Below, in pieces: positions 1 to 64,000 of a DNA stretch of 64,000 nucleotides (position 1 is its first letter; the number at the start of each line of letters is the position of its first letter). Under the pieces are notes generated by a model, which did no database searches, was not told where the DNA came from, and worked only from the letters and a program-made list of their open reading frames with translations. Location of the stretch: positions 496,001 through 560,000 of the forward strand of contig NZ_CANMRL010000001.1 in the NCBI RefSeq assembly GCF_947500255.1. Direction: 5' to 3'. Source of the stretch: an uncultured Psychroserpens sp. Lineage in GTDB: Bacteria; Bacteroidota; Bacteroidia; Flavobacteriales; Flavobacteriaceae. A program made the translations under genes and the position numbers.

Positions 1-1202
1 AAATCAGTTCTAGAACATGATATATTGTGAGTCAATATAGCATCAAATGCATTCAAATACATATCTGTAATCTTTGTCATTGGAAAAGCTGTAGCCGCTT
101 TATAATTTGCTTGTCCGAGAGCCTTTCTGTAATCACTATTAGTAACAATAGACTCTATAGCTACTACTAGACTTTCTAAAGCATTAGGGTCAAAAAATTC
201 ACCTTGATACCCTTCATCCTTAACCAACAAAGCCAAATCTCCTAAATCTGGCATAACTACAGCTTTTCCGTAGCTTCCAGCCTGATGCAATACACCAGAA
301 CTTCCAGTTGTTGATGTATAAGGGAATACAACTACTGCACTCTCTTTGAATAATTGAGGGACTTCATCTTCTTCTACATAGCCTGTAAACCTAACTTGTG
401 GCACATGCTTATAGGTGTCTTGTACTTTTGCTAAATATCCTGGTACATTTGGGTTATCTGTTCCAGCAATTACAATTTCAATATCCAATCCTGTTGAAGC
501 TCTAACTCGTTCTACAGCTTCTATCATTGATTCCACTTTTTTATAAGTGCCAAACTTACCAAAAGTCATCACTTGTAGAGGACCAGTAGGGATTGAATAG
601 TTTGGTTCTTCTTCACTAATTTCAAAAGTACCATGTGGAATTAATATGACATTTTCGGCTTTATATTTCTTTTCTAATATATTCACATATTTTTGCATGG
701 TTACAGCAACAGTATCTGCTTGCAATATTAATCTGGTTAAAGTTGTACCTATAAAACCATAAAGCTTTTGCATAAGTTTATTTGATGTAAATCCTGCAGA
801 TCCTAGATCTACTTCCTCTAGAATATTATGCAGTAATACGATGTTAGGAATACGTTTCAATTTACAGACCATCGGTAATAGTAACCCTAAAGCTGCTGCA
901 ATTTTCTTGTCTCCAAATTTCATAAATTGAAGATTGAATAGTACCACATCTGGTTTTGTAGCATTTATAGCTTTAGTCACTGTTAAGATATTAGAGTAGC
1001 TATTAAATGCCCAACAATCTTTAACTGTTATTTTACAGCCATTCTCGGCAAAAGTGATGTCTTTACTTCCTTCTGTTTTATCTGTAAGTAGTATAAGTTC
1101 TTTAATAGATTCTTTTTGTCTGAACTGTTTAACTAAGTGGTATGCATATTCATTTAAAGTTACTTTACTTGGCGGATATGCTGTTACAATTGCTAGTTTC
1201 AT
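1..1202 (-). CDS. GT4-family glycosyltransferase, C-terminus cut by window edge
   Basis: At least 400 codons, starting with MKLAIVTAYPPSK and still open at base 1. The opening strand with an immediate YPP turn is typical of the GT-B fold. The later part has the donor-site layout of family GT4: an IPHG segment, a TFGKFGTYKKVE segment, a VRFTGYVEEDEVP strand and a segment with SSTTGSSGVLHQAGSYGKAVV. It probably adds a sugar to a lipid-linked or surface polysaccharide on the cytoplasmic face. It is last in a minus-strand series STAS - flippase - GT4, but a 123-bp gap with its own direct-repeat site (1277-1310) precedes it, so it may have a private promoter. The sugar and acceptor cannot be told. 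Confidence 0.85.
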   Translation of the reverse strand, partial: MKLAIVTAYPPSKVTLNEYAYHLVKQFRQKESIKELILLTDKTEGSKDITFAENGCKITVKDCWAFNSYSNILTVTKAINATKPDVVLFNLQFMKFGDKKIAAALGLLLPMVCKLKRIPNIVLLHNILEEVDLGSAGFTSNKLMQKLYGFIGTTLTRLILQADTVAVTMQKYVNILEKKYKAENVILIPHGTFEISEEEPNYSIPTGPLQVMTFGKFGTYKKVESMIEAVERVRASTGLDIEIVIAGTDNPNVPGYLAKVQDTYKHVPQVRFTGYVEEDEVPQLFKESAVVVFPYTSTTGSSGVLHQAGSYGKAVVMPDLGDLALLVKDEGYQGEFFDPNALESLVVAIESIVTNSDYRKALGQANYKAATAFPMTKITDMYLNAFDAILTHNISCSRTD

Positions 1203-1276
1203 ATGCTAAATCTTTAATGTTCTTTGTATAAATTATAGTACAAATTTGCATTATAAAACTCAGTAAATTTGACAAC

Positions 1277-1310
1277 TGTAGATAGGATACCTTTATGTGT
1301 AGATGAATGG
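1277..1310 (-). promoter_or_regulatory. Direct-repeat regulator site 1 (upstream of GT4)
   Basis: The plus strand shows TGTAGATGAATGG at 1298-1310 and a degenerate copy, TGTAGAT, starting at 1277. The two are 21 bp apart. The proximal edge is 75 bp before the glycosyltransferase start. The same element recurs at five other places in the first 15 kb. No clean -7 box at the 49-bp distance is visible here; the nearest candidate is CAAATTTG at 1241-1248. Confidence 0.55.
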
Positions 1311-1325
1311 AAAAAAGCCTTCGAT

Positions 1326-2582
1326 TTAACTTTTTGACGCTTTCAATTTTGAGTTTGATAAAAAGTATAGAATCTGAATAACAAGTAAACATACCATCGC
1401 TAAGATTTGCATATGTACAACTTGTTCAAGGCTGTCATGAAAGAAGATGACCAAAGCCATTTGGAGCATTCCAAAAAGTCCAGAAAAAACCACTGGAATA
1501 TACATATCTAACGACAGATAGTAATACGCAAAGATATTAGAGATGGCAAATAAACCTGTTGCCAGTGCATATTTCCATAGTAAAGGAGCCATGGCTAAAT
1601 AACTATCTCCAAATAACAGATTAATCGCTGTTTCAGGATATAAAGCACAAATAGTAACTATTACTAGTGCAATCATCGCTATGTATCCAACGTATTTAAA
1701 TAAAATTGGTGCAGTAGCCTTTCCTTCTTTTTTAAGTTGAACTACTGTTGGAAGTAATAGCATAACAAACATCCATGCTAAAAAATACACGATACGACCA
1801 ATAAGCGCTAAAGAGGCATATAGTCCTGCTTCATAGGATTCAAAATAGTGTTTAACCAATAAAATGTCACTATTATTTATAATGATTTGAGTGAGTTCAT
1901 AAAAAGCGGTAATCACAAAAAAACGAGTCACTTGTTTTGATGTAGTAGTTTCAATATCAAATGAGGTTTTAAATCGGAAATATCTAAACCTGAATGGTAT
2001 TAAACCAAAACCAAATGAGATCAATATTCCAATAGCGATTACAACAGAAGATTCTATTTGAAATACATATAGCAATCCGAACGTAATAACCAATCGACTT
2101 AACATTTCAGCTTGATACGTAATCGATAAGGGTTTAAATGCTTTTTGACCTTGATATACACCTCGATTAACACTCATTAAAAAGTATATGGGTATCCCAA
2201 GTCCAAAGAGTATAAACATACTTGAAGACGATGTATTGAACACCTGTTGCAACTCATTTGAATATACAATGACTAAAGCGCTTAAAACCACACCAGCACC
2301 AGCAGCTCGTTTGTAGGTTTTAGAGACGAAAGCTGTAAAAGTAAGGTCTTCAAAAACAACCGAGAACTTAGCAGTAACTAATTGAAAGGTCATCGCCACA
2401 AATGACAATACCAATAAAAATGTAATCAAGACTGCCGCATCTGCAAATTGTTCTGGACCTAACATACGACCTAAAATAAGGTTGTATAGATAGTTACCTC
2501 CATTAACTGCTAAAACACTTAGCATAAATAACTGTTCTGGAGACAGTCTTTTGGATTTTAAGACAGATAAATATTGCATCAT
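1326..2582 (-). CDS. Wzx/MATE-like polysaccharide flippase
   Basis: 418 residues with about a dozen hydrophobic segments and few charges, the profile of the polysaccharide-exporter branch of the MVF/MOP superfamily. The first helix region carries GGNYLYNLILGRMLGPEQFADAA, the usual opening of O-antigen and lipid-oligosaccharide flippases (small-residue and Gly-rich, followed by a LG..EF/QFA turn). It should move lipid-linked glycan repeat units across the inner membrane. A TTG three bases upstream is in frame; the ATG at 2582 was preferred. It follows the STAS gene by about 20 bp, so they are cotranscribed. The neighbouring glycosyltransferase and TPR-barrel gene fit a polysaccharide export locus. 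Confidence 0.8.
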   Translation of the reverse strand: MMQYLSVLKSKRLSPEQLFMLSVLAVNGGNYLYNLILGRMLGPEQFADAAVLITFLLVLSFVAMTFQLVTAKFSVVFEDLTFTAFVSKTYKRAAGAGVVLSALVIVYSNELQQVFNTSSSSMFILFGLGIPIYFLMSVNRGVYQGQKAFKPLSITYQAEMLSRLVITFGLLYVFQIESSVVIAIGILISFGFGLIPFRFRYFRFKTSFDIETTTSKQVTRFFVITAFYELTQIIINNSDILLVKHYFESYEAGLYASLALIGRIVYFLAWMFVMLLLPTVVQLKKEGKATAPILFKYVGYIAMIALVIVTICALYPETAINLLFGDSYLAMAPLLWKYALATGLFAISNIFAYYYLSLDMYIPVVFSGLFGMLQMALVIFFHDSLEQVVHMQILAMVCLLVIQILYFLSNSKLKASKS

Positions 2583-2605
2583 CAAGTAGTTTTGTTGTAG
2601 TTTTA

Positions 2606-2884
2606 TTAAGCTGCAAATGAACTCTTATAATCATCATAAATGTCTTTACATCCATATCCAATAACAGAAAACATGTTATTAGATTGTAAGGCTATTGCAA
2701 TTAACGTTTTTAATGCTTCAACACCACATGCATCAATGCATTTTACTTTCTCAATATTTACAGTCACATCTTTTGCTGTATTAATGATATGTTCAAAATG
2801 AATAATGAACGATCTAGCTGTTGTTGCGGTTAAACTTCCGTGTAATTGAAATGCTCCGTTTTCTTCTAAAATTCGTAGTGCCAT
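2606..2884 (-). CDS. STAS-domain protein (anti-anti-sigma type)
   Basis: 92 residues, a single STAS domain: LHGSLTATTARSFI strand-turn-helix, then VTVNIEKVKCIDACGVEALKTLI, matching the conserved loop in which a phosphorylatable Ser/Thr normally follows Asp. Here that place is Asp-Ala-Cys-Gly, so no obvious phosphoacceptor is present at the usual position. That points to a scaffold or binding role rather than classical SpoIIAA-style switching. First gene of the polysaccharide series, with direct-repeat site 2 lying 76-108 bp upstream of its start. Partner unknown; no anti-sigma kinase gene is in the window. Confidence 0.7.
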   Translation of the reverse strand: MALRILEENGAFQLHGSLTATTARSFIIHFEHIINTAKDVTVNIEKVKCIDACGVEALKTLIAIALQSNNMFSVIGYGCKDIYDDYKSSFAA

Positions 2885-2959
2885 AATTGTAATTTTTAAA
2901 TGATTATGTGTTTAAATCTGACGCTAATATCTAAACAAACTCCACGTATACCCTTTTGA

Positions 2960-2992
2960 TTTCGACGGATGGCAGTTTGCTGTAGATGAATG
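2960..2992 (-). promoter_or_regulatory. Direct-repeat regulator site 2 (STAS / TPR-barrel divergent region)
   Basis: TGTAGATGAATG at 2981-2992 and a related TTTCGACGGATGG at 2960-2972, 21 bp apart. Located between the STAS gene (minus, start 2884) and the TPR-barrel gene (plus, start 3038), it could act on either or both. The distance to the STAS start (76 bp) matches the other sites. Confidence 0.55.
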
Positions 2993-3037
2993 AAGTGGTC
3001 TTCGTCCGTAACTTGCAAATAAGCAAATCAAACCGTT

Positions 3038-5101
3038 ATGAAGACTTTAAAATCATTAATATATCCCTTCTTTTTATTACTTGTAATATCTAGTCATGCA
3101 CAAGATATGCAAGACGGATTTACTTATTTAGAAACTGGTCAATATACTAAAGCCGAACTATTTTTTAATACGATATTAAACGACTATCCAAATAATAAAA
3201 CTGCGCGCTTATGTTATGGTAGAGCTGTTGGTCTTAATGGTAAAACGTCAAAGGCAAATACTATCTTTAGCCAATTACTAAAAGATTATCCAGCCGATTT
3301 TGAAGTGAAACTAAATTACGGCGAATCTTTATTATGGAACCAACAATTTCATAAAGCGAAAGCTTACTATAGTAATTTAGTAAAAGAAGCTCCTAAAAGT
3401 TTTCCTACTTTGTTAGGCTATGCTAATACTTTATCAAACCTAAAGGAATACCAACAAGCATTGATCTATATTGACAAGGCTTTAGCGGTATCACCAGGAA
3501 ACCCAAATGCACTTAATTCAAAAAAGTATATCTATCTAGGGTTTGCTTATAAGAAACAGCAAGAACAAGACTATACTGAAGCAGAATTCTTATTAATTAA
3601 AAATTTAGAGTTACTAGGTGACGACAAAGAAACCTTATTGAATCTTGCTAACTTATACCTTATTAAAAATGAGTTAGAGTCTGCCAAAGGCGTCTATAAT
3701 AGATTAGCTAAAAACCCAAATAACAAAATAGAAGCCTTAAACGGTTTGTCTTTAGTAGCACATCTTAATAGTAAAGACAAGAAAGCTTTGCAATTAAGTC
3801 ATAATGCGCAATCACTCATAGAGACCAATTCTGCTCAAACATTAAAACAACAAACGACAGAACGTTATATTCAAGCGCTAATTTGGAATAAAAAATACAA
3901 ACCTGCTCAACGTTTAATTGATACTTTAATGACTGAGTTTGCAAATGCAAATTGGGTATTGGCATTGCGCGCCACATTGAACATTTACAAGAGTAACTTT
4001 AAAAAAAGTCTTGAAGATTATAATAGGATCTTAGCAAACGACAGTACATCCTTTGACGGCAATCTCGGAAAAGCAAATGCCTTGAAAGCCTTGGGACGTT
4101 ATGATGATGCCTATGCCTCAGCAGAAAATACACTAAAGTTTTATGACAATCAAAAAGATGCTGTGAACTTTATAAATGAGCTAAACGCTAATTTTTCTCC
4201 TGCACTTAATTCTAGAGCTGCTTATTCATTTGACAATGGTGAGAATCAAGCATTTGCTTTTCAAACTAGTGTGTCATATCCTCTATCTACTAGATTAAAA
4301 TTGCTCGGACAGTATAACTATAGAACGACCAATAATACCATCACAAAGAATAACGCCTACTCAAATGCAGCAGCTTTTGGTTTATCATATCAATTGTTAG
4401 ACAATCTAATATTTAAAGGAACTATAGGACTTACCTCTGCTAAAACCGAAACAAATGATTACAATCAATTGATTACTGATGTATCAGTACACATCAAACC
4501 TTTTAAACTTCAAAATTTAGATTTAGGTTACAAACGAGGTGTCCAAAGTTTTAATGCAGATTTGTTAGATCGAGAGATTGTGCAAAACAATTATTATGTC
4601 AATTATAATCTTAGTAGCAACTTTAATTTAGGTTGGTTTACGCAATATATCTATACCTCCCAAAATGATGGAAATGCAAGGAATTTACTTTTCACGTCAT
4701 TGTACTATAACATATTGGCTAAACCTTCTTTAAAAGTAGGATTCAACTATCAATATATTACGTTCAAAGAACAGGTGCCAAACATCTATTTTAGTCCCGA
4801 ATCATTTCAAGCCGCTGAAGTATTTCTAAATTTGGTTAAAGATGAGAACATAGCTAAATCAAAACAATGGTTTTACGAACTCACAGCCGCAACAGGACTA
4901 CAATATATAGACAATGGTGAACGCCAAAGCACGTATAGATTCCAAGGGAAGCTAGGTTATAAATTCTCAGAACGCACGATGTTAAACCTATTTGGAACCC
5001 GAAGCAATATTGCATCAGCCACAGCTGCTGGCTTTACTTTTACCGAAATTGGATTGAGGTTTAAATGGGTGTTTGGTGATGGAGGGGTTTTTGGAAAATA
5101 A
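3038..5101 (+). CDS. TPR protein with C-terminal outer-membrane beta-barrel (YaiO-like)
   Basis: 687 residues. A signal peptide (MKTLKSLIYPFFLLLVISSHAQ) is followed by tandem tetratricopeptide repeats to about residue 375 (repeated G.Y..A...F...L..YP and A...Y.KAL..YP..). About 300 residues of alternating aromatic/polar strands end in TEIGLRFKWVFGDGGVFGK, typical of an outer-membrane barrel. This periplasmic-TPR plus barrel layout is that of exopolysaccharide secretion porins (PgaA, BcsC, PelB) and of YaiO-type proteins. Divergent from the STAS-flippase-GT genes across a shared 153-bp regulatory region with direct-repeat site 2. Inferred role: export of the polysaccharide across the outer membrane. 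Confidence 0.75.
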   Translation: MKTLKSLIYPFFLLLVISSHAQDMQDGFTYLETGQYTKAELFFNTILNDYPNNKTARLCYGRAVGLNGKTSKANTIFSQLLKDYPADFEVKLNYGESLLWNQQFHKAKAYYSNLVKEAPKSFPTLLGYANTLSNLKEYQQALIYIDKALAVSPGNPNALNSKKYIYLGFAYKKQQEQDYTEAEFLLIKNLELLGDDKETLLNLANLYLIKNELESAKGVYNRLAKNPNNKIEALNGLSLVAHLNSKDKKALQLSHNAQSLIETNSAQTLKQQTTERYIQALIWNKKYKPAQRLIDTLMTEFANANWVLALRATLNIYKSNFKKSLEDYNRILANDSTSFDGNLGKANALKALGRYDDAYASAENTLKFYDNQKDAVNFINELNANFSPALNSRAAYSFDNGENQAFAFQTSVSYPLSTRLKLLGQYNYRTTNNTITKNNAYSNAAAFGLSYQLLDNLIFKGTIGLTSAKTETNDYNQLITDVSVHIKPFKLQNLDLGYKRGVQSFNADLLDREIVQNNYYVNYNLSSNFNLGWFTQYIYTSQNDGNARNLLFTSLYYNILAKPSLKVGFNYQYITFKEQVPNIYFSPESFQAAEVFLNLVKDENIAKSKQWFYELTAATGLQYIDNGERQSTYRFQGKLGYKFSERTMLNLFGTRSNIASATAAGFTFTEIGLRFKWVFGDGGVFGK

Positions 5102-5491
5102 CTATCTGTTTAAAACATTTGTTAACTTATCTAAAATAGGAATATCTGCCGGAGATAATTTTATGTTCTTTATTTCATTTAATTCTAACCATTCATATTT
5201 ATCATGAGCATTCAGTAAATAGTCTGCTTTTATAAATTTACATTCATAAGCGATTAATTCAATTACAAAATTTTCATATTTATGGATAACAGTTGTAAAG
5301 TGATTTTTTATTTCCACAGACATTGACAACTCCTCTTCGAGTTCTCTTTTTAAAGCATCTTCGGGAAATTCATTAAACTCTAATTTCCCTCCAGGAAATT
5401 CCCAATACCCCCCTAGATGCTTATTTGGGTTTCTTCTACAAAGAAATAATTTGTCATCTCTATAAATAATACCACATGCAACCTTTATCAT
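5102..5491 (-). CDS. Nudix hydrolase (MutT-like)
   Basis: 129 residues. The Nudix box spans residues 35-57: Gly35, Glu41, Arg49-Glu50 and Glu53-Glu54 are in register with GX5EX7REUXEEXGU, but the last Gly is Ser56. Upstream, CGIIYRDDKLFLCRRNPNKHLGGYWEFPGGK is typical of the MutT/CTP-pyrophosphohydrolase branch that removes damaged or modified nucleoside triphosphates. Its start overlaps the end of the EVE-HNH nuclease gene by 4 bp, so the two are translationally coupled. It ends one base after the convergent TPR-barrel gene. The pairing with a modification-dependent nuclease makes a modified-nucleotide substrate plausible, but this is inference. Confidence 0.85.
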   Translation of the reverse strand: MIKVACGIIYRDDKLFLCRRNPNKHLGGYWEFPGGKLEFNEFPEDALKRELEEELSMSVEIKNHFTTVIHKYENFVIELIAYECKFIKADYLLNAHDKYEWLELNEIKNIKLSPADIPILDKLTNVLNR

Positions 5492-6399
5492 AAATCAATT
5501 AATTTTCGTCTATGCCTTTTAAGGTATTTTTTATTTCCAAGAGAGAGGCTTTTAATTCTTTCATTTCCTGTAATACCTAATTTTAAAAATTCTATATTAT
5601 CAAATGAATTAGACAAAACTATCTTTCCGTCATCATCAAATGAAATTAAATATCTATCAAAAAGTGCATCATAAACTGGAGACAATAAAATTCCATTATC
5701 AGCATCCTGTCTCTCTTTATCATTAGCTTCTCTCCAGGGAACAATATGAGAAGCTATCAAAACTTCTTTTAATGAAGCATTAGTTACCGCGCATTTATTT
5801 CCCCATCTTTTTAATATTTGTTGTCTAAATTCACCTTGAACAGTCCTTAATGTAATTAAACCTTTTCTTGTTGTTATCTTAGACAATTTATAATTAAACT
5901 TCTCTTCGTTTATATTATGTTTTATTTCTTTTTGATTTTCAATATATATGTTTCCTAATTTGAATATTGCTTTAGCACTATATGGGTCTAATGCATACAA
6001 ATAACCTTGATTTGCTTTTGCTTTTGGCGGGTTTCCCGTAAAATTAAGAGGTGAATATTTAGGAGGTAAATATTGTTTTATTTTTTCATAAACTTGATTA
6101 ATATCTAAAGGTTTATTAAATAAATGATATTTTGCATCAATCATATAACCTTCATCTTCCCATTGGACATCTACATCGAACTCATCAGGTTGAGCAAATA
6201 GAAAATATTCAGATAAAATAATACAATAACCAACCAAAAACCCTTTTCGGAAATTGAAAACAATATCATTAGGTTTAAGTTTAATCATATTGTTCCAATG
6301 GAAAAACGATTTCCCAGAACTGTTAGATGTTGGAGCCCATAAATATCCTCCTTCTTTTTCTTCTTTATAAGTTTTGCCTTGATTAACCCAATAATACAT
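5488..6399 (-). CDS. EVE-like plus HNH endonuclease (type IV restriction type)
   Basis: 303 residues in two parts. Residues 1 to about 130 (MYYWVNQGKTYKEEKEGGYLW..., NDIVFNFRKGFLVGYCII) resemble EVE/PUA-like domains that read modified bases. Residues about 180-300 form an HNH_2 nuclease: Cys203, a SHIVPW segment with His218, DADNGILLSPVYDALFDRY with Asn235 and Asp248, then ISFDDDGKI. EVE-HNH proteins are known modification-dependent (type IV) restriction enzymes that cut DNA with modified cytosine. No methyltransferase is nearby, consistent with type IV. Coupled by a 4-bp overlap to a Nudix gene. Lysine-rich and lacking a signal peptide, so cytoplasmic. Confidence 0.8.
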   Translation of the reverse strand: MYYWVNQGKTYKEEKEGGYLWAPTSNSSGKSFFHWNNMIKLKPNDIVFNFRKGFLVGYCIILSEYFLFAQPDEFDVDVQWEDEGYMIDAKYHLFNKPLDINQVYEKIKQYLPPKYSPLNFTGNPPKAKANQGYLYALDPYSAKAIFKLGNIYIENQKEIKHNINEEKFNYKLSKITTRKGLITLRTVQGEFRQQILKRWGNKCAVTNASLKEVLIASHIVPWREANDKERQDADNGILLSPVYDALFDRYLISFDDDGKIVLSNSFDNIEFLKLGITGNERIKSLSLGNKKYLKRHRRKLIDL

Positions 6400-6501
6400 T
6401 TGAAAAGTTTCTTAATAGCGGTAATGAAACTCAACTAATAGTGTTGATCTTTTTAATATTTCAATATAAATATAATCAATAAGCTTTAGAAATGGCAAAA
6501 C

Positions 6502-6530
6502 AAAAAAAGGCAAAAGCTTTCGCTTTTGCC
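6502..6530 (-). terminator. Rho-independent terminator of the T9SS protein gene
   Basis: GGCAAAAGC at 6509-6517 pairs with GCTTTTGCC at 6522-6530 around a TTTC loop. On the minus strand it is followed by a run of seven U (plus-strand A at 6502-6508). It sits 63-91 bp past the stop of the secreted protein gene. The same stem core recurs at 9317-9350 and 9500-9533. Confidence 0.85.
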
Positions 6531-6592
6531 TCAATCCAATTCAACATCGCCGCAAATCTCCATGCTTTGTTGAATCTTGAATTAGCCTAGGG

Positions 6593-9190
6593 TTATCTAA
6601 TTATTAATTTCAAGGGATTATATAGTGTGTGTTGACTCAGTATTTTGCAGAAATAGAGTCCTGCACTAAGATTATCTTTTTGTAAAGTAATGTTGTTGCT
6701 TCCAGGTGTTACTTTATGATGACTTTGATAGACTACTTTCCCAAGTTGATCGTAGATCACAAACTGAACAGTCTCTGTTTGGTTAGATGTAAACTGTATG
6801 CTTGTCTCGGCCGTCATTGGATTAGGTATAGCCTTAAGTTTAGTATTCTCTTGCATTATATCTGAGACAGATAAGGTTTCTTGAGAGAAACGTAGATCTT
6901 CTAATGTCATCTCTTTAGTGGTCGTTGTACCATCTAAACTCACCATAGTAAATACCACAGTAATCACATCATCCAAAATAGGATCAACCCCATTGATCGA
7001 TTCAAAACTAGTTATTGGTAACACATAAATATTAACTGTATTAGATAATGTGATACTGGTGTGGTATTGTTCTTCCCAATTAGAAATACCTTGTTTAACT
7101 AAAGTCACTTCTAATAGTCCTGTGCCTTTGGCTTTGAATTTTAAACTATTATAATCTGTAAGATCTACAGGCTTGAATCGTGGCGTTAAAGCTCTATAAG
7201 CAGCAACATAACTACTCGTTGTTGCTTTTAAAACAACATTACGTTCTATTGGAAAATCTGAAATATCAAAAGCATAGTCATTTGGCAAAACAGTATAGGT
7301 ATCAACTGTTGTATCTGGTTGCGAATCATCAATTCCCCAAGGGCCATCAGACATGAATAAGTCGTCTGGTGTAGTGATTCCATCTCCAATTCTGAATCCG
7401 ATATCAAATAGATGTCCAGTTTCTAATTGTAGGTTAGTGATGTAATCTTCGTTAAGGTCTATGGTAGCATTCAGGGCATCAAATTCACTTGTTTCAGTAG
7501 TTCTAAATCCTGCATCAAAAGTCACATTCTCGGTGGCATTTACATTTATAATTTGTAAATCTAAAGCGCCATTATTATAGGTTCCTTTTCTCACAAATAC
7601 GGTTGGAGGAGTCGAATTATTATAGTTTGAAATTGGTTTTTGTGCTTCTAAAAGATTCAATACTTCCAGACCTAATAGATAGAGATCATCTACAGAGTTA
7701 GTCCAAATTTGAAAATTATAGAATGTAACATCTTGTTCATATTGATCAAGATTCCAATGGCTTTCTACAGCGAAATTTTCATCGTTATTAACCACTTTAG
7801 CAGATAAGCTCAATACAAATTCATACGTACCATCTGTGTTTTTGATAATCGATTTGATAAAAGCCTGTTCGTTAATATCAATTGTATTTACCGAGATTAG
7901 CTCGGCACCAAGTAATCGATCACAGATGTATTTGGTATGCTCATAAACGCCATTTTCAGTTTTCAATGCGATAATAGAAGCCGCAGGCATATTATTTTCT
8001 AAGTAGTCTACAGCATAAATTTCTGTGGCATTGGTAATATTTAATAAATCGACAGGTGTTGATTCTATAACCTCATCTTCGTTGATCACATCAAGTGGAA
8101 TAAAATCTTCAAGTGTAAATTCTGAATTTGCATTACGCTCTAAATAGGTATTAGACTTGGTAAGGCGTCTTGCTGTTGTTCTATCAAATCTATAACCCGT
8201 TTTTGCACGATTAAAATTTCTTGCATTGATTTGTTCAGACAGTCTATTATTACTTTCTAATCCACCTTCATTACCTCCAGAAGTAGGAGGTGTGATTACG
8301 GCACATTCGCCATATCCTGAACAAGAAGGATCCTCGCAATCTATGAGTCCATCACCATCATCATCAATGCCATTATCACAAATCTCTTGAAGCACAGGAG
8401 CCGTAGGACAACGTGCGCCATCATTACTAGAGCTCGATGGACCGAAAGCAAATAGATTAGAATCCATCTCTCCATTTTCGACTAAGGTTTGAACATTTTG
8501 AATCACATAAATAGTTCCTGTTTGATTTGCCGATACATAAAAGCGACCATCGGCATCAAAATATACAGCACCATAAGTATAGCTGAGTCCTGACAAAATT
8601 GGAACCTCTCCCAAAGCTTGTACATTTCCGTTAGAAGGATCAATACGATATAATATATTGGTGTTCTTTTCAACAGTGTATAATTGTCCATCTACTGCAT
8701 TAAACGCCCAATCGTGTATGTTGATGTTTTGTGATAAGGTGGCCGTTTCATCGTGCTGTGTATAAGATCCAGAATTGGGGTCGAGATTAATTTTATAATA
8801 CGTGGTTCCACCGCCTTTAAGAAAATACATTCCAGTAGCACTTATACCACCAACGTATCTATTGCTTGTTGGTAATTCATCAATATAATAAGTTGTTGTC
8901 GTAAAGTTTTTACCAATTCGTACAATCGTTTTAGATGGCGATGTAAGTGATCCCCAAATAAAACCATCTGCTGGATTATATGCTGCAGCGTTGATATTTC
9001 CAGAGGTTACATCTGCAGCAACTTGATATGATCCACCAGATGCAAGATCTATAGCATACACATCGTTATACTGAAATAAGTAAGCATTATAATCACAATT
9101 AAATGGGATGTCTTGTGCATTTGAGTTCAAAGTCATAAATATTGTCCCAAATAAGATGAACTGTACTTTTATGTTGTAAAGTTTATTCAT
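6593..9190 (-). CDS. T9SS-secreted multidomain surface protein
   Basis: 865 residues from the ATG at 9190. An in-frame ATG at 9220 lies inside the -7 box TAGTTTTG (9218-9225) and cannot be in the transcript. The signal peptide is MNKLYNIKVQFILFGTIFMTLNSNAQ. The N-terminal third has repeated sheet-like segments (DIPFNCDYNAYLFQYNDVYAID..., AAYNPADGFIWG) of a propeller type, then EICDNGIDDDGDGLIDCED, a calcium-loop cysteine motif common in secreted proteins of this phylum. The middle is beta-rich, and the last 80 residues (KAIPNPMTAETSIQF ... GLYFCKI) form a type A T9SS sorting domain. So it is exported and anchored at or released from the cell surface. The gene has its own promoter with direct-repeat site 3. 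Substrate unknown. Confidence 0.85.
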   Translation of the reverse strand: MNKLYNIKVQFILFGTIFMTLNSNAQDIPFNCDYNAYLFQYNDVYAIDLASGGSYQVAADVTSGNINAAAYNPADGFIWGSLTSPSKTIVRIGKNFTTTTYYIDELPTSNRYVGGISATGMYFLKGGGTTYYKINLDPNSGSYTQHDETATLSQNINIHDWAFNAVDGQLYTVEKNTNILYRIDPSNGNVQALGEVPILSGLSYTYGAVYFDADGRFYVSANQTGTIYVIQNVQTLVENGEMDSNLFAFGPSSSSNDGARCPTAPVLQEICDNGIDDDGDGLIDCEDPSCSGYGECAVITPPTSGGNEGGLESNNRLSEQINARNFNRAKTGYRFDRTTARRLTKSNTYLERNANSEFTLEDFIPLDVINEDEVIESTPVDLLNITNATEIYAVDYLENNMPAASIIALKTENGVYEHTKYICDRLLGAELISVNTIDINEQAFIKSIIKNTDGTYEFVLSLSAKVVNNDENFAVESHWNLDQYEQDVTFYNFQIWTNSVDDLYLLGLEVLNLLEAQKPISNYNNSTPPTVFVRKGTYNNGALDLQIINVNATENVTFDAGFRTTETSEFDALNATIDLNEDYITNLQLETGHLFDIGFRIGDGITTPDDLFMSDGPWGIDDSQPDTTVDTYTVLPNDYAFDISDFPIERNVVLKATTSSYVAAYRALTPRFKPVDLTDYNSLKFKAKGTGLLEVTLVKQGISNWEEQYHTSITLSNTVNIYVLPITSFESINGVDPILDDVITVVFTMVSLDGTTTTKEMTLEDLRFSQETLSVSDIMQENTKLKAIPNPMTAETSIQFTSNQTETVQFVIYDQLGKVVYQSHHKVTPGSNNITLQKDNLSAGLYFCKILSQHTLYNPLKLIIR

Positions 9191-9217
9191 TGTCTTTATT
9201 ATTAAAAGATTATGAGA

Positions 9218-9225
9218 CAAAACTA
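9218..9225 (-). promoter_or_regulatory. -7 box of the T9SS protein gene
   Basis: On the minus strand TAGTTTTG, an exact TAnnTTTG match. No TTG is found 19 nt upstream, so the promoter probably needs an activator. It lies 49 bp downstream of direct-repeat site 3 and shows that translation starts at 9190, not 9220. Confidence 0.65.
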
Positions 9226-9273
9226 TGAGCTTTAAACATCTGCTTTTTTTATTTTCGTTTAGGCGATTGTCGA

Positions 9274-9307
9274 CTAAGTTTAATGACGTTTAACTGTAGA
9301 CGAATTG
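9274..9307 (-). promoter_or_regulatory. Direct-repeat regulator site 3 (T9SS protein gene)
   Basis: A strong half, TGTAGACGAATTG, at 9295-9307 and a weak half, CTAAGTTTAATG, at 9274-9285 (about 6 of 12 positions kept), 21 bp apart. The proximal edge is 49 bp from the -7 box and 84 bp from the start codon. Confidence 0.5.
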
Positions 9308-9316
9308 CACAAAATG

Positions 9317-9350
9317 ATAAAAGGCAAAAGATGTCTCTTTTGCCTTTTAT
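9317..9350 (-). terminator. Perfect 15-bp hairpin with GGCAAAAG core
   Basis: ATAAAAGGCAAAAGA at 9317-9331 pairs perfectly with TCTTTTGCCTTTTAT at 9336-9350 around a TGTC loop. It lies between the upstream short transcript and the secreted-protein promoter, so it probably ends read-through on the minus strand. The U tract is inside the stem rather than after it, which makes it a weaker call than 6502-6530. Confidence 0.6.
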
Positions 9351-9496
9351 CGTCCCATTCTAATCAATTCCTTATTAAGGATTAACCATTTAAAGCGAAT
9401 GTAAAATACTAGTAAAAGAATTAGAAAATTTTTCTTTGGTTAGCAGGAATTAGCATGTGAATAACTATTTCCTTTAGACAAGTGGTATGTATATAC

Positions 9497-9571
9497 AATA
9501 AAGGCAAAAGAATAGAAAATTCTTCTGCCTTTTAATTAGCTATTAATCACAAAACTATTATGTTATGATTC
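9497..9571 (-). ncRNA. Candidate short non-coding RNA, about 75 nt
   Basis: A promoter-like element (direct-repeat site 4, then TATTTTAG at 9577-9584 exactly 49 bp further on) is followed within 50 bp by a hairpin at 9500-9533 with a GGCAAAAG/CTTCTGCC stem and U-rich 3' side. No start codon with a meaningful frame lies between. An exact TAGTTTTG at 9550-9557 could be an alternative -7 box, giving an RNA that reads on to the 9317-9350 hairpin. Predicted from sequence only; it could also just be the 3' trailer of the LytTR gene. Confidence 0.35.
9500..9533 (-). terminator. Hairpin downstream of the LytTR operon
   Basis: AAAGGCAAAAGAAT at 9500-9513 pairs with ATTCTTCTGCCTTT at 9519-9532, with one A/C mismatch. 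It is the first terminator-like structure after the signalling operon (stop at 9669) and would also end the candidate short RNA. Confidence 0.6.
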
Positions 9572-9632
9572 TAATGCTAAAATAGAGACATATCGATTAG
9601 CACTCATTAATTTTCGTTTGATCGAAAACAAA

Positions 9633-9666
9633 GAGCGTTAGAATGCAATTAAGTATAGACGAATGG
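9633..9666 (-). promoter_or_regulatory. Direct-repeat regulator site 4 (before candidate ncRNA)
   Basis: A strong half, TATAGACGAATGG, at 9654-9666, and a weak half ending GAATG at 9641-9645 (20-bp period). It begins right after the LytTR stop codon, so it does not serve that operon. A TATTTTAG box follows 49 bp downstream at 9577-9584. Confidence 0.45.
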
Positions 9667-9668
9667 TT

Positions 9669-10379
9669 TTAGAGTAAATTAAGACGTTTCATTAGCTCTG
9701 GTCGATTTGAACGACTTACAGGAATCACATCTTTTTTTATAAGCACACTATTATCTTCAATATCAATAATCTTATTAACGTTGATAATGAACGAACGGTG
9801 TACTTTAAGAAATAGATCATTGGGCAGCTTTTCTTCTATTTTCTTTAAGGTTGAGTGCACTGTATAGTTTTGATTTTCGGTTTTTACATGAATATAATCA
9901 CCTTTAGCTTCCACCAAATAAATACTTGGAATATCAATTTTAATAAGACGTCTGTCAATATTAACATATAAATCATTACCAGAAGTAGTTTCTACTTTTT
10001 CAGAAGCTGTTGATGCTGCTACAGGCATTGATTTTACTTCGGCTTTTTTTATAGCCTTTTGAAAACGTTCTGGTGTGATAGGTTTTACTAGATAATCTAC
10101 AATACAATCATATTCAAATGCTTGAATAGCAAACTTAGAATCTGAAGTTGTCAAAATTATCTTTGGCGGATTTTTCAGTGTTTCGATAAAATCAAACCCC
10201 GTAAAATCAGGCATATGAATATCTAAAAAAATGAGATCAATATCGTTTTGATTGAGATACTTAATGGCTTGAATTGCATTTGGAAACTCTTCTAATACAT
10301 TTAAGCTGTTTACATTAGAGCATAATTGGGCAATAATTGCTCTTGCTGTAGCTTCATCATCAATAATAATACAATTCAT
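9669..10379 (-). CDS. LytTR-family response regulator
   Basis: 236 residues. The receiver domain spans residues 1-120, with the acidic pair Asp7-Asp8, the phosphoacceptor Asp53 in FLDIHMPDFTGFDFI and a conserved Lys in YLVKPITPERF. A linker leads to a LytTR DNA-binding domain from about 137 (YVNIDRRLIKIDIPSIYLVEAKGDYIHVKT ... LFLKVHRSFIINVNKI ... IPVSRSNRPELMKRL). LytTR regulators bind paired direct repeats about 21-22 bp apart. The repeat seen at six intergenic places nearby has exactly that period, so this protein is the best candidate to bind it. Last gene of the H-NOX signalling operon, 10 bp after the HPt gene. Confidence 0.9.
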   Translation of the reverse strand: MNCIIIDDEATARAIIAQLCSNVNSLNVLEEFPNAIQAIKYLNQNDIDLIFLDIHMPDFTGFDFIETLKNPPKIILTTSDSKFAIQAFEYDCIVDYLVKPITPERFQKAIKKAEVKSMPVAASTASEKVETTSGNDLYVNIDRRLIKIDIPSIYLVEAKGDYIHVKTENQNYTVHSTLKKIEEKLPNDLFLKVHRSFIINVNKIIDIEDNSVLIKKDVIPVSRSNRPELMKRLNLL

Positions 10380-10389
10380 ATGGTACTAA

Positions 10390-10710
10390 TTATAACTGTT
10401 GTAAATAATTAGTTATGGTTATTAAAATAGATTCGAAGTCGTCTTGAAGTTCTGTACTGCCTTCAAGTAAATTGTTTTCGAATGCTACAGCAATCTCATA
10501 ACTTTTCTCAAGCCCTAAAATACTAATTTTATGTTTAAGTTTATGAACATTTTCAGCTGTAAGCGGATAGTTTTTAGCAGCTATATTTTTATAATATACT
10601 TGCTTTTCGTCTGGGAACTCAGCCTTTATGATAGCGATTAACTTTTCTTCAAAAGCGATATCACCACCAGACATACTATGAATGTAGGATAGATTAGGTT
10701 GTTCCATCAT
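10390..10710 (-). CDS. Histidine phosphotransfer (HPt) protein
   Basis: 106 residues, all helical. TAENVHKLKHKISILGLEKSYEIA matches the HPt core H-x-L-K-x5-G-L with His56 as the likely phosphorylated residue. It should carry phosphate from the upstream kinase to a receiver domain, either the LytTR regulator or the single-domain receiver at the head of the operon. Its start overlaps the kinase stop (ATGA). A free-standing HPt beside a kinase that has no receiver of its own suggests a multi-branch relay. Confidence 0.8.
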   Translation of the reverse strand: MMEQPNLSYIHSMSGGDIAFEEKLIAIIKAEFPDEKQVYYKNIAAKNYPLTAENVHKLKHKISILGLEKSYEIAVAFENNLLEGSTELQDDFESILITITNYLQQL

Positions 10711-13181
10711 GATTTTTTTAAAGTAAAATGAAATGTTGTTCCTTTTCCTTTTTCAGATTCTATCCAGATTTCACCTTTAAATAAGTCTATGATTTTTTTA
10801 ACTATCGATAAACCAATTCCAGTAGACTCTTTACTACTATTTAAGGAATGGAATATTTTAAAAATCTTATCATGGTATTTCTTATCGATACCAACACCAT
10901 TATCTTGAATAGAAAATTGGTAGAATGACTTTTTTTCTTCGACATTAATGTTGACCACGCCAGAATCCTTATCATTAAACTTTATGGCATTACTAATTAA
11001 GTTTTGAAACAGTTGTTGTAGTTTGGTTTTATCACCTTTAACTGTTGGCAAAGTGTTTAATACATTTATAGACACATGATCTGGAACATATAAGATTTGT
11101 TTTAACTCATCTATCAAAACATTTAAATCGACCTCTTGCTCTTCTTGAGTTTCAGAACCAATACTTGAATAGGTTAAAATGTCTGAGATAAGTTGCTCCA
11201 TCTTTTCAAGTGTCGTTGCTATTAAATCAAAATTTTGCAAACTAACGTCATCAAACTTACCAGAATTATCTGCTTTTATCCAACTTACTAAGGCTTCAAT
11301 ACTACGTAATGGTGATTTTAAATCATGAGATACGATATGAGCATATTCTTGGAGTTCGTCATTACTTTTTGCTAGCTCTAGTAATAAATGCTCATTCTTA
11401 GATTCGGCCTTTTTACGTTCTCTAATATTGATAGCTGTTCTCAATTGAATTGCTACTAAACTTGCTACACTTTCAAGAGCTTTAGCATGCTCTTTGGTGT
11501 AATAGTTCTTATCTTTATGTTCAGAATCGATAACACCTATAACGCGACCTTCACTTATTATTGGTACAGTTATTTCTGAAAAACGTTGTTTATCATCTAC
11601 AATGTATCTCTTATCTTTTGAGGTGTTCTTAATAATTTCTGAAATTCCAGATTTCACAACACTTCCTACGATGCCTTCTCCAATAGGAACCGTTAATTTG
11701 TTACGAATTTTATTGTCCTCATCTAATTTTTCGCCATATACGGCAATCTGTTCTAAAGTATTATTGTTGTGATCTACTAAATAAATAACACAATCTTCAG
11801 AATCAAGATATTCAGCTATGTTATTGACAATTTCCCAAGCAATTTCATTAACATCTGTTTTTCCTAAAATAGATTTAGTAAGATTATTGATCATATCAAT
11901 AATCAATGTTCGTTCTCTTTCCGAAGTGATATCTTCAATAAGTGCTACCTGAAACTTGATATTTCCATCATTATCCCTTACTGCATTTACATTTGTTTTA
12001 GCCCAAATAACTGAGCCATTTCTCTTTTTATAGCGTTTATTTACTGTGAAGTTGTCAATTTCACCTAAATTCATTTTATCGATATAATACTTTGACTCTG
12101 GATAGTCTTCTTCAAATGAAAGATCTTTTATAGAAAACTCATTTAATTGACTTTCAGAATAACCAAGCAAGTCTTGAAATGTTGCATTGGTTTTGAGAAT
12201 GTCTCCATATTGTGTTAATACAATACCAATTGAAGAATTATTAATAATAACATCCAGTTCGCGTTTTTGTTCCTGTATTAATTCTGTATTACGCTTGGCA
12301 TCGGTGATATCTAAATGGATACCTATAGAACCTGTAACATTTCCGCTGATATCATAATTAGGAGCACCGCTAATAAGCCAAAAACGTTTTTCTCCAGATT
12401 TAGTATTGACCTCAATCTCATAAGAGTTTGATTTTCCTTTTAGACGTTTTTCATTCTCTAAAACAATGATATCTTTATCCTTATCTACAGGAAATAATTG
12501 ACCCCCTACTTGTCCAATTAACTCATCCTTGGAATATCCTGAAATTTCTGTGAATTGCTGGTTTACAAATTGAATTTCATCTTCATTATTAACCTCTACT
12601 AATCCAAGGTTCATATTATCTATAATACTCATGTATTTCTGCCGCTCAGCTTCTATACTTTTTTGATAATCACTTTCAACTGTAATATCTCTAACAATAC
12701 CTTGAGCTCCTACAGCAATTCCTTTTTCATAAATTACACTAGCATTAATGTGTGCCAATTTTTTTTCTCCAGTCTTTGTAACAATTTTTACTTTAAAATT
12801 AGTAATAACCCCTTTTTCCATTAAAGTCTTAAAAGACGTAGCCACTTTCTCAATTTCTTTTGGATCTACTAATTCCATAAGATTACTATTCGTTTTAACA
12901 TCATTAAAACCTAGCAATTTAACTGCTGCATCATTCATTTTTAGAATGTTTCCCCAGAGGTCCATAATCACATATGCATCGACAATATTTTCAAAAACAC
13001 CTTGTAGCTGAGAATTAGTTTTATCGTATAACGACATCAACTCTGCATGAGATTCTTCAAGCTTTTTATTCACTTGATATAATTCGGCAGATTTTTCTTC
13101 TAGGATTTTTTCAGCTTGCTTTCTTGCTGCTCGTTCTCTAGCTAAAGCACGTTGTAGTATGTCCAGCTGCTCTTGACTCAT
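10707..13181 (-). CDS. Multi-PAS/GAF sensor histidine kinase
   Basis: 824 residues, no membrane segment, so soluble. A coiled coil covers about residues 5-55, then three PAS domains (about 60-175, 180-295, 305-425, each with its PAC-like end), a GAF domain (430-580, with TVPIISEGRVIGVIDSEHKD), a HisKA helix with the H-box YAHIVSHDLKSPLRS and a HATPase domain with NAIKF (N box), DNGVGID (G1) and TGIGLSIVKKII (G2). The start overlaps the H-NOX stop by one base (TAATG). In known systems a kinase encoded next to H-NOX is inhibited or activated by the NO-bound sensor; that is the natural inference here. The PAS and GAF ligands cannot be told. Confidence 0.9.
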   Translation of the reverse strand: MSQEQLDILQRALARERAARKQAEKILEEKSAELYQVNKKLEESHAELMSLYDKTNSQLQGVFENIVDAYVIMDLWGNILKMNDAAVKLLGFNDVKTNSNLMELVDPKEIEKVATSFKTLMEKGVITNFKVKIVTKTGEKKLAHINASVIYEKGIAVGAQGIVRDITVESDYQKSIEAERQKYMSIIDNMNLGLVEVNNEDEIQFVNQQFTEISGYSKDELIGQVGGQLFPVDKDKDIIVLENEKRLKGKSNSYEIEVNTKSGEKRFWLISGAPNYDISGNVTGSIGIHLDITDAKRNTELIQEQKRELDVIINNSSIGIVLTQYGDILKTNATFQDLLGYSESQLNEFSIKDLSFEEDYPESKYYIDKMNLGEIDNFTVNKRYKKRNGSVIWAKTNVNAVRDNDGNIKFQVALIEDITSERERTLIIDMINNLTKSILGKTDVNEIAWEIVNNIAEYLDSEDCVIYLVDHNNNTLEQIAVYGEKLDEDNKIRNKLTVPIGEGIVGSVVKSGISEIIKNTSKDKRYIVDDKQRFSEITVPIISEGRVIGVIDSEHKDKNYYTKEHAKALESVASLVAIQLRTAINIRERKKAESKNEHLLLELAKSNDELQEYAHIVSHDLKSPLRSIEALVSWIKADNSGKFDDVSLQNFDLIATTLEKMEQLISDILTYSSIGSETQEEQEVDLNVLIDELKQILYVPDHVSINVLNTLPTVKGDKTKLQQLFQNLISNAIKFNDKDSGVVNINVEEKKSFYQFSIQDNGVGIDKKYHDKIFKIFHSLNSSKESTGIGLSIVKKIIDLFKGEIWIESEKGKGTTFHFTLKKS

Positions 13182-13720
13182 TAATTTCTATTGATTAGAA
13201 ACTTAACCTCTGTTCCATCTGGTTTAATCTTCTCCAATTGTATAGTTGCCGTACTATTAAAATGTTCAAAAGTCTTGTTCATTAACCCTAATCCAAAATG
13301 ATGCATCGCTCTACTAGACTTATAAATCATAATTAATGAATCGTCTGTTTTTTCTAACACTTCAAAAGTGGGTAACTCGGCATCAGGATAAATTTTTCTT
13401 ACCTCAACATGAATGTGGTTTTCGATGGAAGCTAGCATATCTATAGGGTCGCTATAAGTGGCCAAAAGCCCTGGATAACTATCTTCCAAAACACTAAAAA
13501 AATGCTCTGCATACACTAATAATAAGTCATCTATGCTGATATCTGTTTTAGCACTTAGGTGTTGCAATAATTGCAGCATTTCTGAAAATTTATAGGTTCC
13601 AACTGATGTATAAACACCATTAGATTCAAGATTAGAATTCGAAATAATATAATCAACCATCTCTAATCCAAATTTATCTTCAACCAATTCTAAAAATTCT
13701 GTAAATACGATACCTTTCAT
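13181..13720 (-). CDS. H-NOX heme nitric-oxide sensor
   Basis: 179 residues, the standard length of a stand-alone H-NOX. The segment MLASIENHIHVEVRKIYPDAELPTF carries the proximal heme ligand (His104, in NHIH), and YKSSR at 133-137 is the invariant Y-x-S-x-R heme-propionate motif. H-NOX proteins bind NO (some also O2) at ferrous heme and regulate a partner kinase or cyclic-di-GMP enzyme, often controlling biofilm formation. Here the partner is the soluble PAS/GAF kinase that follows by TAATG overlap. The distal-pocket residues cannot be judged reliably by eye, so O2 binding is not excluded. Confidence 0.9.
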   Translation of the reverse strand: MKGIVFTEFLELVEDKFGLEMVDYIISNSNLESNGVYTSVGTYKFSEMLQLLQHLSAKTDISIDDLLLVYAEHFFSVLEDSYPGLLATYSDPIDMLASIENHIHVEVRKIYPDAELPTFEVLEKTDDSLIMIYKSSRAMHHFGLGLMNKTFEHFNSTATIQLEKIKPDGTEVKFLINRN

Positions 13721-14134
13721 TTATGCTTTAATTAATTCATTAATACTCCAATACGCTAATAGTTTTTCAATTTTTGAAACATAATCCTCATACTTTAAAG
13801 GCTTTAGCACATAACCTGCAATACCTATTCTATAACATTCTAACAAATCTTTTTGGTTATTTGATGTTGTTAATATTATTGTTGGAATATATTTTAAAGT
13901 ATCATCATTTTTAAGAATTCCTAAAAACTCTAAGCCATTAATTTTTGGCATGTTTAAATCTAATAAAATTATGTGAGGTAAACTTTGTTCTTCTTTTAAA
14001 ATCCTTAACGCTTCTTCACCATTATTAGCTTCTATGATATCATGTTTGATATCAAGTGTTGAAACCGTTCTATTGAGTTTCATAATCTCAATAGTATCGT
14101 CTTCAATTAACAATACTTTTAATTTCTTTTCCAT
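13721..14134 (-). CDS. Single-domain CheY-like receiver
   Basis: 137 residues, receiver only: Glu11-Asp12-Asp13, phosphoacceptor Asp59 in ILLDLNMPKINGLEFL, Thr in ILTTSNNQKD and Lys in YVLKPLKYEDY. There is no output domain, so it acts by protein contact or as a phosphate shuttle or sink. First gene of the signalling operon, and it abuts the H-NOX start. Its promoter region has the best-preserved pair of direct repeats in the window (site 5), which suggests the operon is controlled by its own LytTR product. Confidence 0.9.
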   Translation of the reverse strand: MEKKLKVLLIEDDTIEIMKLNRTVSTLDIKHDIIEANNGEEALRILKEEQSLPHIILLDLNMPKINGLEFLGILKNDDTLKYIPTIILTTSNNQKDLLECYRIGIAGYVLKPLKYEDYVSKIEKLLAYWSINELIKA

Positions 14135-14213
14135 GAGGGTGTACTTATTGTAGATTGTGAAATTACTACAATAGTGACTAATGATGATTTTACTTCGTTT
14201 AATTTAAATTTAG

Positions 14214-14247
14214 TGTAGACGAATGACAGTTAAGTGTAGACGAATGG
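14214..14247 (-). promoter_or_regulatory. Direct-repeat regulator site 5 (signalling operon)
   Basis: Two identical 14-mers AGTGTAGACGAATG (12-mer core at 14214-14225 and 14235-14246) exactly 21 bp apart, the cleanest copy in the window. The proximal edge is 80 bp before the receiver-gene start. A TAATTTCA at 14158-14165 sits at the 49-bp distance but matches the -7 consensus only partly. Confidence 0.7.
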
Positions 14248-14255
14248 TAATTACA

Positions 14256-14552
14256 TTATAGTTTTTGATGATTGATTAAGTTAATCGTATTGATTTGAGA
14301 ATCGTATTTAATTCTTTCTAATTCTTGCAAGAAAGTCAAAGAGTAGCTCTTTTCATGGTTTTTAGCTATATGCATTTCAAAATAACTGATAAATTCTAAC
14401 TGCTTTAAACTGGCTCGTAATTGTGTTCTCGTCGTCATCTTGTCCTGGTTTTTATCCAAACTTGTTTTACTTGTATTTTCAACTGATCTATAATCAGAAA
14501 AAAAGTATAGGAATTTGGACAGTAGTTTTTGGGCGGAGGGAATCATGGGCAT
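14256..14552 (-). CDS. Small protein of unknown function
   Basis: 98 residues, no signal peptide or membrane segment, helical and charged, with a Leu-rich first part (AQKLLSKFLYFF) and TRTQLRASLKQLEFISYFEMHIAKNHEKSYSLTFLQELERI. No family recognised. It has an exact -7 box (TAGATTTG, 14573-14580) and direct-repeat site 6, so it is probably a member of the same regulon. It lies just upstream of the signalling operon, separated by 121 bp. The well-placed promoter supports it being a real gene. Confidence 0.6.
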   Translation of the reverse strand: MPMIPSAQKLLSKFLYFFSDYRSVENTSKTSLDKNQDKMTTRTQLRASLKQLEFISYFEMHIAKNHEKSYSLTFLQELERIKYDSQINTINLINHQKL

Positions 14553-14572
14553 CTTCTTTTGTTAATATGTAA

Positions 14573-14580
14573 CAAATCTA
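14573..14580 (-). promoter_or_regulatory. -7 box of the 98-residue protein gene
   Basis: Minus-strand TAGATTTG, an exact TAnnTTTG. No TTG is found at the -33 spacing. It is 49 bp downstream of direct-repeat site 6 and about 20 bp before the start codon. Confidence 0.65.
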
Positions 14581-14628
14581 AAAGGACTACCCTTTGACTA
14601 TAAAACTATTCTTTAGATGAGTTAATTC

Positions 14629-14661
14629 AATAGATGAGTGGCAAATAAGTGTAGATGAATG
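14629..14661 (-). promoter_or_regulatory. Direct-repeat regulator site 6 (98-residue protein)
   Basis: TGTAGATGAATG at 14650-14661 and AATAGATGAGTG at 14629-14640, 21 bp apart. A third related element, TTTAGATGAGTT, lies at 14612-14623. The proximal edge is 49 bp from the -7 box. Confidence 0.6.
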
Positions 14662-14666
14662 AGAAA

Positions 14667-15029
14667 CTAGTCTAACTCCTGACGTTTTTTTTTAGGCAAA
14701 CCTTTAACCACCATATCATAAGAATGATCGATTAATTTGGTCAAGAGTTTTGGTGAAAGTTCTCCTGTATGGATATATACGCTATTCCATTGTTGCTTGT
14801 GCATGTGGTAACCTGGCTTGATACTCTCATAGGTCTCTCTTAACTCAATAGCATATTCTGGATCACATTTGAGATTAATAAACCCTTCTCCGCTCTCCCA
14901 TTTTTTTAAAGAAGCTAAGGCAAACATTTTCCCTAATACCTTGAACACCAAAACATCTTCATCGAAAGGAAAATGCTCGGTTACTGCCTTTTTATTCATG
15001 CAATAATTTCTATAGTCTTCTATATTCAT
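14667..15029 (-). CDS. MmcQ/YjbR family protein
   Basis: 120 residues with the family pattern: MNIEDYRNYCMNKKAVTEHFPFDEDVLVFKVLGKMFAL at the start, INLKCDPE in the middle, GYHMHKQQWNSVYI and a final LIDHSYDMVVKGLPKKKR. The fold resembles a CyaY-like double-wing DNA-binding domain, but the cellular role is unsettled. Its start overlaps the GNAT gene stop by 4 bp, and that gene in turn overlaps the DUF4230 gene, giving a tight three-gene operon. Confidence 0.85.
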   Translation of the reverse strand: MNIEDYRNYCMNKKAVTEHFPFDEDVLVFKVLGKMFALASLKKWESGEGFINLKCDPEYAIELRETYESIKPGYHMHKQQWNSVYIHTGELSPKLLTKLIDHSYDMVVKGLPKKKRQELD

Positions 15030-15427
15030 TTTAATAAGCGTTCCATGACTTTTTCAGGATGTTTTAACTCGGTATATCCAAACTGATGATATAATTTATG
15101 TGCATCTGAAGTTTTTAGCATCCATATGTGACAAGACTTCAATTTTGGCTCCTTATGAACCGTTTCCATAAGTTGTTTAGAATACCCCTTACCTCGATAT
15201 TCTGGAAGTATAAACACATCCATTAGGTATGCAAAAACCACATAATCTGTTGCTATACGAGCAAAACCAATTTGTTTATTTTCATGATATACTCCAAAAC
15301 ACAAACAGTGTTCAATAGAGGTTTTCACTTCTTCTAGTGTACGTCCTTTAGCCCAATAGGTTTCGGTTAAAAACTCGTGAATTAATTTGATGTCTAGACG
15401 TGTTTTATCGGTAGATATATCTATCAC
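15026..15427 (-). CDS. GNAT-family N-acetyltransferase
   Basis: 133 residues. The acetyl-CoA-binding segment VFILPEYRGKGYSKQLMETV fits the Q/R-x-x-G-x-G/A motif A of GNAT enzymes, followed by the C-terminal WMLKTSDAHKLYHQFGYTELKHPEKVM, usual in small-molecule or amino-acid acetyltransferases. Substrate unknown. Overlaps both neighbours by 4 bp. Confidence 0.85.
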   Translation of the reverse strand: MIDISTDKTRLDIKLIHEFLTETYWAKGRTLEEVKTSIEHCLCFGVYHENKQIGFARIATDYVVFAYLMDVFILPEYRGKGYSKQLMETVHKEPKLKSCHIWMLKTSDAHKLYHQFGYTELKHPEKVMERLLK

Positions 15428-16035
15428 TCTTCTATTTTTTTAGGTGTACCTTCTTCTATTTTCAAAGCTGAATAATCGAGTTTCCAACCAATAGTTTCGA
15501 CAATACTTTCAATAAGCAATACAGACTCTAAGGCTTCTTTTTTTGCAATCTCATACAATCCACTTTCTGGCACCTTATTCATAATATGAAGTTTTGCTTC
15601 ATTGTGTAATTCGGTTAAATCTGAAGCTTCAAACTTATTAAACATTCCATCAGACTTATCGTAATAGTTTAAATCGGTCTCAATACTTAATACTTCAGGT
15701 TGCGGAAAATGAAATAGTTTCACTGTCTTTGTTTTGAGATCAGAATCCATTCGAATTTTCGACAAATCAAAACCAACATGTGCTTTCGCATTAATGACTA
15801 CTAAAGCCTTCTTTTTACTACTAATAAGTTTTAAAAATCGTTCTTTAACATCTTCGTAGTGATAGATCTCTGCAAAATCACCTTCAACAGTAATGAATTT
15901 GCATACTTTTTTAATCTTATCTAGTAAAATTACCGATTGTGAATTGGTTTGTTGTCGCAATCTAAACTGCTTGATGATAGTCACAATACCTAGAGTGACC
16001 AATATGCTTAAGATGATTATAAAAAATGTTTCCAT
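15424..16035 (-). CDS. DUF4230 membrane-anchored protein
   Basis: 203 residues: one N-terminal membrane helix (FFIIILSILVTLGIVTII), then a soluble domain with KVCKFITVEGDFAEIYHYED, ALVVINAKAHVGFDLSKI and EVLSIETDLNYYDKSDGMFN, the DUF4230 pattern. Function unknown; the soluble part is probably periplasmic. First gene of the operon with GNAT and MmcQ/YjbR. Confidence 0.75.
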   Translation of the reverse strand: METFFIIILSILVTLGIVTIIKQFRLRQQTNSQSVILLDKIKKVCKFITVEGDFAEIYHYEDVKERFLKLISSKKKALVVINAKAHVGFDLSKIRMDSDLKTKTVKLFHFPQPEVLSIETDLNYYDKSDGMFNKFEASDLTELHNEAKLHIMNKVPESGLYEIAKKEALESVLLIESIVETIGWKLDYSALKIEEGTPKKIEE

Positions 16036-16102
16036 AGTTAGTTTTTAATAACTGCTTTCAAATGTCGCGCCATAGTTAATGAACGTATTCAAAATCTAAC
16101 AC

Positions 16103-16852
16103 CTACTCCATAACTTTATACAACACAGGTTTGCTTGGTGTTGCATCATTCTCAAAAGGAGCGATTTGTAGATTTAAAAAATATTCACCATCGTTTACTG
16201 CATTTGGGACAAATATAAACTCGGTTATGGTACAGTCTTTTCGGAGTTTTCCTGTGTAATTCCAAAATGCTTTATGTGCTTTAAGCTCTCCTCCATCCTC
16301 TTCTCTATCAACACTTGGTAAATCTATAAGTAAATGTTTTATTCCTTTTTTTACTAGAAATGTCACAGCGTCTTCCTTTAAGTATGTCCAATTCGTATTT
16401 GAATACTGCTGTGATAATTTTTCTTTTGTGTTAGGAATAGTTCTAATCACAAGTGCATCTCTTTTTTTATTACCAAGTGCAAATTGTAATTGAGATTTTG
16501 AGATTATAGTATCGTCTCCAAATTCTTCTGGAGCTACTGTAATCACTTCAGCTAAAAAGAAAAACTGCTTCAAATTTTGATTTACAGAGTATACGTTTTT
16601 GGTAATATGACCAACACATTCGGTATGCGTTCCGTGTGCATGTGGATTAAACTGAATTGTATTAAAATTCACAGCTGCACCTTCAGAAACACTTATCACA
16701 TCATCATCAAATTTAACGGCTTCTATCTTCGGTTCATCAATATACCATGCATTAACATTAGACTTTGAAGCTTTTAACGGAATAGAAATATCTAAAGGAT
16801 TTGATAAGTCTATTTTTAGCTTTCTTGAATTATATTGAATTGTTGCTATCAC
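16103..16852 (-). CDS. Cyclase-family (kynurenine-formamidase-like) metal hydrolase
   Basis: 249 residues. HAHGTHTECVGH is the metal-binding HxGTHxE/D motif of the cyclase superfamily (PF04199), and LLIDLPSVDREEDGGELKAHKAFW is its second conserved block. Members hydrolyse formamides or lactones, e.g. N-formylkynurenine; the exact substrate is not clear. It starts with GTG at 16852, overlapping the HemW stop by one base (TAGTG), which supports that start. Cytoplasmic. Confidence 0.85.
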   Translation of the reverse strand: MIATIQYNSRKLKIDLSNPLDISIPLKASKSNVNAWYIDEPKIEAVKFDDDVISVSEGAAVNFNTIQFNPHAHGTHTECVGHITKNVYSVNQNLKQFFFLAEVITVAPEEFGDDTIISKSQLQFALGNKKRDALVIRTIPNTKEKLSQQYSNTNWTYLKEDAVTFLVKKGIKHLLIDLPSVDREEDGGELKAHKAFWNYTGKLRKDCTITEFIFVPNAVNDGEYFLNLQIAPFENDATPSKPVLYKVME

Positions 16853-17982
16853 TATATATTAATTTTAAAGAGGTCTGAAGCTATACCATCACTTAAGAAT
16901 TTACCCTTTTTAGCAACCAATAGCTTTTCATCATCAATATACAATAAATGTTGATTTATAAAGGGCTGTGCTTGGAGCAAAAGGTAATCTTTAAACGTTT
17001 TACCATAATCTTTCTCTATTTTTTCTAATGAAACGCCCCAAACTGTTCTTAAGCCAGTCATCACATATTCATTGTATTTATCGGTAACTGTAAGCGTTTC
17101 TGTTTCCATAGGAAGACGACCACTAGAAATGGCATTACTATATTTTGAATTATTTGACACATTCCAGCTACGATCATTTCCGTTGAAAGAATGTGCAGAC
17201 GGCCCAATCCCTAAATAGGGTTTTCCTTGCCAGTATGCCGAATTATTTCTGCTGAAATATCCTTCTTTACCAAAATTTGATAGTTCATAGTGTACAAAAT
17301 CATGAGCTTCTAAAGCATCAATTAATATATGAAACTGTTGTTGTGCTATATCATCATCAACATTCTCAATAACGCCTTTTTTGATAAAATGCTCCAAAGC
17401 TGTTTTTGGTTCTACTGTTAAAGCATAACTAGAAATATGTGGAATATTATAACTCAAAGCCATCTCAATATTCTCACGCCACTGATCGTTTGTAGCGCCA
17501 GGAATACCATAGATCAAATCGATGGAGATGTTATCAAAATAACGTGTCACTACAGACAAACATTCTTTAGCTTCGTTAACATTGTGAGCACGATTCATAA
17601 GCTTTAAATCGTCTTCAAAAAACGATTGTATGCCAATGCTCAAGCGATTCACTAGGCTTTTAGAAAGCTTTATAATTTGCGCCTCAGAAAGATCATCAGG
17701 ATTAGCTTCTAAAGTGATCTCGGGTGCTTCGGAAACCTTATAATGCGTATATATAGTTGAAATGAGCAACTGTAGTTCTTCAATAGATAATAACGACGGT
17801 GTTCCTCCTCCGAAGTAAATGGTATCTACTGTTACATTTTGAAACTCATCTTTACGCATTTCCAATTCTTTAGCTAACGCTTGTATAAGATCATCTTTCT
17901 TTTTTAAAGACGTCGAAAAATGAAAATCACAATAATGACACGCCTGTTTACAAAATGGTATGTGAATATATATGCCACTCAT
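16852..17982 (-). CDS. hemW: HemW, radical SAM heme chaperone
   Basis: 376 residues. The radical-SAM cluster motif is Cys11-x3-Cys15-x2-Cys18 in IHIPFCKQACHYCDFHFS, without the extra upstream cysteine of coproporphyrinogen dehydrogenase HemN. It continues with IYFGGGTPSLLS, NRLSIGIQSF and the C-terminal HemN_C part. HemW inserts heme into respiratory proteins. It is coupled to the upstream LRR lipoprotein by TAATG and downstream to the cyclase gene. Confidence 0.92.
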   Translation of the reverse strand: MSGIYIHIPFCKQACHYCDFHFSTSLKKKDDLIQALAKELEMRKDEFQNVTVDTIYFGGGTPSLLSIEELQLLISTIYTHYKVSEAPEITLEANPDDLSEAQIIKLSKSLVNRLSIGIQSFFEDDLKLMNRAHNVNEAKECLSVVTRYFDNISIDLIYGIPGATNDQWRENIEMALSYNIPHISSYALTVEPKTALEHFIKKGVIENVDDDIAQQQFHILIDALEAHDFVHYELSNFGKEGYFSRNNSAYWQGKPYLGIGPSAHSFNGNDRSWNVSNNSKYSNAISSGRLPMETETLTVTDKYNEYVMTGLRTVWGVSLEKIEKDYGKTFKDYLLLQAQPFINQHLLYIDDEKLLVAKKGKFLSDGIASDLFKINI

Positions 17983-19739
17983 TACTCTTTTCGTTTTCTA
18001 CCTTTGACCAATCGTCTTGTATCGTGTCTTGAAATATTTAAGTCGGGATTTAACCGATTAATAGCTTCAATATTGTCATCTGTTATAAGTTGATGGTCTA
18101 CTAACATCGTTTTCAAAGCTTTCATCTTTCCAACCTCAGGAGGTATAATCTCAAAATTACTATTATGAATCCAAAGAGAGTATAAGTTATCTAAAGACAA
18201 TACTTCCTTTGGGAATTGTTTAAACCTATTAAATTCAAGACTTACCGATCCCAGATTTTTCAAATTGGAAAATTCTTTTGGTAACTCTGAAATTTCATTT
18301 GAACCAAGGCTTAGATTCTTTAGTTCTGTAAGTTTACCTATTGATTCTGGAATGGTTTCAATTTTATTGTAACCTAAATTGATATATTTTAAATTTATCA
18401 AACTGCCTATTTGTACTGGTATGGTTTTAATTTTACACGCATTGGCGACTATACTAACTAGCTCACTACAATTGGACAATTCGTCTCTTAACCTAGTCAT
18501 TCCGCTTCCAGAGACATTCAAAAATTGTAAACATCTTAACTTACCAATAGATTGCGGTAGATCTTTTAAATAACTATTGCTTCTAACACTTAAATATTTT
18601 AGTTTCGTTAGCTCTCCTATATTCTCGTTGAGTTCTCGTAATCCATTAGTACCAATATCTAAAATTTCAACATTCTGAAGTAATTTAATATTGTCTGGTA
18701 GTGCTCTCAAATTGCATCTGTAGGCTTCTAATATCTTTAGGTTTGGAAGTTTACTTAAGTCTTCAAACAATTTTTCTTTGTCTTTAAATTTATTGCCAGC
18801 AATATTCAACGCCTGTAAATTGATAAATTGTGACAGCTCTTTTGGTAGCTCTGTGAAATTGGAATAGCTCAAATTTAAGGCATAGACCTCATCTTTTCTG
18901 TCTAGTAAAGTTGCTAAATCTTCCGTTTTTTCAAGACGTGCAAAACGATTTAACAGCTCGACTCTAAAATAAGTTTCGTCTTCAAAAAGATTTAAGGTCG
19001 AGCAGAAATTATTAAGTATCTCTTCTAGTTGCTCTAAGGTCATTTGAGGCAATTGAAAATTAGCTAATTCTTCAAAAACTAAGCTGTCATCTACAATACG
19101 CTTCATTAATTCGTTATTTGCCTCTAAGCCTCTATCTTCTAAAAAAGCAACATCCCAAAGCGCTCCTTCCTTATTACCTCCAAAATACTTTGAAAACACC
19201 CAATAGTAGTATGTATTTTTGAGGTCTTCAGCAGTTCCCGTTAATCGTAATCGTTCTTCATAGGATTGCTCTGCAATATCAAATTTTTTGGCTGCAAAAG
19301 CACAATTCCCTTTCCATGCTAATAAAAATGCAGTTTTTCCTTTGAGTTCAATAATTTTATCAATATCCTCAAGTGCTTTTTCATACTGTTTCAATACAGA
19401 ATACGCTTGAAACCTAATATATCTTGCTTCATAAGAATTAGGCTCATACGATATATAAATAGTTAAGTCTTCTACAACACCTTTGACATCTTTGGGATTG
19501 ATGTTTGACTTGGCAATAGCCCTTGAATAGTAATAATCTTTTACATCGGGTTCTCGTTTGATTATTTCATCAAGTAATTCGATAATAGCTTGCCAATTTT
19601 TACTATCAAGTGCTTTATTATAGCGTGTCTTAAGTTCCTCATCAGATAAACTCGAGGAACAAGTAACCAACAACACAGCTAAAATTATAACACCAACATA
19701 TCTTAATGACATTATTAAGGACTTAAGTTTTAACTGCAT
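17982..19739 (-). CDS. Lipoprotein with TPR and leucine-rich repeats
   Basis: 585 residues. A lipobox LVTC (Cys27) follows a membrane stretch. Residues 30-230 are TPR-like (RYNKALDSKNWQAIIELLDEIIKREPD, YSRAIAKSN...). From about 285 to 570 there are about twelve leucine-rich repeats of the 23-residue L..L.....N.I..LP..IG.L..L type. It should be a periplasmic or surface-exposed lipoprotein acting by protein binding. It sits between ruvC and hemW with one-base or no gaps, so it is cotranscribed with housekeeping genes, which is unusual for an LRR protein. Binding partner unknown. Confidence 0.8.
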   Translation of the reverse strand: MQLKLKSLIMSLRYVGVIILAVLLVTCSSSLSDEELKTRYNKALDSKNWQAIIELLDEIIKREPDVKDYYYSRAIAKSNINPKDVKGVVEDLTIYISYEPNSYEARYIRFQAYSVLKQYEKALEDIDKIIELKGKTAFLLAWKGNCAFAAKKFDIAEQSYEERLRLTGTAEDLKNTYYYWVFSKYFGGNKEGALWDVAFLEDRGLEANNELMKRIVDDSLVFEELANFQLPQMTLEQLEEILNNFCSTLNLFEDETYFRVELLNRFARLEKTEDLATLLDRKDEVYALNLSYSNFTELPKELSQFINLQALNIAGNKFKDKEKLFEDLSKLPNLKILEAYRCNLRALPDNIKLLQNVEILDIGTNGLRELNENIGELTKLKYLSVRSNSYLKDLPQSIGKLRCLQFLNVSGSGMTRLRDELSNCSELVSIVANACKIKTIPVQIGSLINLKYINLGYNKIETIPESIGKLTELKNLSLGSNEISELPKEFSNLKNLGSVSLEFNRFKQFPKEVLSLDNLYSLWIHNSNFEIIPPEVGKMKALKTMLVDHQLITDDNIEAINRLNPDLNISRHDTRRLVKGRKRKE

Positions 19740-19740
19740 A

Positions 19741-20295
19741 TTATTTTTTTACTCTATCTCCATTTTGTTTCACAAAACTTGCCCAACCAGAATAATTTTT
19801 CCCTACCTCTACTCGGCCTTGGTTATAAAAATGACATACCGCTGCGGCTAAACCATCGGTAGCATCTAAGTTTTTAGGTAAGGTTTTTAAGTCTAATAAA
19901 CTTTGAAGCATTTTTGCTACTTGTTCTTTGCTGGCATTTCCATTTCCAGTGATGGCCATTTTTATTTTTTTTGGCGAATACTCAGTAATAGGCACTTCGC
20001 GAGATAAACCTGCGGCCATGGCAACACCTTGAGCACGTCCTAATTTGAGCATACTTTGTACGTTCTTTCCAAAGAATGGTGCTTCGATAGCAATTTCATC
20101 AGGATGATGCGTATCTATTAATTCTATTGTACGTTCAAAAATGAGCTTGAGCTTAAGATAATGATCGCTATACTTTTTTAAATCTAATTCATTAAGCTGA
20201 AGAAAGGACATCTTTTTACCGATCACTTTTATGAGTCCGAAACCCATAATTGTAGTTCCAGGATCAATTCCTAATATGATTTTTTCATTACTCAT
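19741..20295 (-). CDS. ruvC: RuvC Holliday-junction resolvase
   Basis: 184 residues from the ATG at 20295 (MSNEKIILGIDPGTT); a six-codon extension upstream would run into the preceding gene and is not needed. The RNase-H-like fold carries the acidic residues Asp11 (GIDPGTT), Glu in IAIEAPFFGKNVQS and Asp in LDATDGLAAAVCH. It cuts Holliday junctions with RuvAB. The start overlaps the stop of the outer-membrane protein gene by one base (TAATG). Confidence 0.93.
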   Translation of the reverse strand: MSNEKIILGIDPGTTIMGFGLIKVIGKKMSFLQLNELDLKKYSDHYLKLKLIFERTIELIDTHHPDEIAIEAPFFGKNVQSMLKLGRAQGVAMAAGLSREVPITEYSPKKIKMAITGNGNASKEQVAKMLQSLLDLKTLPKNLDATDGLAAAVCHFYNQGRVEVGKNYSGWASFVKQNGDRVKK

Positions 20296-20930
20296 TAATC
20301 GCAATATTGGCATCCACTAATAGAGAACGTGACTCCAAAAGTAATAGTTAGAAGGTTTCCATTGAATGACCCAAAACCATCGGTTGCAGGATCAAAATCT
20401 TTTCCGAAACCTAAAATATAGGATGTATCTGCATAAACCGACATACGTTGTGTTAAACCATAATGTATTTCAAATCCAGCCATGACATTAAAAAACGATA
20501 TGTTGTTGCTTCCAAAATTTCCAAGCGGTTTTACAAATGAATACCCTGGCCCAGCATGCACCACAAGTCCCATACGTTGTGGTATAAATGTAATAGACTC
20601 GGTTGGATCGTATACTATTTGAGCGTTTAATCGTGTATAGTTGGTTTTAAATTCTATCGAATTGTCATCACTTGAAAATCGATTAAATCCAAAATCTAAT
20701 TTCGCCCCTAATTGCGGTTTAAACATATGCTGAATCCCCAAATTTACTGTTGGAAAATTAATCGATTTCGCTTGAAAACCATCAACAAAACCCGATTGTG
20801 ACGGACTATTTATACCAAAAGCTATTTGAGCTTTCCATTTATTAGTATCTCTTTGAGCATGACTGTTAGCAAAACAAATAAACGCTATTATCAAAATACT
20901 CAATTTTTGAAGTCTATAATTTGAGGTCAT
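20295..20930 (-). CDS. Outer-membrane beta-barrel protein
   Basis: 211 residues with a signal peptide ending SHAQ, then alternating polar/hydrophobic strands (WKAQIAFGINSPSQSG, FPTVNLGIQHMF, LGAKLDFGFNRFSS, RLNAQIVYDP, RMGLVVHAGPGYSF, ISFFNVMAGFEIHYGL, SVYADTSYILGFG, LLTITFGVTFSI), the pattern of an eight-strand OmpA/PorV-like barrel without an OmpA peptidoglycan domain. The C-terminal CQYCD tail is unusual. Function unknown. First gene of the ruvC - LRR - hemW - cyclase transcript. Confidence 0.75.
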   Translation of the reverse strand: MTSNYRLQKLSILIIAFICFANSHAQRDTNKWKAQIAFGINSPSQSGFVDGFQAKSINFPTVNLGIQHMFKPQLGAKLDFGFNRFSSDDNSIEFKTNYTRLNAQIVYDPTESITFIPQRMGLVVHAGPGYSFVKPLGNFGSNNISFFNVMAGFEIHYGLTQRMSVYADTSYILGFGKDFDPATDGFGSFNGNLLTITFGVTFSISGCQYCD

Positions 20931-20955
20931 ATTCTTTTATTAGTTAATTTGCGAC

Positions 20956-21930
20956 ATGCATTTTGGCAGCCTTCCTTACAAAACTAAACAATTCTTTTTT
21001 GTACTTATTAAATTAAGTATTGTTGTTGGTGCTTTTTATTTTATCTATCAGAAATTAGTCAAAAACGAAGATTTAGATTTTTATCAATTTTTGGTGTTTT
21101 TACGCGAAAATGACGCATTTTCACCAAAAAACGCCTGCTTTTTGCTCTTTTTGACCTTTTTTAATTGGTTTTTTGAAATTTTAAAATGGAAGACTTTAGT
21201 CACACATATTAAAAAAATATCGTTTAAAAATGCTTTAGAACAAAGCTTAGGTGCTTTAACCGCTTCATTATTTACACCAAACCGAATTGGAGAATATGGT
21301 GCAAAAGCCATTTACTATGGTGCATCAAAACGGAAACAAGTCATGTTACTTAACTTGATAAGCAATATGATGCAAATGACAGTAACAGTCATATTAGGTA
21401 TCATAGGTTTAAGTCTCATGCATTCTAAATACAACTTGGACATCAATTATTTTAAAGTCTCTAGGTTTATAGTACTTATTATAATTGTTGGGATTTTTAC
21501 TGCTTTAGGTCTAAAACAAAACCGATTTAAAATTAAAGGTTTCTCTATTGAAAGGTTAAAATCGTTTCTTAATAAGCTTCCTGTAAAAATCCATATTACT
21601 GCTTTTGGTCTTTCGGTTTTGAGGTATCTTATTTTCTCGTTTCAGTTTTACTTTTTATTGCAAATTTTCGGAATCAATGTGAGTTATTTTAATGGAATGA
21701 TTGTTATTACAACCATGTATTTGCTAGCTTCAGTGATTCCTTCCATATTTATTTTTGACGTTATTATAAAAGGTAGCGTTGCAGTATATCTATTCGCCAT
21801 TGTTGGAGTAAACGAATTTACATCACTTTGTATAGTCACCATCATGTGGTTATTAAATTTTGTAATACCAAGTGTGTTTGGCAGCTACTATGTTCTTAAT
21901 TTTAATTTTCCAAAAACTAAAAGTTACTAA
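20956..21930 (+). CDS. LPG-synthase-like (UPF0104) integral membrane protein
   Basis: 324 residues with eight or so membrane helices, of the flippase-like domain family (AglD/MprF N-terminal type). The conserved region with SLGALTASLFTPNRIGEYGAKAIYYGA carries the family's T-P-x-R-x-G-E signature. Such proteins move lipids or lipid-linked sugars. Its stop overlaps the start of a GT2 glycosyltransferase (TAATG), so they are cotranscribed and probably act together on a membrane glycolipid. Confidence 0.82.
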   Translation: MHFGSLPYKTKQFFFVLIKLSIVVGAFYFIYQKLVKNEDLDFYQFLVFLRENDAFSPKNACFLLFLTFFNWFFEILKWKTLVTHIKKISFKNALEQSLGALTASLFTPNRIGEYGAKAIYYGASKRKQVMLLNLISNMMQMTVTVILGIIGLSLMHSKYNLDINYFKVSRFIVLIIIVGIFTALGLKQNRFKIKGFSIERLKSFLNKLPVKIHITAFGLSVLRYLIFSFQFYFLLQIFGINVSYFNGMIVITTMYLLASVIPSIFIFDVIIKGSVAVYLFAIVGVNEFTSLCIVTIMWLLNFVIPSVFGSYYVLNFNFPKTKSY

Positions 21931-23057
21931 TGCTAATTATTGTACTTACAATTACAATTTTGTACCTATTATCCATAGGAAGTTTTGTATACGGTTTTGA
22001 CAAAGTGGTCGATTTTAAAATGGAAGATCTATCGCCTAAAACAAAGTTTTCAGTCATTATTCCATTTAGAAATGAAGCTGAGCATTTACCTCAACTAATA
22101 GCAACTATATCGAGTTTGAATTACCCTAAATCGATGTTTGAAATTCTCTTTATTGATGATGAGTCGACTGATGATTCGGTAGAAAAAATTTATACCAGAA
22201 AAGTCGATTTGAAATCAATAAATTTTTCGGTATTAGCTAATGAAAGACTTACAAAATCACCTAAAAAAGATGCCATAGCTAAAGCTATAAAACATGCAAA
22301 ATATGAATGGATTATAACTACAGATGCCGATTGCCAATTGCCCAAATATTGGCTAGATTGTTTTGATAGTTACATTCAAAATAACACTTCAAAAGTTTTA
22401 GTAGCTCCAGTAACTTTTGATAAAGCAAGGTCATTTTTTGAGCGTTTTCAATTACTTGACATTTTAAGCTTACAAGGTGCCACTATTGGCGGTTTTGGTA
22501 TAAAAAAACCGTTTCTATGCAATGGCGCTAATCTAGCCTATAAAAAGGATTTTTTTTATACTATTGAAGGCTTTAAAGGGAATAGCAATATCGCTAGTGG
22601 TGATGATATTTTCCTATTGGAAAAGGCTATAAAGAAAGAAAAAAACAGTGTCCATTATATTAAAAATAATCACATTACGGTGACAACAAAACCTGAAAAG
22701 GATTTCAAAGCATTAAAAGCACAACGTGTACGATGGGCAGCTAAAGCTTCAAGCTATAAAAACGCTTTTACAAAACTCATTGGGTTATTAATATTACTAA
22801 TGAATGCACTTATGGTAAGTATGCCTCTCTTAGCCATACTTCAAATAATAGCGCTAAAAACTTTAGCTTATAGCTTGGCTATCAAATTTCTTATTGATTT
22901 TTTATTACTCTTTAAAACAGCTCGTTTTTTTAATCAAGAATCGTATTTAGGGTCCTATGTGTTCTCAAGTATTCTGTATCCATTTTTTAACGTATACATC
23001 GCTTTTATTTCGGTGTTTAAAGGTTATAAATGGAAAGATCGTCCTTATAGTAAATAG
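21930..23057 (+). CDS. GT2-family glycosyltransferase with membrane anchors
   Basis: 375 residues. A first membrane helix is followed by a GT-A domain: FSVIIPFRNEAEHLPQLIATI, then ILFIDDESTDDS, the DXD-like TTDADCQLP and a QRVRWAAKASS segment (the Q-x-x-R-W motif of processive GT2 enzymes). Two or more C-terminal membrane helices follow. This is the build of polyprenyl- or lipid-directed processive GT2 enzymes. Coupled to the UPF0104 protein. Substrate unknown. Confidence 0.85.
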   Translation: MLIIVLTITILYLLSIGSFVYGFDKVVDFKMEDLSPKTKFSVIIPFRNEAEHLPQLIATISSLNYPKSMFEILFIDDESTDDSVEKIYTRKVDLKSINFSVLANERLTKSPKKDAIAKAIKHAKYEWIITTDADCQLPKYWLDCFDSYIQNNTSKVLVAPVTFDKARSFFERFQLLDILSLQGATIGGFGIKKPFLCNGANLAYKKDFFYTIEGFKGNSNIASGDDIFLLEKAIKKEKNSVHYIKNNHITVTTKPEKDFKALKAQRVRWAAKASSYKNAFTKLIGLLILLMNALMVSMPLLAILQIIALKTLAYSLAIKFLIDFLLLFKTARFFNQESYLGSYVFSSILYPFFNVYIAFISVFKGYKWKDRPYSK

Positions 23058-23070
23058 TGGTACTATCATT

Positions 23071-23078
23071 TATTTTTG
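23071..23078 (+). promoter_or_regulatory. -7 box before the 290-residue exported protein
   Basis: TATTTTTG, an exact TAnnTTTG, about 33 bp before the start at 23112, just after the GT2 stop. No TTG at the -33 spacing. Confidence 0.4.
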
Positions 23079-23111
23079 TTAGATTTACCTAAACCGTAAC
23101 CCTTAATCGCA

Positions 23112-23984
23112 ATGAAAAAAATTGTTTGTTTATTTTGCTTTTTATTAAGCTTCTCTTTTATGGGAGCTCAAGAAACCTTCATGGTCGATGGTGAACGATT
23201 AGTACTAAAAAATGAAGTTGATGGAAAACTTGACTTGCTTTGGAATATAATTGATGGGAACTACCGTTATTTTGTGAGAACTGAAAGCAATACCATTATT
23301 GAGCTCAAAAACACAAAAAAAGACGGGAAATTTCAAGAGGAGTATAAGTCACTACTTAATGAGCTCACCGACGAATCGATGTCTACAAAGCGTTTAAATT
23401 TGACACTTTTTAGTTTGAAGGAATTTATAGACAAATATAATGGCAGCGTAGATTCCTCATACCAATCTACAGCCATAAGAAACAAGTTGCAATTTCGGTT
23501 TGGTCTCTTTGGAGGTATTACTAACAATCCGTTTATTACTAATCCTGACAATCTAACAACTCCTCTTTTTGGTGGCGAACTTGAAGTATTGGATGTGAAT
23601 CAAATTTCTAGACATGCTGTTTTTTTACAACTAAAACATGTTTTAGAACAAGATGAACTCCAGTATTCTACAACTGAAATAGCATTAGGTTATCGTTTTA
23701 GGTTTATAAATAAGGAAAAATTTAGTCTCTATGGTAATGTAAAATTTGCAACAGTTAATTTTTCTAATGTAGTTGTTGTCACCGAAAATAATGGAAATGC
23801 AATTTCAGAAGAGATTAATGACACGTCATTTGATGTCCCTTTTATTTTTGGGATAGGTGCCGATATTAGAGTCACAGAAAATAGTTATATCACTCTTGCG
23901 TATAATGAATTGTTTGCATTATTTTTAGATAATCAAGGCAACTTTTCTCAAGATTTCTCTGTAGGTTATAAGTTCAATCTTTAA
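23112..23984 (+). CDS. Exported protein of unknown function with barrel-like C-terminus
   Basis: 290 residues. The signal peptide is MKKIVCLFCFLLSFSFMGAQ. A first part is charged (FMVDGERLVLKNEVDGKLDLLWNI...), then from about residue 125 there are repeated amphipathic strands (LQFRFGLFGGITNNPF, HAVFLQLKHVL, STTEIALGYRFRF, KFSLYGNVKFATVNF, VPFIFGIGADIRV, SYITLAYNELFALF, FSQDFSVGYKFNL), which suggests a small outer-membrane barrel. No family recognised. The stop overlaps the start of the Bax-inhibitor gene. Confidence 0.7.
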   Translation: MKKIVCLFCFLLSFSFMGAQETFMVDGERLVLKNEVDGKLDLLWNIIDGNYRYFVRTESNTIIELKNTKKDGKFQEEYKSLLNELTDESMSTKRLNLTLFSLKEFIDKYNGSVDSSYQSTAIRNKLQFRFGLFGGITNNPFITNPDNLTTPLFGGELEVLDVNQISRHAVFLQLKHVLEQDELQYSTTEIALGYRFRFINKEKFSLYGNVKFATVNFSNVVVVTENNGNAISEEINDTSFDVPFIFGIGADIRVTENSYITLAYNELFALFLDNQGNFSQDFSVGYKFNL

Positions 23985-24721
23985 TGAAACTATCAAATTA
24001 CAAAACAAATAACCCTGTTTTTTCAGGTTATTTCTGGGAAGATCAAAAGCGTTCTTCTAAAAAAATGACCGTTTTAGGAATTTTCTTTAAATCGCTCTTT
24101 TGCATTTTAGTTATTGCTGGTATCACAGGATATGTCTGGAAACTAAGCGAAGATGGTATATCTGTAAGATGGTTTACTTTAGGCGGTATGCTGGGAGCCA
24201 TTGTAATTAGCGTCATTATTTCGGTAAGAAGACATTGGGCTCCAATGTTGGTTCCTATATACACAATAGCTAAAGGTTTTTTTTTAGGAGGCTTTTCGGC
24301 TTATGCGCATAAAAACTTTCCCGAATTACCTTATCAAGCTATTGGCGTTACCATTGTTACTTTTTTTATAATGCTATTGCTCTATCAAACACGAATTATT
24401 TTAGTGACTAAAAAATTACGAAGCGTAATTATTACTTCAGCAATAAGTATTATGGTCGTTTATTTGATATCGTGGATATTGAGTTTTTTTGGAATCAAAA
24501 GCTATCTTTGGGGAACATCATGGTTCGCAATTGTTTTTAATTGTATTGCAGCCATAGTTGCTTCATTTTCATTACTATTGGATTTCGACTATATAGAACG
24601 CTACAAAAACCGTGCACCAAAATGGAAAGAATGGCTAGCTACTTGGGGGCTTTTAGCAACACTTGTCTGGCTCTATGTTGAAACTCTTCGACTAATGCAA
24701 AAACTAGCGATTAGATTTTAG
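23984..24721 (+). CDS. Bax inhibitor-1/YccA family membrane protein
   Basis: 245 residues, seven predicted membrane helices after a short cytoplasmic N-terminus (NYKTNNPVFSGYFWEDQ, a typical YccA-like start in this phylum). The conserved central part has KGFFLGGFSAYAHKNFPELPYQAIGVTIVTF, and the last helices have LLLDFDYIERYKNRAPKWKEW, the conserved acidic pair of the family. Such proteins are pH-sensitive Ca2+ leak channels or protease modulators; the role here is unknown. Confidence 0.88.
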   Translation: MKLSNYKTNNPVFSGYFWEDQKRSSKKMTVLGIFFKSLFCILVIAGITGYVWKLSEDGISVRWFTLGGMLGAIVISVIISVRRHWAPMLVPIYTIAKGFFLGGFSAYAHKNFPELPYQAIGVTIVTFFIMLLLYQTRIILVTKKLRSVIITSAISIMVVYLISWILSFFGIKSYLWGTSWFAIVFNCIAAIVASFSLLLDFDYIERYKNRAPKWKEWLATWGLLATLVWLYVETLRLMQKLAIRF

Positions 24722-24737
24722 GATAAGTGACATTAAG

Positions 24738-25214
24738 CTACTCAATCTTTATAATTACTGGTAGCACAAATTGAGTTTTTACGTGCTGACTTCGCTTTAT
24801 AGCGGGATATATTTTAGGTAAAGAATCTAAGCTTTGCCGAAGCAAACTGTCTAATTGAGGGATTTGATCTTTAGTAGTTTGTGCACTCTTGATATCATTA
24901 ATAAAAAATTCGCCCTCATTATCAATCGTAATCTTTAGTTGAACAGTGTCATTGATTTCTTCAGAAACGATAATTTGGTATTTAGCTAAGTTTTTATTGA
25001 GAATACGGCGTAATGTGTTTTCAAAACAGACTTTTTTATTCTCTTTACCAGAGGTGTTTTCACAAAATTCAAAAGTTGGATACTCATCGACATCATTCCA
25101 TGTAAATGTTTGTAATTGTTCTTCCAAAATATCTTCAGTATATACTTTTTTCTTGTCGAAATAATCACAAGAGACAAGCGTAACGATAGCCAAAAAGTAG
25201 AGTATGCGTTTCAT
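24738..25214 (-). CDS. Small lipoprotein related to TonB C-terminal modules
   Basis: 158 residues. Lipobox LVSC with Cys16. The body (EYPTFEFCENTSGKENKKVCFENTLRRILNKNL ... TVQLKITIDNEGEFFINDIKSAQ ... IPQLDSLLRQSLDSLPKIYPAIKRSQHVKTQFVLPVIIKI) follows the same order of elements as the TonB_C-like modules in the neighbouring M56 and TonB proteins (P.F..C....ERK.C, then I...G.....I.A...., then LP...P....G..V...Y.LPI.F). It looks like a diverged stand-alone TonB-C module. Convergent with the Bax-inhibitor gene; not in the BlaI operon. Confidence 0.6.
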   Translation of the reverse strand: MKRILYFLAIVTLVSCDYFDKKKVYTEDILEEQLQTFTWNDVDEYPTFEFCENTSGKENKKVCFENTLRRILNKNLAKYQIIVSEEINDTVQLKITIDNEGEFFINDIKSAQTTKDQIPQLDSLLRQSLDSLPKIYPAIKRSQHVKTQFVLPVIIKIE

Positions 25215-25263
25215 TGTTATAAACTGAAACCGAAAAGTACAATTTTTTTGGATATAATAAGAT

Positions 25264-26400
25264 TTACTCTTTAGCCTTTAAAAATTTCTCTTCTTTAAGT
25301 TCTGAAATTCGTCGTGTTGCATATCTTGCATAAAAACTCTCAGGATATTTCTTCTTAAAACCTTCATAGAGTTTAATCTTTGAATCAATATCTTCAAAGT
25401 AAGCATCTTTTGTAGTGACTATAAAGAATTCTGTTCTTACATTATTAGGATTCTCTTTAAGCGACTTTTGAAAAGCTTGAAGCGCTTCCTTATATCTATT
25501 CTGTCTATTGTAAAGTGTTCCTAATTTTTGATACTCATGATCCAGTGGCACATCCATTAAAAGCAAAGCTTGTTTGATATATTTTTCGGCATTTTTAAAA
25601 TCATCTAAACGCTGATAATACGTTCCAATCACAAAGATAGCTGTAGAATTATAAGCGTTGTATTTTAATGCCTTTTTACGATGTTCAATAGCTAACTCAT
25701 AATCTGAGTTTTGTGCATGACACAAGCTTAATTTTTCATGAATAAATTCTGAAGACTCTCCAAGGTCTATTAATTTCTGAAAATTATCACGAGCCTTAGT
25801 ATAATACTCTTGCAAATAATAACTCTGCGCTTTTAAACTAATAAGTTCAACATTATTAGCATAGCTTTCCAATCCTTTATCTATATATTTTTCGGCTAGT
25901 GTGTGTCTTCTTTTCTTAAGATAGTGTCTTGCTATTTTATAAATCGATTTTTGATGTGTTTGATCTAAATCATAGGCAGATCTAAATCTATTTATTGCCG
26001 TCGAATCGTTCATTCGTTCTAAGGCCAGTCCCATTTCATAATGATAGTTAGGGTTGCGATAATCAATATTCATTAACTGATTAAAAACGTCTATTGATGC
26101 TTCAAATTTTTTAGTTTTTGATAACAACTTAGCATAGTCGTAGAGCGTTAAAGCATCTTTTGGATTTGCATCTACACTTTGCTTGTAATACTGCAATGCT
26201 AGATCATAATTACCAATCGCTACATAAGACTTAGCTATTTTATTATAAATTTCAGATGGATTATTATATGTTTTGTAAACAGTGATTGCTTTACTATAAT
26301 TACCATTTAGGTATAGGCTATCTGCAGTATTTAAAACCGAAGACTGAGCTTCGGTTTTAGTTATAAGTATTGAAAATAACAGGATAAATAGACTACGCAT
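25264..26400 (-). CDS. Tetratricopeptide-repeat protein, exported
   Basis: 378 residues. Signal peptide ends TEAQ, then about nine TPR units (ADSLYLNGNYSKAITVYKTY, AKSYVAIGNYDLALQYYKQSVDANPKD, GTLYNRQNRYKEALQAFQKSLKENPNN and others). Its start overlaps the stop of the M56 peptidase gene by one base, so it is the third gene of the blaI-M56-TPR transcript. Probably a periplasmic adaptor; partner unknown. Confidence 0.8.
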   Translation of the reverse strand: MRSLFILLFSILITKTEAQSSVLNTADSLYLNGNYSKAITVYKTYNNPSEIYNKIAKSYVAIGNYDLALQYYKQSVDANPKDALTLYDYAKLLSKTKKFEASIDVFNQLMNIDYRNPNYHYEMGLALERMNDSTAINRFRSAYDLDQTHQKSIYKIARHYLKKRRHTLAEKYIDKGLESYANNVELISLKAQSYYLQEYYTKARDNFQKLIDLGESSEFIHEKLSLCHAQNSDYELAIEHRKKALKYNAYNSTAIFVIGTYYQRLDDFKNAEKYIKQALLLMDVPLDHEYQKLGTLYNRQNRYKEALQAFQKSLKENPNNVRTEFFIVTTKDAYFEDIDSKIKLYEGFKKKYPESFYARYATRRISELKEEKFLKAKE

Positions 26401-28709
26401 TAATTTTTCTTGTCTTTATTTGTATCTGGTGCTATTTGAAAAACTATTGGTAAACTATAAGGTACAATAACTGGCTTACCATCATGTTTTCCTGGAATAA
26501 ATTGTGGAAGTCCTTTGATTACCCTTATGGCTTCTTTTTCTAAATCTGGATGAGATGCCCTAGCTTTAACATTAGTTACATAGCCTAACTTATCTATTTT
26601 AAAGATAACAGTAATGCGCTGTCTACCAACCAATCCAAGCTTAGATGCTAAATCGATATTAAAGTTTCTGTTTACATAAATAGCGACTTCACGACTTACA
26701 CATTTTTTTCGAGCTTCGTTATCTGGAAGTCCTACACATGACTCATACATAGGAACCTCATCTACCACACCAAAAGGAACTTCTTTATCTTGAACTTTAG
26801 TTGTATTGTGATCCTTTACTATTTGCTTCACCTCTTCAACACTTCCCACATTGTAGTTTTCACTTTTATCTGCTGATGTATCTGTATGTACTTGAAAAAG
26901 AATAGGTAAACTATACGGTACAACTACTGGTTTCCCTTTGTGTTTTCCTGGTATGAATTGAGGTAATTCATTAATGACGCGAATGGCTTCTTTTTCAAGA
27001 GCTGGATGTGGTGCCCTTGCTTTTATTCCGGTCACAACACCTTCTTTATCTATTTTAAACATCACATTTATACGTTGTCTACCTGAAAGACCCAGTTTTT
27101 TAGCTAAATCTGTATTGAATTTCTTATTGACATGCTTAGAAATATTTTCGACCAAACATTGTTTGCGCTCTTCTTGACTTTTGAAGGAATCACAAAAAGA
27201 AAATGTTGGTACCTCATGAATAATTGCAAATGGGACTTCTAGATCTAAAGTTTCTTGTTCGACAACAGTCTCTTCTGTAAGTTCTTTCTTGAATTTAGTA
27301 TAATTTGATACATCTTCTACAACCATTTTAGTTCTTCCATCTACAGATACCATTAAAAGCCCTTTATAAAGCTCATCACTTTCAATCAAAGCTACTTTCT
27401 CATCAAACTTGGTTTTCTCTTCTGGAGTCATATTTCCAGCTTCGGTAACCACCAATCTCAGTATATCATCTTTAGGTCGACTTTCCCATTCTAATCTAGC
27501 TTCATCTGTCTTTTTATATTGCAAATACGCTTCATAGGTTATTGGATCTAACGTCTCTCTAAAAGGTGTTTTCGAGCTTGCCTTTTTATTTTCTTTGGCA
27601 ACACGTAAATCTTTAAGATATGCACCAAAAGCTTTTGATTTTATGAATTCATCTCTTGATTTTATATAGTTCTCATTTCCTAGAATATATGTGTCTAGGT
27701 CTTCATTTGTTATAGCCTTGCTATTATATAAGTTCACGAAGTCATCATAGTATTTATTATATAATTCTTCATCTGACAATTCTTGATCAACAACATGTTC
27801 TGCTTGTGTTGTCACTGTTTTCTCTTGAGCATAAGAAGATGTATAAATAAGCATCGAAAATACGATAGGTATCAATAACGCGTATTTAATAATATTAATT
27901 CGTTTAGATTTTGACTTGCTCAACATGATAATTCGTTTTTTTATGAGTGAATGTTTAAAAAAAGGATTGACAAATGAAAACTGCTGAGTCTCAAAGACCT
28001 GTGATAGCAAATTATCATAATAATCAGCTTTATTGTGTAGTTTTACCGCATTGGCATCGGCAATATATTCGTGCAGTGCGGCAATTCTTTTTTGGTACAT
28101 ATAAACCAGTGGATTGAACCAAAAAATTATACGGAATACCTCAAAAAGTAGTAGATCTAAAGTGTGCTTTTGTTTAACATGAACAATTTCATGCTCTAAT
28201 ATGCTCGAGCGTTCTTGAATGTTTAATTTCTCACCTAAAAATATGTAATGAAAAAAAGAAAATGCTTTTGTGCTATTAAGCAGATTAATAATCAAAAAAT
28301 TACCACTCCAGCGTTTTGGATGTTTAGATGCTAGCCATAACAATTTTGAAATTTTGATCACTAATATCAAAGTAGCTAAACACATACCAGATATTAAAAT
28401 GATATTCCAAATAGATACAGGTTCTGGTTCAATATTGATACCCGCTTCCATTGCTATTTGAGGATCTATACCACTTGCAACTTTTGTTGTTTCTCCAATG
28501 ATGACTTCAGGTAAACGAATCACAAAATCTTTTGCAACAACTGTTTTTATTTGTTCAATTTTAATAAACGGAATCACTACAGAAAGTAAGGCAGTACCAA
28601 GCAAATAGACTCTGTTTAAATTAAAAAACGTTTCCTTCCGTAGAAATATATCGTAGATGATTAAAAACAATAGTTGAAATGCGACGACCTGTAAAATATA
28701 ATGTAACAT
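26400..28709 (-). CDS. M56 (BlaR1-type) membrane metallopeptidase with two TonB-C modules
   Basis: 769 residues. Three N-terminal membrane helices surround a zinc-peptidase site: His173-Glu174-x-x-His177 in LEHEIVHVKQKH, with Glu214 of LHEYIADANAV as the third ligand. A further helix at about 278-297 ends ...TSSYAQ. The periplasmic part holds two near-duplicate TonB_C modules (about 495-600 and 655-762), each with VP.(F/Y).(S)C, KLGL.GRQRI.V.FKID, ARA.HP.LEKEAIRVI..LPQFIPGKH.GKPV.VPYSLPI.FQ. In BlaR1/MecR1, signal sensing outside triggers the peptidase, which relieves BlaI repression. Here the penicillin-binding sensor is replaced by TonB-type modules, so the signal is probably different. Preceded directly by the blaI-type gene. 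Confidence 0.88.
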   Translation of the reverse strand: MLHYILQVVAFQLLFLIIYDIFLRKETFFNLNRVYLLGTALLSVVIPFIKIEQIKTVVAKDFVIRLPEVIIGETTKVASGIDPQIAMEAGINIEPEPVSIWNIILISGMCLATLILVIKISKLLWLASKHPKRWSGNFLIINLLNSTKAFSFFHYIFLGEKLNIQERSSILEHEIVHVKQKHTLDLLLFEVFRIIFWFNPLVYMYQKRIAALHEYIADANAVKLHNKADYYDNLLSQVFETQQFSFVNPFFKHSLIKKRIIMLSKSKSKRINIIKYALLIPIVFSMLIYTSSYAQEKTVTTQAEHVVDQELSDEELYNKYYDDFVNLYNSKAITNEDLDTYILGNENYIKSRDEFIKSKAFGAYLKDLRVAKENKKASSKTPFRETLDPITYEAYLQYKKTDEARLEWESRPKDDILRLVVTEAGNMTPEEKTKFDEKVALIESDELYKGLLMVSVDGRTKMVVEDVSNYTKFKKELTEETVVEQETLDLEVPFAIIHEVPTFSFCDSFKSQEERKQCLVENISKHVNKKFNTDLAKKLGLSGRQRINVMFKIDKEGVVTGIKARAPHPALEKEAIRVINELPQFIPGKHKGKPVVVPYSLPILFQVHTDTSADKSENYNVGSVEEVKQIVKDHNTTKVQDKEVPFGVVDEVPMYESCVGLPDNEARKKCVSREVAIYVNRNFNIDLASKLGLVGRQRITVIFKIDKLGYVTNVKARASHPDLEKEAIRVIKGLPQFIPGKHDGKPVIVPYSLPIVFQIAPDTNKDKKN

Positions 28710-28710
28710 A

Positions 28711-29073
28711 CTATTGTTTCGTTTTATTAATGTCTTTTAAAATAGCTTCCATGTCTTTTAAATCAACATCATTTTTCTTAACAAAAAATGAGACCATACT
28801 TTTAAAAGAACCTTGAAAATAATTATCAACCAAATTGTTTATGGACTGATTACTATAATCTTGTTTTTTCATTAATGGAAAATAGATGTGTCCTTTCCCT
28901 TGTTTTTCATAATCTACAAAGCCTTTATTCTCTAAAATTCTAACAATTGTAGAGACTGTATTATACGCAGGTTTTGGTTCTGGTAGTTGATTAAGAATAT
29001 CTTTGACATTGGCTTTTTCAAGTTGCCATAAGACATGCATAATTTCTTCTTCGGCTTTTGTAAGTTGTTTCAT
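28711..29073 (-). CDS. BlaI/MecI/CopY-family repressor
   Basis: 120 residues: winged helix MKQLTKAEEEIMHVLWQLEKANVKDILNQLPEPKPAYNTVSTIVRILENKGFVDYEKQGKGHIYFPL, the family signature, then a dimerisation part. Dimers bind inverted repeats and are cleaved or released when the partner M56 peptidase is activated. Matching paired palindromes lie right at its own -7 box (29106-29139) and in front of tonB (29964-29997). One base separates its stop from the M56 start. Confidence 0.92.
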   Translation of the reverse strand: MKQLTKAEEEIMHVLWQLEKANVKDILNQLPEPKPAYNTVSTIVRILENKGFVDYEKQGKGHIYFPLMKKQDYSNQSINNLVDNYFQGSFKSMVSFFVKKNDVDLKDMEAILKDINKTKQ

Positions 29074-29098
29074 AATTATGTTTTCAGTATTCTACGTT

Positions 29099-29106
29099 CA
29101 AATATA
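29099..29106 (-). promoter_or_regulatory. -7 box of the blaI-M56-TPR operon
   Basis: Minus-strand TATATTTG, an exact TAnnTTTG, overlapping by one base the first palindrome (29106-29121), so a bound repressor would cover the promoter. Confidence 0.6.
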
Positions 29107-29139
29107 ACTAAATACTTAGTTAAAACTAAGCATTTAGTT
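29106..29139. promoter_or_regulatory. Paired 16-bp palindromes, operator of the blaI operon
   Basis: AACTAAATACTTAGTT at 29106-29121 and AACTAAGCATTTAGTT at 29124-29139; centres 18 bp apart, abutting the -7 box. The half site AACTAA/TTAGTT is the same as in front of tonB. Confidence 0.7.
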
Positions 29140-29207
29140 TAATTTTTAACAAATTATGACTAAAATTTAATTATGCTCTAGAATTTAAAACGTGAGTTTT
29201 CACTAGT

Positions 29208-29936
29208 TTAATCATCAACTTTAAATGTAAGAGGAAATGCATAAGGCACCCTTACTGGTCTACCTCTTTGTTTACCTGGAAGCATTCTTGGCAACAATCC
29301 CAAAACTCGCTTGGCTTCTTTATCAAGACGTGGATCTGGGCCTCTGGCTTGGATATTAACAACATTACCTTTTTCATCAATAGTGAACATCATAGAAATT
29401 CTATAGCGACCAGACTGCAAACCCAAATCGCTTGCCAAGTCGAGGTTAAATTTTTTATTGATGAATTTTTTTATTTTATCAGACATACACTGACGCTTTT
29501 TATCATTAGTCTTTTTTTTCTCGCAACCGGGAAAAACAGGTACGTTTTCAATGATATGAAATGGCACTTCGATATCCTCCTCTACTTCTTCAACTTCTAC
29601 ATCTTCTACTTCCACTATTTCTTCTTCTTGATCGGTTTCGGTAGATTCAATAACAGTTTCTTCAATTTCCTTTTCATCTTCTACTATCTCAATTTCTTCT
29701 GGCACAACTGGAGGTGGTGGTGGTGGCGGTGGCGGGATTACTTCATGATTAGTAATTGGAATCTCCTCTTCTTCTAACGCATCTAAATCCAGCTGACCAA
29801 TATCAATTGTGTCTTTGGAGTAAGATTTATAATTAATAGTTAGGTACGTTAGAGTCAATATTAACAAAAGACTCACAGCAAAATATAGAGAGCTATTTCT
29901 TCCTATTTCTGCTTTTCTGTTTTTTTTTGGTTCCAT
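29208..29936 (-). CDS. tonB: Energy transducer TonB
   Basis: 242 residues. Short basic cytoplasmic start (MEPKKNRKAEIGR), one membrane helix (SLYFAVSLLLILTLTYLTI), a periplasmic linker with nine prolines in a row and a long Glu/Val-rich stretch, and a C-terminal TonB_C domain (VPFHIIENVPVFPGCEKKK... to FPLTFKVDD) closely matching the two modules in the M56 protein. TonB couples the proton gradient to outer-membrane receptors; no exbB/exbD is nearby. Its promoter carries the same operator pair as blaI. Confidence 0.88.
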   Translation of the reverse strand: MEPKKNRKAEIGRNSSLYFAVSLLLILTLTYLTINYKSYSKDTIDIGQLDLDALEEEEIPITNHEVIPPPPPPPPPVVPEEIEIVEDEKEIEETVIESTETDQEEEIVEVEDVEVEEVEEDIEVPFHIIENVPVFPGCEKKKTNDKKRQCMSDKIKKFINKKFNLDLASDLGLQSGRYRISMMFTIDEKGNVVNIQARGPDPRLDKEAKRVLGLLPRMLPGKQRGRPVRVPYAFPLTFKVDD

Positions 29937-29963
29937 ATTCTCAATCTTTAAGATTGCTAATAT

Positions 29964-29997
29964 AACTAAAACTTTAGTTTAAACTAAAATTTTAGTT
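29964..29997. promoter_or_regulatory. Paired 16-bp palindromes, operator between tonB and the DUF456 gene
   Basis: AACTAAAACTTTAGTT at 29964-29979 and AACTAAAATTTTAGTT at 29982-29997; centres 18 bp apart, exactly the spacing at the blaI promoter. Located 28-61 bp before the tonB start and 19-52 bp before the -7 box of the divergent DUF456 gene, so both could be repressed. Confidence 0.7.
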
Positions 29998-30015
29998 TAA
30001 AAATGTAACATTCTT

Positions 30016-30023
30016 TATTTTTG
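30016..30023 (+). promoter_or_regulatory. -7 box of the DUF456 gene
   Basis: TATTTTTG, an exact TAnnTTTG, 34 bp before the start codon. The -33 region falls inside the second palindrome at 29982-29997. Confidence 0.5.
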
Positions 30024-30056
30024 TGCGTCTTATTATTAGAATTTTAAATCGATTTA

Positions 30057-30554
30057 ATGGATATATTTTTAATCATTCTTGCCGCTTTCTTTATGATTTT
30101 AGGAATCATAGGTAGTTTTTTGCCTGTATTACCTGGACCTCTAACCAGTTGGGTTGGATTACTCATTTTTCATTTAGCTGATGTGGTACCAATGAATTGG
30201 ACGTTTTTAATCATCACTTTCATTTTTGCACTTGCTATATGGATACTGGATTATATTATTCCTGCAATGGGCACCAAACGTTTTGGAGGCACTAAAGCTG
30301 GTATGATAGGAACATCGATTGGGCTCATTGTAGGGTTGTTCTCTCCTATTCCTGGAGGTATTATTATTGGTCCCTTTTTTGGAGCTCTAATAGGAGAATT
30401 ACTCAATAAGGCCGAATTTGATAAGGCATTAAAAGCTGCGTTTGGATCTTTTTTAGGCTTTATAGCTTCCACCTTTATTAAATTTATGGTAGCTATAGTA
30501 TTTCTAGGATTTTTTATCGTGAAGTTTTTTGAATATAAAGACCTTTTATTATAA
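30057..30554 (+). CDS. DUF456 membrane protein
   Basis: 165 residues, five or six hydrophobic segments. The start MDIFLIILAAFFMILGIIGSFLPVLPGP and the middle GTKRFGGTKAGMIGTSIGLIVGLFSPIPGGIIIGPFFGALIGEL are the DUF456 signature with glycine-rich helices. Function unknown. It is divergent from tonB across the operator pair, so it may share the BlaI control. Ends in a clear terminator. Confidence 0.85.
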   Translation: MDIFLIILAAFFMILGIIGSFLPVLPGPLTSWVGLLIFHLADVVPMNWTFLIITFIFALAIWILDYIIPAMGTKRFGGTKAGMIGTSIGLIVGLFSPIPGGIIIGPFFGALIGELLNKAEFDKALKAAFGSFLGFIASTFIKFMVAIVFLGFFIVKFFEYKDLLL

Positions 30555-30558
30555 AAGA

Positions 30559-30592
30559 AAAACCTAACGTCTGTTGAGAAACGTTAGGTTTT
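30559..30592 (+). terminator. Terminator after the DUF456 gene
   Basis: AAAACCTAACGT at 30559-30570 pairs perfectly with ACGTTAGGTTTT at 30581-30592 around a 10-nt loop. Confidence 0.8.
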
Positions 30593-30681
30593 AGTTCTTT
30601 GCTATTAATTCAACAAATTACTTAGAGGGATTAATTAATTTTGTTGACTATTCAAATATATTTAATGTTAACAACTTTTTG

Positions 30682-30773
30682 TTACGGAAAAACCGTAAAC
30701 TTGATGCGGAAAAACCGTAGTTTCTATATATGATAAGGGTTGCGAGATGGTTTAAAAATGGGAAAAACCGTAA
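30682..30773. repeat. Cluster of three CGGAAAAACCGTA palindromic elements
   Basis: A full inverted repeat TTACGG-AAAAA-CCGTAA at 30682-30698, CGGAAAAACCGTA at 30707-30719 (centre 22 bp on) and GGGAAAAACCGTAA at 30760-30773. They lie in a gap between two convergent genes, right after the stop of the NarL-type regulator, where no promoter is needed for an annotated gene. A closely related palindrome precedes the YD-repeat operon at 48308-48326. Confidence 0.6.
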
Positions 30774-30788
30774 TTTTAACAGTATTTT

Positions 30789-31457
30789 TTAAAGAAATCC
30801 TTTTTTTCGGGCTTCAATTATCAAAGATTCATCTTTTCCGTCGTCAATAGAAAACAATATTTTGAGTTGTTTTTTTCGTTTTTCTATTGCACTCATAGAC
30901 AGATCTATATACTCGGTTAAGCTTCTTGTTTTTATTCCCTGAGATAGTAAATGAAGAATTTTTCTGTTGATTTCGTCAACGTAAATTTCATTAACCACAG
31001 ATTTGTTAAGAAAATTACTTACTGTACTACTGTAATAAGGCGGGTCAATTAATATATGATGAAATGCTTCTGCAAGTTCACTAGATGTAAGGTCACTTTT
31101 TATTAAAAAACCATCAGGATTTATTTCTTTAACTATACTATGAATTCTATACGATTCATTAAACATAGTAAGAATGATAACCTTGGCATTAGGCAAAATA
31201 TTACGAGAGATTTTTGCAAGATCTTCACCTGATGTTATTTTCCCGTCTGAAGAGGCAGGTAAACTAATATCAAAGAAACAAACATCATAAGGACGTTCTT
31301 TTGCGGCTTTTTGCATTAATAGGTTTGCAGCATCACAAGTATTTGCTGTATCAATGACTAAAGTTTGATTTTCCTTTTTAGTAGCCATTAATGTATTTTG
31401 GTATCCTTCGATAATGATCGGGTGATCATCAACCATTAGAATGTGAATATGTTGCAT
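30789..31457 (-). CDS. NarL/FixJ-type response regulator
   Basis: 222 residues. Receiver domain with Asp10-Asp11, phosphoacceptor Asp63 in CFFDISLPASS, Thr in VIILTMFNES and Lys in FLIKSDLTSSE. The C-terminal helix-turn-helix (VDEINRKILHLLSQGIKTRSLTEYIDLSMSAIEKRKKQLKILF) is of the LuxR/NarL kind but diverged, as is common in this phylum. The pair with the HisKA_3 kinase 4 bp upstream is a standard two-component system. Candidate binder of the CGGAAAAACCGTA palindromes just beyond its stop codon (inference). Confidence 0.85.
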   Translation of the reverse strand: MQHIHILMVDDHPIIIEGYQNTLMATKKENQTLVIDTANTCDAANLLMQKAAKERPYDVCFFDISLPASSDGKITSGEDLAKISRNILPNAKVIILTMFNESYRIHSIVKEINPDGFLIKSDLTSSELAEAFHHILIDPPYYSSTVSNFLNKSVVNEIYVDEINRKILHLLSQGIKTRSLTEYIDLSMSAIEKRKKQLKILFSIDDGKDESLIIEARKKGFL

Positions 31458-31461
31458 TATA

Positions 31462-33483
31462 TTAATTTTTGTAAGGTATAATAATACTAACCTCTGTCCC
31501 TTCTTTTAAAATAGAGTTAAACTCAGCTTTCCCTTCCACCTCGTTTACTCTAGAGTTTATGTTTTTAAGGCCAATACCTTTTTTACTTTTATTGACATCA
31601 AAACCATCTCCATCATCTGTAATGGATAAGCAAATTACATTATTTTTTAATTGAATGCTAATTTTTACAGCATTAGCATTGGCATGTTTATAAATATTTT
31701 GAAGTGATTCCTGTATAATCCTATAAATGTTGATTTTAGTTTTATTTGGAACACTTTCCCAATTGATATCATCGGTATAGTTAAACGATGATTCTAGTTG
31801 GTAAGCTAAGGTTTGTTTCTCTATAAGTTCTGAAACAATATCCATAAATCCAGAGCCTGAAACGAAATCGGTATTTAAATCATGGGAAACTTTTCTAATA
31901 TCATTCTCGATGGTCATAAGTTCCTTAATATAGGTAGCTCTATTCTTTATAGCGTCTTGTCCTTCGGAAAAATTCAAACTATCCAAACTCAATCGCGTCC
32001 CAAAAAGTCGTCCTAATATGCCATCGTGCAATTCTTCTGAAATTCGCTTCTTCTCATTGGCTCTAGCCTCATCAACTTTGTCTTGTTGTGATAACATGAG
32101 GTTATAAATCTCTTCATTTGCTTTTTGCTGATCCTTTTCAAACTTTAGTTCTTTGTTCTTAGCACGTTGTGTAATGATGATATACAATAAAAATAAAGTG
32201 ACTAATAAAGCTCCTGAAATTGCCAGCAACCACATTAATTGTTGAGACATTCTTGCATTTGCTTTTTCGACGTTATCGGTATCATATTTTATACGTGCGT
32301 ATTTATTTCTTACAGAACGCTCAACAAGTAGTAAGCTATCACCTAATCTAATATGTTCATACAAGTACTTCTTCCCTTCTTCACCTTTTTTAAGTTTAGA
32401 AAGAATTTTTAATGCATCAAGTAGTATCTCATTGGAAGAAATGCTTTTGGCTATTTTATAAGAGGCATCAGCATATTTTAACGACGAATCAGTTTTTTTC
32501 TGCTGAAAGTAGAACTTTGACAAGTCAATACTCACTTGAAGTTTAGTTGTCGCATCATCTAAGGTATCACTTATATGATAAGCTTCATTGAACAAACGTT
32601 CCATTTCTTCATAATCTTTAGAACCTGCAACCAATTTTGTGTACGCCAAATTATCAACAACAAGAGGATAAAACGTGGGGTCATACGCATCATACTGATC
32701 TTTAATCTCTATCAAGCTAGAATATAACTCTATGGCTTTTGAATAATTTTCTTTTTTTCGATAGACGAAAGCCTTATTATTAGTGGAATAAATTTTATTA
32801 TAAAAACCATTCCTCATCTTACTGCTAACTTTCTCAGCTTTGTCGTGATACTCTAAAGATTTATCATAATTACCTAATTTGAGTGAAATAATCCCAATGA
32901 GGTTATTTAAAATCCATAGATTGTCTAGATTATCTTCTGTTTCTGGTAGATTTTCAAATATTTTAAGAGCACTTATAGCATTTTCTTCACTACCAAAATA
33001 GTCCTTCTCTGTATCCTGCAGGTCGGCAATATTTAACAAAATAGTACCCTTAGATGCAAATCTATTATTACTGTAATATTTTAAAGCTTTTGAGTAATAA
33101 TAATATGCACTATCATTTTCTTGATTAGAATGAAAGTATACGGCTAAATTATCATTTGCAATTGCTATGGCATTCGAGTCATTCAATTTTTCTGCAATCT
33201 TTGCATTGGCCTTATTTGTACTTATATATTTGTCGTATTGTTCAGTATTAAAATACAATAAGGCAAGTTGCCTATTACTTCTTAAAATTGTAGAATCATT
33301 GCCAATTTCTTCAGCTAGTTGAGACGATTGAATCGCAAAGTTTAATCGTTCTTGAAGACTGTAATCAAAGTTTTTAGATTTCTCTCTTAAATTCAAAACT
33401 CTATCGAGTTTCTCATTCTTATCTTGAGATAAAGATATAAAAGATAATAAAAGGCATAAAAGAGAAATAGAATACTTAACCAA
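31462..33483 (-). CDS. TPR-containing HisKA_3 sensor histidine kinase
   Basis: 673 residues. Signal peptide, then about 360 residues of TPR repeats (AYYYYSKALKYYSNN, YDKSLEYHDKAEKVS, YSKAIELYSSLIEIK...) facing the periplasm, one membrane helix (LLAISGALLVTLFLLYIII), a coiled coil, the HisKA_3 box ISEELHDGILGRLFGTRL and a HATPase domain (DDGDGFDVNKSKKGIGLKNINSRV). No ligand-binding domain besides the TPRs, so it probably senses a protein or peptide. Cotranscribed with the NarL-type regulator. Confidence 0.88.
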   Translation of the reverse strand: MVKYSISLLCLLLSFISLSQDKNEKLDRVLNLREKSKNFDYSLQERLNFAIQSSQLAEEIGNDSTILRSNRQLALLYFNTEQYDKYISTNKANAKIAEKLNDSNAIAIANDNLAVYFHSNQENDSAYYYYSKALKYYSNNRFASKGTILLNIADLQDTEKDYFGSEENAISALKIFENLPETEDNLDNLWILNNLIGIISLKLGNYDKSLEYHDKAEKVSSKMRNGFYNKIYSTNNKAFVYRKKENYSKAIELYSSLIEIKDQYDAYDPTFYPLVVDNLAYTKLVAGSKDYEEMERLFNEAYHISDTLDDATTKLQVSIDLSKFYFQQKKTDSSLKYADASYKIAKSISSNEILLDALKILSKLKKGEEGKKYLYEHIRLGDSLLLVERSVRNKYARIKYDTDNVEKANARMSQQLMWLLAISGALLVTLFLLYIIITQRAKNKELKFEKDQQKANEEIYNLMLSQQDKVDEARANEKKRISEELHDGILGRLFGTRLSLDSLNFSEGQDAIKNRATYIKELMTIENDIRKVSHDLNTDFVSGSGFMDIVSELIEKQTLAYQLESSFNYTDDINWESVPNKTKINIYRIIQESLQNIYKHANANAVKISIQLKNNVICLSITDDGDGFDVNKSKKGIGLKNINSRVNEVEGKAEFNSILKEGTEVSIIIPYKN

Positions 33484-33509
33484 AATTGAAAAGTTACAGT
33501 TTACTTAAT

Positions 33510-33517
33510 CAAAGTTA
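33510..33517 (-). promoter_or_regulatory. -7 box of the TPR-kinase / regulator operon
   Basis: Minus-strand TAACTTTG, an exact TAnnTTTG, 27 bp before the kinase start. No -33 TTG at the usual distance. Confidence 0.5.
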
Positions 33518-33542
33518 GAATAAATTTATAGATAATCTCCAC

Positions 33543-33578
33543 AAAAAAAAGCCCTTATTATAATAAGGGCTTTTTTTT
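33543..33578. terminator. Bidirectional terminator between the small peptide and the kinase
   Basis: An 18-bp arm, eight A then GCCCTTATTA at 33543-33560, pairs with its full complement at 33561-33578, giving a run of eight T on either strand. Confidence 0.8.
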
Positions 33579-33594
33579 AGTTTCATAAAGGATT

Positions 33595-33768
33595 TTATCC
33601 TTGAGGTTGTAACTTAGCTTTCTTTTTAGCATGAGCTAATAAATCATACTGCTTTTGAGTCTTGTAAGTAGGCTCATTAGAGTTATCTGCTACAGAGTCA
33701 CTGCTTTGTCCAGAAACTGTTAATAATAATACTGCAAGTAGTAGAAAAGTAATTTTCAGGGTTTTCAT
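33595..33768 (-). CDS. 57-residue exported peptide
   Basis: Begins MKTLKITFLLLAVLLLTVSGQSSDS, a clear signal peptide, followed by a short polar part (NSNEPTYKTQKQYDLL) and a lysine-rich end (AHAKKKAKLQPQG). After cleavage about 37 residues would remain. No family recognised. It has its own terminator (33543-33578) and an upstream region with two GGCAT...ATGCC palindromes, so it is an independent unit rather than a fragment of a larger gene. It lies directly upstream of the TPR-kinase gene in the same direction. Confidence 0.7.
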   Translation of the reverse strand: MKTLKITFLLLAVLLLTVSGQSSDSVADNSNEPTYKTQKQYDLLAHAKKKAKLQPQG

Positions 33769-34188
33769 GTTTTTCGTTTTTAGGGATTATAGATTCAATT
33801 TTTAAATTATGTTAATAATATTAGGGCATCAAAAAATGCCAATCGAGGGAAGAATGGATTATTAACTTTTTTGGCATAACTATGCCTATAAAATTGAGGG
33901 AAATTTAAACGCGCAAATGCATCTAAACATGAAATGGATTAATAAAATACCTTGATAAGTGAATTTAGGGGCTTATGAAGGACTTCAAACATAGTGCTTT
34001 TTAGGAGATAAACAAAAAAATATCCGACGAAAAGTTATTTTTTATCGATTAAATACGCGATTTTAAATATTTATTGTTCATTAACTGTTAATAACTCCAT
34101 TCTGTATAATAGAAAATTTTCAAATGTATACTCCCTTTTTTAGGGACTTACTTAACATAAGTTTATACAAATTTGAAATACTATTAGC
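33769..34188. other. 420-bp non-coding region with two GGCAT palindromes
   Basis: Divergent region between the small peptide (minus) and a lipoprotein gene (plus). GGCATCAAAAAATGCC at 33825-33840 and GGCATAACTATGCC at 33873-33886 share the GGCAT/ATGCC halves with different spacers. Nothing else is recognisable apart from the -7 box at its right edge. Confidence 0.5.
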
Positions 34189-34196
34189 TACATTTG
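34189..34196 (+). promoter_or_regulatory. -7 box of the SnoaL-like lipoprotein gene
   Basis: TACATTTG, an exact TAnnTTTG, overlapping an in-frame TTG at 34194. That TTG would be upstream of the transcription start, so translation must begin at the ATG at 34218. Confidence 0.5.
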
Positions 34197-34217
34197 AGAA
34201 GATTAATACCTTCCAAA

Positions 34218-35321
34218 ATGAAATTTTCTTGTTATCTCCTCCTTATTGTATTATTCTTTTCATGCCAAAAATCAAGAGACATTAATCAAGAGAAGGAATA
34301 CATAAAAGCACAAATTGATCTCGTTACTCAAGCACATTATAATCAAGATGCGAATCTATTCTATGAACCTAATGCTAATGAATGGTATGACATACGATAT
34401 GGTCAAATAACAACACAACATAAAGAAGAAGCCATTCCTCCAACACAAGCCTATTTAGATCAAATGGAGTTTAAGGACATGGTTATGCGTGATGAACCAA
34501 TTATTCAAATTTCCGAAGATGCCACTTTAGCTACCTATAGTAATTCGGCAACTATAAGAGGTATTTTAAACAAAGTGCCTGTTTTTTGGGTTGTAGCATG
34601 GCAAAGCACCTTAAGAAAGGTTAATGGCGAATGGAAAATCATAAGCACCACCAATACTGAAGCTACTCAATCAATTAGTGCAAAAGTGATATTAGATTAT
34701 GCTCGAGATTATACAAATGCTAGCGATACCATACAGTCACTATATGCTATGGCCGAATGCAAAGCGCCAGATAATAGAGACTTTAAAACGCTTATTTTAT
34801 CCAACCATAAAGGAAGTAAAATGGAACAGCAATCTGGTGCCAATCACTATATTATGAAACAAGGAGAGCAAAACTCCTGGAGTTATAACGTCAATACAAA
34901 AACATACACTGATAGTCTTAGCGCAGCCACCAAGACCTTTGTTCAAGGGCACGAATTACATTGGTTAAGTCTTTTTCCGGAAGATCGTTTTACTAAAGCC
35001 TCATTTGATGGCATCGTACCATTTAAAGATCAAAACGCTTTTAAGATTACATTCCTAAATGCTGTTAAGTCTCCTGTCAACTTTTATTATGCCTTTGAGA
35101 CTTATCAGCCACTTGGTTTCGAAATTTTTCCTGGACCAGATCAAGACAAGGTAGTGATTGCGTATGAAAACTGGGAGCTACTAAACAGCCTCAACATATT
35201 TAAAAAAGCCACATTTACTCAAGGTGAAGAGGTTTTTGAATATGCTTTTACCGATATTAAAATCAATACCTTAAATGATTCCAGTTTTGAGAGTACTGTG
35301 AACGTAATAGAACAAAACTAA
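34218..35321 (+). CDS. Lipoprotein with an NTF2/SnoaL-like first domain
   Basis: 367 residues from the ATG at 34218 (MKFSCYLLLIVLFFSC, lipobox FFSC with Cys16). Residues about 22-140 (EYIKAQIDLVTQAHYNQDANLFYEP, DEPIIQISEDATLATYSNSATIRG, VFWVVAWQSTLRKVNGEWKIISTTNTE) have the order of a DUF4440/SnoaL-like domain. The rest (YAMAECKAPDNRDFKTLILSNHKGSKMEQQSG ... YYAFETYQPLGFEIFPG) is beta-rich and not recognised. Single gene with its own promoter. Function unknown. Confidence 0.7.
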   Translation: MKFSCYLLLIVLFFSCQKSRDINQEKEYIKAQIDLVTQAHYNQDANLFYEPNANEWYDIRYGQITTQHKEEAIPPTQAYLDQMEFKDMVMRDEPIIQISEDATLATYSNSATIRGILNKVPVFWVVAWQSTLRKVNGEWKIISTTNTEATQSISAKVILDYARDYTNASDTIQSLYAMAECKAPDNRDFKTLILSNHKGSKMEQQSGANHYIMKQGEQNSWSYNVNTKTYTDSLSAATKTFVQGHELHWLSLFPEDRFTKASFDGIVPFKDQNAFKITFLNAVKSPVNFYYAFETYQPLGFEIFPGPDQDKVVIAYENWELLNSLNIFKKATFTQGEEVFEYAFTDIKINTLNDSSFESTVNVIEQN

Positions 35322-35389
35322 ATCCTCTTAAAACAAAAAAGCATCCCGATTTTTGATTACTCAAAAAAAGGAAAGCTTCTCATCGGTAA

Positions 35390-35435
35390 GAACTCAACAA
35401 CATTGAGGTTCTCACAACTCTAGGATTTCTCCTAG
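35390..35435. repeat. Two adjacent inverted repeats, possible terminators
   Basis: GAACTCAA...TTGAGGTTC at 35390-35411 (one bulge) and CTAGGATTTCTCCTAG at 35420-35435 (perfect 6-bp stem). They lie between the lipoprotein gene (plus) and tRNA-Asp (minus). No run of T follows on the plus strand, so termination is uncertain. Confidence 0.35.
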
Positions 35436-35461
35436 AACAACACAACTAATCTTTATTGCAA

Positions 35462-35490
35462 AAAAAAGCCCTAATCTCTTAAGGCTCTTG
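35462..35490 (-). terminator. Terminator of tRNA-Asp
   Basis: On the minus strand AGCCTTAA, a GAGA turn and TTAGGGCT followed by a U run (plus-strand A at 35462-35467), starting about 10 nt after the tRNA 3' end. Confidence 0.75.
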
Positions 35491-35499
35491 CAATTTTAG

Positions 35500-35573
35500 C
35501 GGTCTGGACGGGACTCGAACCCGCGACCTTCGCCGTGACAGGGCGACATTCTAACCAACTGAACTACCAGACC
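35500..35573 (-). tRNA. tRNA-Asp (GTC)
   Basis: 74 nt. Acceptor GGTCTGG pairs with CCAGACC, discriminator G. D arm has GTTCAGTTGGTTAGAA, the anticodon loop CTGTCAC reads GTC, and the T arm has the GGTTCGAGTCC form. CCA is not encoded. It has a promoter (35592-35621) and terminator of its own. Confidence 0.97.
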
Positions 35574-35591
35574 GTTGCTTTATTGCGAGGG

Positions 35592-35621
35592 CAAATATAC
35601 ATTCGATTTTTAATATCACAA
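35592..35621 (-). promoter_or_regulatory. Promoter of tRNA-Asp
   Basis: Minus-strand TTG (35619-35621), 19 nt, TATATTTG (35592-35599): a full match to the Bacteroidetes housekeeping promoter, 19 bp before the tRNA. Confidence 0.8.
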
Positions 35622-35650
35622 ATATTTTATGACAATTTTTTATCAAAAAT

Positions 35651-36580
35651 TTAAATAAATTTTTGACGTTCGACCATATAGGTCGTCAATATCTTATCAA
35701 AGGATTTATTGATATCAGCTTCTACATATTTAATTTGATATTGTCCGCACTTTAATCGTATACTCTTAAAGTAGTCTTCAACAGCATTTTCATACCCTTC
35801 TTTTACTGTATCTGGATACAAATTAATGTATTCGTTTGTTTCAACATCTATAAATCGTTTAGGCGAATTGTCAAAATCAAATTTCAATTCTTTCTCTTTA
35901 TCAATCACATGAAATAGCACCACTTCATGCTTGTTATATTTCAAATGCCGTAAGGCTTCAAATAACTTGACATCATCTGTCGACGTTTGCAACATATCTG
36001 TAAAAAAGAAAATCAACGATCGCCTATGAATATTCTCTGCAATTTGATGCAAGTAGGTATAGGTCTCAGTGGTCTTATTTAATTGCTTTGAAACCACCAT
36101 GTTACTCAACTGACTTAGTAACATTTGATGATGACGTTCACTACCCTTTTCAGGTGCATAATAATCATAAGCATCACTATAAATACTTAAACCTACAGCA
36201 TCCCGTTGCTTTTTTAAAATATGCATCAATGATGCCGATGCTAATGCCGAAAAGCCTATTTTATTAAGATTAGAGATACTAAAATCTTTGAGTTCAGGAT
36301 AATGCATCGAACTACTATTGTCTACAATAAGATGACAGCGTAAGTTGGTCTCATCATCATAACGTTTTGTATAAAGCTTATCTGTTTTAGCATACAGCTT
36401 CCAATCTATATGACGCGTACTTTCGCCTTGATTATATATCTTATGTTCGGCAAACTCTGCGGAAAAGCCGTGAAACGGACTCTTATGCATCCCAGCAATA
36501 AAACCTTCTACTACTTGCTTAGCAAGGAGTTCCAAGTTTTTAAAGCCGCCTGCTTTATTAAGTTCTGCCTGTAAATTCAT
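35651..36580 (-). CDS. DUF58 / von-Willebrand-like protein (MoxR-associated type)
   Basis: 309 residues. The DUF58 signature GFSAEFAEHKIYNQGESTRHIDWKLYAKTDKLYTKRYDDETN is followed by LIVDNSSSMHYP, a D-x-S-x-S metal-binding (MIDAS) motif as in vWA domains. Such proteins usually work with a MoxR AAA ATPase in assembly or stress responses; none is in view. No signal peptide. It follows clpP by 3 bp, so the two are probably cotranscribed. Confidence 0.88.
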   Translation of the reverse strand: MNLQAELNKAGGFKNLELLAKQVVEGFIAGMHKSPFHGFSAEFAEHKIYNQGESTRHIDWKLYAKTDKLYTKRYDDETNLRCHLIVDNSSSMHYPELKDFSISNLNKIGFSALASASLMHILKKQRDAVGLSIYSDAYDYYAPEKGSERHHQMLLSQLSNMVVSKQLNKTTETYTYLHQIAENIHRRSLIFFFTDMLQTSTDDVKLFEALRHLKYNKHEVVLFHVIDKEKELKFDFDNSPKRFIDVETNEYINLYPDTVKEGYENAVEDYFKSIRLKCGQYQIKYVEADINKSFDKILTTYMVERQKFI

Positions 36581-36583
36581 CTG

Positions 36584-37129
36584 TTATTTTAAAATGCCAT
36601 CAACAATACCGTAAGCCTTTGATTCCTTGGCTCCCATCCAATGATCACGATTAAAGTCTTTCATGACCTGTTCAACTGTTTGACCACAATTTTCGGCTAA
36701 GATTTTTGCACTTAGCTCCTTGGTCTTTATAATCTCTTGAGCCGTAATCTCTATATCACTAGCTTGTCCGCGAGCACCACCACTTGGTTGATGTATCATA
36801 ACTCTAGCATGTGGTTGTATAAAACGTTTACCTTTTGTACCAACAGATAGTAGAATAGATCCCATAGATGCCGCCAATCCAGTACAAATAGTAGATACAT
36901 CGCTATTTAACGATTTAATACAGTCATACATAGCAAATCCAGAAGTGACATAACCTCCAGGACTGTTGATATATAAATGGATGTCTTTCGTCTCTAAAGA
37001 GTCTAAATACAATAGTCTATCTATAACATGTTTTGCCGAATCGTCATCTACCATTCCCCATAAAAATACTTTACGCTCTTCTAATAGTTTACTATCTATT
37101 ACATCTTGTGTTTTCGATTTTTTTGTCAT
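36584..37129 (-). CDS. clpP: ClpP-family protease subunit
   Basis: 181 residues, about 15-20 shorter than typical ClpP at the N-terminus, so the propeptide and axial-loop part are reduced. The catalytic triad is visible: Ser88 (TGLAASMGS), His113 (MIHQPSGG) and Asp162 (FNRDHWM). It forms a barrel protease with ClpX or ClpC. It may be a second ClpP copy, since clpX and tig are not next to it. About 90 bp downstream of trxA, beyond a terminator. Confidence 0.9.
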   Translation of the reverse strand: MTKKSKTQDVIDSKLLEERKVFLWGMVDDDSAKHVIDRLLYLDSLETKDIHLYINSPGGYVTSGFAMYDCIKSLNSDVSTICTGLAASMGSILLSVGTKGKRFIQPHARVMIHQPSGGARGQASDIEITAQEIIKTKELSAKILAENCGQTVEQVMKDFNRDHWMGAKESKAYGIVDGILK

Positions 37130-37153
37130 CTTGTGTTTATTTGCATTAAAAAT

Positions 37154-37186
37154 AAAAAAAGGTTCACCATAATGGCAAACCTTTTA
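37154..37186 (-). terminator. Terminator of trxA
   Basis: On the minus strand AAAAGGTTtgCCAT...ATGGtgAACCTTTT stem followed by a U run (plus-strand A from 37154), 30 bp past the trxA stop. Confidence 0.75.
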
Positions 37187-37217
37187 TCATTTCTTTTAGA
37201 TTATATCTAATTAATTC

Positions 37218-37535
37218 TTACAATAAAGAATCGATAGCTTCTGTATAAGCATTTTTAGGTGCAACACCTACTTGACGTCCAACCACTTCTCCATTTTGGA
37301 AAACTAAAACAGTTGGGATGTTACGCACACCATACTTAGCAGCAAATTCTTGATTTGCATCTACATCTACTTTACCTACAACAGCCTTACCGTCGTACTC
37401 TGTGCTAATTTCATCAATGATTGGTCCAACCATTCTACATGGTCCACACCAAGCAGCCCAAAAATCAACCATTACTGGTTTATCACTCTTTAATACTGTT
37501 TCTTCAAACGTTGCATCTGTTATTTCTAATGCCAT
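37218..37535 (-). CDS. trxA: Thioredoxin
   Basis: 105 residues, the standard thioredoxin length. Active site Cys30-Gly-Pro-Cys33 in FWAAWCGPCRMVGP, cis-Pro in NIPTVLVFQNGE. Cytoplasmic disulfide reductase. Has a full promoter (37577-37610) and its own terminator. Confidence 0.95.
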   Translation of the reverse strand: MALEITDATFEETVLKSDKPVMVDFWAAWCGPCRMVGPIIDEISTEYDGKAVVGKVDVDANQEFAAKYGVRNIPTVLVFQNGEVVGRQVGVAPKNAYTEAIDSLL

Positions 37536-37576
37536 AATTATATTATCTATGTTTAACTTCGTTTTAATTTAATACA

Positions 37577-37610
37577 CAAAATTAGTCAAAAATTTTGCCA
37601 AACCTTACAA
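37577..37610 (-). promoter_or_regulatory. Promoter of trxA
   Basis: Minus-strand TTG (37608-37610), 23 nt, TAATTTTG (37577-37584), about 42 bp before the start codon. Confidence 0.7.
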
Positions 37611-37751
37611 TGACAGTATTTGTTTTGATTATAAGGTTATTGATTGGTTATATAGCCATAATTTGGGCGCATAAACCAGGCTCTCACAAGTCGCTCTCTT
37701 TGAGGAGCTCCAACAATTGCTCCATCCTTTGCGCATTCAAAATGTTAAAAT

Positions 37752-37809
37752 GCAACCATAAAGTTGCGTATTAATATAATTTAGTATACTTTAGCAACCA
37801 TAAAGTTGC
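37752..37809. promoter_or_regulatory. Two identical ArsR-type operators
   Basis: GCAACCATAAAGTTGC at 37752-37767 and again at 37794-37809, 42 bp apart (about four helical turns). Each is an inverted repeat GCAAC-N6-GTTGC. They lie 25-82 bp before an SRPBCC gene cotranscribed with an ArsR regulator, the likely binder. Confidence 0.75.
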
Positions 37810-37833
37810 ATATTAATCAAAAAATCGAATATT

Positions 37834-38265
37834 ATGAAAGATAGTATCACTAAAGAAAAAGTATTTGTTCATCCCATCGAAAAAGTGTGGGATGCTATTT
37901 CAAAAGCAGAAGAAATTTCAGCTTGGTTTATTCAAGCCGACTTTAAAGCCGAAAAAGGATACCAATACACATTTACTTCGGAGCCCAATGAAAAAGGTTG
38001 TACCACAATTAGTGGTACCGTAAAAGAAGCAAATCCTTATGTATTAGCCTATACATGGATTGTTGCCGACACCAAAGTAGAAACCACTGTCACATGGACC
38101 TTAGAATCTGTAGCAGAGGGCACAAAATTGTATTTGGAACACTCCGGAATTTCAAACTATGGTGGAGAAACAGCTATAGCCATGTTTGAAAGTTTTAATG
38201 GTGGCTGGGACAACTGTGTTAATTTATTAACCGATTATCTAAAAACAGTAGTCAATGCAGGATAG
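37834..38265 (+). CDS. SRPBCC (AHSA1-like) protein
   Basis: 143 residues of the START/AHSA1 fold: MKDSITKEKVFVHPIEKVWDAISKAEEISAWFIQADFKAEKG, VTWTLESVAEGTKLYLEHSG, FESFNGGWDNCVNLLTDYL. These proteins form a hydrophobic pocket for a small ligand, and the group found beside ArsR genes is thought to sense or bind stress-related molecules. It overlaps the ArsR gene by 11 bp and shares the paired operators. Confidence 0.85.
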   Translation: MKDSITKEKVFVHPIEKVWDAISKAEEISAWFIQADFKAEKGYQYTFTSEPNEKGCTTISGTVKEANPYVLAYTWIVADTKVETTVTWTLESVAEGTKLYLEHSGISNYGGETAIAMFESFNGGWDNCVNLLTDYLKTVVNAG

Positions 38266-38584
38266 ACTAACAACGCTTTTTAAAGCTGTGGCAGATCCAA
38301 CAAGGCGCGAAATTTTTCACGCCTTGGTGATTGCCAGTTCGGCTTTATCAATCACTCAAATATCCAATCAGTTCGAAATGACCAGACAAGGAGTTACTAA
38401 ACATATTAAAACCTTAGAAGATGCTGGATTGGTTCATTTAGATACCAAGGGTCGTGAACGCTTTTGTAATGCTAATGCTAAACCTTTAAAAGAATTAAGC
38501 AAATGGATGACATTCTATGAACAGTTCTGGGATAACTCGTTAGATAATTTAGATCACTTCTTAAACACCTCAAAAGATGCTTAA
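38255..38584 (+). CDS. ArsR-family transcriptional regulator
   Basis: 109 residues: winged helix RLTTLFKAVADPTRREIFHALVIASSALSITQISNQFEMTRQGVTKHIKTLEDAGLVHLDTKGRERFCNANAKPL. No cysteine pair typical of arsenic or metal sensors; this is the SdpR-like type linked to SRPBCC proteins. Likely binds the two GCAAC-N6-GTTGC sites upstream of the operon and represses it. Confidence 0.9.
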   Translation: MQDRLTTLFKAVADPTRREIFHALVIASSALSITQISNQFEMTRQGVTKHIKTLEDAGLVHLDTKGRERFCNANAKPLKELSKWMTFYEQFWDNSLDNLDHFLNTSKDA

Positions 38585-39008
38585 CAACAAACCTGTGAAT
38601 CATGTAAATACAGATTACAACAAGCAAATAGACATATCAGCTTCACCTAAAGAAGCCTTTAAAGCACTTACAGATCATATTCATTTGTGGTGGTCAAGAA
38701 CAAGCGACTCAGTTCAAAAAGAAGGTGGACACTTTACGATTCATTTTGAGAATGGTTATTGGTGGACCTTTAAAATATTAGAATTTACACCAAATAACGA
38801 AATCATTTGGAAATGCATTGATGGTGAGCCCGATTTCAACAAAGAATGGATTGGCCACGTCTTACATTGGAAAATTACAGAAATCGATTCCAAAACAATA
38901 ATTAACTTTCATCAAGTTGGTCTAACGCCAGACATTGATTGTTATGAGGTATGCTCAACTACTTGGGATATGTTTATTGCTCACCGGTTAAAAGATCATC
39001 TCAGTTAA
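38577..39008 (+). CDS. SRPBCC-domain protein (second copy)
   Basis: 143 residues, 8-bp overlap with the ArsR gene. START-like fold (QIDISASPKEAFKALTDHIHLWWSRTSDSVQKEGGHFTIHFENGYWWTFKILEF, HVLHWKITEIDSKTIINFHQVGL). It differs from the first SRPBCC protein, so it is not a recent duplicate. Third gene of the ArsR operon; converges with dnaE. Confidence 0.85.
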   Translation: MLNNKPVNHVNTDYNKQIDISASPKEAFKALTDHIHLWWSRTSDSVQKEGGHFTIHFENGYWWTFKILEFTPNNEIIWKCIDGEPDFNKEWIGHVLHWKITEIDSKTIINFHQVGLTPDIDCYEVCSTTWDMFIAHRLKDHLS

Positions 39009-39015
39009 CATCAAA

Positions 39016-42000
39016 CTAATTCAACTTATACCTCACATCATTAGTTTCCAATTCGTTTAAAAGCTCTTGAGAAATTTTCACTTTTTGTTTGCGACTTGGC
39101 ATGTTAAGTTTGATCTTTTCATCGTTGTCGTAAACAATAAAATTGAGGGCTTTTTCTCCTTGATGTAGTCTAAACAAATCTTGTAATATAGAGATACGTT
39201 GTTCTTGTAAATCTCTTATGTTTAATTGGATAGATAACTTCTTAGCATAGGTATCCATCACATCATGTAACAATTGAAAATTATTAAACTGTAATCTTGG
39301 ATCACTCTTTTTACCCGTATCTCTATTGACCCAACCTTCTCTAACAAAAGCTCTTACATAGATAAAGCTATTCTTAACCAAAAAATGACGATACTTTAAA
39401 TATTCTTCTCCAAAGATTCTAAACTCAAAACTATCAGTATAATCTTCAACCATAAAAATAGCCCAGCCTTTACCTTGTTTACTAACACGATGTTGCACAT
39501 CTGTTACTACACCTCCAAACGTTAATTCACGATTCACATAGTTTTCCAGTTCATTGAAAAGTGCTAAAGTACCATTACAAAAGGTTTTCATTTCCACTTT
39601 AAAATCATCTAACGGATGACCAGAAATATAAACGCCAACAACTTCTTTTTCTTGAGCTAACTTTTCCATAGTTCCCCATTCTTCACATGGTGGAACAATA
39701 GGTTCAGCAATTTGAACATCACTTGCAGCTCCAAACAAACTCACTTGAGCAGAATTTTCATTCTCCTGATGCTTTGCGCCATACTTAATGGCTTTCTCTA
39801 AAAAGGTAATACCATCACCTTCATCATGAAAATATTGTGCACGATGTGTATCTCCAAAACCATCAAAACCGCCTGCTAAAGCTAAATTCTCAAACGCTTT
39901 TTTATTGGCCGCACGTAAATCAATACGCTTTGCCATATCAAAAATAGATTTATAGGGCCCATCTTCTTTACGGTTTTTTACAATCGTTTTCACAGCACCA
40001 TGACCAACACCTTTTATAGCTCCCATTCCAAAACGAACAGCACCATTTTGATTTACCGAAAACTTATAATACGATTCATTGACATCTGGACCTAAAACTT
40101 CCAATCGCATACGTTTACATTCTTCCATAAAGAAGGTCACTTGCTTGATGTCATTCATATTATTAGACAGTACAGCTGCCATATATTCGGCTGGATAATG
40201 AGCTTTTAAATAGGCTGTTTGATAGGCAATCCATGCATAACATGTAGAATGCGATTTGTTAAACGCATAACTTGCAAAGGCTTCCCAATCTTTCCATACT
40301 TTCTCTAGAACTTTTGCATCATGGCCATTAGCACTCGCTTGGTCAATAAATTTTGGTTTCATCTTATCGAGAACCGCGATTTGTTTTTTACCCATTGCCT
40401 TACGAAGTACATCGGCTTCACCTTTGGTGAAATCTGCTAGTTTTTGTGATAACAACATTACCTGCTCTTGATACACCGTAATCCCATAGGTTTCTTTGAG
40501 ATATTCTTCCATCGCAGGAAGATCATAATCAATCTCTTCATCGCCATGCTTACGACGTACAAAACTCGGGATATATTCCATTGGTCCTGGACGATAAAGC
40601 GCATTCATAGCGATTAAATCTTCAAAAACCGTTGGTTTTAAATCTCTAAGATGTTTTTGCATTCCGGGAGACTCATATTGAAATACACCTACTGTTTCTC
40701 CTCTTTGGAATAGTTCGTATGTTTTTTCATCATCTAAAGGGAAGTTTTCTGGATCGAGCAAAATATCGTGTTTTGCTTTTACGATTTTAACCGTATCCTT
40801 GATTAAAGTCAAGGTTTTTAACCCTAAGAAATCCATCTTCAGTAATCCAGCGTCTTCAACAACAGAGTTATCAAATTGGGTAACATACAAATCAGAATCT
40901 TTCGCAGTCGAAACAGGAACGAATTTGGTAATATCATCCGGAGTAATAATCACACCACACGCGTGAATTCCGGTATTACGAACCGAACCTTCTAATGTTC
41001 TTGCAAGATTTACAGTTTCAGATTCGAGATCATCACCATCTGCAATATTGAGTAACTGATTGACTTTCTCTAAATCTTCAGCTCGAAATTTCTTACCTAA
41101 TTCCTTTTCATCTAAACCAAAAATTTTATTCAATTTAGACATGGTAGGAATCAACTTTGCAATTCGGTCTGCATCAAATAGAGGTAGATCTAAAACTCTA
41201 GCTGTATCACGAATAGATGACTTTGCAGCCATCGTTCCGTAAGTGATGATTTGTGCGACTTGATTGGCTCCGTATTTTTCAATCACATAGTCCATTACTC
41301 GACTTCGACCTTCATCATCAAAATCGATATCAATATCTGGCATGCTTATACGATCTGGATTTAAAAAACGCTCAAAAAGCAGGTCATACTTTAAAGGGTC
41401 AATATTGGTAATCCATAAACAGTAAGCAACTACAGATCCAGCAGCAGAACCACGACCTGGCCCAACAGATACATCCATATTACGTGCTTCACGAATAAAA
41501 TCCTCTACAATTAAAAAGTAACCTGGATATCCAGTGTTCTCTATAACACTCAACTCAAAGTCAAGACGTTCTTTTATATCATCGGTTAATTCGTCATATC
41601 TTTTTTTTGCACCTTCGTAGGTTAAATGTTTAAGATAGGCATTCTCACCACGTTTTCCGCCATCGGCCAAATCGGCATCATCTTTAAATTGATCTGGAAT
41701 GTCAAATGCAGGTAATAACACATCTCGAGCCAATTCAAACGCTTCTACCTTATCCACTACATCCTGAATATTAGTAATAGCTTCTGGAAGGTCTCTAAAG
41801 AGCGTTTTCATGTCTTCAGACGATTTGAAATAATACTCTTGGTTAGGTAATCCATAACGATACCCTCGTCCGCGACCTATAGGTGTTGATTGCTTCTCAC
41901 CATCTTTAACACACAATAGAATGTCATGAGCATTAGCATCTTTTTGTTTACAGTAATAGGTATTATTTGTAGCAACGATCTTGACATCGTGTTTATGAGC

Positions 42001-43401
42001 CAATTTTATCAATACAGGATTAACTCGATTTTCATCCTCCTGATTATGACGCATTACTTCCACATAAAGATCTTCGCCAAATTCTTGCTTCCACCATATC
42101 AAGGCATCTTCAGCTTGATTTTCGCCAATATTTAATACTTTACTTGGCACTTCACCATAAAGGTTTCCTGTGAGACAAATTAAATCTTCTTTGTATTGCT
42201 GAATGAGTTTTTTATCAATTCTCGGTAAATAATAAAATCCATCTACGAAGGCATGAGAGGACAACTTAGCTAGATTGTGATATCCATTTTTGTTCTTGGC
42301 AATAAGTACAATTTGATATCCATTATCTTTTCTTGTTTTATCTGTGTGATCTTCACAAACAAAAAATTCACATCCAATAATTGGCTTTATTTCATTTGCA
42401 TTCGTAGTTTCTCCCTTTTCTTCTGCTTCGGCATGTTTGGCTTTAACAGATTTATTATGGTTATTAACTGCTTTAACAAAGTGAAAAGCACCCATCATAT
42501 TCGCATGATCTGTCAATGCTACAGCTGGCATATTATGCTCTGCAGCCTCTGCTACAAGATCTGAAATACTAATAGTAGACTGTAATACTGAAAACTGAGA
42601 ATGGTTATGTAAGTGAACAAAATCAACATCGGCCAAATCTGAAATATTCCCTTTTATTTCTGCTTCGGAAATATCATCTTTTTGCAACTTCTGTAGACGC
42701 TCATTAATTTTAGCACTTTCCTTTTTTAGGTTAATATGCTTTAGACCTATAAGCTGAATGGCTTGCGGATTCTCTTCATTAAAACGTTGAAAATAATCGG
42801 GTTGAACGTCTAATTGTTCTTTGGTATACTCACCTAAACGTACCAATTCAAAAAAGCAACGTGTTGTCGCCTCAACATCTGCTGTTGCATTATGCGCTTC
42901 GGCAAAAGGTGTATTAAATAAAAACTGATGCAACTCTGTTAAAGTTGGTAATTTAAACTTACCACCACGTCCTCCCGGAATTTTACAAAGCTCGGCAGTA
43001 TACTCGGTACAGGTGTCTAATACTGGAAGTTCTTGAAGTTGATTTGCAAGATCTTCTCTTACAAATTCTGCTCCCATGATGTTGAGATCAAAAGTGACGT
43101 TTTGCCCAACCACAAACTTCGTTTTTGATAGCGCTATATTAAATTTATCCAGAACCTCTCGAAGCGGCACTCCTTGTTCCTGAGCTAACTCGGTAGAAAT
43201 TCCATGTATTTTCTCTGCATCATAAGGAATATTAAACCCTTCTGGTTGCACTAAATAATCTTGGTGATCGATACAGTTTCCCATCTCGTCATGAAGTTGC
43301 CAAGCAATTTGAATACATCTAGGCCAATTATCAACATCTGTAATTGGTGCATCCCATCGCTTTGGTAATCCAGTCGTCTCGGTATCGAAAATTAAATACA
43401 T
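39016..43401 (-). CDS. dnaE: DNA polymerase III alpha with N-terminal 3'-5' exonuclease
   Basis: 1461 residues. Residues 1-190 form a DnaQ-like DEDDh proofreading exonuclease (Asp6-Thr-Glu8 in MYLIFDTETTGL, VGQNVTFDLNIMG, EAHNATADVEATTR). From about 255 comes a PHP domain (FVHLHNHSQFSVLQS, ALTDHANMMG), then the C-family polymerase core (PGRGSAAGSVVAYCL; PDIDIDFDDEGR with the catalytic aspartates; GVFQYESPGMQ), a helix-hairpin-helix and OB-fold region. Usual DnaE is about 1160 residues; the extra length is the exonuclease part, a build seen in this family. It is the main replicative polymerase. Single gene between a convergent SRPBCC gene and a calcium-repeat lipoprotein. Confidence 0.95.
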   Translation of the reverse strand: MYLIFDTETTGLPKRWDAPITDVDNWPRCIQIAWQLHDEMGNCIDHQDYLVQPEGFNIPYDAEKIHGISTELAQEQGVPLREVLDKFNIALSKTKFVVGQNVTFDLNIMGAEFVREDLANQLQELPVLDTCTEYTAELCKIPGGRGGKFKLPTLTELHQFLFNTPFAEAHNATADVEATTRCFFELVRLGEYTKEQLDVQPDYFQRFNEENPQAIQLIGLKHINLKKESAKINERLQKLQKDDISEAEIKGNISDLADVDFVHLHNHSQFSVLQSTISISDLVAEAAEHNMPAVALTDHANMMGAFHFVKAVNNHNKSVKAKHAEAEEKGETTNANEIKPIIGCEFFVCEDHTDKTRKDNGYQIVLIAKNKNGYHNLAKLSSHAFVDGFYYLPRIDKKLIQQYKEDLICLTGNLYGEVPSKVLNIGENQAEDALIWWKQEFGEDLYVEVMRHNQEDENRVNPVLIKLAHKHDVKIVATNNTYYCKQKDANAHDILLCVKDGEKQSTPIGRGRGYRYGLPNQEYYFKSSEDMKTLFRDLPEAITNIQDVVDKVEAFELARDVLLPAFDIPDQFKDDADLADGGKRGENAYLKHLTYEGAKKRYDELTDDIKERLDFELSVIENTGYPGYFLIVEDFIREARNMDVSVGPGRGSAAGSVVAYCLWITNIDPLKYDLLFERFLNPDRISMPDIDIDFDDEGRSRVMDYVIEKYGANQVAQIITYGTMAAKSSIRDTARVLDLPLFDADRIAKLIPTMSKLNKIFGLDEKELGKKFRAEDLEKVNQLLNIADGDDLESETVNLARTLEGSVRNTGIHACGVIITPDDITKFVPVSTAKDSDLYVTQFDNSVVEDAGLLKMDFLGLKTLTLIKDTVKIVKAKHDILLDPENFPLDDEKTYELFQRGETVGVFQYESPGMQKHLRDLKPTVFEDLIAMNALYRPGPMEYIPSFVRRKHGDEEIDYDLPAMEEYLKETYGITVYQEQVMLLSQKLADFTKGEADVLRKAMGKKQIAVLDKMKPKFIDQASANGHDAKVLEKVWKDWEAFASYAFNKSHSTCYAWIAYQTAYLKAHYPAEYMAAVLSNNMNDIKQVTFFMEECKRMRLEVLGPDVNESYYKFSVNQNGAVRFGMGAIKGVGHGAVKTIVKNRKEDGPYKSIFDMAKRIDLRAANKKAFENLALAGGFDGFGDTHRAQYFHDEGDGITFLEKAIKYGAKHQENENSAQVSLFGAASDVQIAEPIVPPCEEWGTMEKLAQEKEVVGVYISGHPLDDFKVEMKTFCNGTLALFNELENYVNRELTFGGVVTDVQHRVSKQGKGWAIFMVEDYTDSFEFRIFGEEYLKYRHFLVKNSFIYVRAFVREGWVNRDTGKKSDPRLQFNNFQLLHDVMDTYAKKLSIQLNIRDLQEQRISILQDLFRLHQGEKALNFIVYDNDEKIKLNMPSRKQKVKISQELLNELETNDVRYKLN

Positions 43402-43445
43402 GTAGCTATTTCAATTTTAAGGAGTTCTCTTCCGAAGAAAAACTT

Positions 43446-43453
43446 CAAAAGTA
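43446..43453 (-). promoter_or_regulatory. -7 box of dnaE
   Basis: Minus-strand TACTTTTG, an exact TAnnTTTG, 44 bp before the start. No TTG at the -33 spacing. Confidence 0.45.
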
Positions 43454-43517
43454 AGTCCATAAAATTACGAAGAAACTCGTCTTATTTAAAGTGAAAGTTA
43501 TGAACAGTTTTTAACAA

Positions 43518-43543
43518 AAAAAGCAGCCGATCGGCTGCTTTTT
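43518..43543. terminator. Bidirectional terminator between the calcium-repeat lipoprotein and dnaE
   Basis: AAAAAGCAGCCGA at 43518-43530 is followed directly by its complement TCGGCTGCTTTTT at 43531-43543, a loop-less 26-bp palindrome (real loop about 4 nt). It ends the minus-strand lipoprotein gene. Confidence 0.85.
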
Positions 43544-43562
43544 CTATATGATAAAATATCTA

Positions 43563-44849
43563 TTACATATCATCCAAATAATCAGGAATGGTATCAGCGT
43601 CTGTATCAACAGCATCTGCTGGGTCTCCATCCATATTTGGATCTGCATTTTCATCTGCGGTTAACGTGCCATCACCATCGTCATCATTATCTAAATAATC
43701 TGCCGTGCCATCTCCATCAGTATCTCCTGTTTCAAATTGAGTAAAGATTCCATCACCATCGTCATCATTGTCTAAATAATCAACATCTGTATCACCATCT
43801 GTATCAGCAGGGTTTCCGTCGGCATCTTTAGCTTCATCTATAGTTAATACACCATCACCATCATCGTCATCGTCCATATAATTAGGTATTCCGTCTCCGT
43901 CGGTATCGTCATTAGTTAAATCACCATCACCATCAAAATCTTCAAAATTATTAGGAATCCCATCACTATCATCGTCATTACAATCTAAGCCATCGATAAC
44001 AGCTTGAATACTTCCATCGGTATCACCACAAAATTCAATTTGCTCTTCTAAGAATGTTCTGTAATTTTCACAAGCATCAATATAGTTGGCTATAGTAGCA
44101 GCTTCAAAGGCAGCTTGAGCCGTATCTCTATTTTGAGTAGCTAGAGTACATGGAAACACGCAATCATTTAAGTTATCAATTAATGTTTGAATACTTCCAT
44201 CGGTATCGCCACAAATACTTTTTTGACTCTGTAAGGCTTGAGTATAAAGATTACAAGCGTTGATATATGCATCACTATCTATATATTCTAAAGTTGACGC
44301 AAACGTAGATTCGTATGCTGTCAAGGCATTAGCAGATGCCGCTTCGGTTTCTTCACATGTTGGCGCTCCGGAAGTGATAGTTCCTGCAATTAAAGGAACT
44401 CTAAAAAACACACCTTCATTATAACCGATAGAATTTAGTCCAGATTCATCAAAGGCCAAAAACTCAAAAGTTCCAGTAAATGTATTGTTACTAACTTCGT
44501 CTATTTTCACAAAGCCTAATTCAGGATAAATGGATACACTCGGATCTGGAGGATTATTTGTAGAAAAAACAGTACCGTTTCCATCAATATAACGTCCTTC
44601 TCTAGAATTCACATTTCCGAGTACATAAGTCCCTACATTTACTGAAGGTAATTTAAGAATTACAGTTTCAGAATTATTACTAGCTGTAATAACTAAAAAA
44701 CCACTGTCGTCTATTACTGCATTGGTAAATTCTGCTCTCCAAAGTCCATATTCTCTATTTCCTTGAAATCCAGGCGAATTAAACTCAACCTCATCTCCAC
44801 AACTCACTAAGGTAAATACAGTTACAAGAAGTATTGCTAATCTTTTCAT
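43563..44849 (-). CDS. Lipoprotein with thrombospondin type-3 calcium repeats
   Basis: 428 residues from the ATG at 44849 (a TTG 21 bp upstream is in frame but less likely). Lipobox LVSC. A beta-rich first part (residues about 20-165) is followed by two related Cys-containing helical repeats (CEETEAASANALTAYESTF... and CTLATQNRDTAQAAFEAA..., both ending in CGDTDGSIQ) and, from about 290, many DxDxDG calcium loops (DSDGIPNNFEDFDGDGD, DGIPNYMDDDDDGDGV, DGTADYLDNDDDGDGT) to the end. TSP3 repeats bind many Ca2+ and stiffen in sea water, which suits a cell-surface protein. It ends in ...DYLDDM with no T9SS sorting domain. Confidence 0.85.
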   Translation of the reverse strand: MKRLAILLVTVFTLVSCGDEVEFNSPGFQGNREYGLWRAEFTNAVIDDSGFLVITASNNSETVILKLPSVNVGTYVLGNVNSREGRYIDGNGTVFSTNNPPDPSVSIYPELGFVKIDEVSNNTFTGTFEFLAFDESGLNSIGYNEGVFFRVPLIAGTITSGAPTCEETEAASANALTAYESTFASTLEYIDSDAYINACNLYTQALQSQKSICGDTDGSIQTLIDNLNDCVFPCTLATQNRDTAQAAFEAATIANYIDACENYRTFLEEQIEFCGDTDGSIQAVIDGLDCNDDDSDGIPNNFEDFDGDGDLTNDDTDGDGIPNYMDDDDDGDGVLTIDEAKDADGNPADTDGDTDVDYLDNDDDGDGIFTQFETGDTDGDGTADYLDNDDDGDGTLTADENADPNMDGDPADAVDTDADTIPDYLDDM

Positions 44850-44963
44850 TGCTTTATTTTTCTTTCTCAAATCTAAACTTGAGGTGTATTTAGGTTAAAC
44901 ATAACGTTTTAGAACACCCAAAAGTATAATAAAATTTCAATATTACTTAATTTCAAATAAAAT

Positions 44964-44993
44964 GTTGAGAATTAAATTATTGTGTTATCTTTG
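44964..44993 (+). promoter_or_regulatory. Promoter of rpsP
   Basis: TTG at 44964-44966, 19 nt, TATCTTTG at 44986-44993, a full match to the Bacteroidetes promoter. Transcription would start near 45000, so the rpsP start is the ATG at 45042. Confidence 0.8.
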
Positions 44994-45041
44994 CGCCTCA
45001 TTAATAATCGAGGTCGCGAACCTCACAAATTAATTAAATTT

Positions 45042-45560
45042 ATGCCTGTAAAAATTAGATTACAAAGACACGGTAAAAAAGGGAAACCTTATTATTGGAT
45101 CGTTGCAGCAGATGCACGTTCTAAAAGAGATGGTAAATACTTAGAAAAATTAGGTGCTTACAATCCAAACACTAATCCTGCAACAGTAGAATTAAATGTT
45201 GATGGAGCAGTAACATGGTTACAGAATGGTGCACAACCAACTGATACAGCCAGAGCAATTTTATCTTATAAAGGTGCAATGCTTAAGAACCACTTAGCTG
45301 GTGGTGTAAAAAAAGGCGCTTTAACTGAAGAGCAAGCTCAAGCGAAGTTCGATGCTTGGTTAGAAGAAAAAGCAGCAAAAGTACAAGCGAAAGCTGACGG
45401 TTTATCTAAAGCTGAAGCGAAAGCGAAAGCTGAAGCATTAGCCGCTGAGAAAGCAGTTAATGAAGCAAGAATTGCAGCTGCAGCCCCTGTTGTTGAAGAA
45501 GAAACTACAGAAGAAGCGCAAGCTGAAGGTGAAGCAACAGCTTCAAACGAAGAAGAATAA
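45042..45560 (+). CDS. rpsP: 30S ribosomal protein S16, extended C-terminus
   Basis: 172 residues from the ATG at 45042 ([42 protein letters not shown]). An in-frame TTG/ATG-like extension to 44982 is upstream of the transcription start. Residues 1 to about 80 are canonical S16; the rest is an Ala/Glu/Lys-rich tail ([20 protein letters not shown], ending EATASNEEE), common in this family of bacteria but roughly doubling the protein. Followed by a terminator-like hairpin and then rimM. Confidence 0.96.
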
Positions 45561-45581
45561 AAAATTATTTTTTATACTTTT

Positions 45582-45614
45582 AAACCCAGACCATTTGTGT
45601 CTGGGTTTTTTATT
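45582..45614 (+). terminator. Hairpin between rpsP and rimM
   Basis: AAACCCAGAC at 45582-45591 pairs with GTCTGGGTTT at 45599-45608, followed by a T run. As rimM starts at 45660, this may be a partial terminator that lowers rimM-trmN6 expression relative to the ribosomal protein. Confidence 0.75.
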
Positions 45615-45659
45615 TAAAACGCGGATTAGTTCCAGCATTTTCTTAAAAATAGACTTGAA

Positions 45660-46190
45660 ATGCAAAAAAAAGACTGCTTCTTTCTTGGTAAAATTGTAAA
45701 AAAATACAGCTTCAAAGGTGAGTTATTAGTTAAATTAGATACTGATGAGCCTAATCTTTATGAGCATATGGATTCTGTTTTTGTTGATCTTCGTAACAAC
45801 CTTGTTCCGTTCTTTATTGAATCGTCTCAACTTCATAAATCTGAACTGTTACGCATTAAGTTTGAAGATGTTGACACCGAAGAAGATGCAGATGCACTTA
45901 TTAAAAGTGACTTGTATTTACCGCTTGAATTTCTGCCAAAATTAGATGGTGATAAGTTTTATTTTCATGAGATCATAGGTTTTAAGGTCGAAGACAAAAG
46001 TTTTGGTCATGTCGGTATTATTAAATCGGTTAACGATTCGACAGCGCAATCACTATTTGAAATTGATCGCAATGGTATTGAAATCTTAATCCCAATGAAT
46101 GATGAATTCATTACTAAAGTAGATAAAAATAATAAGACGATTTATGTTGAAACTCCAGAGGGATTGATTGATTTATATTTAGATGAATAA
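45660..46190 (+). CDS. rimM: Ribosome maturation factor RimM
   Basis: 176 residues. N-terminal RimM barrel (DCFFLGKIVKKYSFKGELLVKLDTDEPNLYEHMDSVFVDL) and C-terminal PRC-barrel (FYFHEIIGFKVEDKSFGHVGIIKSVNDSTAQSLFEI... ILIPMNDEFITKVDKNNKTIYVETPEGL). Needed for 30S head assembly near S19; its place behind rpsP is the usual one. Overlaps the methyltransferase start by 8 bp. Confidence 0.95.
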   Translation: MQKKDCFFLGKIVKKYSFKGELLVKLDTDEPNLYEHMDSVFVDLRNNLVPFFIESSQLHKSELLRIKFEDVDTEEDADALIKSDLYLPLEFLPKLDGDKFYFHEIIGFKVEDKSFGHVGIIKSVNDSTAQSLFEIDRNGIEILIPMNDEFITKVDKNNKTIYVETPEGLIDLYLDE

Positions 46191-46896
46191 ACCTTTTCAA
46201 TTCAAGCAATTTATCGTAAACCAAGACCAATGTGCTATGAAAATTGGGACTGATGGTGTTTTACTTGGTGCTTGGACTTCATTAGAAGGTTATCCATTTT
46301 CAATATTAGATATTGGTGCTGGAACAGGTATTTTAGCTTTAATATTAGCGCAACGAAGTCAGGCCGAAGTTATTGAGGCTCTTGAGATTGATGACAAAGC
46401 ATATGAGCAATGCGTAAATAATTTTGAGCAGTCACCTTGGAACGATCGGTTGTTCTGTTACCACGCCTCTCTTCAAGAATTTGCAGAAGAAATTGAAGAT
46501 GACTATGATCTTATTATTTGCAATCCTCCTTTTTATGCCGAAAATTATAAAACGGAAAACACGCAACGTGACCTTGCTCGTTTTCAAGATGCAATGCCTT
46601 TTGAACATTTATTAGAAAGTGTCTCCACTCTTCTTAATAAAAATGGACTATTTTCACTAATCATACCGTTTTACGAAGAGCAGCGTTTTATAGATCTTGC
46701 CACAACATTTGACCTTTTTCCGAAACGAATCACACATGTTAAAGGATCGCCTTCTGCAGATATAAAACGTAGTTTGATAGAACTTTCTTTTACGGAAACG
46801 CACCCTAAATTCTCTGAATTGGTCATTGAAACTGCACGTCATCAATATACTGATGAGTATATCAATTTGACTAAGGATTTTTATTTGAAAATGTAG
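46183..46896 (+). CDS. trmN6: tRNA1(Val) (adenine37-N6)-methyltransferase (YfiC-type)
   Basis: 237 residues. SAM-binding ILDIGAGTGILALILAQRS and the N-P-P-F motif (LIICNPPFYAEN) of N6-adenine/amine methyltransferases; opening FQFKQFIVNQDQCAMKIGTDGVLLGAW is the TrmN6 signature. It methylates A37 of tRNA-Val. Cotranscribed with rpsP and rimM (8-bp overlap). Confidence 0.9.
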   Translation: MNKPFQFKQFIVNQDQCAMKIGTDGVLLGAWTSLEGYPFSILDIGAGTGILALILAQRSQAEVIEALEIDDKAYEQCVNNFEQSPWNDRLFCYHASLQEFAEEIEDDYDLIICNPPFYAENYKTENTQRDLARFQDAMPFEHLLESVSTLLNKNGLFSLIIPFYEEQRFIDLATTFDLFPKRITHVKGSPSADIKRSLIELSFTETHPKFSELVIETARHQYTDEYINLTKDFYLKM

Positions 46897-46902
46897 TTTT
46901 AA

Positions 46903-46914
46903 GAAAACGTTTTC
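46903..46914. promoter_or_regulatory. GAAAACGTTTTC palindrome before the acyl-CoA dehydrogenase gene
   Basis: A perfect 12-bp palindrome of the LacI-family operator type, just upstream of the -7 box TATTTTTG (46917-46924). It also contains the trmN6 trailer, so chance is possible; no LacI gene is in view. Confidence 0.4.
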
Positions 46915-46916
46915 GT

Positions 46917-46924
46917 TATTTTTG
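46917..46924 (+). promoter_or_regulatory. -7 box of the acyl-CoA dehydrogenase gene
   Basis: TATTTTTG, an exact TAnnTTTG, 72 bp before the start at 46997. The -33 position is occupied by sequence without TTG. Confidence 0.5.
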
Positions 46925-46996
46925 TTACCCAAACAAAATAACTTAAATAGGCTCGAGTATTAACAAGAGTATTTTACATTTATAAATAGAACACAA

Positions 46997-48175
46997 ATGA
47001 AACCAGATTTATTTGAAGCACCTGATTATTACAATCTTGACGAATTACTTTCTGAAGAACATAAATTAGTACGAGATGCAGCTAGAGATTGGGTAAAACG
47101 TGATGTATCACCTATCATAGAAGAGTATGCTCAAAAAGCTGAATTTCCTACACAAATTATTGGTGGTTTAGCAGAAATAGGTGCTTTTGGCCCTTATATT
47201 CCTGCAGAGTATGGAGGTGCTGGACTGGATCAAATTTCTTATGGATTAATTATGCAAGAAATTGAACGTGGTGATTCGGGTGTGAGAAGCACTGCATCAG
47301 TACAATCGTCTCTTGTCATGTATCCTATTTGGAAGTATGGAACTGAAGAACAACGTCAAAAGTTTTTACCAAAATTGGCCTCTGGAGAATGGATGGGATC
47401 CTTTGGTTTAACCGAACCTGACCATGGAAGTAATCCTGGAGGAATGACTACTAATTATAAAGATATGGGAGACCATTATCTTTTAAATGGTGCAAAAATG
47501 TGGATTTCTAATGCTCCGTTTTGCCAAATTGCTGTTGTATGGGCCAAAAATGAAGAGGGTCGTATTCACGGGCTTATAGTAGAACGCGGTATGGAAGGGT
47601 TTTCAACACCTGAAACACATAATAAATGGTCGCTTCGCGCAAGTGCGACTGGAGAACTAATTTTTGACAATGTTAAAGTTCCAAAAGCGAATTTATTACC
47701 TAACAAATCTGGACTAGGCGCACCACTTGGATGCTTAGATTCTGCTCGTTTTGGTATTGCTTGGGGTGCTATTGGTGCTGCAATGGATTGCTATGACACT
47801 GCTTTACGCTATAGTAAAGAACGTATGCAATTTGGAAAACCAATTGGTCAATTCCAATTACAACAAAAGAAGTTAGCTGAAATGATTACCGAAATCACTA
47901 AAGCACAATTATTAGCATGGCGTTTAGGTGTTATGCGCGAAAATGGCACTGCTACTTCTGCACAGATTTCTATGGCTAAACGTAACAATGTAGATATGGC
48001 TATTCATATTGCTCGTGAAGCTCGACAAATGTTAGGCGGAATGGGAATTACAGGAGAATATAGTATTATGCGTCACTCTATGAATCTTGAAAGTGTGATC
48101 ACTTACGAAGGAACTCATGATATTCATTTACTGATTACTGGGTTAGATGTTACAGGTCTTAATGCCTTCAAATAA
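46997..48175 (+). CDS. gcdH: Acyl-CoA dehydrogenase, glutaryl-CoA dehydrogenase-like
   Basis: 392 residues. N-terminal helical part, GSFGLTEPDHGSNPGGMTTNY and KMWISNAPFCQIAVVWA (FAD and substrate), and a C-terminal ITYEGTHDIHLLITG with the catalytic Glu. The IPAEYGGAGLDQISYGLIMQEIERGDSGVRSTASVQSSLVMYPI opening and the RMQFGKPIGQFQLQQKKLAEM loop are those of the glutaryl-CoA dehydrogenase branch (lysine/tryptophan catabolism). Single gene with its own promoter and terminator. Confidence 0.88.
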   Translation: MKPDLFEAPDYYNLDELLSEEHKLVRDAARDWVKRDVSPIIEEYAQKAEFPTQIIGGLAEIGAFGPYIPAEYGGAGLDQISYGLIMQEIERGDSGVRSTASVQSSLVMYPIWKYGTEEQRQKFLPKLASGEWMGSFGLTEPDHGSNPGGMTTNYKDMGDHYLLNGAKMWISNAPFCQIAVVWAKNEEGRIHGLIVERGMEGFSTPETHNKWSLRASATGELIFDNVKVPKANLLPNKSGLGAPLGCLDSARFGIAWGAIGAAMDCYDTALRYSKERMQFGKPIGQFQLQQKKLAEMITEITKAQLLAWRLGVMRENGTATSAQISMAKRNNVDMAIHIAREARQMLGGMGITGEYSIMRHSMNLESVITYEGTHDIHLLITGLDVTGLNAFK

Positions 48176-48202
48176 AGTCTAAGGGTTATTTAACTATTTA
48201 GA

Positions 48203-48244
48203 AACAACAAAAGCCATGATTACATATTCATGGCTTTTGTTGTT
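48203..48244 (+). terminator. Terminator after the acyl-CoA dehydrogenase gene
   Basis: A perfect 17-bp stem: AACAACAAAAGCCATGA at 48203-48219 and its complement at 48228-48244, with an 8-nt loop. Confidence 0.85.
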
Positions 48245-48739
48245 ATTCATAACTTAAAATTAATCTACTGAATGCTCTTCATTAATGTAGGTAATTTCCT
48301 TAAAAAAATTACGGAAAATCCGTAATACATTTCTTACTTTTTTTAGCTTTTTATTTGTAAGTTTATGCTGACATAAGCTATTAATCAACTCCTTTCATTT
48401 AATGAAAGAGATGGATCTCAGTTGTTTGCATTTATACTTTCCCTTTTTAATTAGGTGCGATAAGATCTGGCGAAGATTCTAAATAATAATAGGACTAATC
48501 TATTATTTAAAGAGAATGTAAGAGTTGTTATGTCAAACAAAATAACAACATTAGAATTATTTTTTAATTGGTGTTTTTAACAGATTTCATTAATCAATCT
48601 GAAAGGATATAGTTTGTCTATACCGTAAAATCACTTGTCATAAATATAAGCTTTCATTATATCCTATAAGGTTATTAATGAAAAGTCGCAATTTTTAATT
48701 TAACATCACTCAATAACGTCAAATTATAATACAAACATT
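48245..48739. other. 495-bp non-coding leader region of the YD-repeat operon
   Basis: No protein gene or known RNA recognised. It contains the palindrome at 48308-48326, the near-match TATAGTTTG followed by TATACCGTAAAA around 48612-48632, and otherwise A+T-rich sequence. The true transcription start of the giant operon cannot be placed confidently. Confidence 0.4.
48308..48326. promoter_or_regulatory. ATTACGG palindrome upstream of the YD-repeat operon
   Basis: ATTACGGAAAATCCGTAAT, an 8-bp perfect arm with a 3-nt centre, about 415 bp before the operon. It is closely related to TTACGGAAAAACCGTAA at 30682-30698 beside the NarL-type regulator. Confidence 0.55.
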
Positions 48740-51700
48740 ATGATTCACTCTATTAGAACCGGAAAGTCTTCAAAAATAATCGCATGCTATTTAGCCATTC
48801 AATTATTTCTTACCACAGTTCAGCCAACTAACCTATTTGCATTAACTGGTGGACCATCTCAGCCAGAATTTAATTCATTTACACCTATTGGAACTTCAGA
48901 CATGGTAAACTTATCTTCTGGAGATTTCAATTACAATATACCTATAATGGATGTGGGAGGATATCCTTTAAATCTTTCATATGATTCTGGGGTCACGATG
49001 GATCAAGAAGCGTCATGGGTAGGTTTAGGATGGAATTTGAATGTTGGTCAAATTAACCGTCAAATTAGAGGGTTACCAGATGATTTTAATGGAGATGAAT
49101 TAACTTATGAAAACAATCTAAAAGATAACAAAACAGTTGGCGCTAACGTGATGTTTCACCCTGCTTTTGCTGGTGTAGATGTTCCTGTAGGATTTGATTT
49201 TGGTGCAGGTTTAGGAATTGACTATAATAATTACACGGGTTGGTCATACTCTGCAACAAGTGGTGTGAGCTTTCAAATGTCAAAAAATGTACAAATAGGT
49301 GCTAATCTAAGTAATTCTAGCACACAAGGTGTTACATTATCTCCTAGTTTGAGTTTGAATAGTAACAAATTTGGAGATAAAGCTTTTAGCTTAGGTGCAG
49401 CAATAGGAACAACGTTTAACTCCAGGCAGGGATTAACCTCATTATCTATTACACCAAGCCTCAATAAAGACTGGATTAAAAGAAATGGTTTATACGGTTA
49501 TACTGGTACACAAAGAGTAACCGCAAATGGTTTAGGAGGAAGTTCGACGAAGTCATTTTTACCAACAACATATACACCAACAAAAAGGAATAAATTAATT
49601 AACAGAAACATATCGGCAAATGGGGCTCTGGGTGCTGAGTTTTTCTTCTTAGAAGGTCAATTTGAATTATACATATATGCTACTGAACAATCATTAGCCG
49701 AAAAAACGAAGACAGAACACGCATACGGATTTAACTATACCGATAATGCTTCCAAAAATGATATTTTAGATTTCAACAGAGAAAATGATCGTACAATTAC
49801 AAAAAATATAAATGTATTACCTGTCACTAATTACACCTATGATCTCTACTCTATAAATGGACAAGGTATTTCTGGCATGTATCAGCCACGCCGAAGCCAA
49901 GTTGGATACGTGCATGATAAATATGATAAAGATATAAGTCAAGATGCTTTTTTAGGTATAGAACTAGGTGTAGGTAATTTGGTTCATTCTGGAGTAGAGT
50001 TTAGATATTCGCCATCAAATTCATCCACAGGATTATGGACTTCAGAAAATCATGCTAGAGGTAATTTTATCCAGAGCAATAACAACGATCCCAATTATGA
50101 AAAAGTATTCTATAAATCAATTGGAGAACTCAATGTTGATAACGACTATAACCTGTTAGTAGAACAATTAGGAGGTGAAGAGCCTATTAAAATTAAATTA
50201 GAAGGAAGCAATCTAAATAAAAGAAGTGTCTCCAATAAATATTTAGTTGGAACGGGTGAACTAACAACGAATTCTGCAAATTTTGGTTTACAGGCCACTG
50301 AGTTAACAAACAAAATTAATCGATCTGAACGCTTGTTACGAAATCAAGCCATTCAATCTATTTCACAAAAGGAAGCGTCAAAGTACTATTCAAATTATAC
50401 AACGGAAAATGCTCCTAAAATCAATACGCTTGCAAAAGATCACCATAATGTAGAAACTAGAATTTTACAACCCGATGGAAGCACTTACGTTTTTGGTCAA
50501 CCAGCTTACAATACTAAAAAAATTGAAACTACATTTAACACCTCTGGTAGAGGTCTTGCTCAAAATACAGTTGCTAGTCAAGAATTGACAGGTTATGAAA
50601 GTAATGACAATAGTACAAGCAATAGCAGAGGAATAGATAATTATTTCAACAGAGTCACCACACCTGCTTATGCACATACCTATTTGTTATCTGAAGTACT
50701 ATCCTCAGATTATGAAGATTTAACCGGTAACGGTCCAACAGATGACGATCTTGGAGCTTATACTAAAATTCACTACTCAGACCCAGAAGATTACAATTGG
50801 AGAGTACCATTTGAATCATTTTCGGCATCTTCTAATAAAGGGCTAAATTCTTTACAAGGTGATGATATGGGTAATTATGTGTATGGTGAAAAAGAACTGT
50901 TCTATGTAAACAAAATAGAAACCAAAACACATATTGCCATATTTGAACTTAAAGACAGAAATGATGGTTATGGTGTTGATGGAGAAAATGGAGGTTTGTC
51001 AAATTCATCTGCACTCATGAAGCAAATTGACAAAATCTACTTGTACTCAAAGCCGGAATACGCTAAGCTTACGGAAACTACAGATTTTAATCTTATCCCT
51101 GAAAGCACAAGAGCCAGAAGTGCTATCAAGATAGCTCATTTCGAATACGATTATACACTTTGCCAAGGTGTTCCTAATAATGATCCAAGTGATAATGTTT
51201 TAGATGAAAATGAAAGTAATTTTGATGGTGATCTTGGAGGTAAGCTTACCTTAAGGAGTGTTTATTTTTCCTATAGAGGTTCAAATATGGGGAAGTTTAC
51301 ACCGTATGTCTTTAATTATGAAAAAGATTTAGACAATGATGGCTATATCGATAATAACCCTAATTATCATATCAAAGGCTATAACTTATGGGGAAACTAC
51401 AAGAACCCTAGCGAAAATAACATGGGTCTCGATCATTTTGACGACCCAACTACTGCCGAATTTCCTTATGTAGAACAAGACAATAGAACTTTGGAAAATC
51501 AATATGCTACGGCGTGGACAATGACCTCAATAGATTTGCCTTCGGGAGGTAAAATTGAAATGAATTACGAAGCCGACGATTATGCATATGTTCAAAACAA
51601 AAAAGCCCTACAAATGTTTAAAGTTAGAGGTGCTGGCGTCACTAATGATATAGCATCAGGATTGGCTAACGCTAATCGAAATCTCTTATATGAAACCAAT

Positions 51701-54700
51701 GTAGATAAAGAATACATCTATGTAGAATTACCACATGAAGAGACAAACAACTTGCCTACTGAGAATGAGTTTATTGATAAATACTTATCAGATATCATAG
51801 ATGATCCCATTTATTTCAAGTTTTTGATAAATATGAGTAAGAATAAGAGCTATGCCTATGATTATGTATCTGGGTACTTTAAAATTAATCAGTCAAAAAT
51901 TATAAATATTGATGATTATAGTGGCAAAGTATATGCCGCTATACCTGTAAAATTTGTACATATAAAGAAAAGCGAATATCAGGATGGTGGCGAAAGTCCT
52001 TTCTCTAAAGCAGGATGGTATTTTGGACGTCAATATTTAAATAGAGTGGTTTATGGACAAGATGAAGTTAGTAACTTTAATGTATTGGATATTGCTGCTA
52101 CCATTGGCGGACTAATTGGTAACGCTTACAGAGTATTTCAAAATCCGAATACAGAATTAAAAGAATTGGAATGCGCACAAAAATTTAGTGATACAAAATC
52201 TTGGATTAGACTACAAAATCCTAATAAAGCTAAAATAGGTGGCGGACTGCGAGTTTCAAAAATTGAAATGTTTGATCAATGGGATAAAATGACTGGAAAT
52301 GATCAAAATGCTAATAGCGATCTCTATAAAATGTCATATGGTCAAACATATACTTATAATAACGATGATGGCAGCTCAAATGGTGTAGCTACATTTGAAC
52401 CTTTTGGTGGTAAAGAAAATCCATTTATTGAACCATTTTATGACAATCCAGATAGCGATAAGATCTTGGCGCCACAGGATCAAAATTTCACCGAAAAACC
52501 TTTCGGAATATCTTTCTTTCCTTCGCCAAAAATAACTTACAGCAAGGTTATCGTAAAAAACCTTGACCGAGGAACGTATCAAAACAATAATACGACATAT
52601 CAAATAAGCGAAAATGGAACAGGTAAGGTTATTAATGAGTTTTATACCTCGAAAGATTTTCCAACCATAACAAAGCATACAACCTTAGGAGATCCTAATG
52701 AAGTTAACTTTCCATCTCAAGGAATTTCATTAATCACTTCTTTATTCGGTTTAAATTTTGTCACTAAAAAAAGATTGTCAATGTCTCAAGGGTTTACCGT
52801 AGTCACTAATGATATGGACGGTAAAATGAAATCGCAAAAAGTATTTGGTGAATCCATGTCGAGTCAGGATACACCTATTTCTAAAGTGGAGTATTACTAT
52901 AATATAGATGATAATGGGCAATTAAATAACAGCCTCCCTGTCATAAACAATAAGGGAAAAGTTTCAGAAAAAGTCATAGGAGTAGACTACAATGTTATTA
53001 ATGATTTTAGACAATCTGATAGTAGCCTCGAGACTTATGGTGTAGATGTCAATATCGCAACGGTCTTGTTTCCAGTACCATTTCCGCCTTTCATAATTCC
53101 AGCAACCAATGTTACCCCAATCCCGCAATTAGCCTTTCATGATACAAGATTGAGAACAGCTACTACAACTAAGACCATTCATAAATCAGGAATTCTAATT
53201 GAAAAAAAGGCTTTTGATTTGGGTGCCGAAGTGACAACCAAGAATATCGCTTGGGATGCTGAAACGGGTCAGGTCTTATTAACAGAAACCGATAATGAAT
53301 ACAAAGACAAATACTACAATTTTAATTATCCGGCCTACTGGAGTTATGACGGAATGGGAGCTGCCTCAAGAAACTTGGGTATTTATCTCTATTTAAACTC
53401 ACCAAATAACAATACCTATAGTTATTCTAATGCTGAAGATTATTTGTACGATGGTGATGAAGTTTTGTTTAATAATGAAAACAAGGGATGGATTACAGAA
53501 GTAGATGGAAACGATTTTAAAATGATTGATGAAGATGGAGAATACATTGCTGACGCATTCAAAATAAAAGTGATGCGATCTGGATATCGTAACCTTCAAA
53601 ACGCTACTATGGCTAGTATTACTTTGATGAAAAACCCCATAGATTTAGATGGCGATGGCGATTATGACAACAATGATGATGGCATTATAGACGATTTTAT
53701 AACATCCAACTCTTTTCAAGCAGCACAATGGGACGATCAACGAATTGTAAATGCATCGGCTATAAAGTATGACAACATCTGGCCTAATCCATGTGATTGT
53801 AATTTACCAGAAATACAATTTTCTGAAGATGGAGAACTTTTGTTTAATCATGAAGGACCTAATGCTTTTAATCCTTATCTGTACAATATTAAAGGAGATT
53901 GGCGCGCTCAAGAATCATATGCCTATTTAACGGGACGATACAATGGCGATGATGATTATAACCCTAAAACATCTGGCTTTTTTGAAAACTACAGCCCGTT
54001 TTATGTTCCCGATGGTCAAGGAAACTGGACTATTAACGAAACGAATTGGACATCGGCCTCTCAAGTCACACAATACAGCCCTTATGGGATAGAATTAGAA
54101 AACAAAGATGCCTTAAATAGATATTCTTCTGCACAGTACGGTTATAACTATAATTTCCCTGTAGCTGTCGCTTCTAATTCTGAATATCGAGAGATTGGTT
54201 TTGATGGTTTTGAAGATGAAAGACCAAAAGATTGTGGTTCGGGTCATTTTTATTTTGATGAATCTCCTGGAGGAAACTTTGAAATAGTGGATGACGAGTC
54301 GCATACAGGAAGTAGAAGTATGAAAATAAATAGCCAAGGTTTAGTGACCATGCGTAAAACCCTAATTAGAAATTGTCCAGAAGACGGTACTCCAAACGTG
54401 AACGAGTTGCTTGTTGATTTAGTTAATGCCATAAGGTTATTAGTCATTAATAATGACCCAATAATTAACGACAATGAAAACCCATGTTTCTCCATTCCCG
54501 AATTTGAAGCGATTAAACCCTATATCATTCTTCCCAATGGAGACGTACCTCAACTTTGTGATGTCGTCAAAGAAATAACCTCAGGTAATGGGTCTCCAGC
54601 AGGAATAGATTTAATGTTTTCATTTAAGCATTTTCCATCGTGGACTACTGCATTTCCAACAGTGACATATTCTAATAGTAATACTAATGTTGACTTTGTT

Positions 54701-55408
54701 TTTGGAACAGAAACTAACCTAAATAAAGAAGTCTTATCTACAGAATTTAATGATTTAATAGTAGATGGTGATTATTCTAATTGCGTACTTGAAGATGGTG
54801 AAATAATTGAAGGCAAGGTATTTAACGTCACCATTGAAGGTACAACAATTCAAGATTATTGTCCAGATTGTACATCATTTAGCCCTAAGATGAATGAATC
54901 TTATATATTTTCTGCTTGGACTAAAGTTGACATTCAAAATAGTGGCACAACACCAGAAGAGTTATTAGAGGCTCAACCTATTACTTATGAAAGCATTGGA
55001 GCTATAGTTCAATTTAAAACCTTAGATGATGTTCAAGTTGGTGTGGATGTAGAGTTTTTCCCTAGCGGTGAAATTATTGATGGTTGGCAAAGAATTATCG
55101 GTGAGTTTGATGTGCCATCTAATAGCAATATAACTTATATAGATATTAGTTTAATAAGTGTTTCAAATAACCCAGGCTATTTTGATGACGTTCGAATACA
55201 CCCTTTTAATGGTAGTATGAAATCATTTGTATATGACAATCAAAATTACAGACTCATGTCTGAGTTAGATGAAAATAATTATGCCACATTTTACGAGTAT
55301 GACCATGAAGGCGGTCTTGTGCGAGTGAAAAAAGAAACCGAAAGAGGTATCATGACCATACAAGAAACAAGATCGGCAACTACAATTCCAGAAATACCAA
55401 GTAACTAA
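48740..55408 (+). CDS. Giant exported protein, first half of a YD/RHS-type pair
   Basis: 2222 residues. Signal peptide 1-35 (ends LFAL). Directly after it comes the signature of Bacteroidetes RHS-like proteins: VNLSSGDFNYNIPIMDVGGYPLNLSYDSGV, then SWVGLGWNLNVGQINRQIRG and LPDDFNGDE (about 60-115). A long beta-rich body with no recognised enzyme motif follows. Near residues 2060-2165 there is a carbohydrate-binding-like sandwich (FSAWTKVDIQNS ... GWQRIIGEFDVPS ... YFDDVRIHPF), and the last 60 residues (FVYDNQNYRLMSELDENNYATFYEYDHEGGLVRVKKETERG) are one YD repeat. It resembles the B-like shell part of Tc toxins. No T9SS domain seen. Overlaps the next gene by one base. Confidence 0.85.
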   Translation: MIHSIRTGKSSKIIACYLAIQLFLTTVQPTNLFALTGGPSQPEFNSFTPIGTSDMVNLSSGDFNYNIPIMDVGGYPLNLSYDSGVTMDQEASWVGLGWNLNVGQINRQIRGLPDDFNGDELTYENNLKDNKTVGANVMFHPAFAGVDVPVGFDFGAGLGIDYNNYTGWSYSATSGVSFQMSKNVQIGANLSNSSTQGVTLSPSLSLNSNKFGDKAFSLGAAIGTTFNSRQGLTSLSITPSLNKDWIKRNGLYGYTGTQRVTANGLGGSSTKSFLPTTYTPTKRNKLINRNISANGALGAEFFFLEGQFELYIYATEQSLAEKTKTEHAYGFNYTDNASKNDILDFNRENDRTITKNINVLPVTNYTYDLYSINGQGISGMYQPRRSQVGYVHDKYDKDISQDAFLGIELGVGNLVHSGVEFRYSPSNSSTGLWTSENHARGNFIQSNNNDPNYEKVFYKSIGELNVDNDYNLLVEQLGGEEPIKIKLEGSNLNKRSVSNKYLVGTGELTTNSANFGLQATELTNKINRSERLLRNQAIQSISQKEASKYYSNYTTENAPKINTLAKDHHNVETRILQPDGSTYVFGQPAYNTKKIETTFNTSGRGLAQNTVASQELTGYESNDNSTSNSRGIDNYFNRVTTPAYAHTYLLSEVLSSDYEDLTGNGPTDDDLGAYTKIHYSDPEDYNWRVPFESFSASSNKGLNSLQGDDMGNYVYGEKELFYVNKIETKTHIAIFELKDRNDGYGVDGENGGLSNSSALMKQIDKIYLYSKPEYAKLTETTDFNLIPESTRARSAIKIAHFEYDYTLCQGVPNNDPSDNVLDENESNFDGDLGGKLTLRSVYFSYRGSNMGKFTPYVFNYEKDLDNDGYIDNNPNYHIKGYNLWGNYKNPSENNMGLDHFDDPTTAEFPYVEQDNRTLENQYATAWTMTSIDLPSGGKIEMNYEADDYAYVQNKKALQMFKVRGAGVTNDIASGLANANRNLLYETNVDKEYIYVELPHEETNNLPTENEFIDKYLSDIIDDPIYFKFLINMSKNKSYAYDYVSGYFKINQSKIINIDDYSGKVYAAIPVKFVHIKKSEYQDGGESPFSKAGWYFGRQYLNRVVYGQDEVSNFNVLDIAATIGGLIGNAYRVFQNPNTELKELECAQKFSDTKSWIRLQNPNKAKIGGGLRVSKIEMFDQWDKMTGNDQNANSDLYKMSYGQTYTYNNDDGSSNGVATFEPFGGKENPFIEPFYDNPDSDKILAPQDQNFTEKPFGISFFPSPKITYSKVIVKNLDRGTYQNNNTTYQISENGTGKVINEFYTSKDFPTITKHTTLGDPNEVNFPSQGISLITSLFGLNFVTKKRLSMSQGFTVVTNDMDGKMKSQKVFGESMSSQDTPISKVEYYYNIDDNGQLNNSLPVINNKGKVSEKVIGVDYNVINDFRQSDSSLETYGVDVNIATVLFPVPFPPFIIPATNVTPIPQLAFHDTRLRTATTTKTIHKSGILIEKKAFDLGAEVTTKNIAWDAETGQVLLTETDNEYKDKYYNFNYPAYWSYDGMGAASRNLGIYLYLNSPNNNTYSYSNAEDYLYDGDEVLFNNENKGWITEVDGNDFKMIDEDGEYIADAFKIKVMRSGYRNLQNATMASITLMKNPIDLDGDGDYDNNDDGIIDDFITSNSFQAAQWDDQRIVNASAIKYDNIWPNPCDCNLPEIQFSEDGELLFNHEGPNAFNPYLYNIKGDWRAQESYAYLTGRYNGDDDYNPKTSGFFENYSPFYVPDGQGNWTINETNWTSASQVTQYSPYGIELENKDALNRYSSAQYGYNYNFPVAVASNSEYREIGFDGFEDERPKDCGSGHFYFDESPGGNFEIVDDESHTGSRSMKINSQGLVTMRKTLIRNCPEDGTPNVNELLVDLVNAIRLLVINNDPIINDNENPCFSIPEFEAIKPYIILPNGDVPQLCDVVKEITSGNGSPAGIDLMFSFKHFPSWTTAFPTVTYSNSNTNVDFVFGTETNLNKEVLSTEFNDLIVDGDYSNCVLEDGEIIEGKVFNVTIEGTTIQDYCPDCTSFSPKMNESYIFSAWTKVDIQNSGTTPEELLEAQPITYESIGAIVQFKTLDDVQVGVDVEFFPSGEIIDGWQRIIGEFDVPSNSNITYIDISLISVSNNPGYFDDVRIHPFNGSMKSFVYDNQNYRLMSELDENNYATFYEYDHEGGLVRVKKETERGIMTIQETRSATTIPEIPSN

Positions 55409-56118
55409 TGAAACAATTAATAGCAACCATAATTATCATGCTTTGGGCTTTTGCTTACTCAAACGCCCAAAGTTTTGACCTTGTAATTGAAAAAGTAGTT
55501 TCGAAACAAAACAGCTTAGATGATTACAAAACTGAACTTATTTACACCATTTACAATGACAGTATTTCAATGGTTAAAAAGGATGAACAGAAAAGTGAGT
55601 TTATCAAAAAAGGATCTGATTACTACTTCAAAATGGGCAATTCTGAAATCATAATTACAAACTCGTTTTTTATCAAAATAAGTCATTCTGAAAAAATGAT
55701 GCTCTACTCAAAAATGGATAAAGCATCAGATGATTTTTTTAAAATCCAAAATCAGTTTACTGCGTTTTTAGAACAGTTTGAAACCAAAACTATTGATGAT
55801 AAAGGAACCTATTGGGAATGTGTATTATCTAAACCTACGACCTTAAAAACTCCTTTTTCTAAAATTATATTATCCATAAACAAAAAAGATCATGCAGTTT
55901 TAAAACAAGTCTATTTTTTCAATTCATCAATTGAGAAAACATATGATTCTAGTTCAAAAAACACACAAAATGAACGACTAGAAGTGGTCCAAACTAATTT
56001 TCAAAAATCACCAAAAATCACTAATAGTGTTTTTTCATTTGAAAAATATTTAAAGCCTAATGGCAATTCATATACCAATTCAACGTATACCAAAGACTAT
56101 AAAATCTTTGTTCAATAA
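55408..56118 (+). CDS. Exported 236-residue protein between the two giants
   Basis: 236 residues, signal peptide ending SNAQ. The rest alternates beta strands and charged turns (LVIEKVVSKQNSLDDYKTELIYTIYN, FIKKGSDYYFKMGNSEIIITN, GTYWECVLSKPTTLKTPFSKIILSINKKDHAVLKQVYFFNSS), which resembles the LolA/LolB-like open-barrel fold of periplasmic lipid-carrier proteins, but the family assignment is not certain. TAATG overlap with the first giant and 31 bp before the second place it firmly in the operon, so it probably helps to export or fold the giants, or is an immunity or structural part. Confidence 0.7.
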   Translation: MKQLIATIIIMLWAFAYSNAQSFDLVIEKVVSKQNSLDDYKTELIYTIYNDSISMVKKDEQKSEFIKKGSDYYFKMGNSEIIITNSFFIKISHSEKMMLYSKMDKASDDFFKIQNQFTAFLEQFETKTIDDKGTYWECVLSKPTTLKTPFSKIILSINKKDHAVLKQVYFFNSSIEKTYDSSSKNTQNERLEVVQTNFQKSPKITNSVFSFEKYLKPNGNSYTNSTYTKDYKIFVQ

Positions 56119-56149
56119 TATCATACAGCCATCAAAAAACATAAAAATT

Positions 56150-59100
56150 ATGTGTCAAAAAATCAACTTTATTTTTATTTCGCTAGGCCTCTTTTTAGGC
56201 TTAAATCTTAACGCTCAAAATGAAGAACATATTGAAACATTGTTGCCTTCTGAGATGACCTTGCAAAATACACTATTAATAGAAGACCCCTATTTTTTCA
56301 CGCCTAATAGTGTTGCTGAAAACCCTGGAATAGAAATTTCACTCGGGGTTTTAGATGATATCGTTATTAATCCATCGTTATGGTTTACATACGAATTAAA
56401 AGTACAGATTTCAACCATCGACATGACACCACCCGCAACCACGAATCCGTCTTTTGGACATGTCTTTACAGTCGAATATAATCCATACGGAAACACAGGT
56501 AATTTTAGCGATTTAGATGTATTAAAAATTGATGGCGCACATAGTTTAAGCATAGAAATTACAGGAATTACAATTATTGATAAATCAAGTGGGCAGAGTA
56601 TTGGCACTGCAAACCCAGGAAATGTGTCCTTATCACTAAAATATTCAACTAACCGATACAAGAGACTTTCTACTGTTTTACCAAGTTGTTCTACTTCACT
56701 TTTTGAATTTGGGGCTAATGGAGAACTACCAGCAACTAGCCCTCAAACAGCAGAAGAGATAGAAATTAATTGGACAAGTATTACTGGTGCCGAATTTTAT
56801 GATTTAGAATGGACTTGGATTGATGATTATGCCAACACTCCTTCAGGGACTGAGCTACAACCATCAGCCTTAGTTTTAACCGAAAGAGATTTTGAATTAA
56901 ACCATACCAGAGTGCGTGTTTCAGATACCAAATATCGACTCCCATTAATCTATCCAAATGGGTATTTGGTTTATAGAGTAAGAGCCGTTGGCTATCGAGC
57001 TGATGCTTATGAAGGAGGAGGCGATTTTGAAAATACATCTAAATTATTTTTAGGAGAATGGTCAAGTGGTTCATCAAATAAAGACTTTGTTTCAGATTGG
57101 CCAGATTATGAAAGAACCTATCATCATCAGCAATCAAAAAATTGGCAATTTCAGGCGTCTTATGCCGAAGACGGAAAAAAGAAAGAAGTTGTTAGCTATT
57201 TTGATGGGACTTTGAGAAACCGTCAAACGGTTACAAAAATAAATACTGATGGAACGGCAATTGTAGGTGAAGTTATATATGATAATCAAGGGCGTCCTGC
57301 TGTTGAAGTATTACCAGCACCTTCGCAAATTGCGTCTCTAAATTTTCATGAGGATTTTAATTTAAATGAAAATCAAACAATCTATTCCCATTTAGATTTT
57401 GATTGGTCAGATACTGCGGCAGATTGTGATACAGAAATGATTACAAATGGGATGTCTAACAATTCAGGTGCTAGCTTATACTATTCTCAAAAGTTAACAC
57501 TCAAAACTGAAGATAAAGATTACTTTATTCCAGATGCTCAATTGTATCCATTTTCACAAATTCAATATACTAATGATAATACAGGTAGAGTAAAAAGAAA
57601 ATCAGGTGTTGGATTAAATCATCAATTTGGAAGTGGTCATGAGATGAAATATTTTTATGGGACACCCTATCAAAAAGAACTCAATAGACTTTTTGGCTAT
57701 AAGGTAGGTTTCAATAAGTTTTACAAAAAAAACACGGTCATTGACCCTAACCAACAAGTTAGTGTGAGTTACATCGATCCTCAAGGGCGAACTATAGCAA
57801 CAGCATTGGCTGGTAATAAGCCAACAAAACTCGATGCCTTATCAGATCATGATAATGGTAATCACACGGCTATAAATGTAGATTTACTTACCAATAACTA
57901 TAGCTATTCAACAGGTACGTTTGGATCATTTGAAGACGGATTCCAATATTTTGGAAATGAATTTGTTGCTATTGACAACTCTATTGTTACCCTAAATTAT
58001 ACAGCACAACAAAACCAAGTATTAATTTGTAATGAAAATTACAATATTATCTACGATCTGTCTATAAGTCTTACAGATGAGTGTGGTGAACCCATAGATT
58101 TAGGAAATCCAAACCTTTCTGTTTTTAATCAAACTATAGGAGATACTGGCAGCGCTACTAATGTCAATTTTCAAACATCTGCTAACCCGTTATCGGTTGG
58201 AAACTATAACATTTCTAAGAGTATTAAAGTTAATGAAGAAGCCTATAACGCTAGTTTAGATACATATATGGCAAGCGATTGTATTTTGCCTTTGGATTAT
58301 TTTACACTTCAATTAGTAGATGATGATTGTGCTTTAGATTGTGATGCGTTCTTCACCCAATATCCAACTTTAACAAGTTACTTGACAACGCGTATAGCAG
58401 AAATAGAACTATCTATAAGCAATTATAATCCACCTTATAATGTATTAACCACAGAGCAAAATTCATTATATACTGAAGCTCTTACAGATATTTACACAGC
58501 CAAAGAAGAGACTTGTGTTGATATAGACATCTTAGAGACGCCAGATCCAACAGGCACCTTTAGTTTTACCGCAAACTGTAAAATTGCAGATTTAAGGTTA
58601 TTACAAGACTTTAATCCAGGGGAACAATATGCGATATTTCAAAATGACAATGAAGAGCCTATCGAAGATGAATTTAGTATCTATTATGATTTAGATGGGT
58701 CTAATCCATCTTATTTACCAAATACTGGTAGTTTGACTTCGGCTGTATGGCGAAATCCCGTTATTGTAGACCAAATAGACCCAAACATATTAACCTATGA
58801 GTATGTAGATGATGAGGGCCAAACTGCCTATGTAGAAGTGATGCCTCAAAAAGATGAAAATGGCGATTTTATTCTTGACACTGATAATAATATAGTCTTT
58901 TCTCCTTCAATTTTACTGGCAGAAATTAGTCAATACTTAGACGGAAATGGTGACCCAATTGTTAATTTAGACGGTTATATAGAAGTAAAACCACAGCACT
59001 TAAAAGACGAACAGGATTTTATTGATAACTGGCAAAATAGTTGGGCAAAATCGCTCTTATATTATCATCCAGAGGTAGGATACAGCACCTTTTTTAATGA

Positions 59101-62100
59101 CATATGTGGTACACTTGGTAATACAGGTTTTACAAGTTCTAATTTACCAAGTCAATTGAGTTCATCTGCATTTGACGAGCTCCTAAAATCATTATTTTAT
59201 GAATTAGACCCTAATGACACCGAAAACATTCAGATTCTGAATAATTCAGAGTTAGAAGCAATCTTTTCCAATCCTCTGATGTTAGTAGAACATGATCCTT
59301 ATTTCAACTTAACAACACAATATACTGGTGTGAATAGTCTTGTTAATGGTATAGTTGATATGGACAACACCTATAGTCCAGCCAGTAATTTTACTATTGG
59401 TTCTGAAACCTATAATTTCGATGGAGAATTAGGTGCTAGAAGAGCTTTGATGGAGTACATTTTAAAGTATGACATTGACGGTCTTGGAATGCCAATGTGG
59501 GAAAGCGCCTATCTTGCCGTTATTTGCGGAGAGTCCTCTCTCTATAATTGTACATATCCAAGTGATATGACTTCTGCCTTAGCGCTTTTAAATACTACAG
59601 AAAAACAACAATTTTGGCAAGGCTATAGATCGATGTATCTCAGTACTAAAGACAAGATTGTGTTCATAATGTCAAACATTTATGCCAACCAAAATGGATT
59701 TTTTAATGGTTGTGTTGAAGATTTAAGCGATAATCCTTTGGCACTATTAAGTGATTATCCTCAAAGTTTTAGAAACGTATTCGATTTTTATTTTGATGAA
59801 AACCCATCTGGTAATTCAAGTAATTCAGGTGTTTGTGAAAACAGTTTCTCGAGCGCCTATGAAAATAAGTTGAGACGTTTTATCCCTTATGATGTTTTAT
59901 TAGATACATCAACTGGCTCTGCTAATTTTGAAGATTTAGCCGATGAAGTCGATTATCAAACATGGATTCAAACAGGCAACTGTCCTGGAGTTTATGATAT
60001 GGAATCCCTACTTAAAGGGCTGTTTGTAAAAACTACTGGGCAAATCCCGACGTCTTCGGTAACTGCACATACCAATGCGCAATACCTAACGCCAGATTTG
60101 TATGTTGGATTAGGCGGCAACATCATATTAGGGAATTCAAGTCAGCCGCTTGAAGGCGCATCAGGAATTAAAATATACACCAATGGATCTACAGCAGGAA
60201 CAGGTGTTCTTGAAATTTTTGTTGGTGACGACGACGACTTAGACTCAAACGAGAATAATGGTGACACCTGTACAATCACTATTGATGCTACCAATGATCC
60301 ATCAAACATGTATAACTGGAACAATTATGGATCTGCAAATGGACAATGGTACATCGTCGATGTTAGAGATTTGGTCTATGTAAATGATAATAATGGAGAA
60401 CAAACATTCTCTTTTTTAGCAATCATTATTGAAGATGGAGATATTAATAATCCTGTCGAAGTTGTTTTTGACGGTGCTTCTTGTGCAGTCATTGGCGGTT
60501 GTGATACAGATGATTTTAATCCTAATGGAACGCTTCCAATTCTTGGTGATTGTAACGAAAAACATATAGGATTAACCATTTTAATGCCTAATGCTTCACT
60601 AGGAAACCCTTTTACTAATGATAATCGATCAAATGTAGTCTCTGGATTTTTATCTTTTTTCAATTCAATATTAGACGACAATCTCTTATTAACGTCTAGT
60701 TTAGATGCCTCTGGCGGACAATTTATTACTCATGGTGCGATACAAAGAAATGTCACTACTTATCTGGGATCGGCTACTCAATATTCATATACGATAGCGG
60801 CAAGTCAACCAAAAACAACGCCATACTTATATGAAATTCAAAATGATAATTATTCAAATTCATTTAAGATTATGGCCGATAATATTCCAACGGTTATTGA
60901 CAAACCTATGGATGTGATGTTTGTGGTCATAGCAAGAGATAAGTTTACTAGTTTAAGTGATACTCAAGCGTCGTATAATAACTTAGTTAACAACCCACTC
61001 ATTAAAAAAGTGTTTTTTATCATTTATGATACGACAACTAATACCATCATAGACAATGACCCAAGTACTCCAGAAACGTCTTTAACTCCTTATGAGTTTA
61101 TTGATAGTTTAATTTCTGGGACGCCTGTGAGTTATGATAACACGAATAGTATATATACTTCAGATTTTAAGTTTTTAACCTTAAGCGAGTTAAATCCTAA
61201 CCTACCTTCGGGCGTATATGATTGTCCTGCGCTAACCACGTTTATGACAAATGTATATAATGAACTCTATCAACCTTCAGGAACAGCAAACACCAATCCA
61301 TGTAACCCTTGTGTTCCAGTGCCTCCAATGCCAGTAAGTTGTGATGACAAATGGACCTCTTATCTTGCGACACTTGGAGCAGATGACGGAAATGGATATA
61401 GCAGCTTGATTCCTGGTTTTGAAATTCCAGATTGGTTAGATAAAGACACCTTTTGTGAACTGGGCTACAAATATTCATTAGCCGATTATTTGGTTTACAT
61501 CGATGAATTTGATATTGATATTGACGGCATCGATAATGAAAATTATATATCATTCTTTTCTTTTAGTACTCATGCTTTAGGTGCAGGTCATCCAGATACC
61601 TCTCTAGCCATATCCGATTTTTTATCTTATATAAATTCACTTCCAGTAAATACCGAAGCTCTAAATTGGTTAGAATATGTTAATCAAGTCTATCTACCAG
61701 CTACAAAAACATGTCCAACAGGAATACTAGAAATTGATACGCCAGGTGTTGAGGCTTTTGACGACTGTGAAGAGTTTATCGATAATATTCAAGCCTCGTA
61801 TGCCAATAATTTGTATGAGCAATACCTCGAAGAACAAAGAGCTTTTTTCAAAAATGAATATCTAAATGCAGCCATGGATAATTTGGTGGAGACCTTTGAT
61901 CTTACCTATGACGATAAAGAATTTCAATATACCTTATACTATTACGATCAAGCAGGTAACCTAATGCAAACCGTATCTCCTGAAGGTGTTGATAGACTGG
62001 AAACACCTGATAATACACAAATAAACCAATTACGAACTTTAGAAGTTGGCTCTACCAATGCAGATATAAATCCGAACCACACGCTTAAAACAAGATATAA

Positions 62101-64000
62101 ATACAATTCATTAAATCAATTGGTTTATCAAAACACACCTGATGGAGGCGAAACGAGATTTGCTTATGATGATCTAGGTAGAATCGTATTATCCCAAAAT
62201 GCCATTCAAATTCAACCTGAAAATGGATTTTATGAAGAAGTCATAGATACACCAACATTTATTAATCAAGTGAATGTAAGTATCACAGGAAGTACAATCA
62301 CCAAAACAACCTCTGGATCATGGAATGCAGGTACATCATCTCAAGAACTTATTTATGGTGATGGTTATGTAGAATGGACCTTACAAGATCATGGTTACAT
62401 GGCAGGTTTATCTTATGAAGATACAGATACAGATCATGATGATGTAGATTATCGAATACATCCACAGTCTTTTGGTTCCTATCGACTTTATTATCCAGGC
62501 GGATTTGCATCAGCTGGCTCCTGGAATGCAGGTGATGTACTGAGAATTTCCAGAACTGGTGATCAAATCAAGTTCTATGTTAATGGTATTCTAAAAAAGA
62601 CACGAACCGAAGCTACTCCAGGGTTACCATTACGATTTGATTGTGCATTAACAGGAACCGATAGTAAAATTCATGATGTAAAAATTGTAAGAACCAGTAC
62701 CGAATTACAACGATATAGCTATACCTCTTACGATGAACTAGGTAGAATTAAAGAATCTGGCGAATTGAGTATTCCTAATAATCTGTATACAATTAACAAT
62801 AGAGGCCGATTGGTACGTAATTTTGACCAATCGATAGTAGAAGAGGTTAATCTCGATAACTTCCCAGATAATTTTTCACAGCTTAGAAAAGAGGTTACCG
62901 TAACACAATATGATAAGGCCTTCAGTAATGATATTGCTGATCTTTTCGAAAACTATAATCGCTACAACAATAGAAATCGAGTGACTTCGGTACTATACTA
63001 CGAAACCTATCCAACCAATCCTGTTAATTTTCAGAATGGATTATTCTACAGTTATGATATCCATGGTAATGTTAAAGAGTTTATTACCTATATCAATAAT
63101 TCATACTTGAGCTTATTAGAACAAAACGTAAAAAAGGTGTACTATGACTATGATTTGATAAGTGGTAATGTAAACAAGGTCTACTATCAAAAAGATAAGG
63201 AAGACCAATTTATCCATGCCTATAACTATGATGCCGACAATAGAATTTTAGATGTAAAAACGTCTAGAGATGGTGTTATTTGGGAGAAAGAAGCCGCTTA
63301 CGAATACTACAAACATGGACCTATGGCTCGTACAGTTATAGGTGATAAAAAAGTGCAAGGTTTAGATTATGCCTATACCATTCAAGGTTGGTTAAAAGGG
63401 GTTAATTCAGAAAAAATAGATGCCGAAGATGATATAGGAAATGATGGGCATTTTGGTGTCAATAACAAAACCGCTAAAGATGCTATAGGATATGTGCTTA
63501 ATTATTTTGATAATGATTACATCGCTAACCATCAAAGCCGATTGTCAAATCTGTCTGGAACCTTAACCCAATCACAATCCAATTTATACAACGGAAATAT
63601 AAAACAAGTGACCACCTCGCTTAGAGGATTAAACGAACTTAAACTAGGTACACTTTCGAATACCTATATCTATGATCAATTAAATAGAATAAAATCAAGT
63701 ACCAATCAATTAGCTACAGAAAATAACGCCAATGGAAGTATTAGTGTGGTCAATGCAGGATATGATACCAGTTATGAGTACGATCGAAATGGAAATTTAA
63801 AGCAATTAAATAGAGATGTTAAGGGCATTCAAATGGATCAATTTAACTATGTGTATAATGCAGGCACTAATCAATTAAACTTTGTTGGTGATTCGCAAAC
63901 CAATTACAGCCAGTTTGATTCTGATATTGACGAACAGCTTTTTGATAATTATACTTATGATGATATTGGCCAATTAGTTTCCGATACTAGCGAAGCCATG
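56150..64000 (+). CDS. Giant RHS/YD-repeat protein, runs off the window
   Basis: At least 2617 residues in one open frame to the last base. Signal peptide MCQKINFIFISLGLFLGLNLNAQ. Residues about 30-1950 are beta-rich with fibronectin-like pieces (TAEEIEINWTSITGAEFYDLEWTW, YLVYRVRAVGY). From about 1925 come YD repeats (LYYYDQAGNLMQTVSPEGVD, TRYKYNSLNQLVYQNTPDGGETRFAYDDLGRIVLSQN, SYTSYDELGRIKESG, YSYDIHGNVKEF, YDYDLISGNV, YIYDQLNRIKSS, YEYDRNGNLKQL, YTYDDIGQLV), interrupted at about 2040-2180 by a LamG-like insert with two SWNAG turns. The RHS core end and any C-terminal toxin lie beyond the window. It matches the RHS cocoon of Tc-C or polymorphic-toxin proteins. Confidence 0.88.
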   Translation, partial: MCQKINFIFISLGLFLGLNLNAQNEEHIETLLPSEMTLQNTLLIEDPYFFTPNSVAENPGIEISLGVLDDIVINPSLWFTYELKVQISTIDMTPPATTNPSFGHVFTVEYNPYGNTGNFSDLDVLKIDGAHSLSIEITGITIIDKSSGQSIGTANPGNVSLSLKYSTNRYKRLSTVLPSCSTSLFEFGANGELPATSPQTAEEIEINWTSITGAEFYDLEWTWIDDYANTPSGTELQPSALVLTERDFELNHTRVRVSDTKYRLPLIYPNGYLVYRVRAVGYRADAYEGGGDFENTSKLFLGEWSSGSSNKDFVSDWPDYERTYHHQQSKNWQFQASYAEDGKKKEVVSYFDGTLRNRQTVTKINTDGTAIVGEVIYDNQGRPAVEVLPAPSQIASLNFHEDFNLNENQTIYSHLDFDWSDTAADCDTEMITNGMSNNSGASLYYSQKLTLKTEDKDYFIPDAQLYPFSQIQYTNDNTGRVKRKSGVGLNHQFGSGHEMKYFYGTPYQKELNRLFGYKVGFNKFYKKNTVIDPNQQVSVSYIDPQGRTIATALAGNKPTKLDALSDHDNGNHTAINVDLLTNNYSYSTGTFGSFEDGFQYFGNEFVAIDNSIVTLNYTAQQNQVLICNENYNIIYDLSISLTDECGEPIDLGNPNLSVFNQTIGDTGSATNVNFQTSANPLSVGNYNISKSIKVNEEAYNASLDTYMASDCILPLDYFTLQLVDDDCALDCDAFFTQYPTLTSYLTTRIAEIELSISNYNPPYNVLTTEQNSLYTEALTDIYTAKEETCVDIDILETPDPTGTFSFTANCKIADLRLLQDFNPGEQYAIFQNDNEEPIEDEFSIYYDLDGSNPSYLPNTGSLTSAVWRNPVIVDQIDPNILTYEYVDDEGQTAYVEVMPQKDENGDFILDTDNNIVFSPSILLAEISQYLDGNGDPIVNLDGYIEVKPQHLKDEQDFIDNWQNSWAKSLLYYHPEVGYSTFFNDICGTLGNTGFTSSNLPSQLSSSAFDELLKSLFYELDPNDTENIQILNNSELEAIFSNPLMLVEHDPYFNLTTQYTGVNSLVNGIVDMDNTYSPASNFTIGSETYNFDGELGARRALMEYILKYDIDGLGMPMWESAYLAVICGESSLYNCTYPSDMTSALALLNTTEKQQFWQGYRSMYLSTKDKIVFIMSNIYANQNGFFNGCVEDLSDNPLALLSDYPQSFRNVFDFYFDENPSGNSSNSGVCENSFSSAYENKLRRFIPYDVLLDTSTGSANFEDLADEVDYQTWIQTGNCPGVYDMESLLKGLFVKTTGQIPTSSVTAHTNAQYLTPDLYVGLGGNIILGNSSQPLEGASGIKIYTNGSTAGTGVLEIFVGDDDDLDSNENNGDTCTITIDATNDPSNMYNWNNYGSANGQWYIVDVRDLVYVNDNNGEQTFSFLAIIIEDGDINNPVEVVFDGASCAVIGGCDTDDFNPNGTLPILGDCNEKHIGLTILMPNASLGNPFTNDNRSNVVSGFLSFFNSILDDNLLLTSSLDASGGQFITHGAIQRNVTTYLGSATQYSYTIAASQPKTTPYLYEIQNDNYSNSFKIMADNIPTVIDKPMDVMFVVIARDKFTSLSDTQASYNNLVNNPLIKKVFFIIYDTTTNTIIDNDPSTPETSLTPYEFIDSLISGTPVSYDNTNSIYTSDFKFLTLSELNPNLPSGVYDCPALTTFMTNVYNELYQPSGTANTNPCNPCVPVPPMPVSCDDKWTSYLATLGADDGNGYSSLIPGFEIPDWLDKDTFCELGYKYSLADYLVYIDEFDIDIDGIDNENYISFFSFSTHALGAGHPDTSLAISDFLSYINSLPVNTEALNWLEYVNQVYLPATKTCPTGILEIDTPGVEAFDDCEEFIDNIQASYANNLYEQYLEEQRAFFKNEYLNAAMDNLVETFDLTYDDKEFQYTLYYYDQAGNLMQTVSPEGVDRLETPDNTQINQLRTLEVGSTNADINPNHTLKTRYKYNSLNQLVYQNTPDGGETRFAYDDLGRIVLSQNAIQIQPENGFYEEVIDTPTFINQVNVSITGSTITKTTSGSWNAGTSSQELIYGDGYVEWTLQDHGYMAGLSYEDTDTDHDDVDYRIHPQSFGSYRLYYPGGFASAGSWNAGDVLRISRTGDQIKFYVNGILKKTRTEATPGLPLRFDCALTGTDSKIHDVKIVRTSTELQRYSYTSYDELGRIKESGELSIPNNLYTINNRGRLVRNFDQSIVEEVNLDNFPDNFSQLRKEVTVTQYDKAFSNDIADLFENYNRYNNRNRVTSVLYYETYPTNPVNFQNGLFYSYDIHGNVKEFITYINNSYLSLLEQNVKKVYYDYDLISGNVNKVYYQKDKEDQFIHAYNYDADNRILDVKTSRDGVIWEKEAAYEYYKHGPMARTVIGDKKVQGLDYAYTIQGWLKGVNSEKIDAEDDIGNDGHFGVNNKTAKDAIGYVLNYFDNDYIANHQSRLSNLSGTLTQSQSNLYNGNIKQVTTSLRGLNELKLGTLSNTYIYDQLNRIKSSTNQLATENNANGSISVVNAGYDTSYEYDRNGNLKQLNRDVKGIQMDQFNYVYNAGTNQLNFVGDSQTNYSQFDSDIDEQLFDNYTYDDIGQLVSDTSEAM

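What the first reader, a model, noticed from the sequence alone, without database searches (positions are those of the whole stretch)
1277..14661. Six-site direct-repeat element with a 49-bp promoter spacing: a candidate LytTR regulon
TGTAGAYGAATG occurs in six intergenic places (1298, 2981, 9295, 9654, 14214/14235, 14650), always in the same orientation and each with a second, often weaker, half 20-21 bp away. The pair at 14214-14247 is a perfect 14-mer duplicate. At three sites (3, 4, 6) a -7 box lies 49 bp from the proximal half, and none of those three has the -33 TTG, as expected of activator-dependent promoters. The known LytTR binding mode is two direct repeats with a 21-22 bp period, and a LytTR regulator is encoded here. 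The repeat sequence itself differs from the classic AgrA/LytTR consensus, so it may be a new variant. Linked genes: polysaccharide flippase/GT, T9SS protein, the H-NOX operon itself, a small protein and a putative RNA.
Basis: partly seen in the sequence, partly recalled or inferred. Interest (0 to 1): 0.82.

Follow-up and report, generated by a model that had tools for sequence, protein, structure and literature searches.

The report
LytTR-box regulon of H-NOX operon
In marine flavobacteria a repeated DNA tag marks the promoters of a probable nitric-oxide-sensing operon and of slime-polysaccharide genes, which suggests that the operon's own DNA-binding protein switches them together without the usual messenger c-di-GMP.

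Summary
On the gene strand the element is CCATTCRTC(T/G)ACA(C/G)TWA, repeated every 21 bp. The window has 7 strong half-sites on one strand; at the same cut-off the other strand and reversed controls have none.

It is not local. A strict promoter pattern occurs 143 times in 299 Flavobacteriaceae genomes, against 5 control matches. Of these, 136 lie in genomes encoding this LytTR regulator and 109 lie within 35 kb of it, all 109 on its strand. The -7 box starts 60-62 or 81-83 bp from the first half-site; in both classes a CGA element usually lies about 32 bp before it.

The core is one base from the AlgR box. Sites precede the REC/H-NOX/kinase/Hpt/LytTR operon, a T9SS protein and exopolysaccharide genes, including an unlinked cluster. 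In 48 of 80 loci the operon also holds a FIST (NosP-type) gene. GGDEF and EAL are absent from 12 of 12 genomes tested.

I read it as a c-di-GMP-independent, probably NO-responsive exopolysaccharide regulon. Binding, NO input and sign of control are untested.

The parts
14608..14661 (-). LytTR-box array before the 98-aa small-protein gene: half-sites 14650-14661 and 14629-14640; a third half at 14608-14619 is doubtful (AGAAT where CGAAA is expected); -7 TAGATTTG at 14573-14580
   Evidence: TAnnTTTG at +81
14193..14246 (-). LytTR-box array before the REC/H-NOX operon: two exact half-sites (14235-14246, 14214-14225) and a third weak half with CGAAG (14193-14204); -7 degenerate (TTTC at +84)
   Evidence: arrays upstream of REC in relatives
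9612..9665 (-). LytTR-box array directly after the lytTR stop codon, third half with CGAAA; weak -7 TATTTTAG at +81 (9577-9584); would drive the candidate small RNA
9253..9306 (-). LytTR-box array before the T9SS-cargo gene, third half with CGAAA; -7 TAGTTTTG at +81 (9218-9225)
2960..2992 (-). two-half-site LytTR box before the STAS/flippase genes, in the divergent region with the TPR gene; proximal half with CGAAA; -7-like GATATTAG near +61
   Evidence: same place in orthologs
1277..1309 (-). two-half-site LytTR box before the GT4 glycosyltransferase gene; TTTG at +65 (1241-1244)
9669..10379 (-). LytTR response regulator (REC + LytTR), 236 aa, the presumed binding protein
   Evidence: PF04397 4.6e-22 and PF00072 2.4e-19; distribution
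10390..10710 (-). stand-alone Hpt-like protein, 106 aa
   Evidence: PF01627 E 4.6e-4, 20.8 bits, below the curated cut-off of 24.6; assignment also rests on position
10707..13181 (-). PAS/GAF histidine kinase, 824 aa
   Evidence: PAS (three stretches), GAF, HisKA and HATPase_c
13181..13720 (-). H-NOX (haem-NO-binding) sensor, 179 aa
   Evidence: PF07700 3e-39
13721..14134 (-). single-domain response regulator (REC), 137 aa
   Evidence: PF00072 6.5e-21
14256..14552 (-). 98-aa small protein, no Pfam match, own LytTR-box promoter, relatives of 44-60% identity in five genomes (G005, G006, G007, G018, G019)
6593..9190 (-). T9SS-secreted protein (DUF6923 + Por_Secre_tail), 865 aa; ATG at 9190 preferred, since the TTG at 9220 lies in the promoter
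3038..5101 (+). TPR protein, 687 aa, divergent from the 2981 site; a C-terminal outer-membrane barrel is inferred (PgaA and Slam TPR models match below cut-off)
2606..2884 (-). STAS-domain protein, 92 aa (21.8 bits, just below the cut-off of 22.6)
1326..2585 (-). polysaccharide flippase (Polysacc_synt_3)
1..1202 (-). GT4 glycosyltransferase (Glycos_transf_1), runs past the left edge of the window
   Evidence: L130:10970-12202
9500..9575 (-). candidate LytTR-controlled small RNA ending in a terminator (GGCAGAAG...CTTTTGCC, then T); approximate ends
   Evidence: no Rfam match

Best explanation
The elements are tandem LytTR boxes. Half-sites CCATTCRTC(T/G)ACA repeat every 21 bp, two or three per promoter, and the promoter-proximal one, often of a CGAAA type, lies about 32 bp before a flavobacterial -7 box (TAnnTTTG). 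The LytTR response regulator encoded at 9669-10379 binds them head to tail and stands in for the missing -33 contact, so these are probably activated promoters. The regulator is the last gene of a REC/H-NOX/kinase/Hpt/LytTR operon. NO binding to H-NOX (and in relatives to a NosP-type FIST protein) would change kinase activity; phosphate would pass to LytTR through Hpt, the single REC protein perhaps being an intermediate. LytTR then controls its own operon, a T9SS-secreted protein, a small RNA and exopolysaccharide genes. Shown by computation: the motif, its period, promoter spacing, lack of -33 TTG, linkage, strand agreement, co-occurrence with the regulator and with H-NOX, and lack of GGDEF/EAL in the genomes tested. 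Inferred: binding by this protein, activation, the direction of the NO effect, and the relay order.
For: Held-out loci: on 73 named lytTR loci (7 of 80 dropped as training genomes) the matrix finds 305 sites on the lytTR strand, 17 on the other strand and 6+6 in reversed controls; 73 of 73 loci have at least one. TAnnTTTG starts at +60 to +62 in 70 cases and +81 to +83 in 52, with 14 elsewhere in 160 bp; the partner-half score peaks at 21 bp. CGA sits at +28 or +29 in 57 of 59 short-class promoters and at +49 in 40 of 52 long-class ones, 0 of 59 short-class having it there. Family scan: 143 pattern matches against 5 controls in 299 genomes; 136 in the 113 genomes with the LytTR gene; 109 within 35 kb, 109 of 109 on its strand. 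H-NOX: 19 of the 20 of 34 genomes with the LytTR match have it, 0 of the 14 without; in one of the 19, G035, H-NOX sits beside another LytTR gene. 71 of 80 contiguous operons contain H-NOX, a FIST protein or both. Sites also mark an exopolysaccharide cluster in G249, about 2 Mb along the contig from its H-NOX/LytTR operon, and a different cluster in G022. No GGDEF or EAL in 12 of 12 genomes. LytTR regulators commonly bind two imperfect direct repeats (PMC4064291, passages).
Against: No binding, footprint or transcription data. 15 of the 59 sites lack TTTG at either spacing; by eye several have near-matches. G031 has one candidate (score 19) without a -7 box, G016 only weaker sites. In G035, of another family, neither the closest LytTR gene nor the H-NOX-linked LytTR operon carries the box, so the box does not extend to every H-NOX/LytTR operon. 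G027 keeps lytTR and sites without H-NOX, and H-NOX in G001 and G033 lies on another contig, so NO need not be the only input. 43 of 113 lytTR genomes have no strict-pattern match, and 34 of 143 matches are not near lytTR: some mark unlinked or draft-split clusters, others were not examined. 17 held-out hits lie on the opposite strand. The control loci around more distant LytTR genes (37-43% identical) are only 35.6 kb in all. Genomes are related, so p-values overstate independence.
Confidence: 0.86

Rival explanations
1. The repeats belong to a dispersed repetitive or mobile element (integron-like attachment sites, REP/MITE-type repeats) that spread through a hot region and have no regulatory role.
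For: All window sites point the same way and three lie within about 30 bp after a stop codon. In the own genome they cluster in about 20 kb.
Against: Fixed distance to a -7 box in two classes one period apart. 304 of 339 hits in 80 loci have a start codon 30-250 bp downstream, most at 85-125 bp. Same placement before orthologous genes across genera. Sites occur at an exopolysaccharide cluster far from the operon. No dedicated search for mobile-element genes was made.
Confidence: 0.02
2. The boxes are bound by a different, unlinked DNA-binding protein, and the LytTR protein is only a neighbour.
For: No binding experiment exists. The half-site was not matched to LytTR contact residues.
Against: LytTR is the only one of the five operon proteins with a DNA-binding domain by Pfam. 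The direct-repeat period fits LytTR proteins. Co-occurrence, linkage and strand agreement are with this gene; ten loci around more distant LytTR genes have none.
Confidence: 0.06
3. The LytTR regulon is real, but the natural input is not NO: H-NOX could sense oxygen or redox state, or the PAS/GAF kinase could answer to another ligand.
For: The kinase has PAS and GAF domains. G027 keeps lytTR and sites without H-NOX. 9 of 80 contiguous operons show neither H-NOX nor FIST; some walks stop at contig ends or gaps.
Against: H-NOX tracks the LytTR gene in 19 of 20 genomes and is absent from all 14 without it. A FIST (NosP-type) gene sits in 48 of 80 operons.
Confidence: 0.22
4. The LytTR protein represses rather than activates these promoters, with phosphorylation relieving repression, as for Shewanella HnoC.
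For: HnoC of the S. oneidensis H-NOX network is a repressor relieved by phosphorylation (PMC8738867, passage).
Against: The arrays end about 30 bp before the -7 box and the -33 TTG is absent (1 of 59 and 3 of 52), which suits activation. This is inference from position only.
Confidence: 0.15

Closest known systems
Pseudomonas aeruginosa AlgZ/FimS-AlgR (LytTR response regulator)
   Same: LytTR-domain response regulator that controls an exopolysaccharide (alginate); 9-bp core CCGTTCGTC against CCATTCGTC here (PMC4064291, passages).
   Different: AlgR sites are not necessarily direct repeats and can lie far from the start (same passages); here there are 21-bp arrays at fixed promoter distance, and an H-NOX/Hpt operon.
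LytTR regulons with paired direct repeats (AgrA, VirR, PlnC/PlnD; E. coli BtsR)
   Same: Two imperfect direct repeats about 12 bp apart (PMC4064291, passage). The best NCBIfam model is BtsR (126 bits, below its cut-off of 246).
   Different: Different half-site sequence from AgrA as far as recalled; a third half-site in one promoter class; not an equivalog of BtsR by the NCBIfam cut-off. BtsR site details are recalled and were not compared.
Shewanella/Vibrio H-NOX networks with HnoC and NosP
   Same: H-NOX acting on a histidine kinase, a second NO sensor of the FIST/NosP kind, and in S. oneidensis a transcription factor (HnoC) that feeds back on the operon (PMC8738867, passages).
   Different: There the output is mainly c-di-GMP turnover or quorum sensing; here 12 of 12 genomes tested have no GGDEF or EAL and the output is a LytTR regulator with boxes at exopolysaccharide genes.

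Membership tests
LytTR-family response regulator (PF04397) | REC plus LytTR domain above curated cut-offs | tested here: met
   LytTR 78.5 bits against 22.6; REC 70 bits against 30.2
LytTR-family response regulator (PF04397) | Sites are imperfect direct repeats about one 21-22-bp period apart | tested here: met
   Partner-half score peaks at 21 bp on 73 held-out loci
LytTR-family response regulator (PF04397) | The protein binds these sites | not testable with these tools
   No binding data; co-occurrence and linkage only
AlgR-type box | Core CCGTTCGTC | tested here: inconclusive
   Commonest core is CCATTCGTC, one base off; CCGTTCGTC itself in two G033 sites. AlgR's DNA contacts were not compared.
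BtsR equivalog (NF008677) | Score above the NCBIfam cut-off | tested here: not met
   126.1 bits against 246
H-NOX signalling operon | HNOB-domain protein encoded next to a histidine kinase | tested here: met
   PF07700 3e-39, kinase adjacent; 69 of 80 contiguous operons contain H-NOX
H-NOX signalling operon | NO binding controls the kinase | not testable with these tools
   Only sequence; a YxSxR-like YKSSR is visible in the translation (motif recalled)
H-NOX/c-di-GMP network | GGDEF/EAL output enzymes | tested here: not met
   0 of 12 genomes for PF00990 and for PF00563, while 8 and 6 of 14 control genomes ring
NosP (FIST hemoprotein), in relatives | FIST N and FIST C domains, next to a histidine kinase | tested here: met
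   G019 379-aa protein: PF08495 6.1e-42, PF10442 3.8e-36, followed by a kinase. No FIST domain in the window's own genome.
NosP (FIST hemoprotein), in relatives | Haem and NO binding | not testable with these tools
   Only sequence

The most novel reading that the evidence does not exclude
A large part of the family Flavobacteriaceae (113 of 299 sampled species genomes carry the LytTR regulator) uses a c-di-GMP-free NO switch in which two NO receptors, H-NOX and NosP, converge through Hpt on one LytTR activator that directly controls matrix polysaccharide, T9SS cargo and a small RNA through phased two- and three-box promoters.
Probability: 0.55. Interest if true: 0.78.

Novelty: new variant of a known kind. 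Interest (0 to 1): 0.66.

Why it matters
In the review passages seen (PMC8738867), H-NOX and NosP link NO to biofilms mainly through c-di-GMP and quorum sensing. Here genomes without GGDEF or EAL domains (12 of 12 tested) have NO-sensor operons tied to exopolysaccharide genes by a DNA motif that can be read genome by genome. It gives a ready candidate regulon for an NO sensor in Bacteroidota, a defined LytTR box with exact promoter geometry, and named genera (Psychroserpens, Winogradskyella, Algibacter, Lacinutrix, Olleya, Aquimarina) in which to test it.

Tried and rejected
Mobile-element or integron-site reading: rejected on promoter geometry and orthologous placement.

Off-cluster copies as further targets: 17 exact-match loci were read. 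16 lie in open frames of 157 aa or more, one (L085) in a 49-aa frame; none has both a good second half and a -7 box at the right distance. Other off-cluster exact matches were not fetched. Of the 34 pattern matches away from lytTR, only those in G249 and G188 and two of the three in G182 were read.

The pattern with the short-class -7 finds only 2 promoters in G000, because the other sites are of the longer class or have a degenerate -7, so strict scans undercount. Rfam found nothing in window 1-20000. Pel-cluster idea for the exopolysaccharide genes: no PelF or PelG model was listed. The PDB sequence search listed mainly REC chains and a few LytTR chains (best 60 of 155 shown). In G035 the H-NOX-linked LytTR operon was read after a recheck and has no box.

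Literature: the searches listed no paper that I recognised as joining H-NOX or NosP with a LytTR regulon in Bacteroidota. Only PMC4064291 and PMC8738867 were opened, passages only. All other papers were seen as listings, among them PMC6769237, which holds 'H-NOX' and one 'LytTR' and was not opened.
Full report
WHAT IS THERE. Read on the minus strand, the element is CATTCRTCTACA. It occurs at 1298, 2981, 9295, 9654, 14214/14235 and 14650, each between the main genes and pointing at the next gene on that strand. A partner half lies 21 bp further on, perfect at 14214/14235 (14-mer) and weaker elsewhere. The genome is closest to Psychroserpens: contigs of its genus-mates G005, G008 and G016 have the lengths of records named P. 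algicola, P. damuponensis and P. burtonensis.

CHANCE. In the 4.0-Mb genome the exact 12-mer occurs 7 times, 6 of them in 20.6 kb around this operon, against 1 for the reversed control. At one mismatch there are 42 matches against 34 control matches; 10 of the 42 sit in C1:483546-510661, all on one strand, and the other 32 are at the control level. One of the 10 lies inside a 527-aa frame. At two mismatches the window alone is not significant. The case rests on the near-exact sites and on relatives.

RELATIVES. The LytTR protein has close matches (53-94% identity) in 19 of the 56 other genomes of the relatives search, counting a truncated copy in G018; 11 of these are in the same genus, of 22 searched. 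I took 20 regions (G000 plus 19), oriented by lytTR. With at most one mismatch there are 67 matches on the lytTR strand and 4 on the other; 16 of 20 regions have at least one on the lytTR strand, while G016, G018, G031 and G035 have none. G016 and G018 have weaker ones. In the genus the exact motif counts are 39 in the 12 genomes with this LytTR gene and 11 in the 11 without. The sites fall before the same orthologous genes: the REC operon, the T9SS protein, STAS/flippase, GT4, and a REC-GT2 fusion left of the window.

GEOMETRY. Of 59 sites (second halves of 5 tandem pairs and one match inside a coding frame left out), TTTG lies at +64 to +66 in 30, at +84 to +86 in 14 and at neither in 15. 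On 73 loci outside the training genomes (7 of 80 dropped), the matrix gives 305 sites on the lytTR strand, 17 opposite and 12 in two reversed controls; TAnnTTTG starts at +60 to +62 in 70, +81 to +83 in 52, and 14 elsewhere in 160 bp, tandem halves counted separately. Taking tandem pairs once, 59 short-class and 52 long-class promoters remain. CGA lies at +28 (40) or +29 (17) in the short class, and at +49 in 40 of 52 of the long class against 0 of 59 in the short class: the proximal element thus keeps about 32 bp to the -7 box while one more period is added upstream. TTG in the -33 region occurs in 1 of 59 and 3 of 52.

FAMILY-WIDE TEST. CATTCRTCKACA-N51..55-TTTG matched 143 times in 77 of 299 Flavobacteriaceae genomes; the reversed control matched 5 times (totals counted from the listing). 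The LytTR gene (E at most 1e-62) is in 113 of the 299. 70 of the 77 pattern genomes have it, and 43 of the 222 others do; 136 of 143 matches are in genomes with it; 109 lie within 35 kb of it and all 109 are on its strand. Ten loci of 3.7 kb or less around more distant LytTR genes (37-43% identical) hold none at a cut-off of 11.

OPERON AND SENSORS. Pfam reads the operon as REC, H-NOX, PAS/GAF histidine kinase, Hpt (below cut-off) and LytTR. Across 80 named loci a contiguous walk upstream of lytTR found H-NOX and a FIST protein in 46, H-NOX alone in 23, FIST alone in 2 and neither in 9 (labels by BLAST to G000, G019 and G022 proteins; some walks stop at contig ends or gaps). The FIST protein has both FIST domains and its own kinase; NosP is a FIST protein (PMC8738867, passage). 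The window's genome has no FIST domain. H-NOX is found in 19 of 34 genomes, all among the 20 with a close LytTR match; none of the 14 others has it. Exceptions: G027 has LytTR without H-NOX; in G001 and G033 H-NOX is on another contig; in G035 (another family) H-NOX sits in an operon with a different LytTR gene that carries no box.

EXOPOLYSACCHARIDE OUTPUT. Genes behind the sites include a flippase, GT4, a REC-GT2 fusion and STAS. In G022 a different cluster (UDP-glucose dehydrogenase, sugar transferase, outer-membrane and AAA components) carries three sites. In G249 a similar cluster about 2 Mb along the contig from its H-NOX/LytTR operon carries five sites of score 20 or more, three with the -7 box at +60, so control would act in trans. 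GGDEF and EAL domains are absent in 12 of 12 genomes, while the searches ring in 8 and 6 of 14 controls.

READING. The simplest account is a LytTR regulon fed by H-NOX (and NosP-type) kinases and governing matrix polysaccharide. Position and the missing -33 suggest activation; this is inference. The half-site core is one base from the AlgR core CCGTTCGTC, and LytTR proteins commonly bind two imperfect direct repeats (PMC4064291, passages). No experiment on binding, NO or transcription was available.

SMALL RNA. After the lytTR stop, 18 of 86 examined sequences (80 named loci and 6 G genomes, one of these the same genome as L144) carry a box array and a short stretch ending in a terminator. The script flagged 19; L142, a coding gene, was rejected, and L169 and L170 are alike in the part shown. 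Many share a GATTAATAGC-like motif, and the terminator stem varies by paired changes as judged by eye. Rfam has no match in window 1-20000.

LITERATURE. The searches listed no report that I recognised as this regulon. The library lacks most subscription papers.

CHECK. 

Noticed in passing
window 9500-9575 (-): Candidate LytTR-box-driven small RNA of about 75 nt with a terminator whose stem varies by paired changes; 18 of 86 sequences.
   Followed up: partly
window 14256-14552 (-): 98-aa protein without a Pfam match that has its own LytTR-box promoter and relatives at the same place in five genomes.
   Followed up: partly
L130:3803-4987 (-), left of the window: Fusion of a response-regulator receiver domain to a GT2 glycosyltransferase, with a tandem LytTR box in front.
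   Followed up: partly
L130:5166-10992 (+), left of the window: Exopolysaccharide-cluster genes on the opposite strand: a 1029-aa protein without a Pfam match, an Ig/invasin-like protein (below cut-off) and a GH2-like protein.
   Followed up: no
window 10707-13181 (-): In several relatives this kinase is replaced by two kinases with a FIST (NosP-type) gene between them; the window's genome has one kinase and no FIST domain, which suggests loss or fusion.
   Followed up: partly
window 5102-6399 (-): HNH_2-domain protein and a NUDIX-like protein (named from its sequence, no call) between the T9SS gene and the exopolysaccharide genes; not labelled there in the relatives.
   Followed up: no
G035 C1:2670322-2673876 (L221): In another family of the order an H-NOX/kinase/REC/unknown/LytTR operon occurs without this box, so the H-NOX-LytTR pairing may be wider than the box.
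   Followed up: partly
G009:C37:158131-162498: Four FIST-domain stretches in tandem in a genome without H-NOX and without a close match to this LytTR regulator.
   Followed up: no
G175:C1:1376298-1378238: Two close copies of the LytTR regulator gene in tandem.
   Followed up: no
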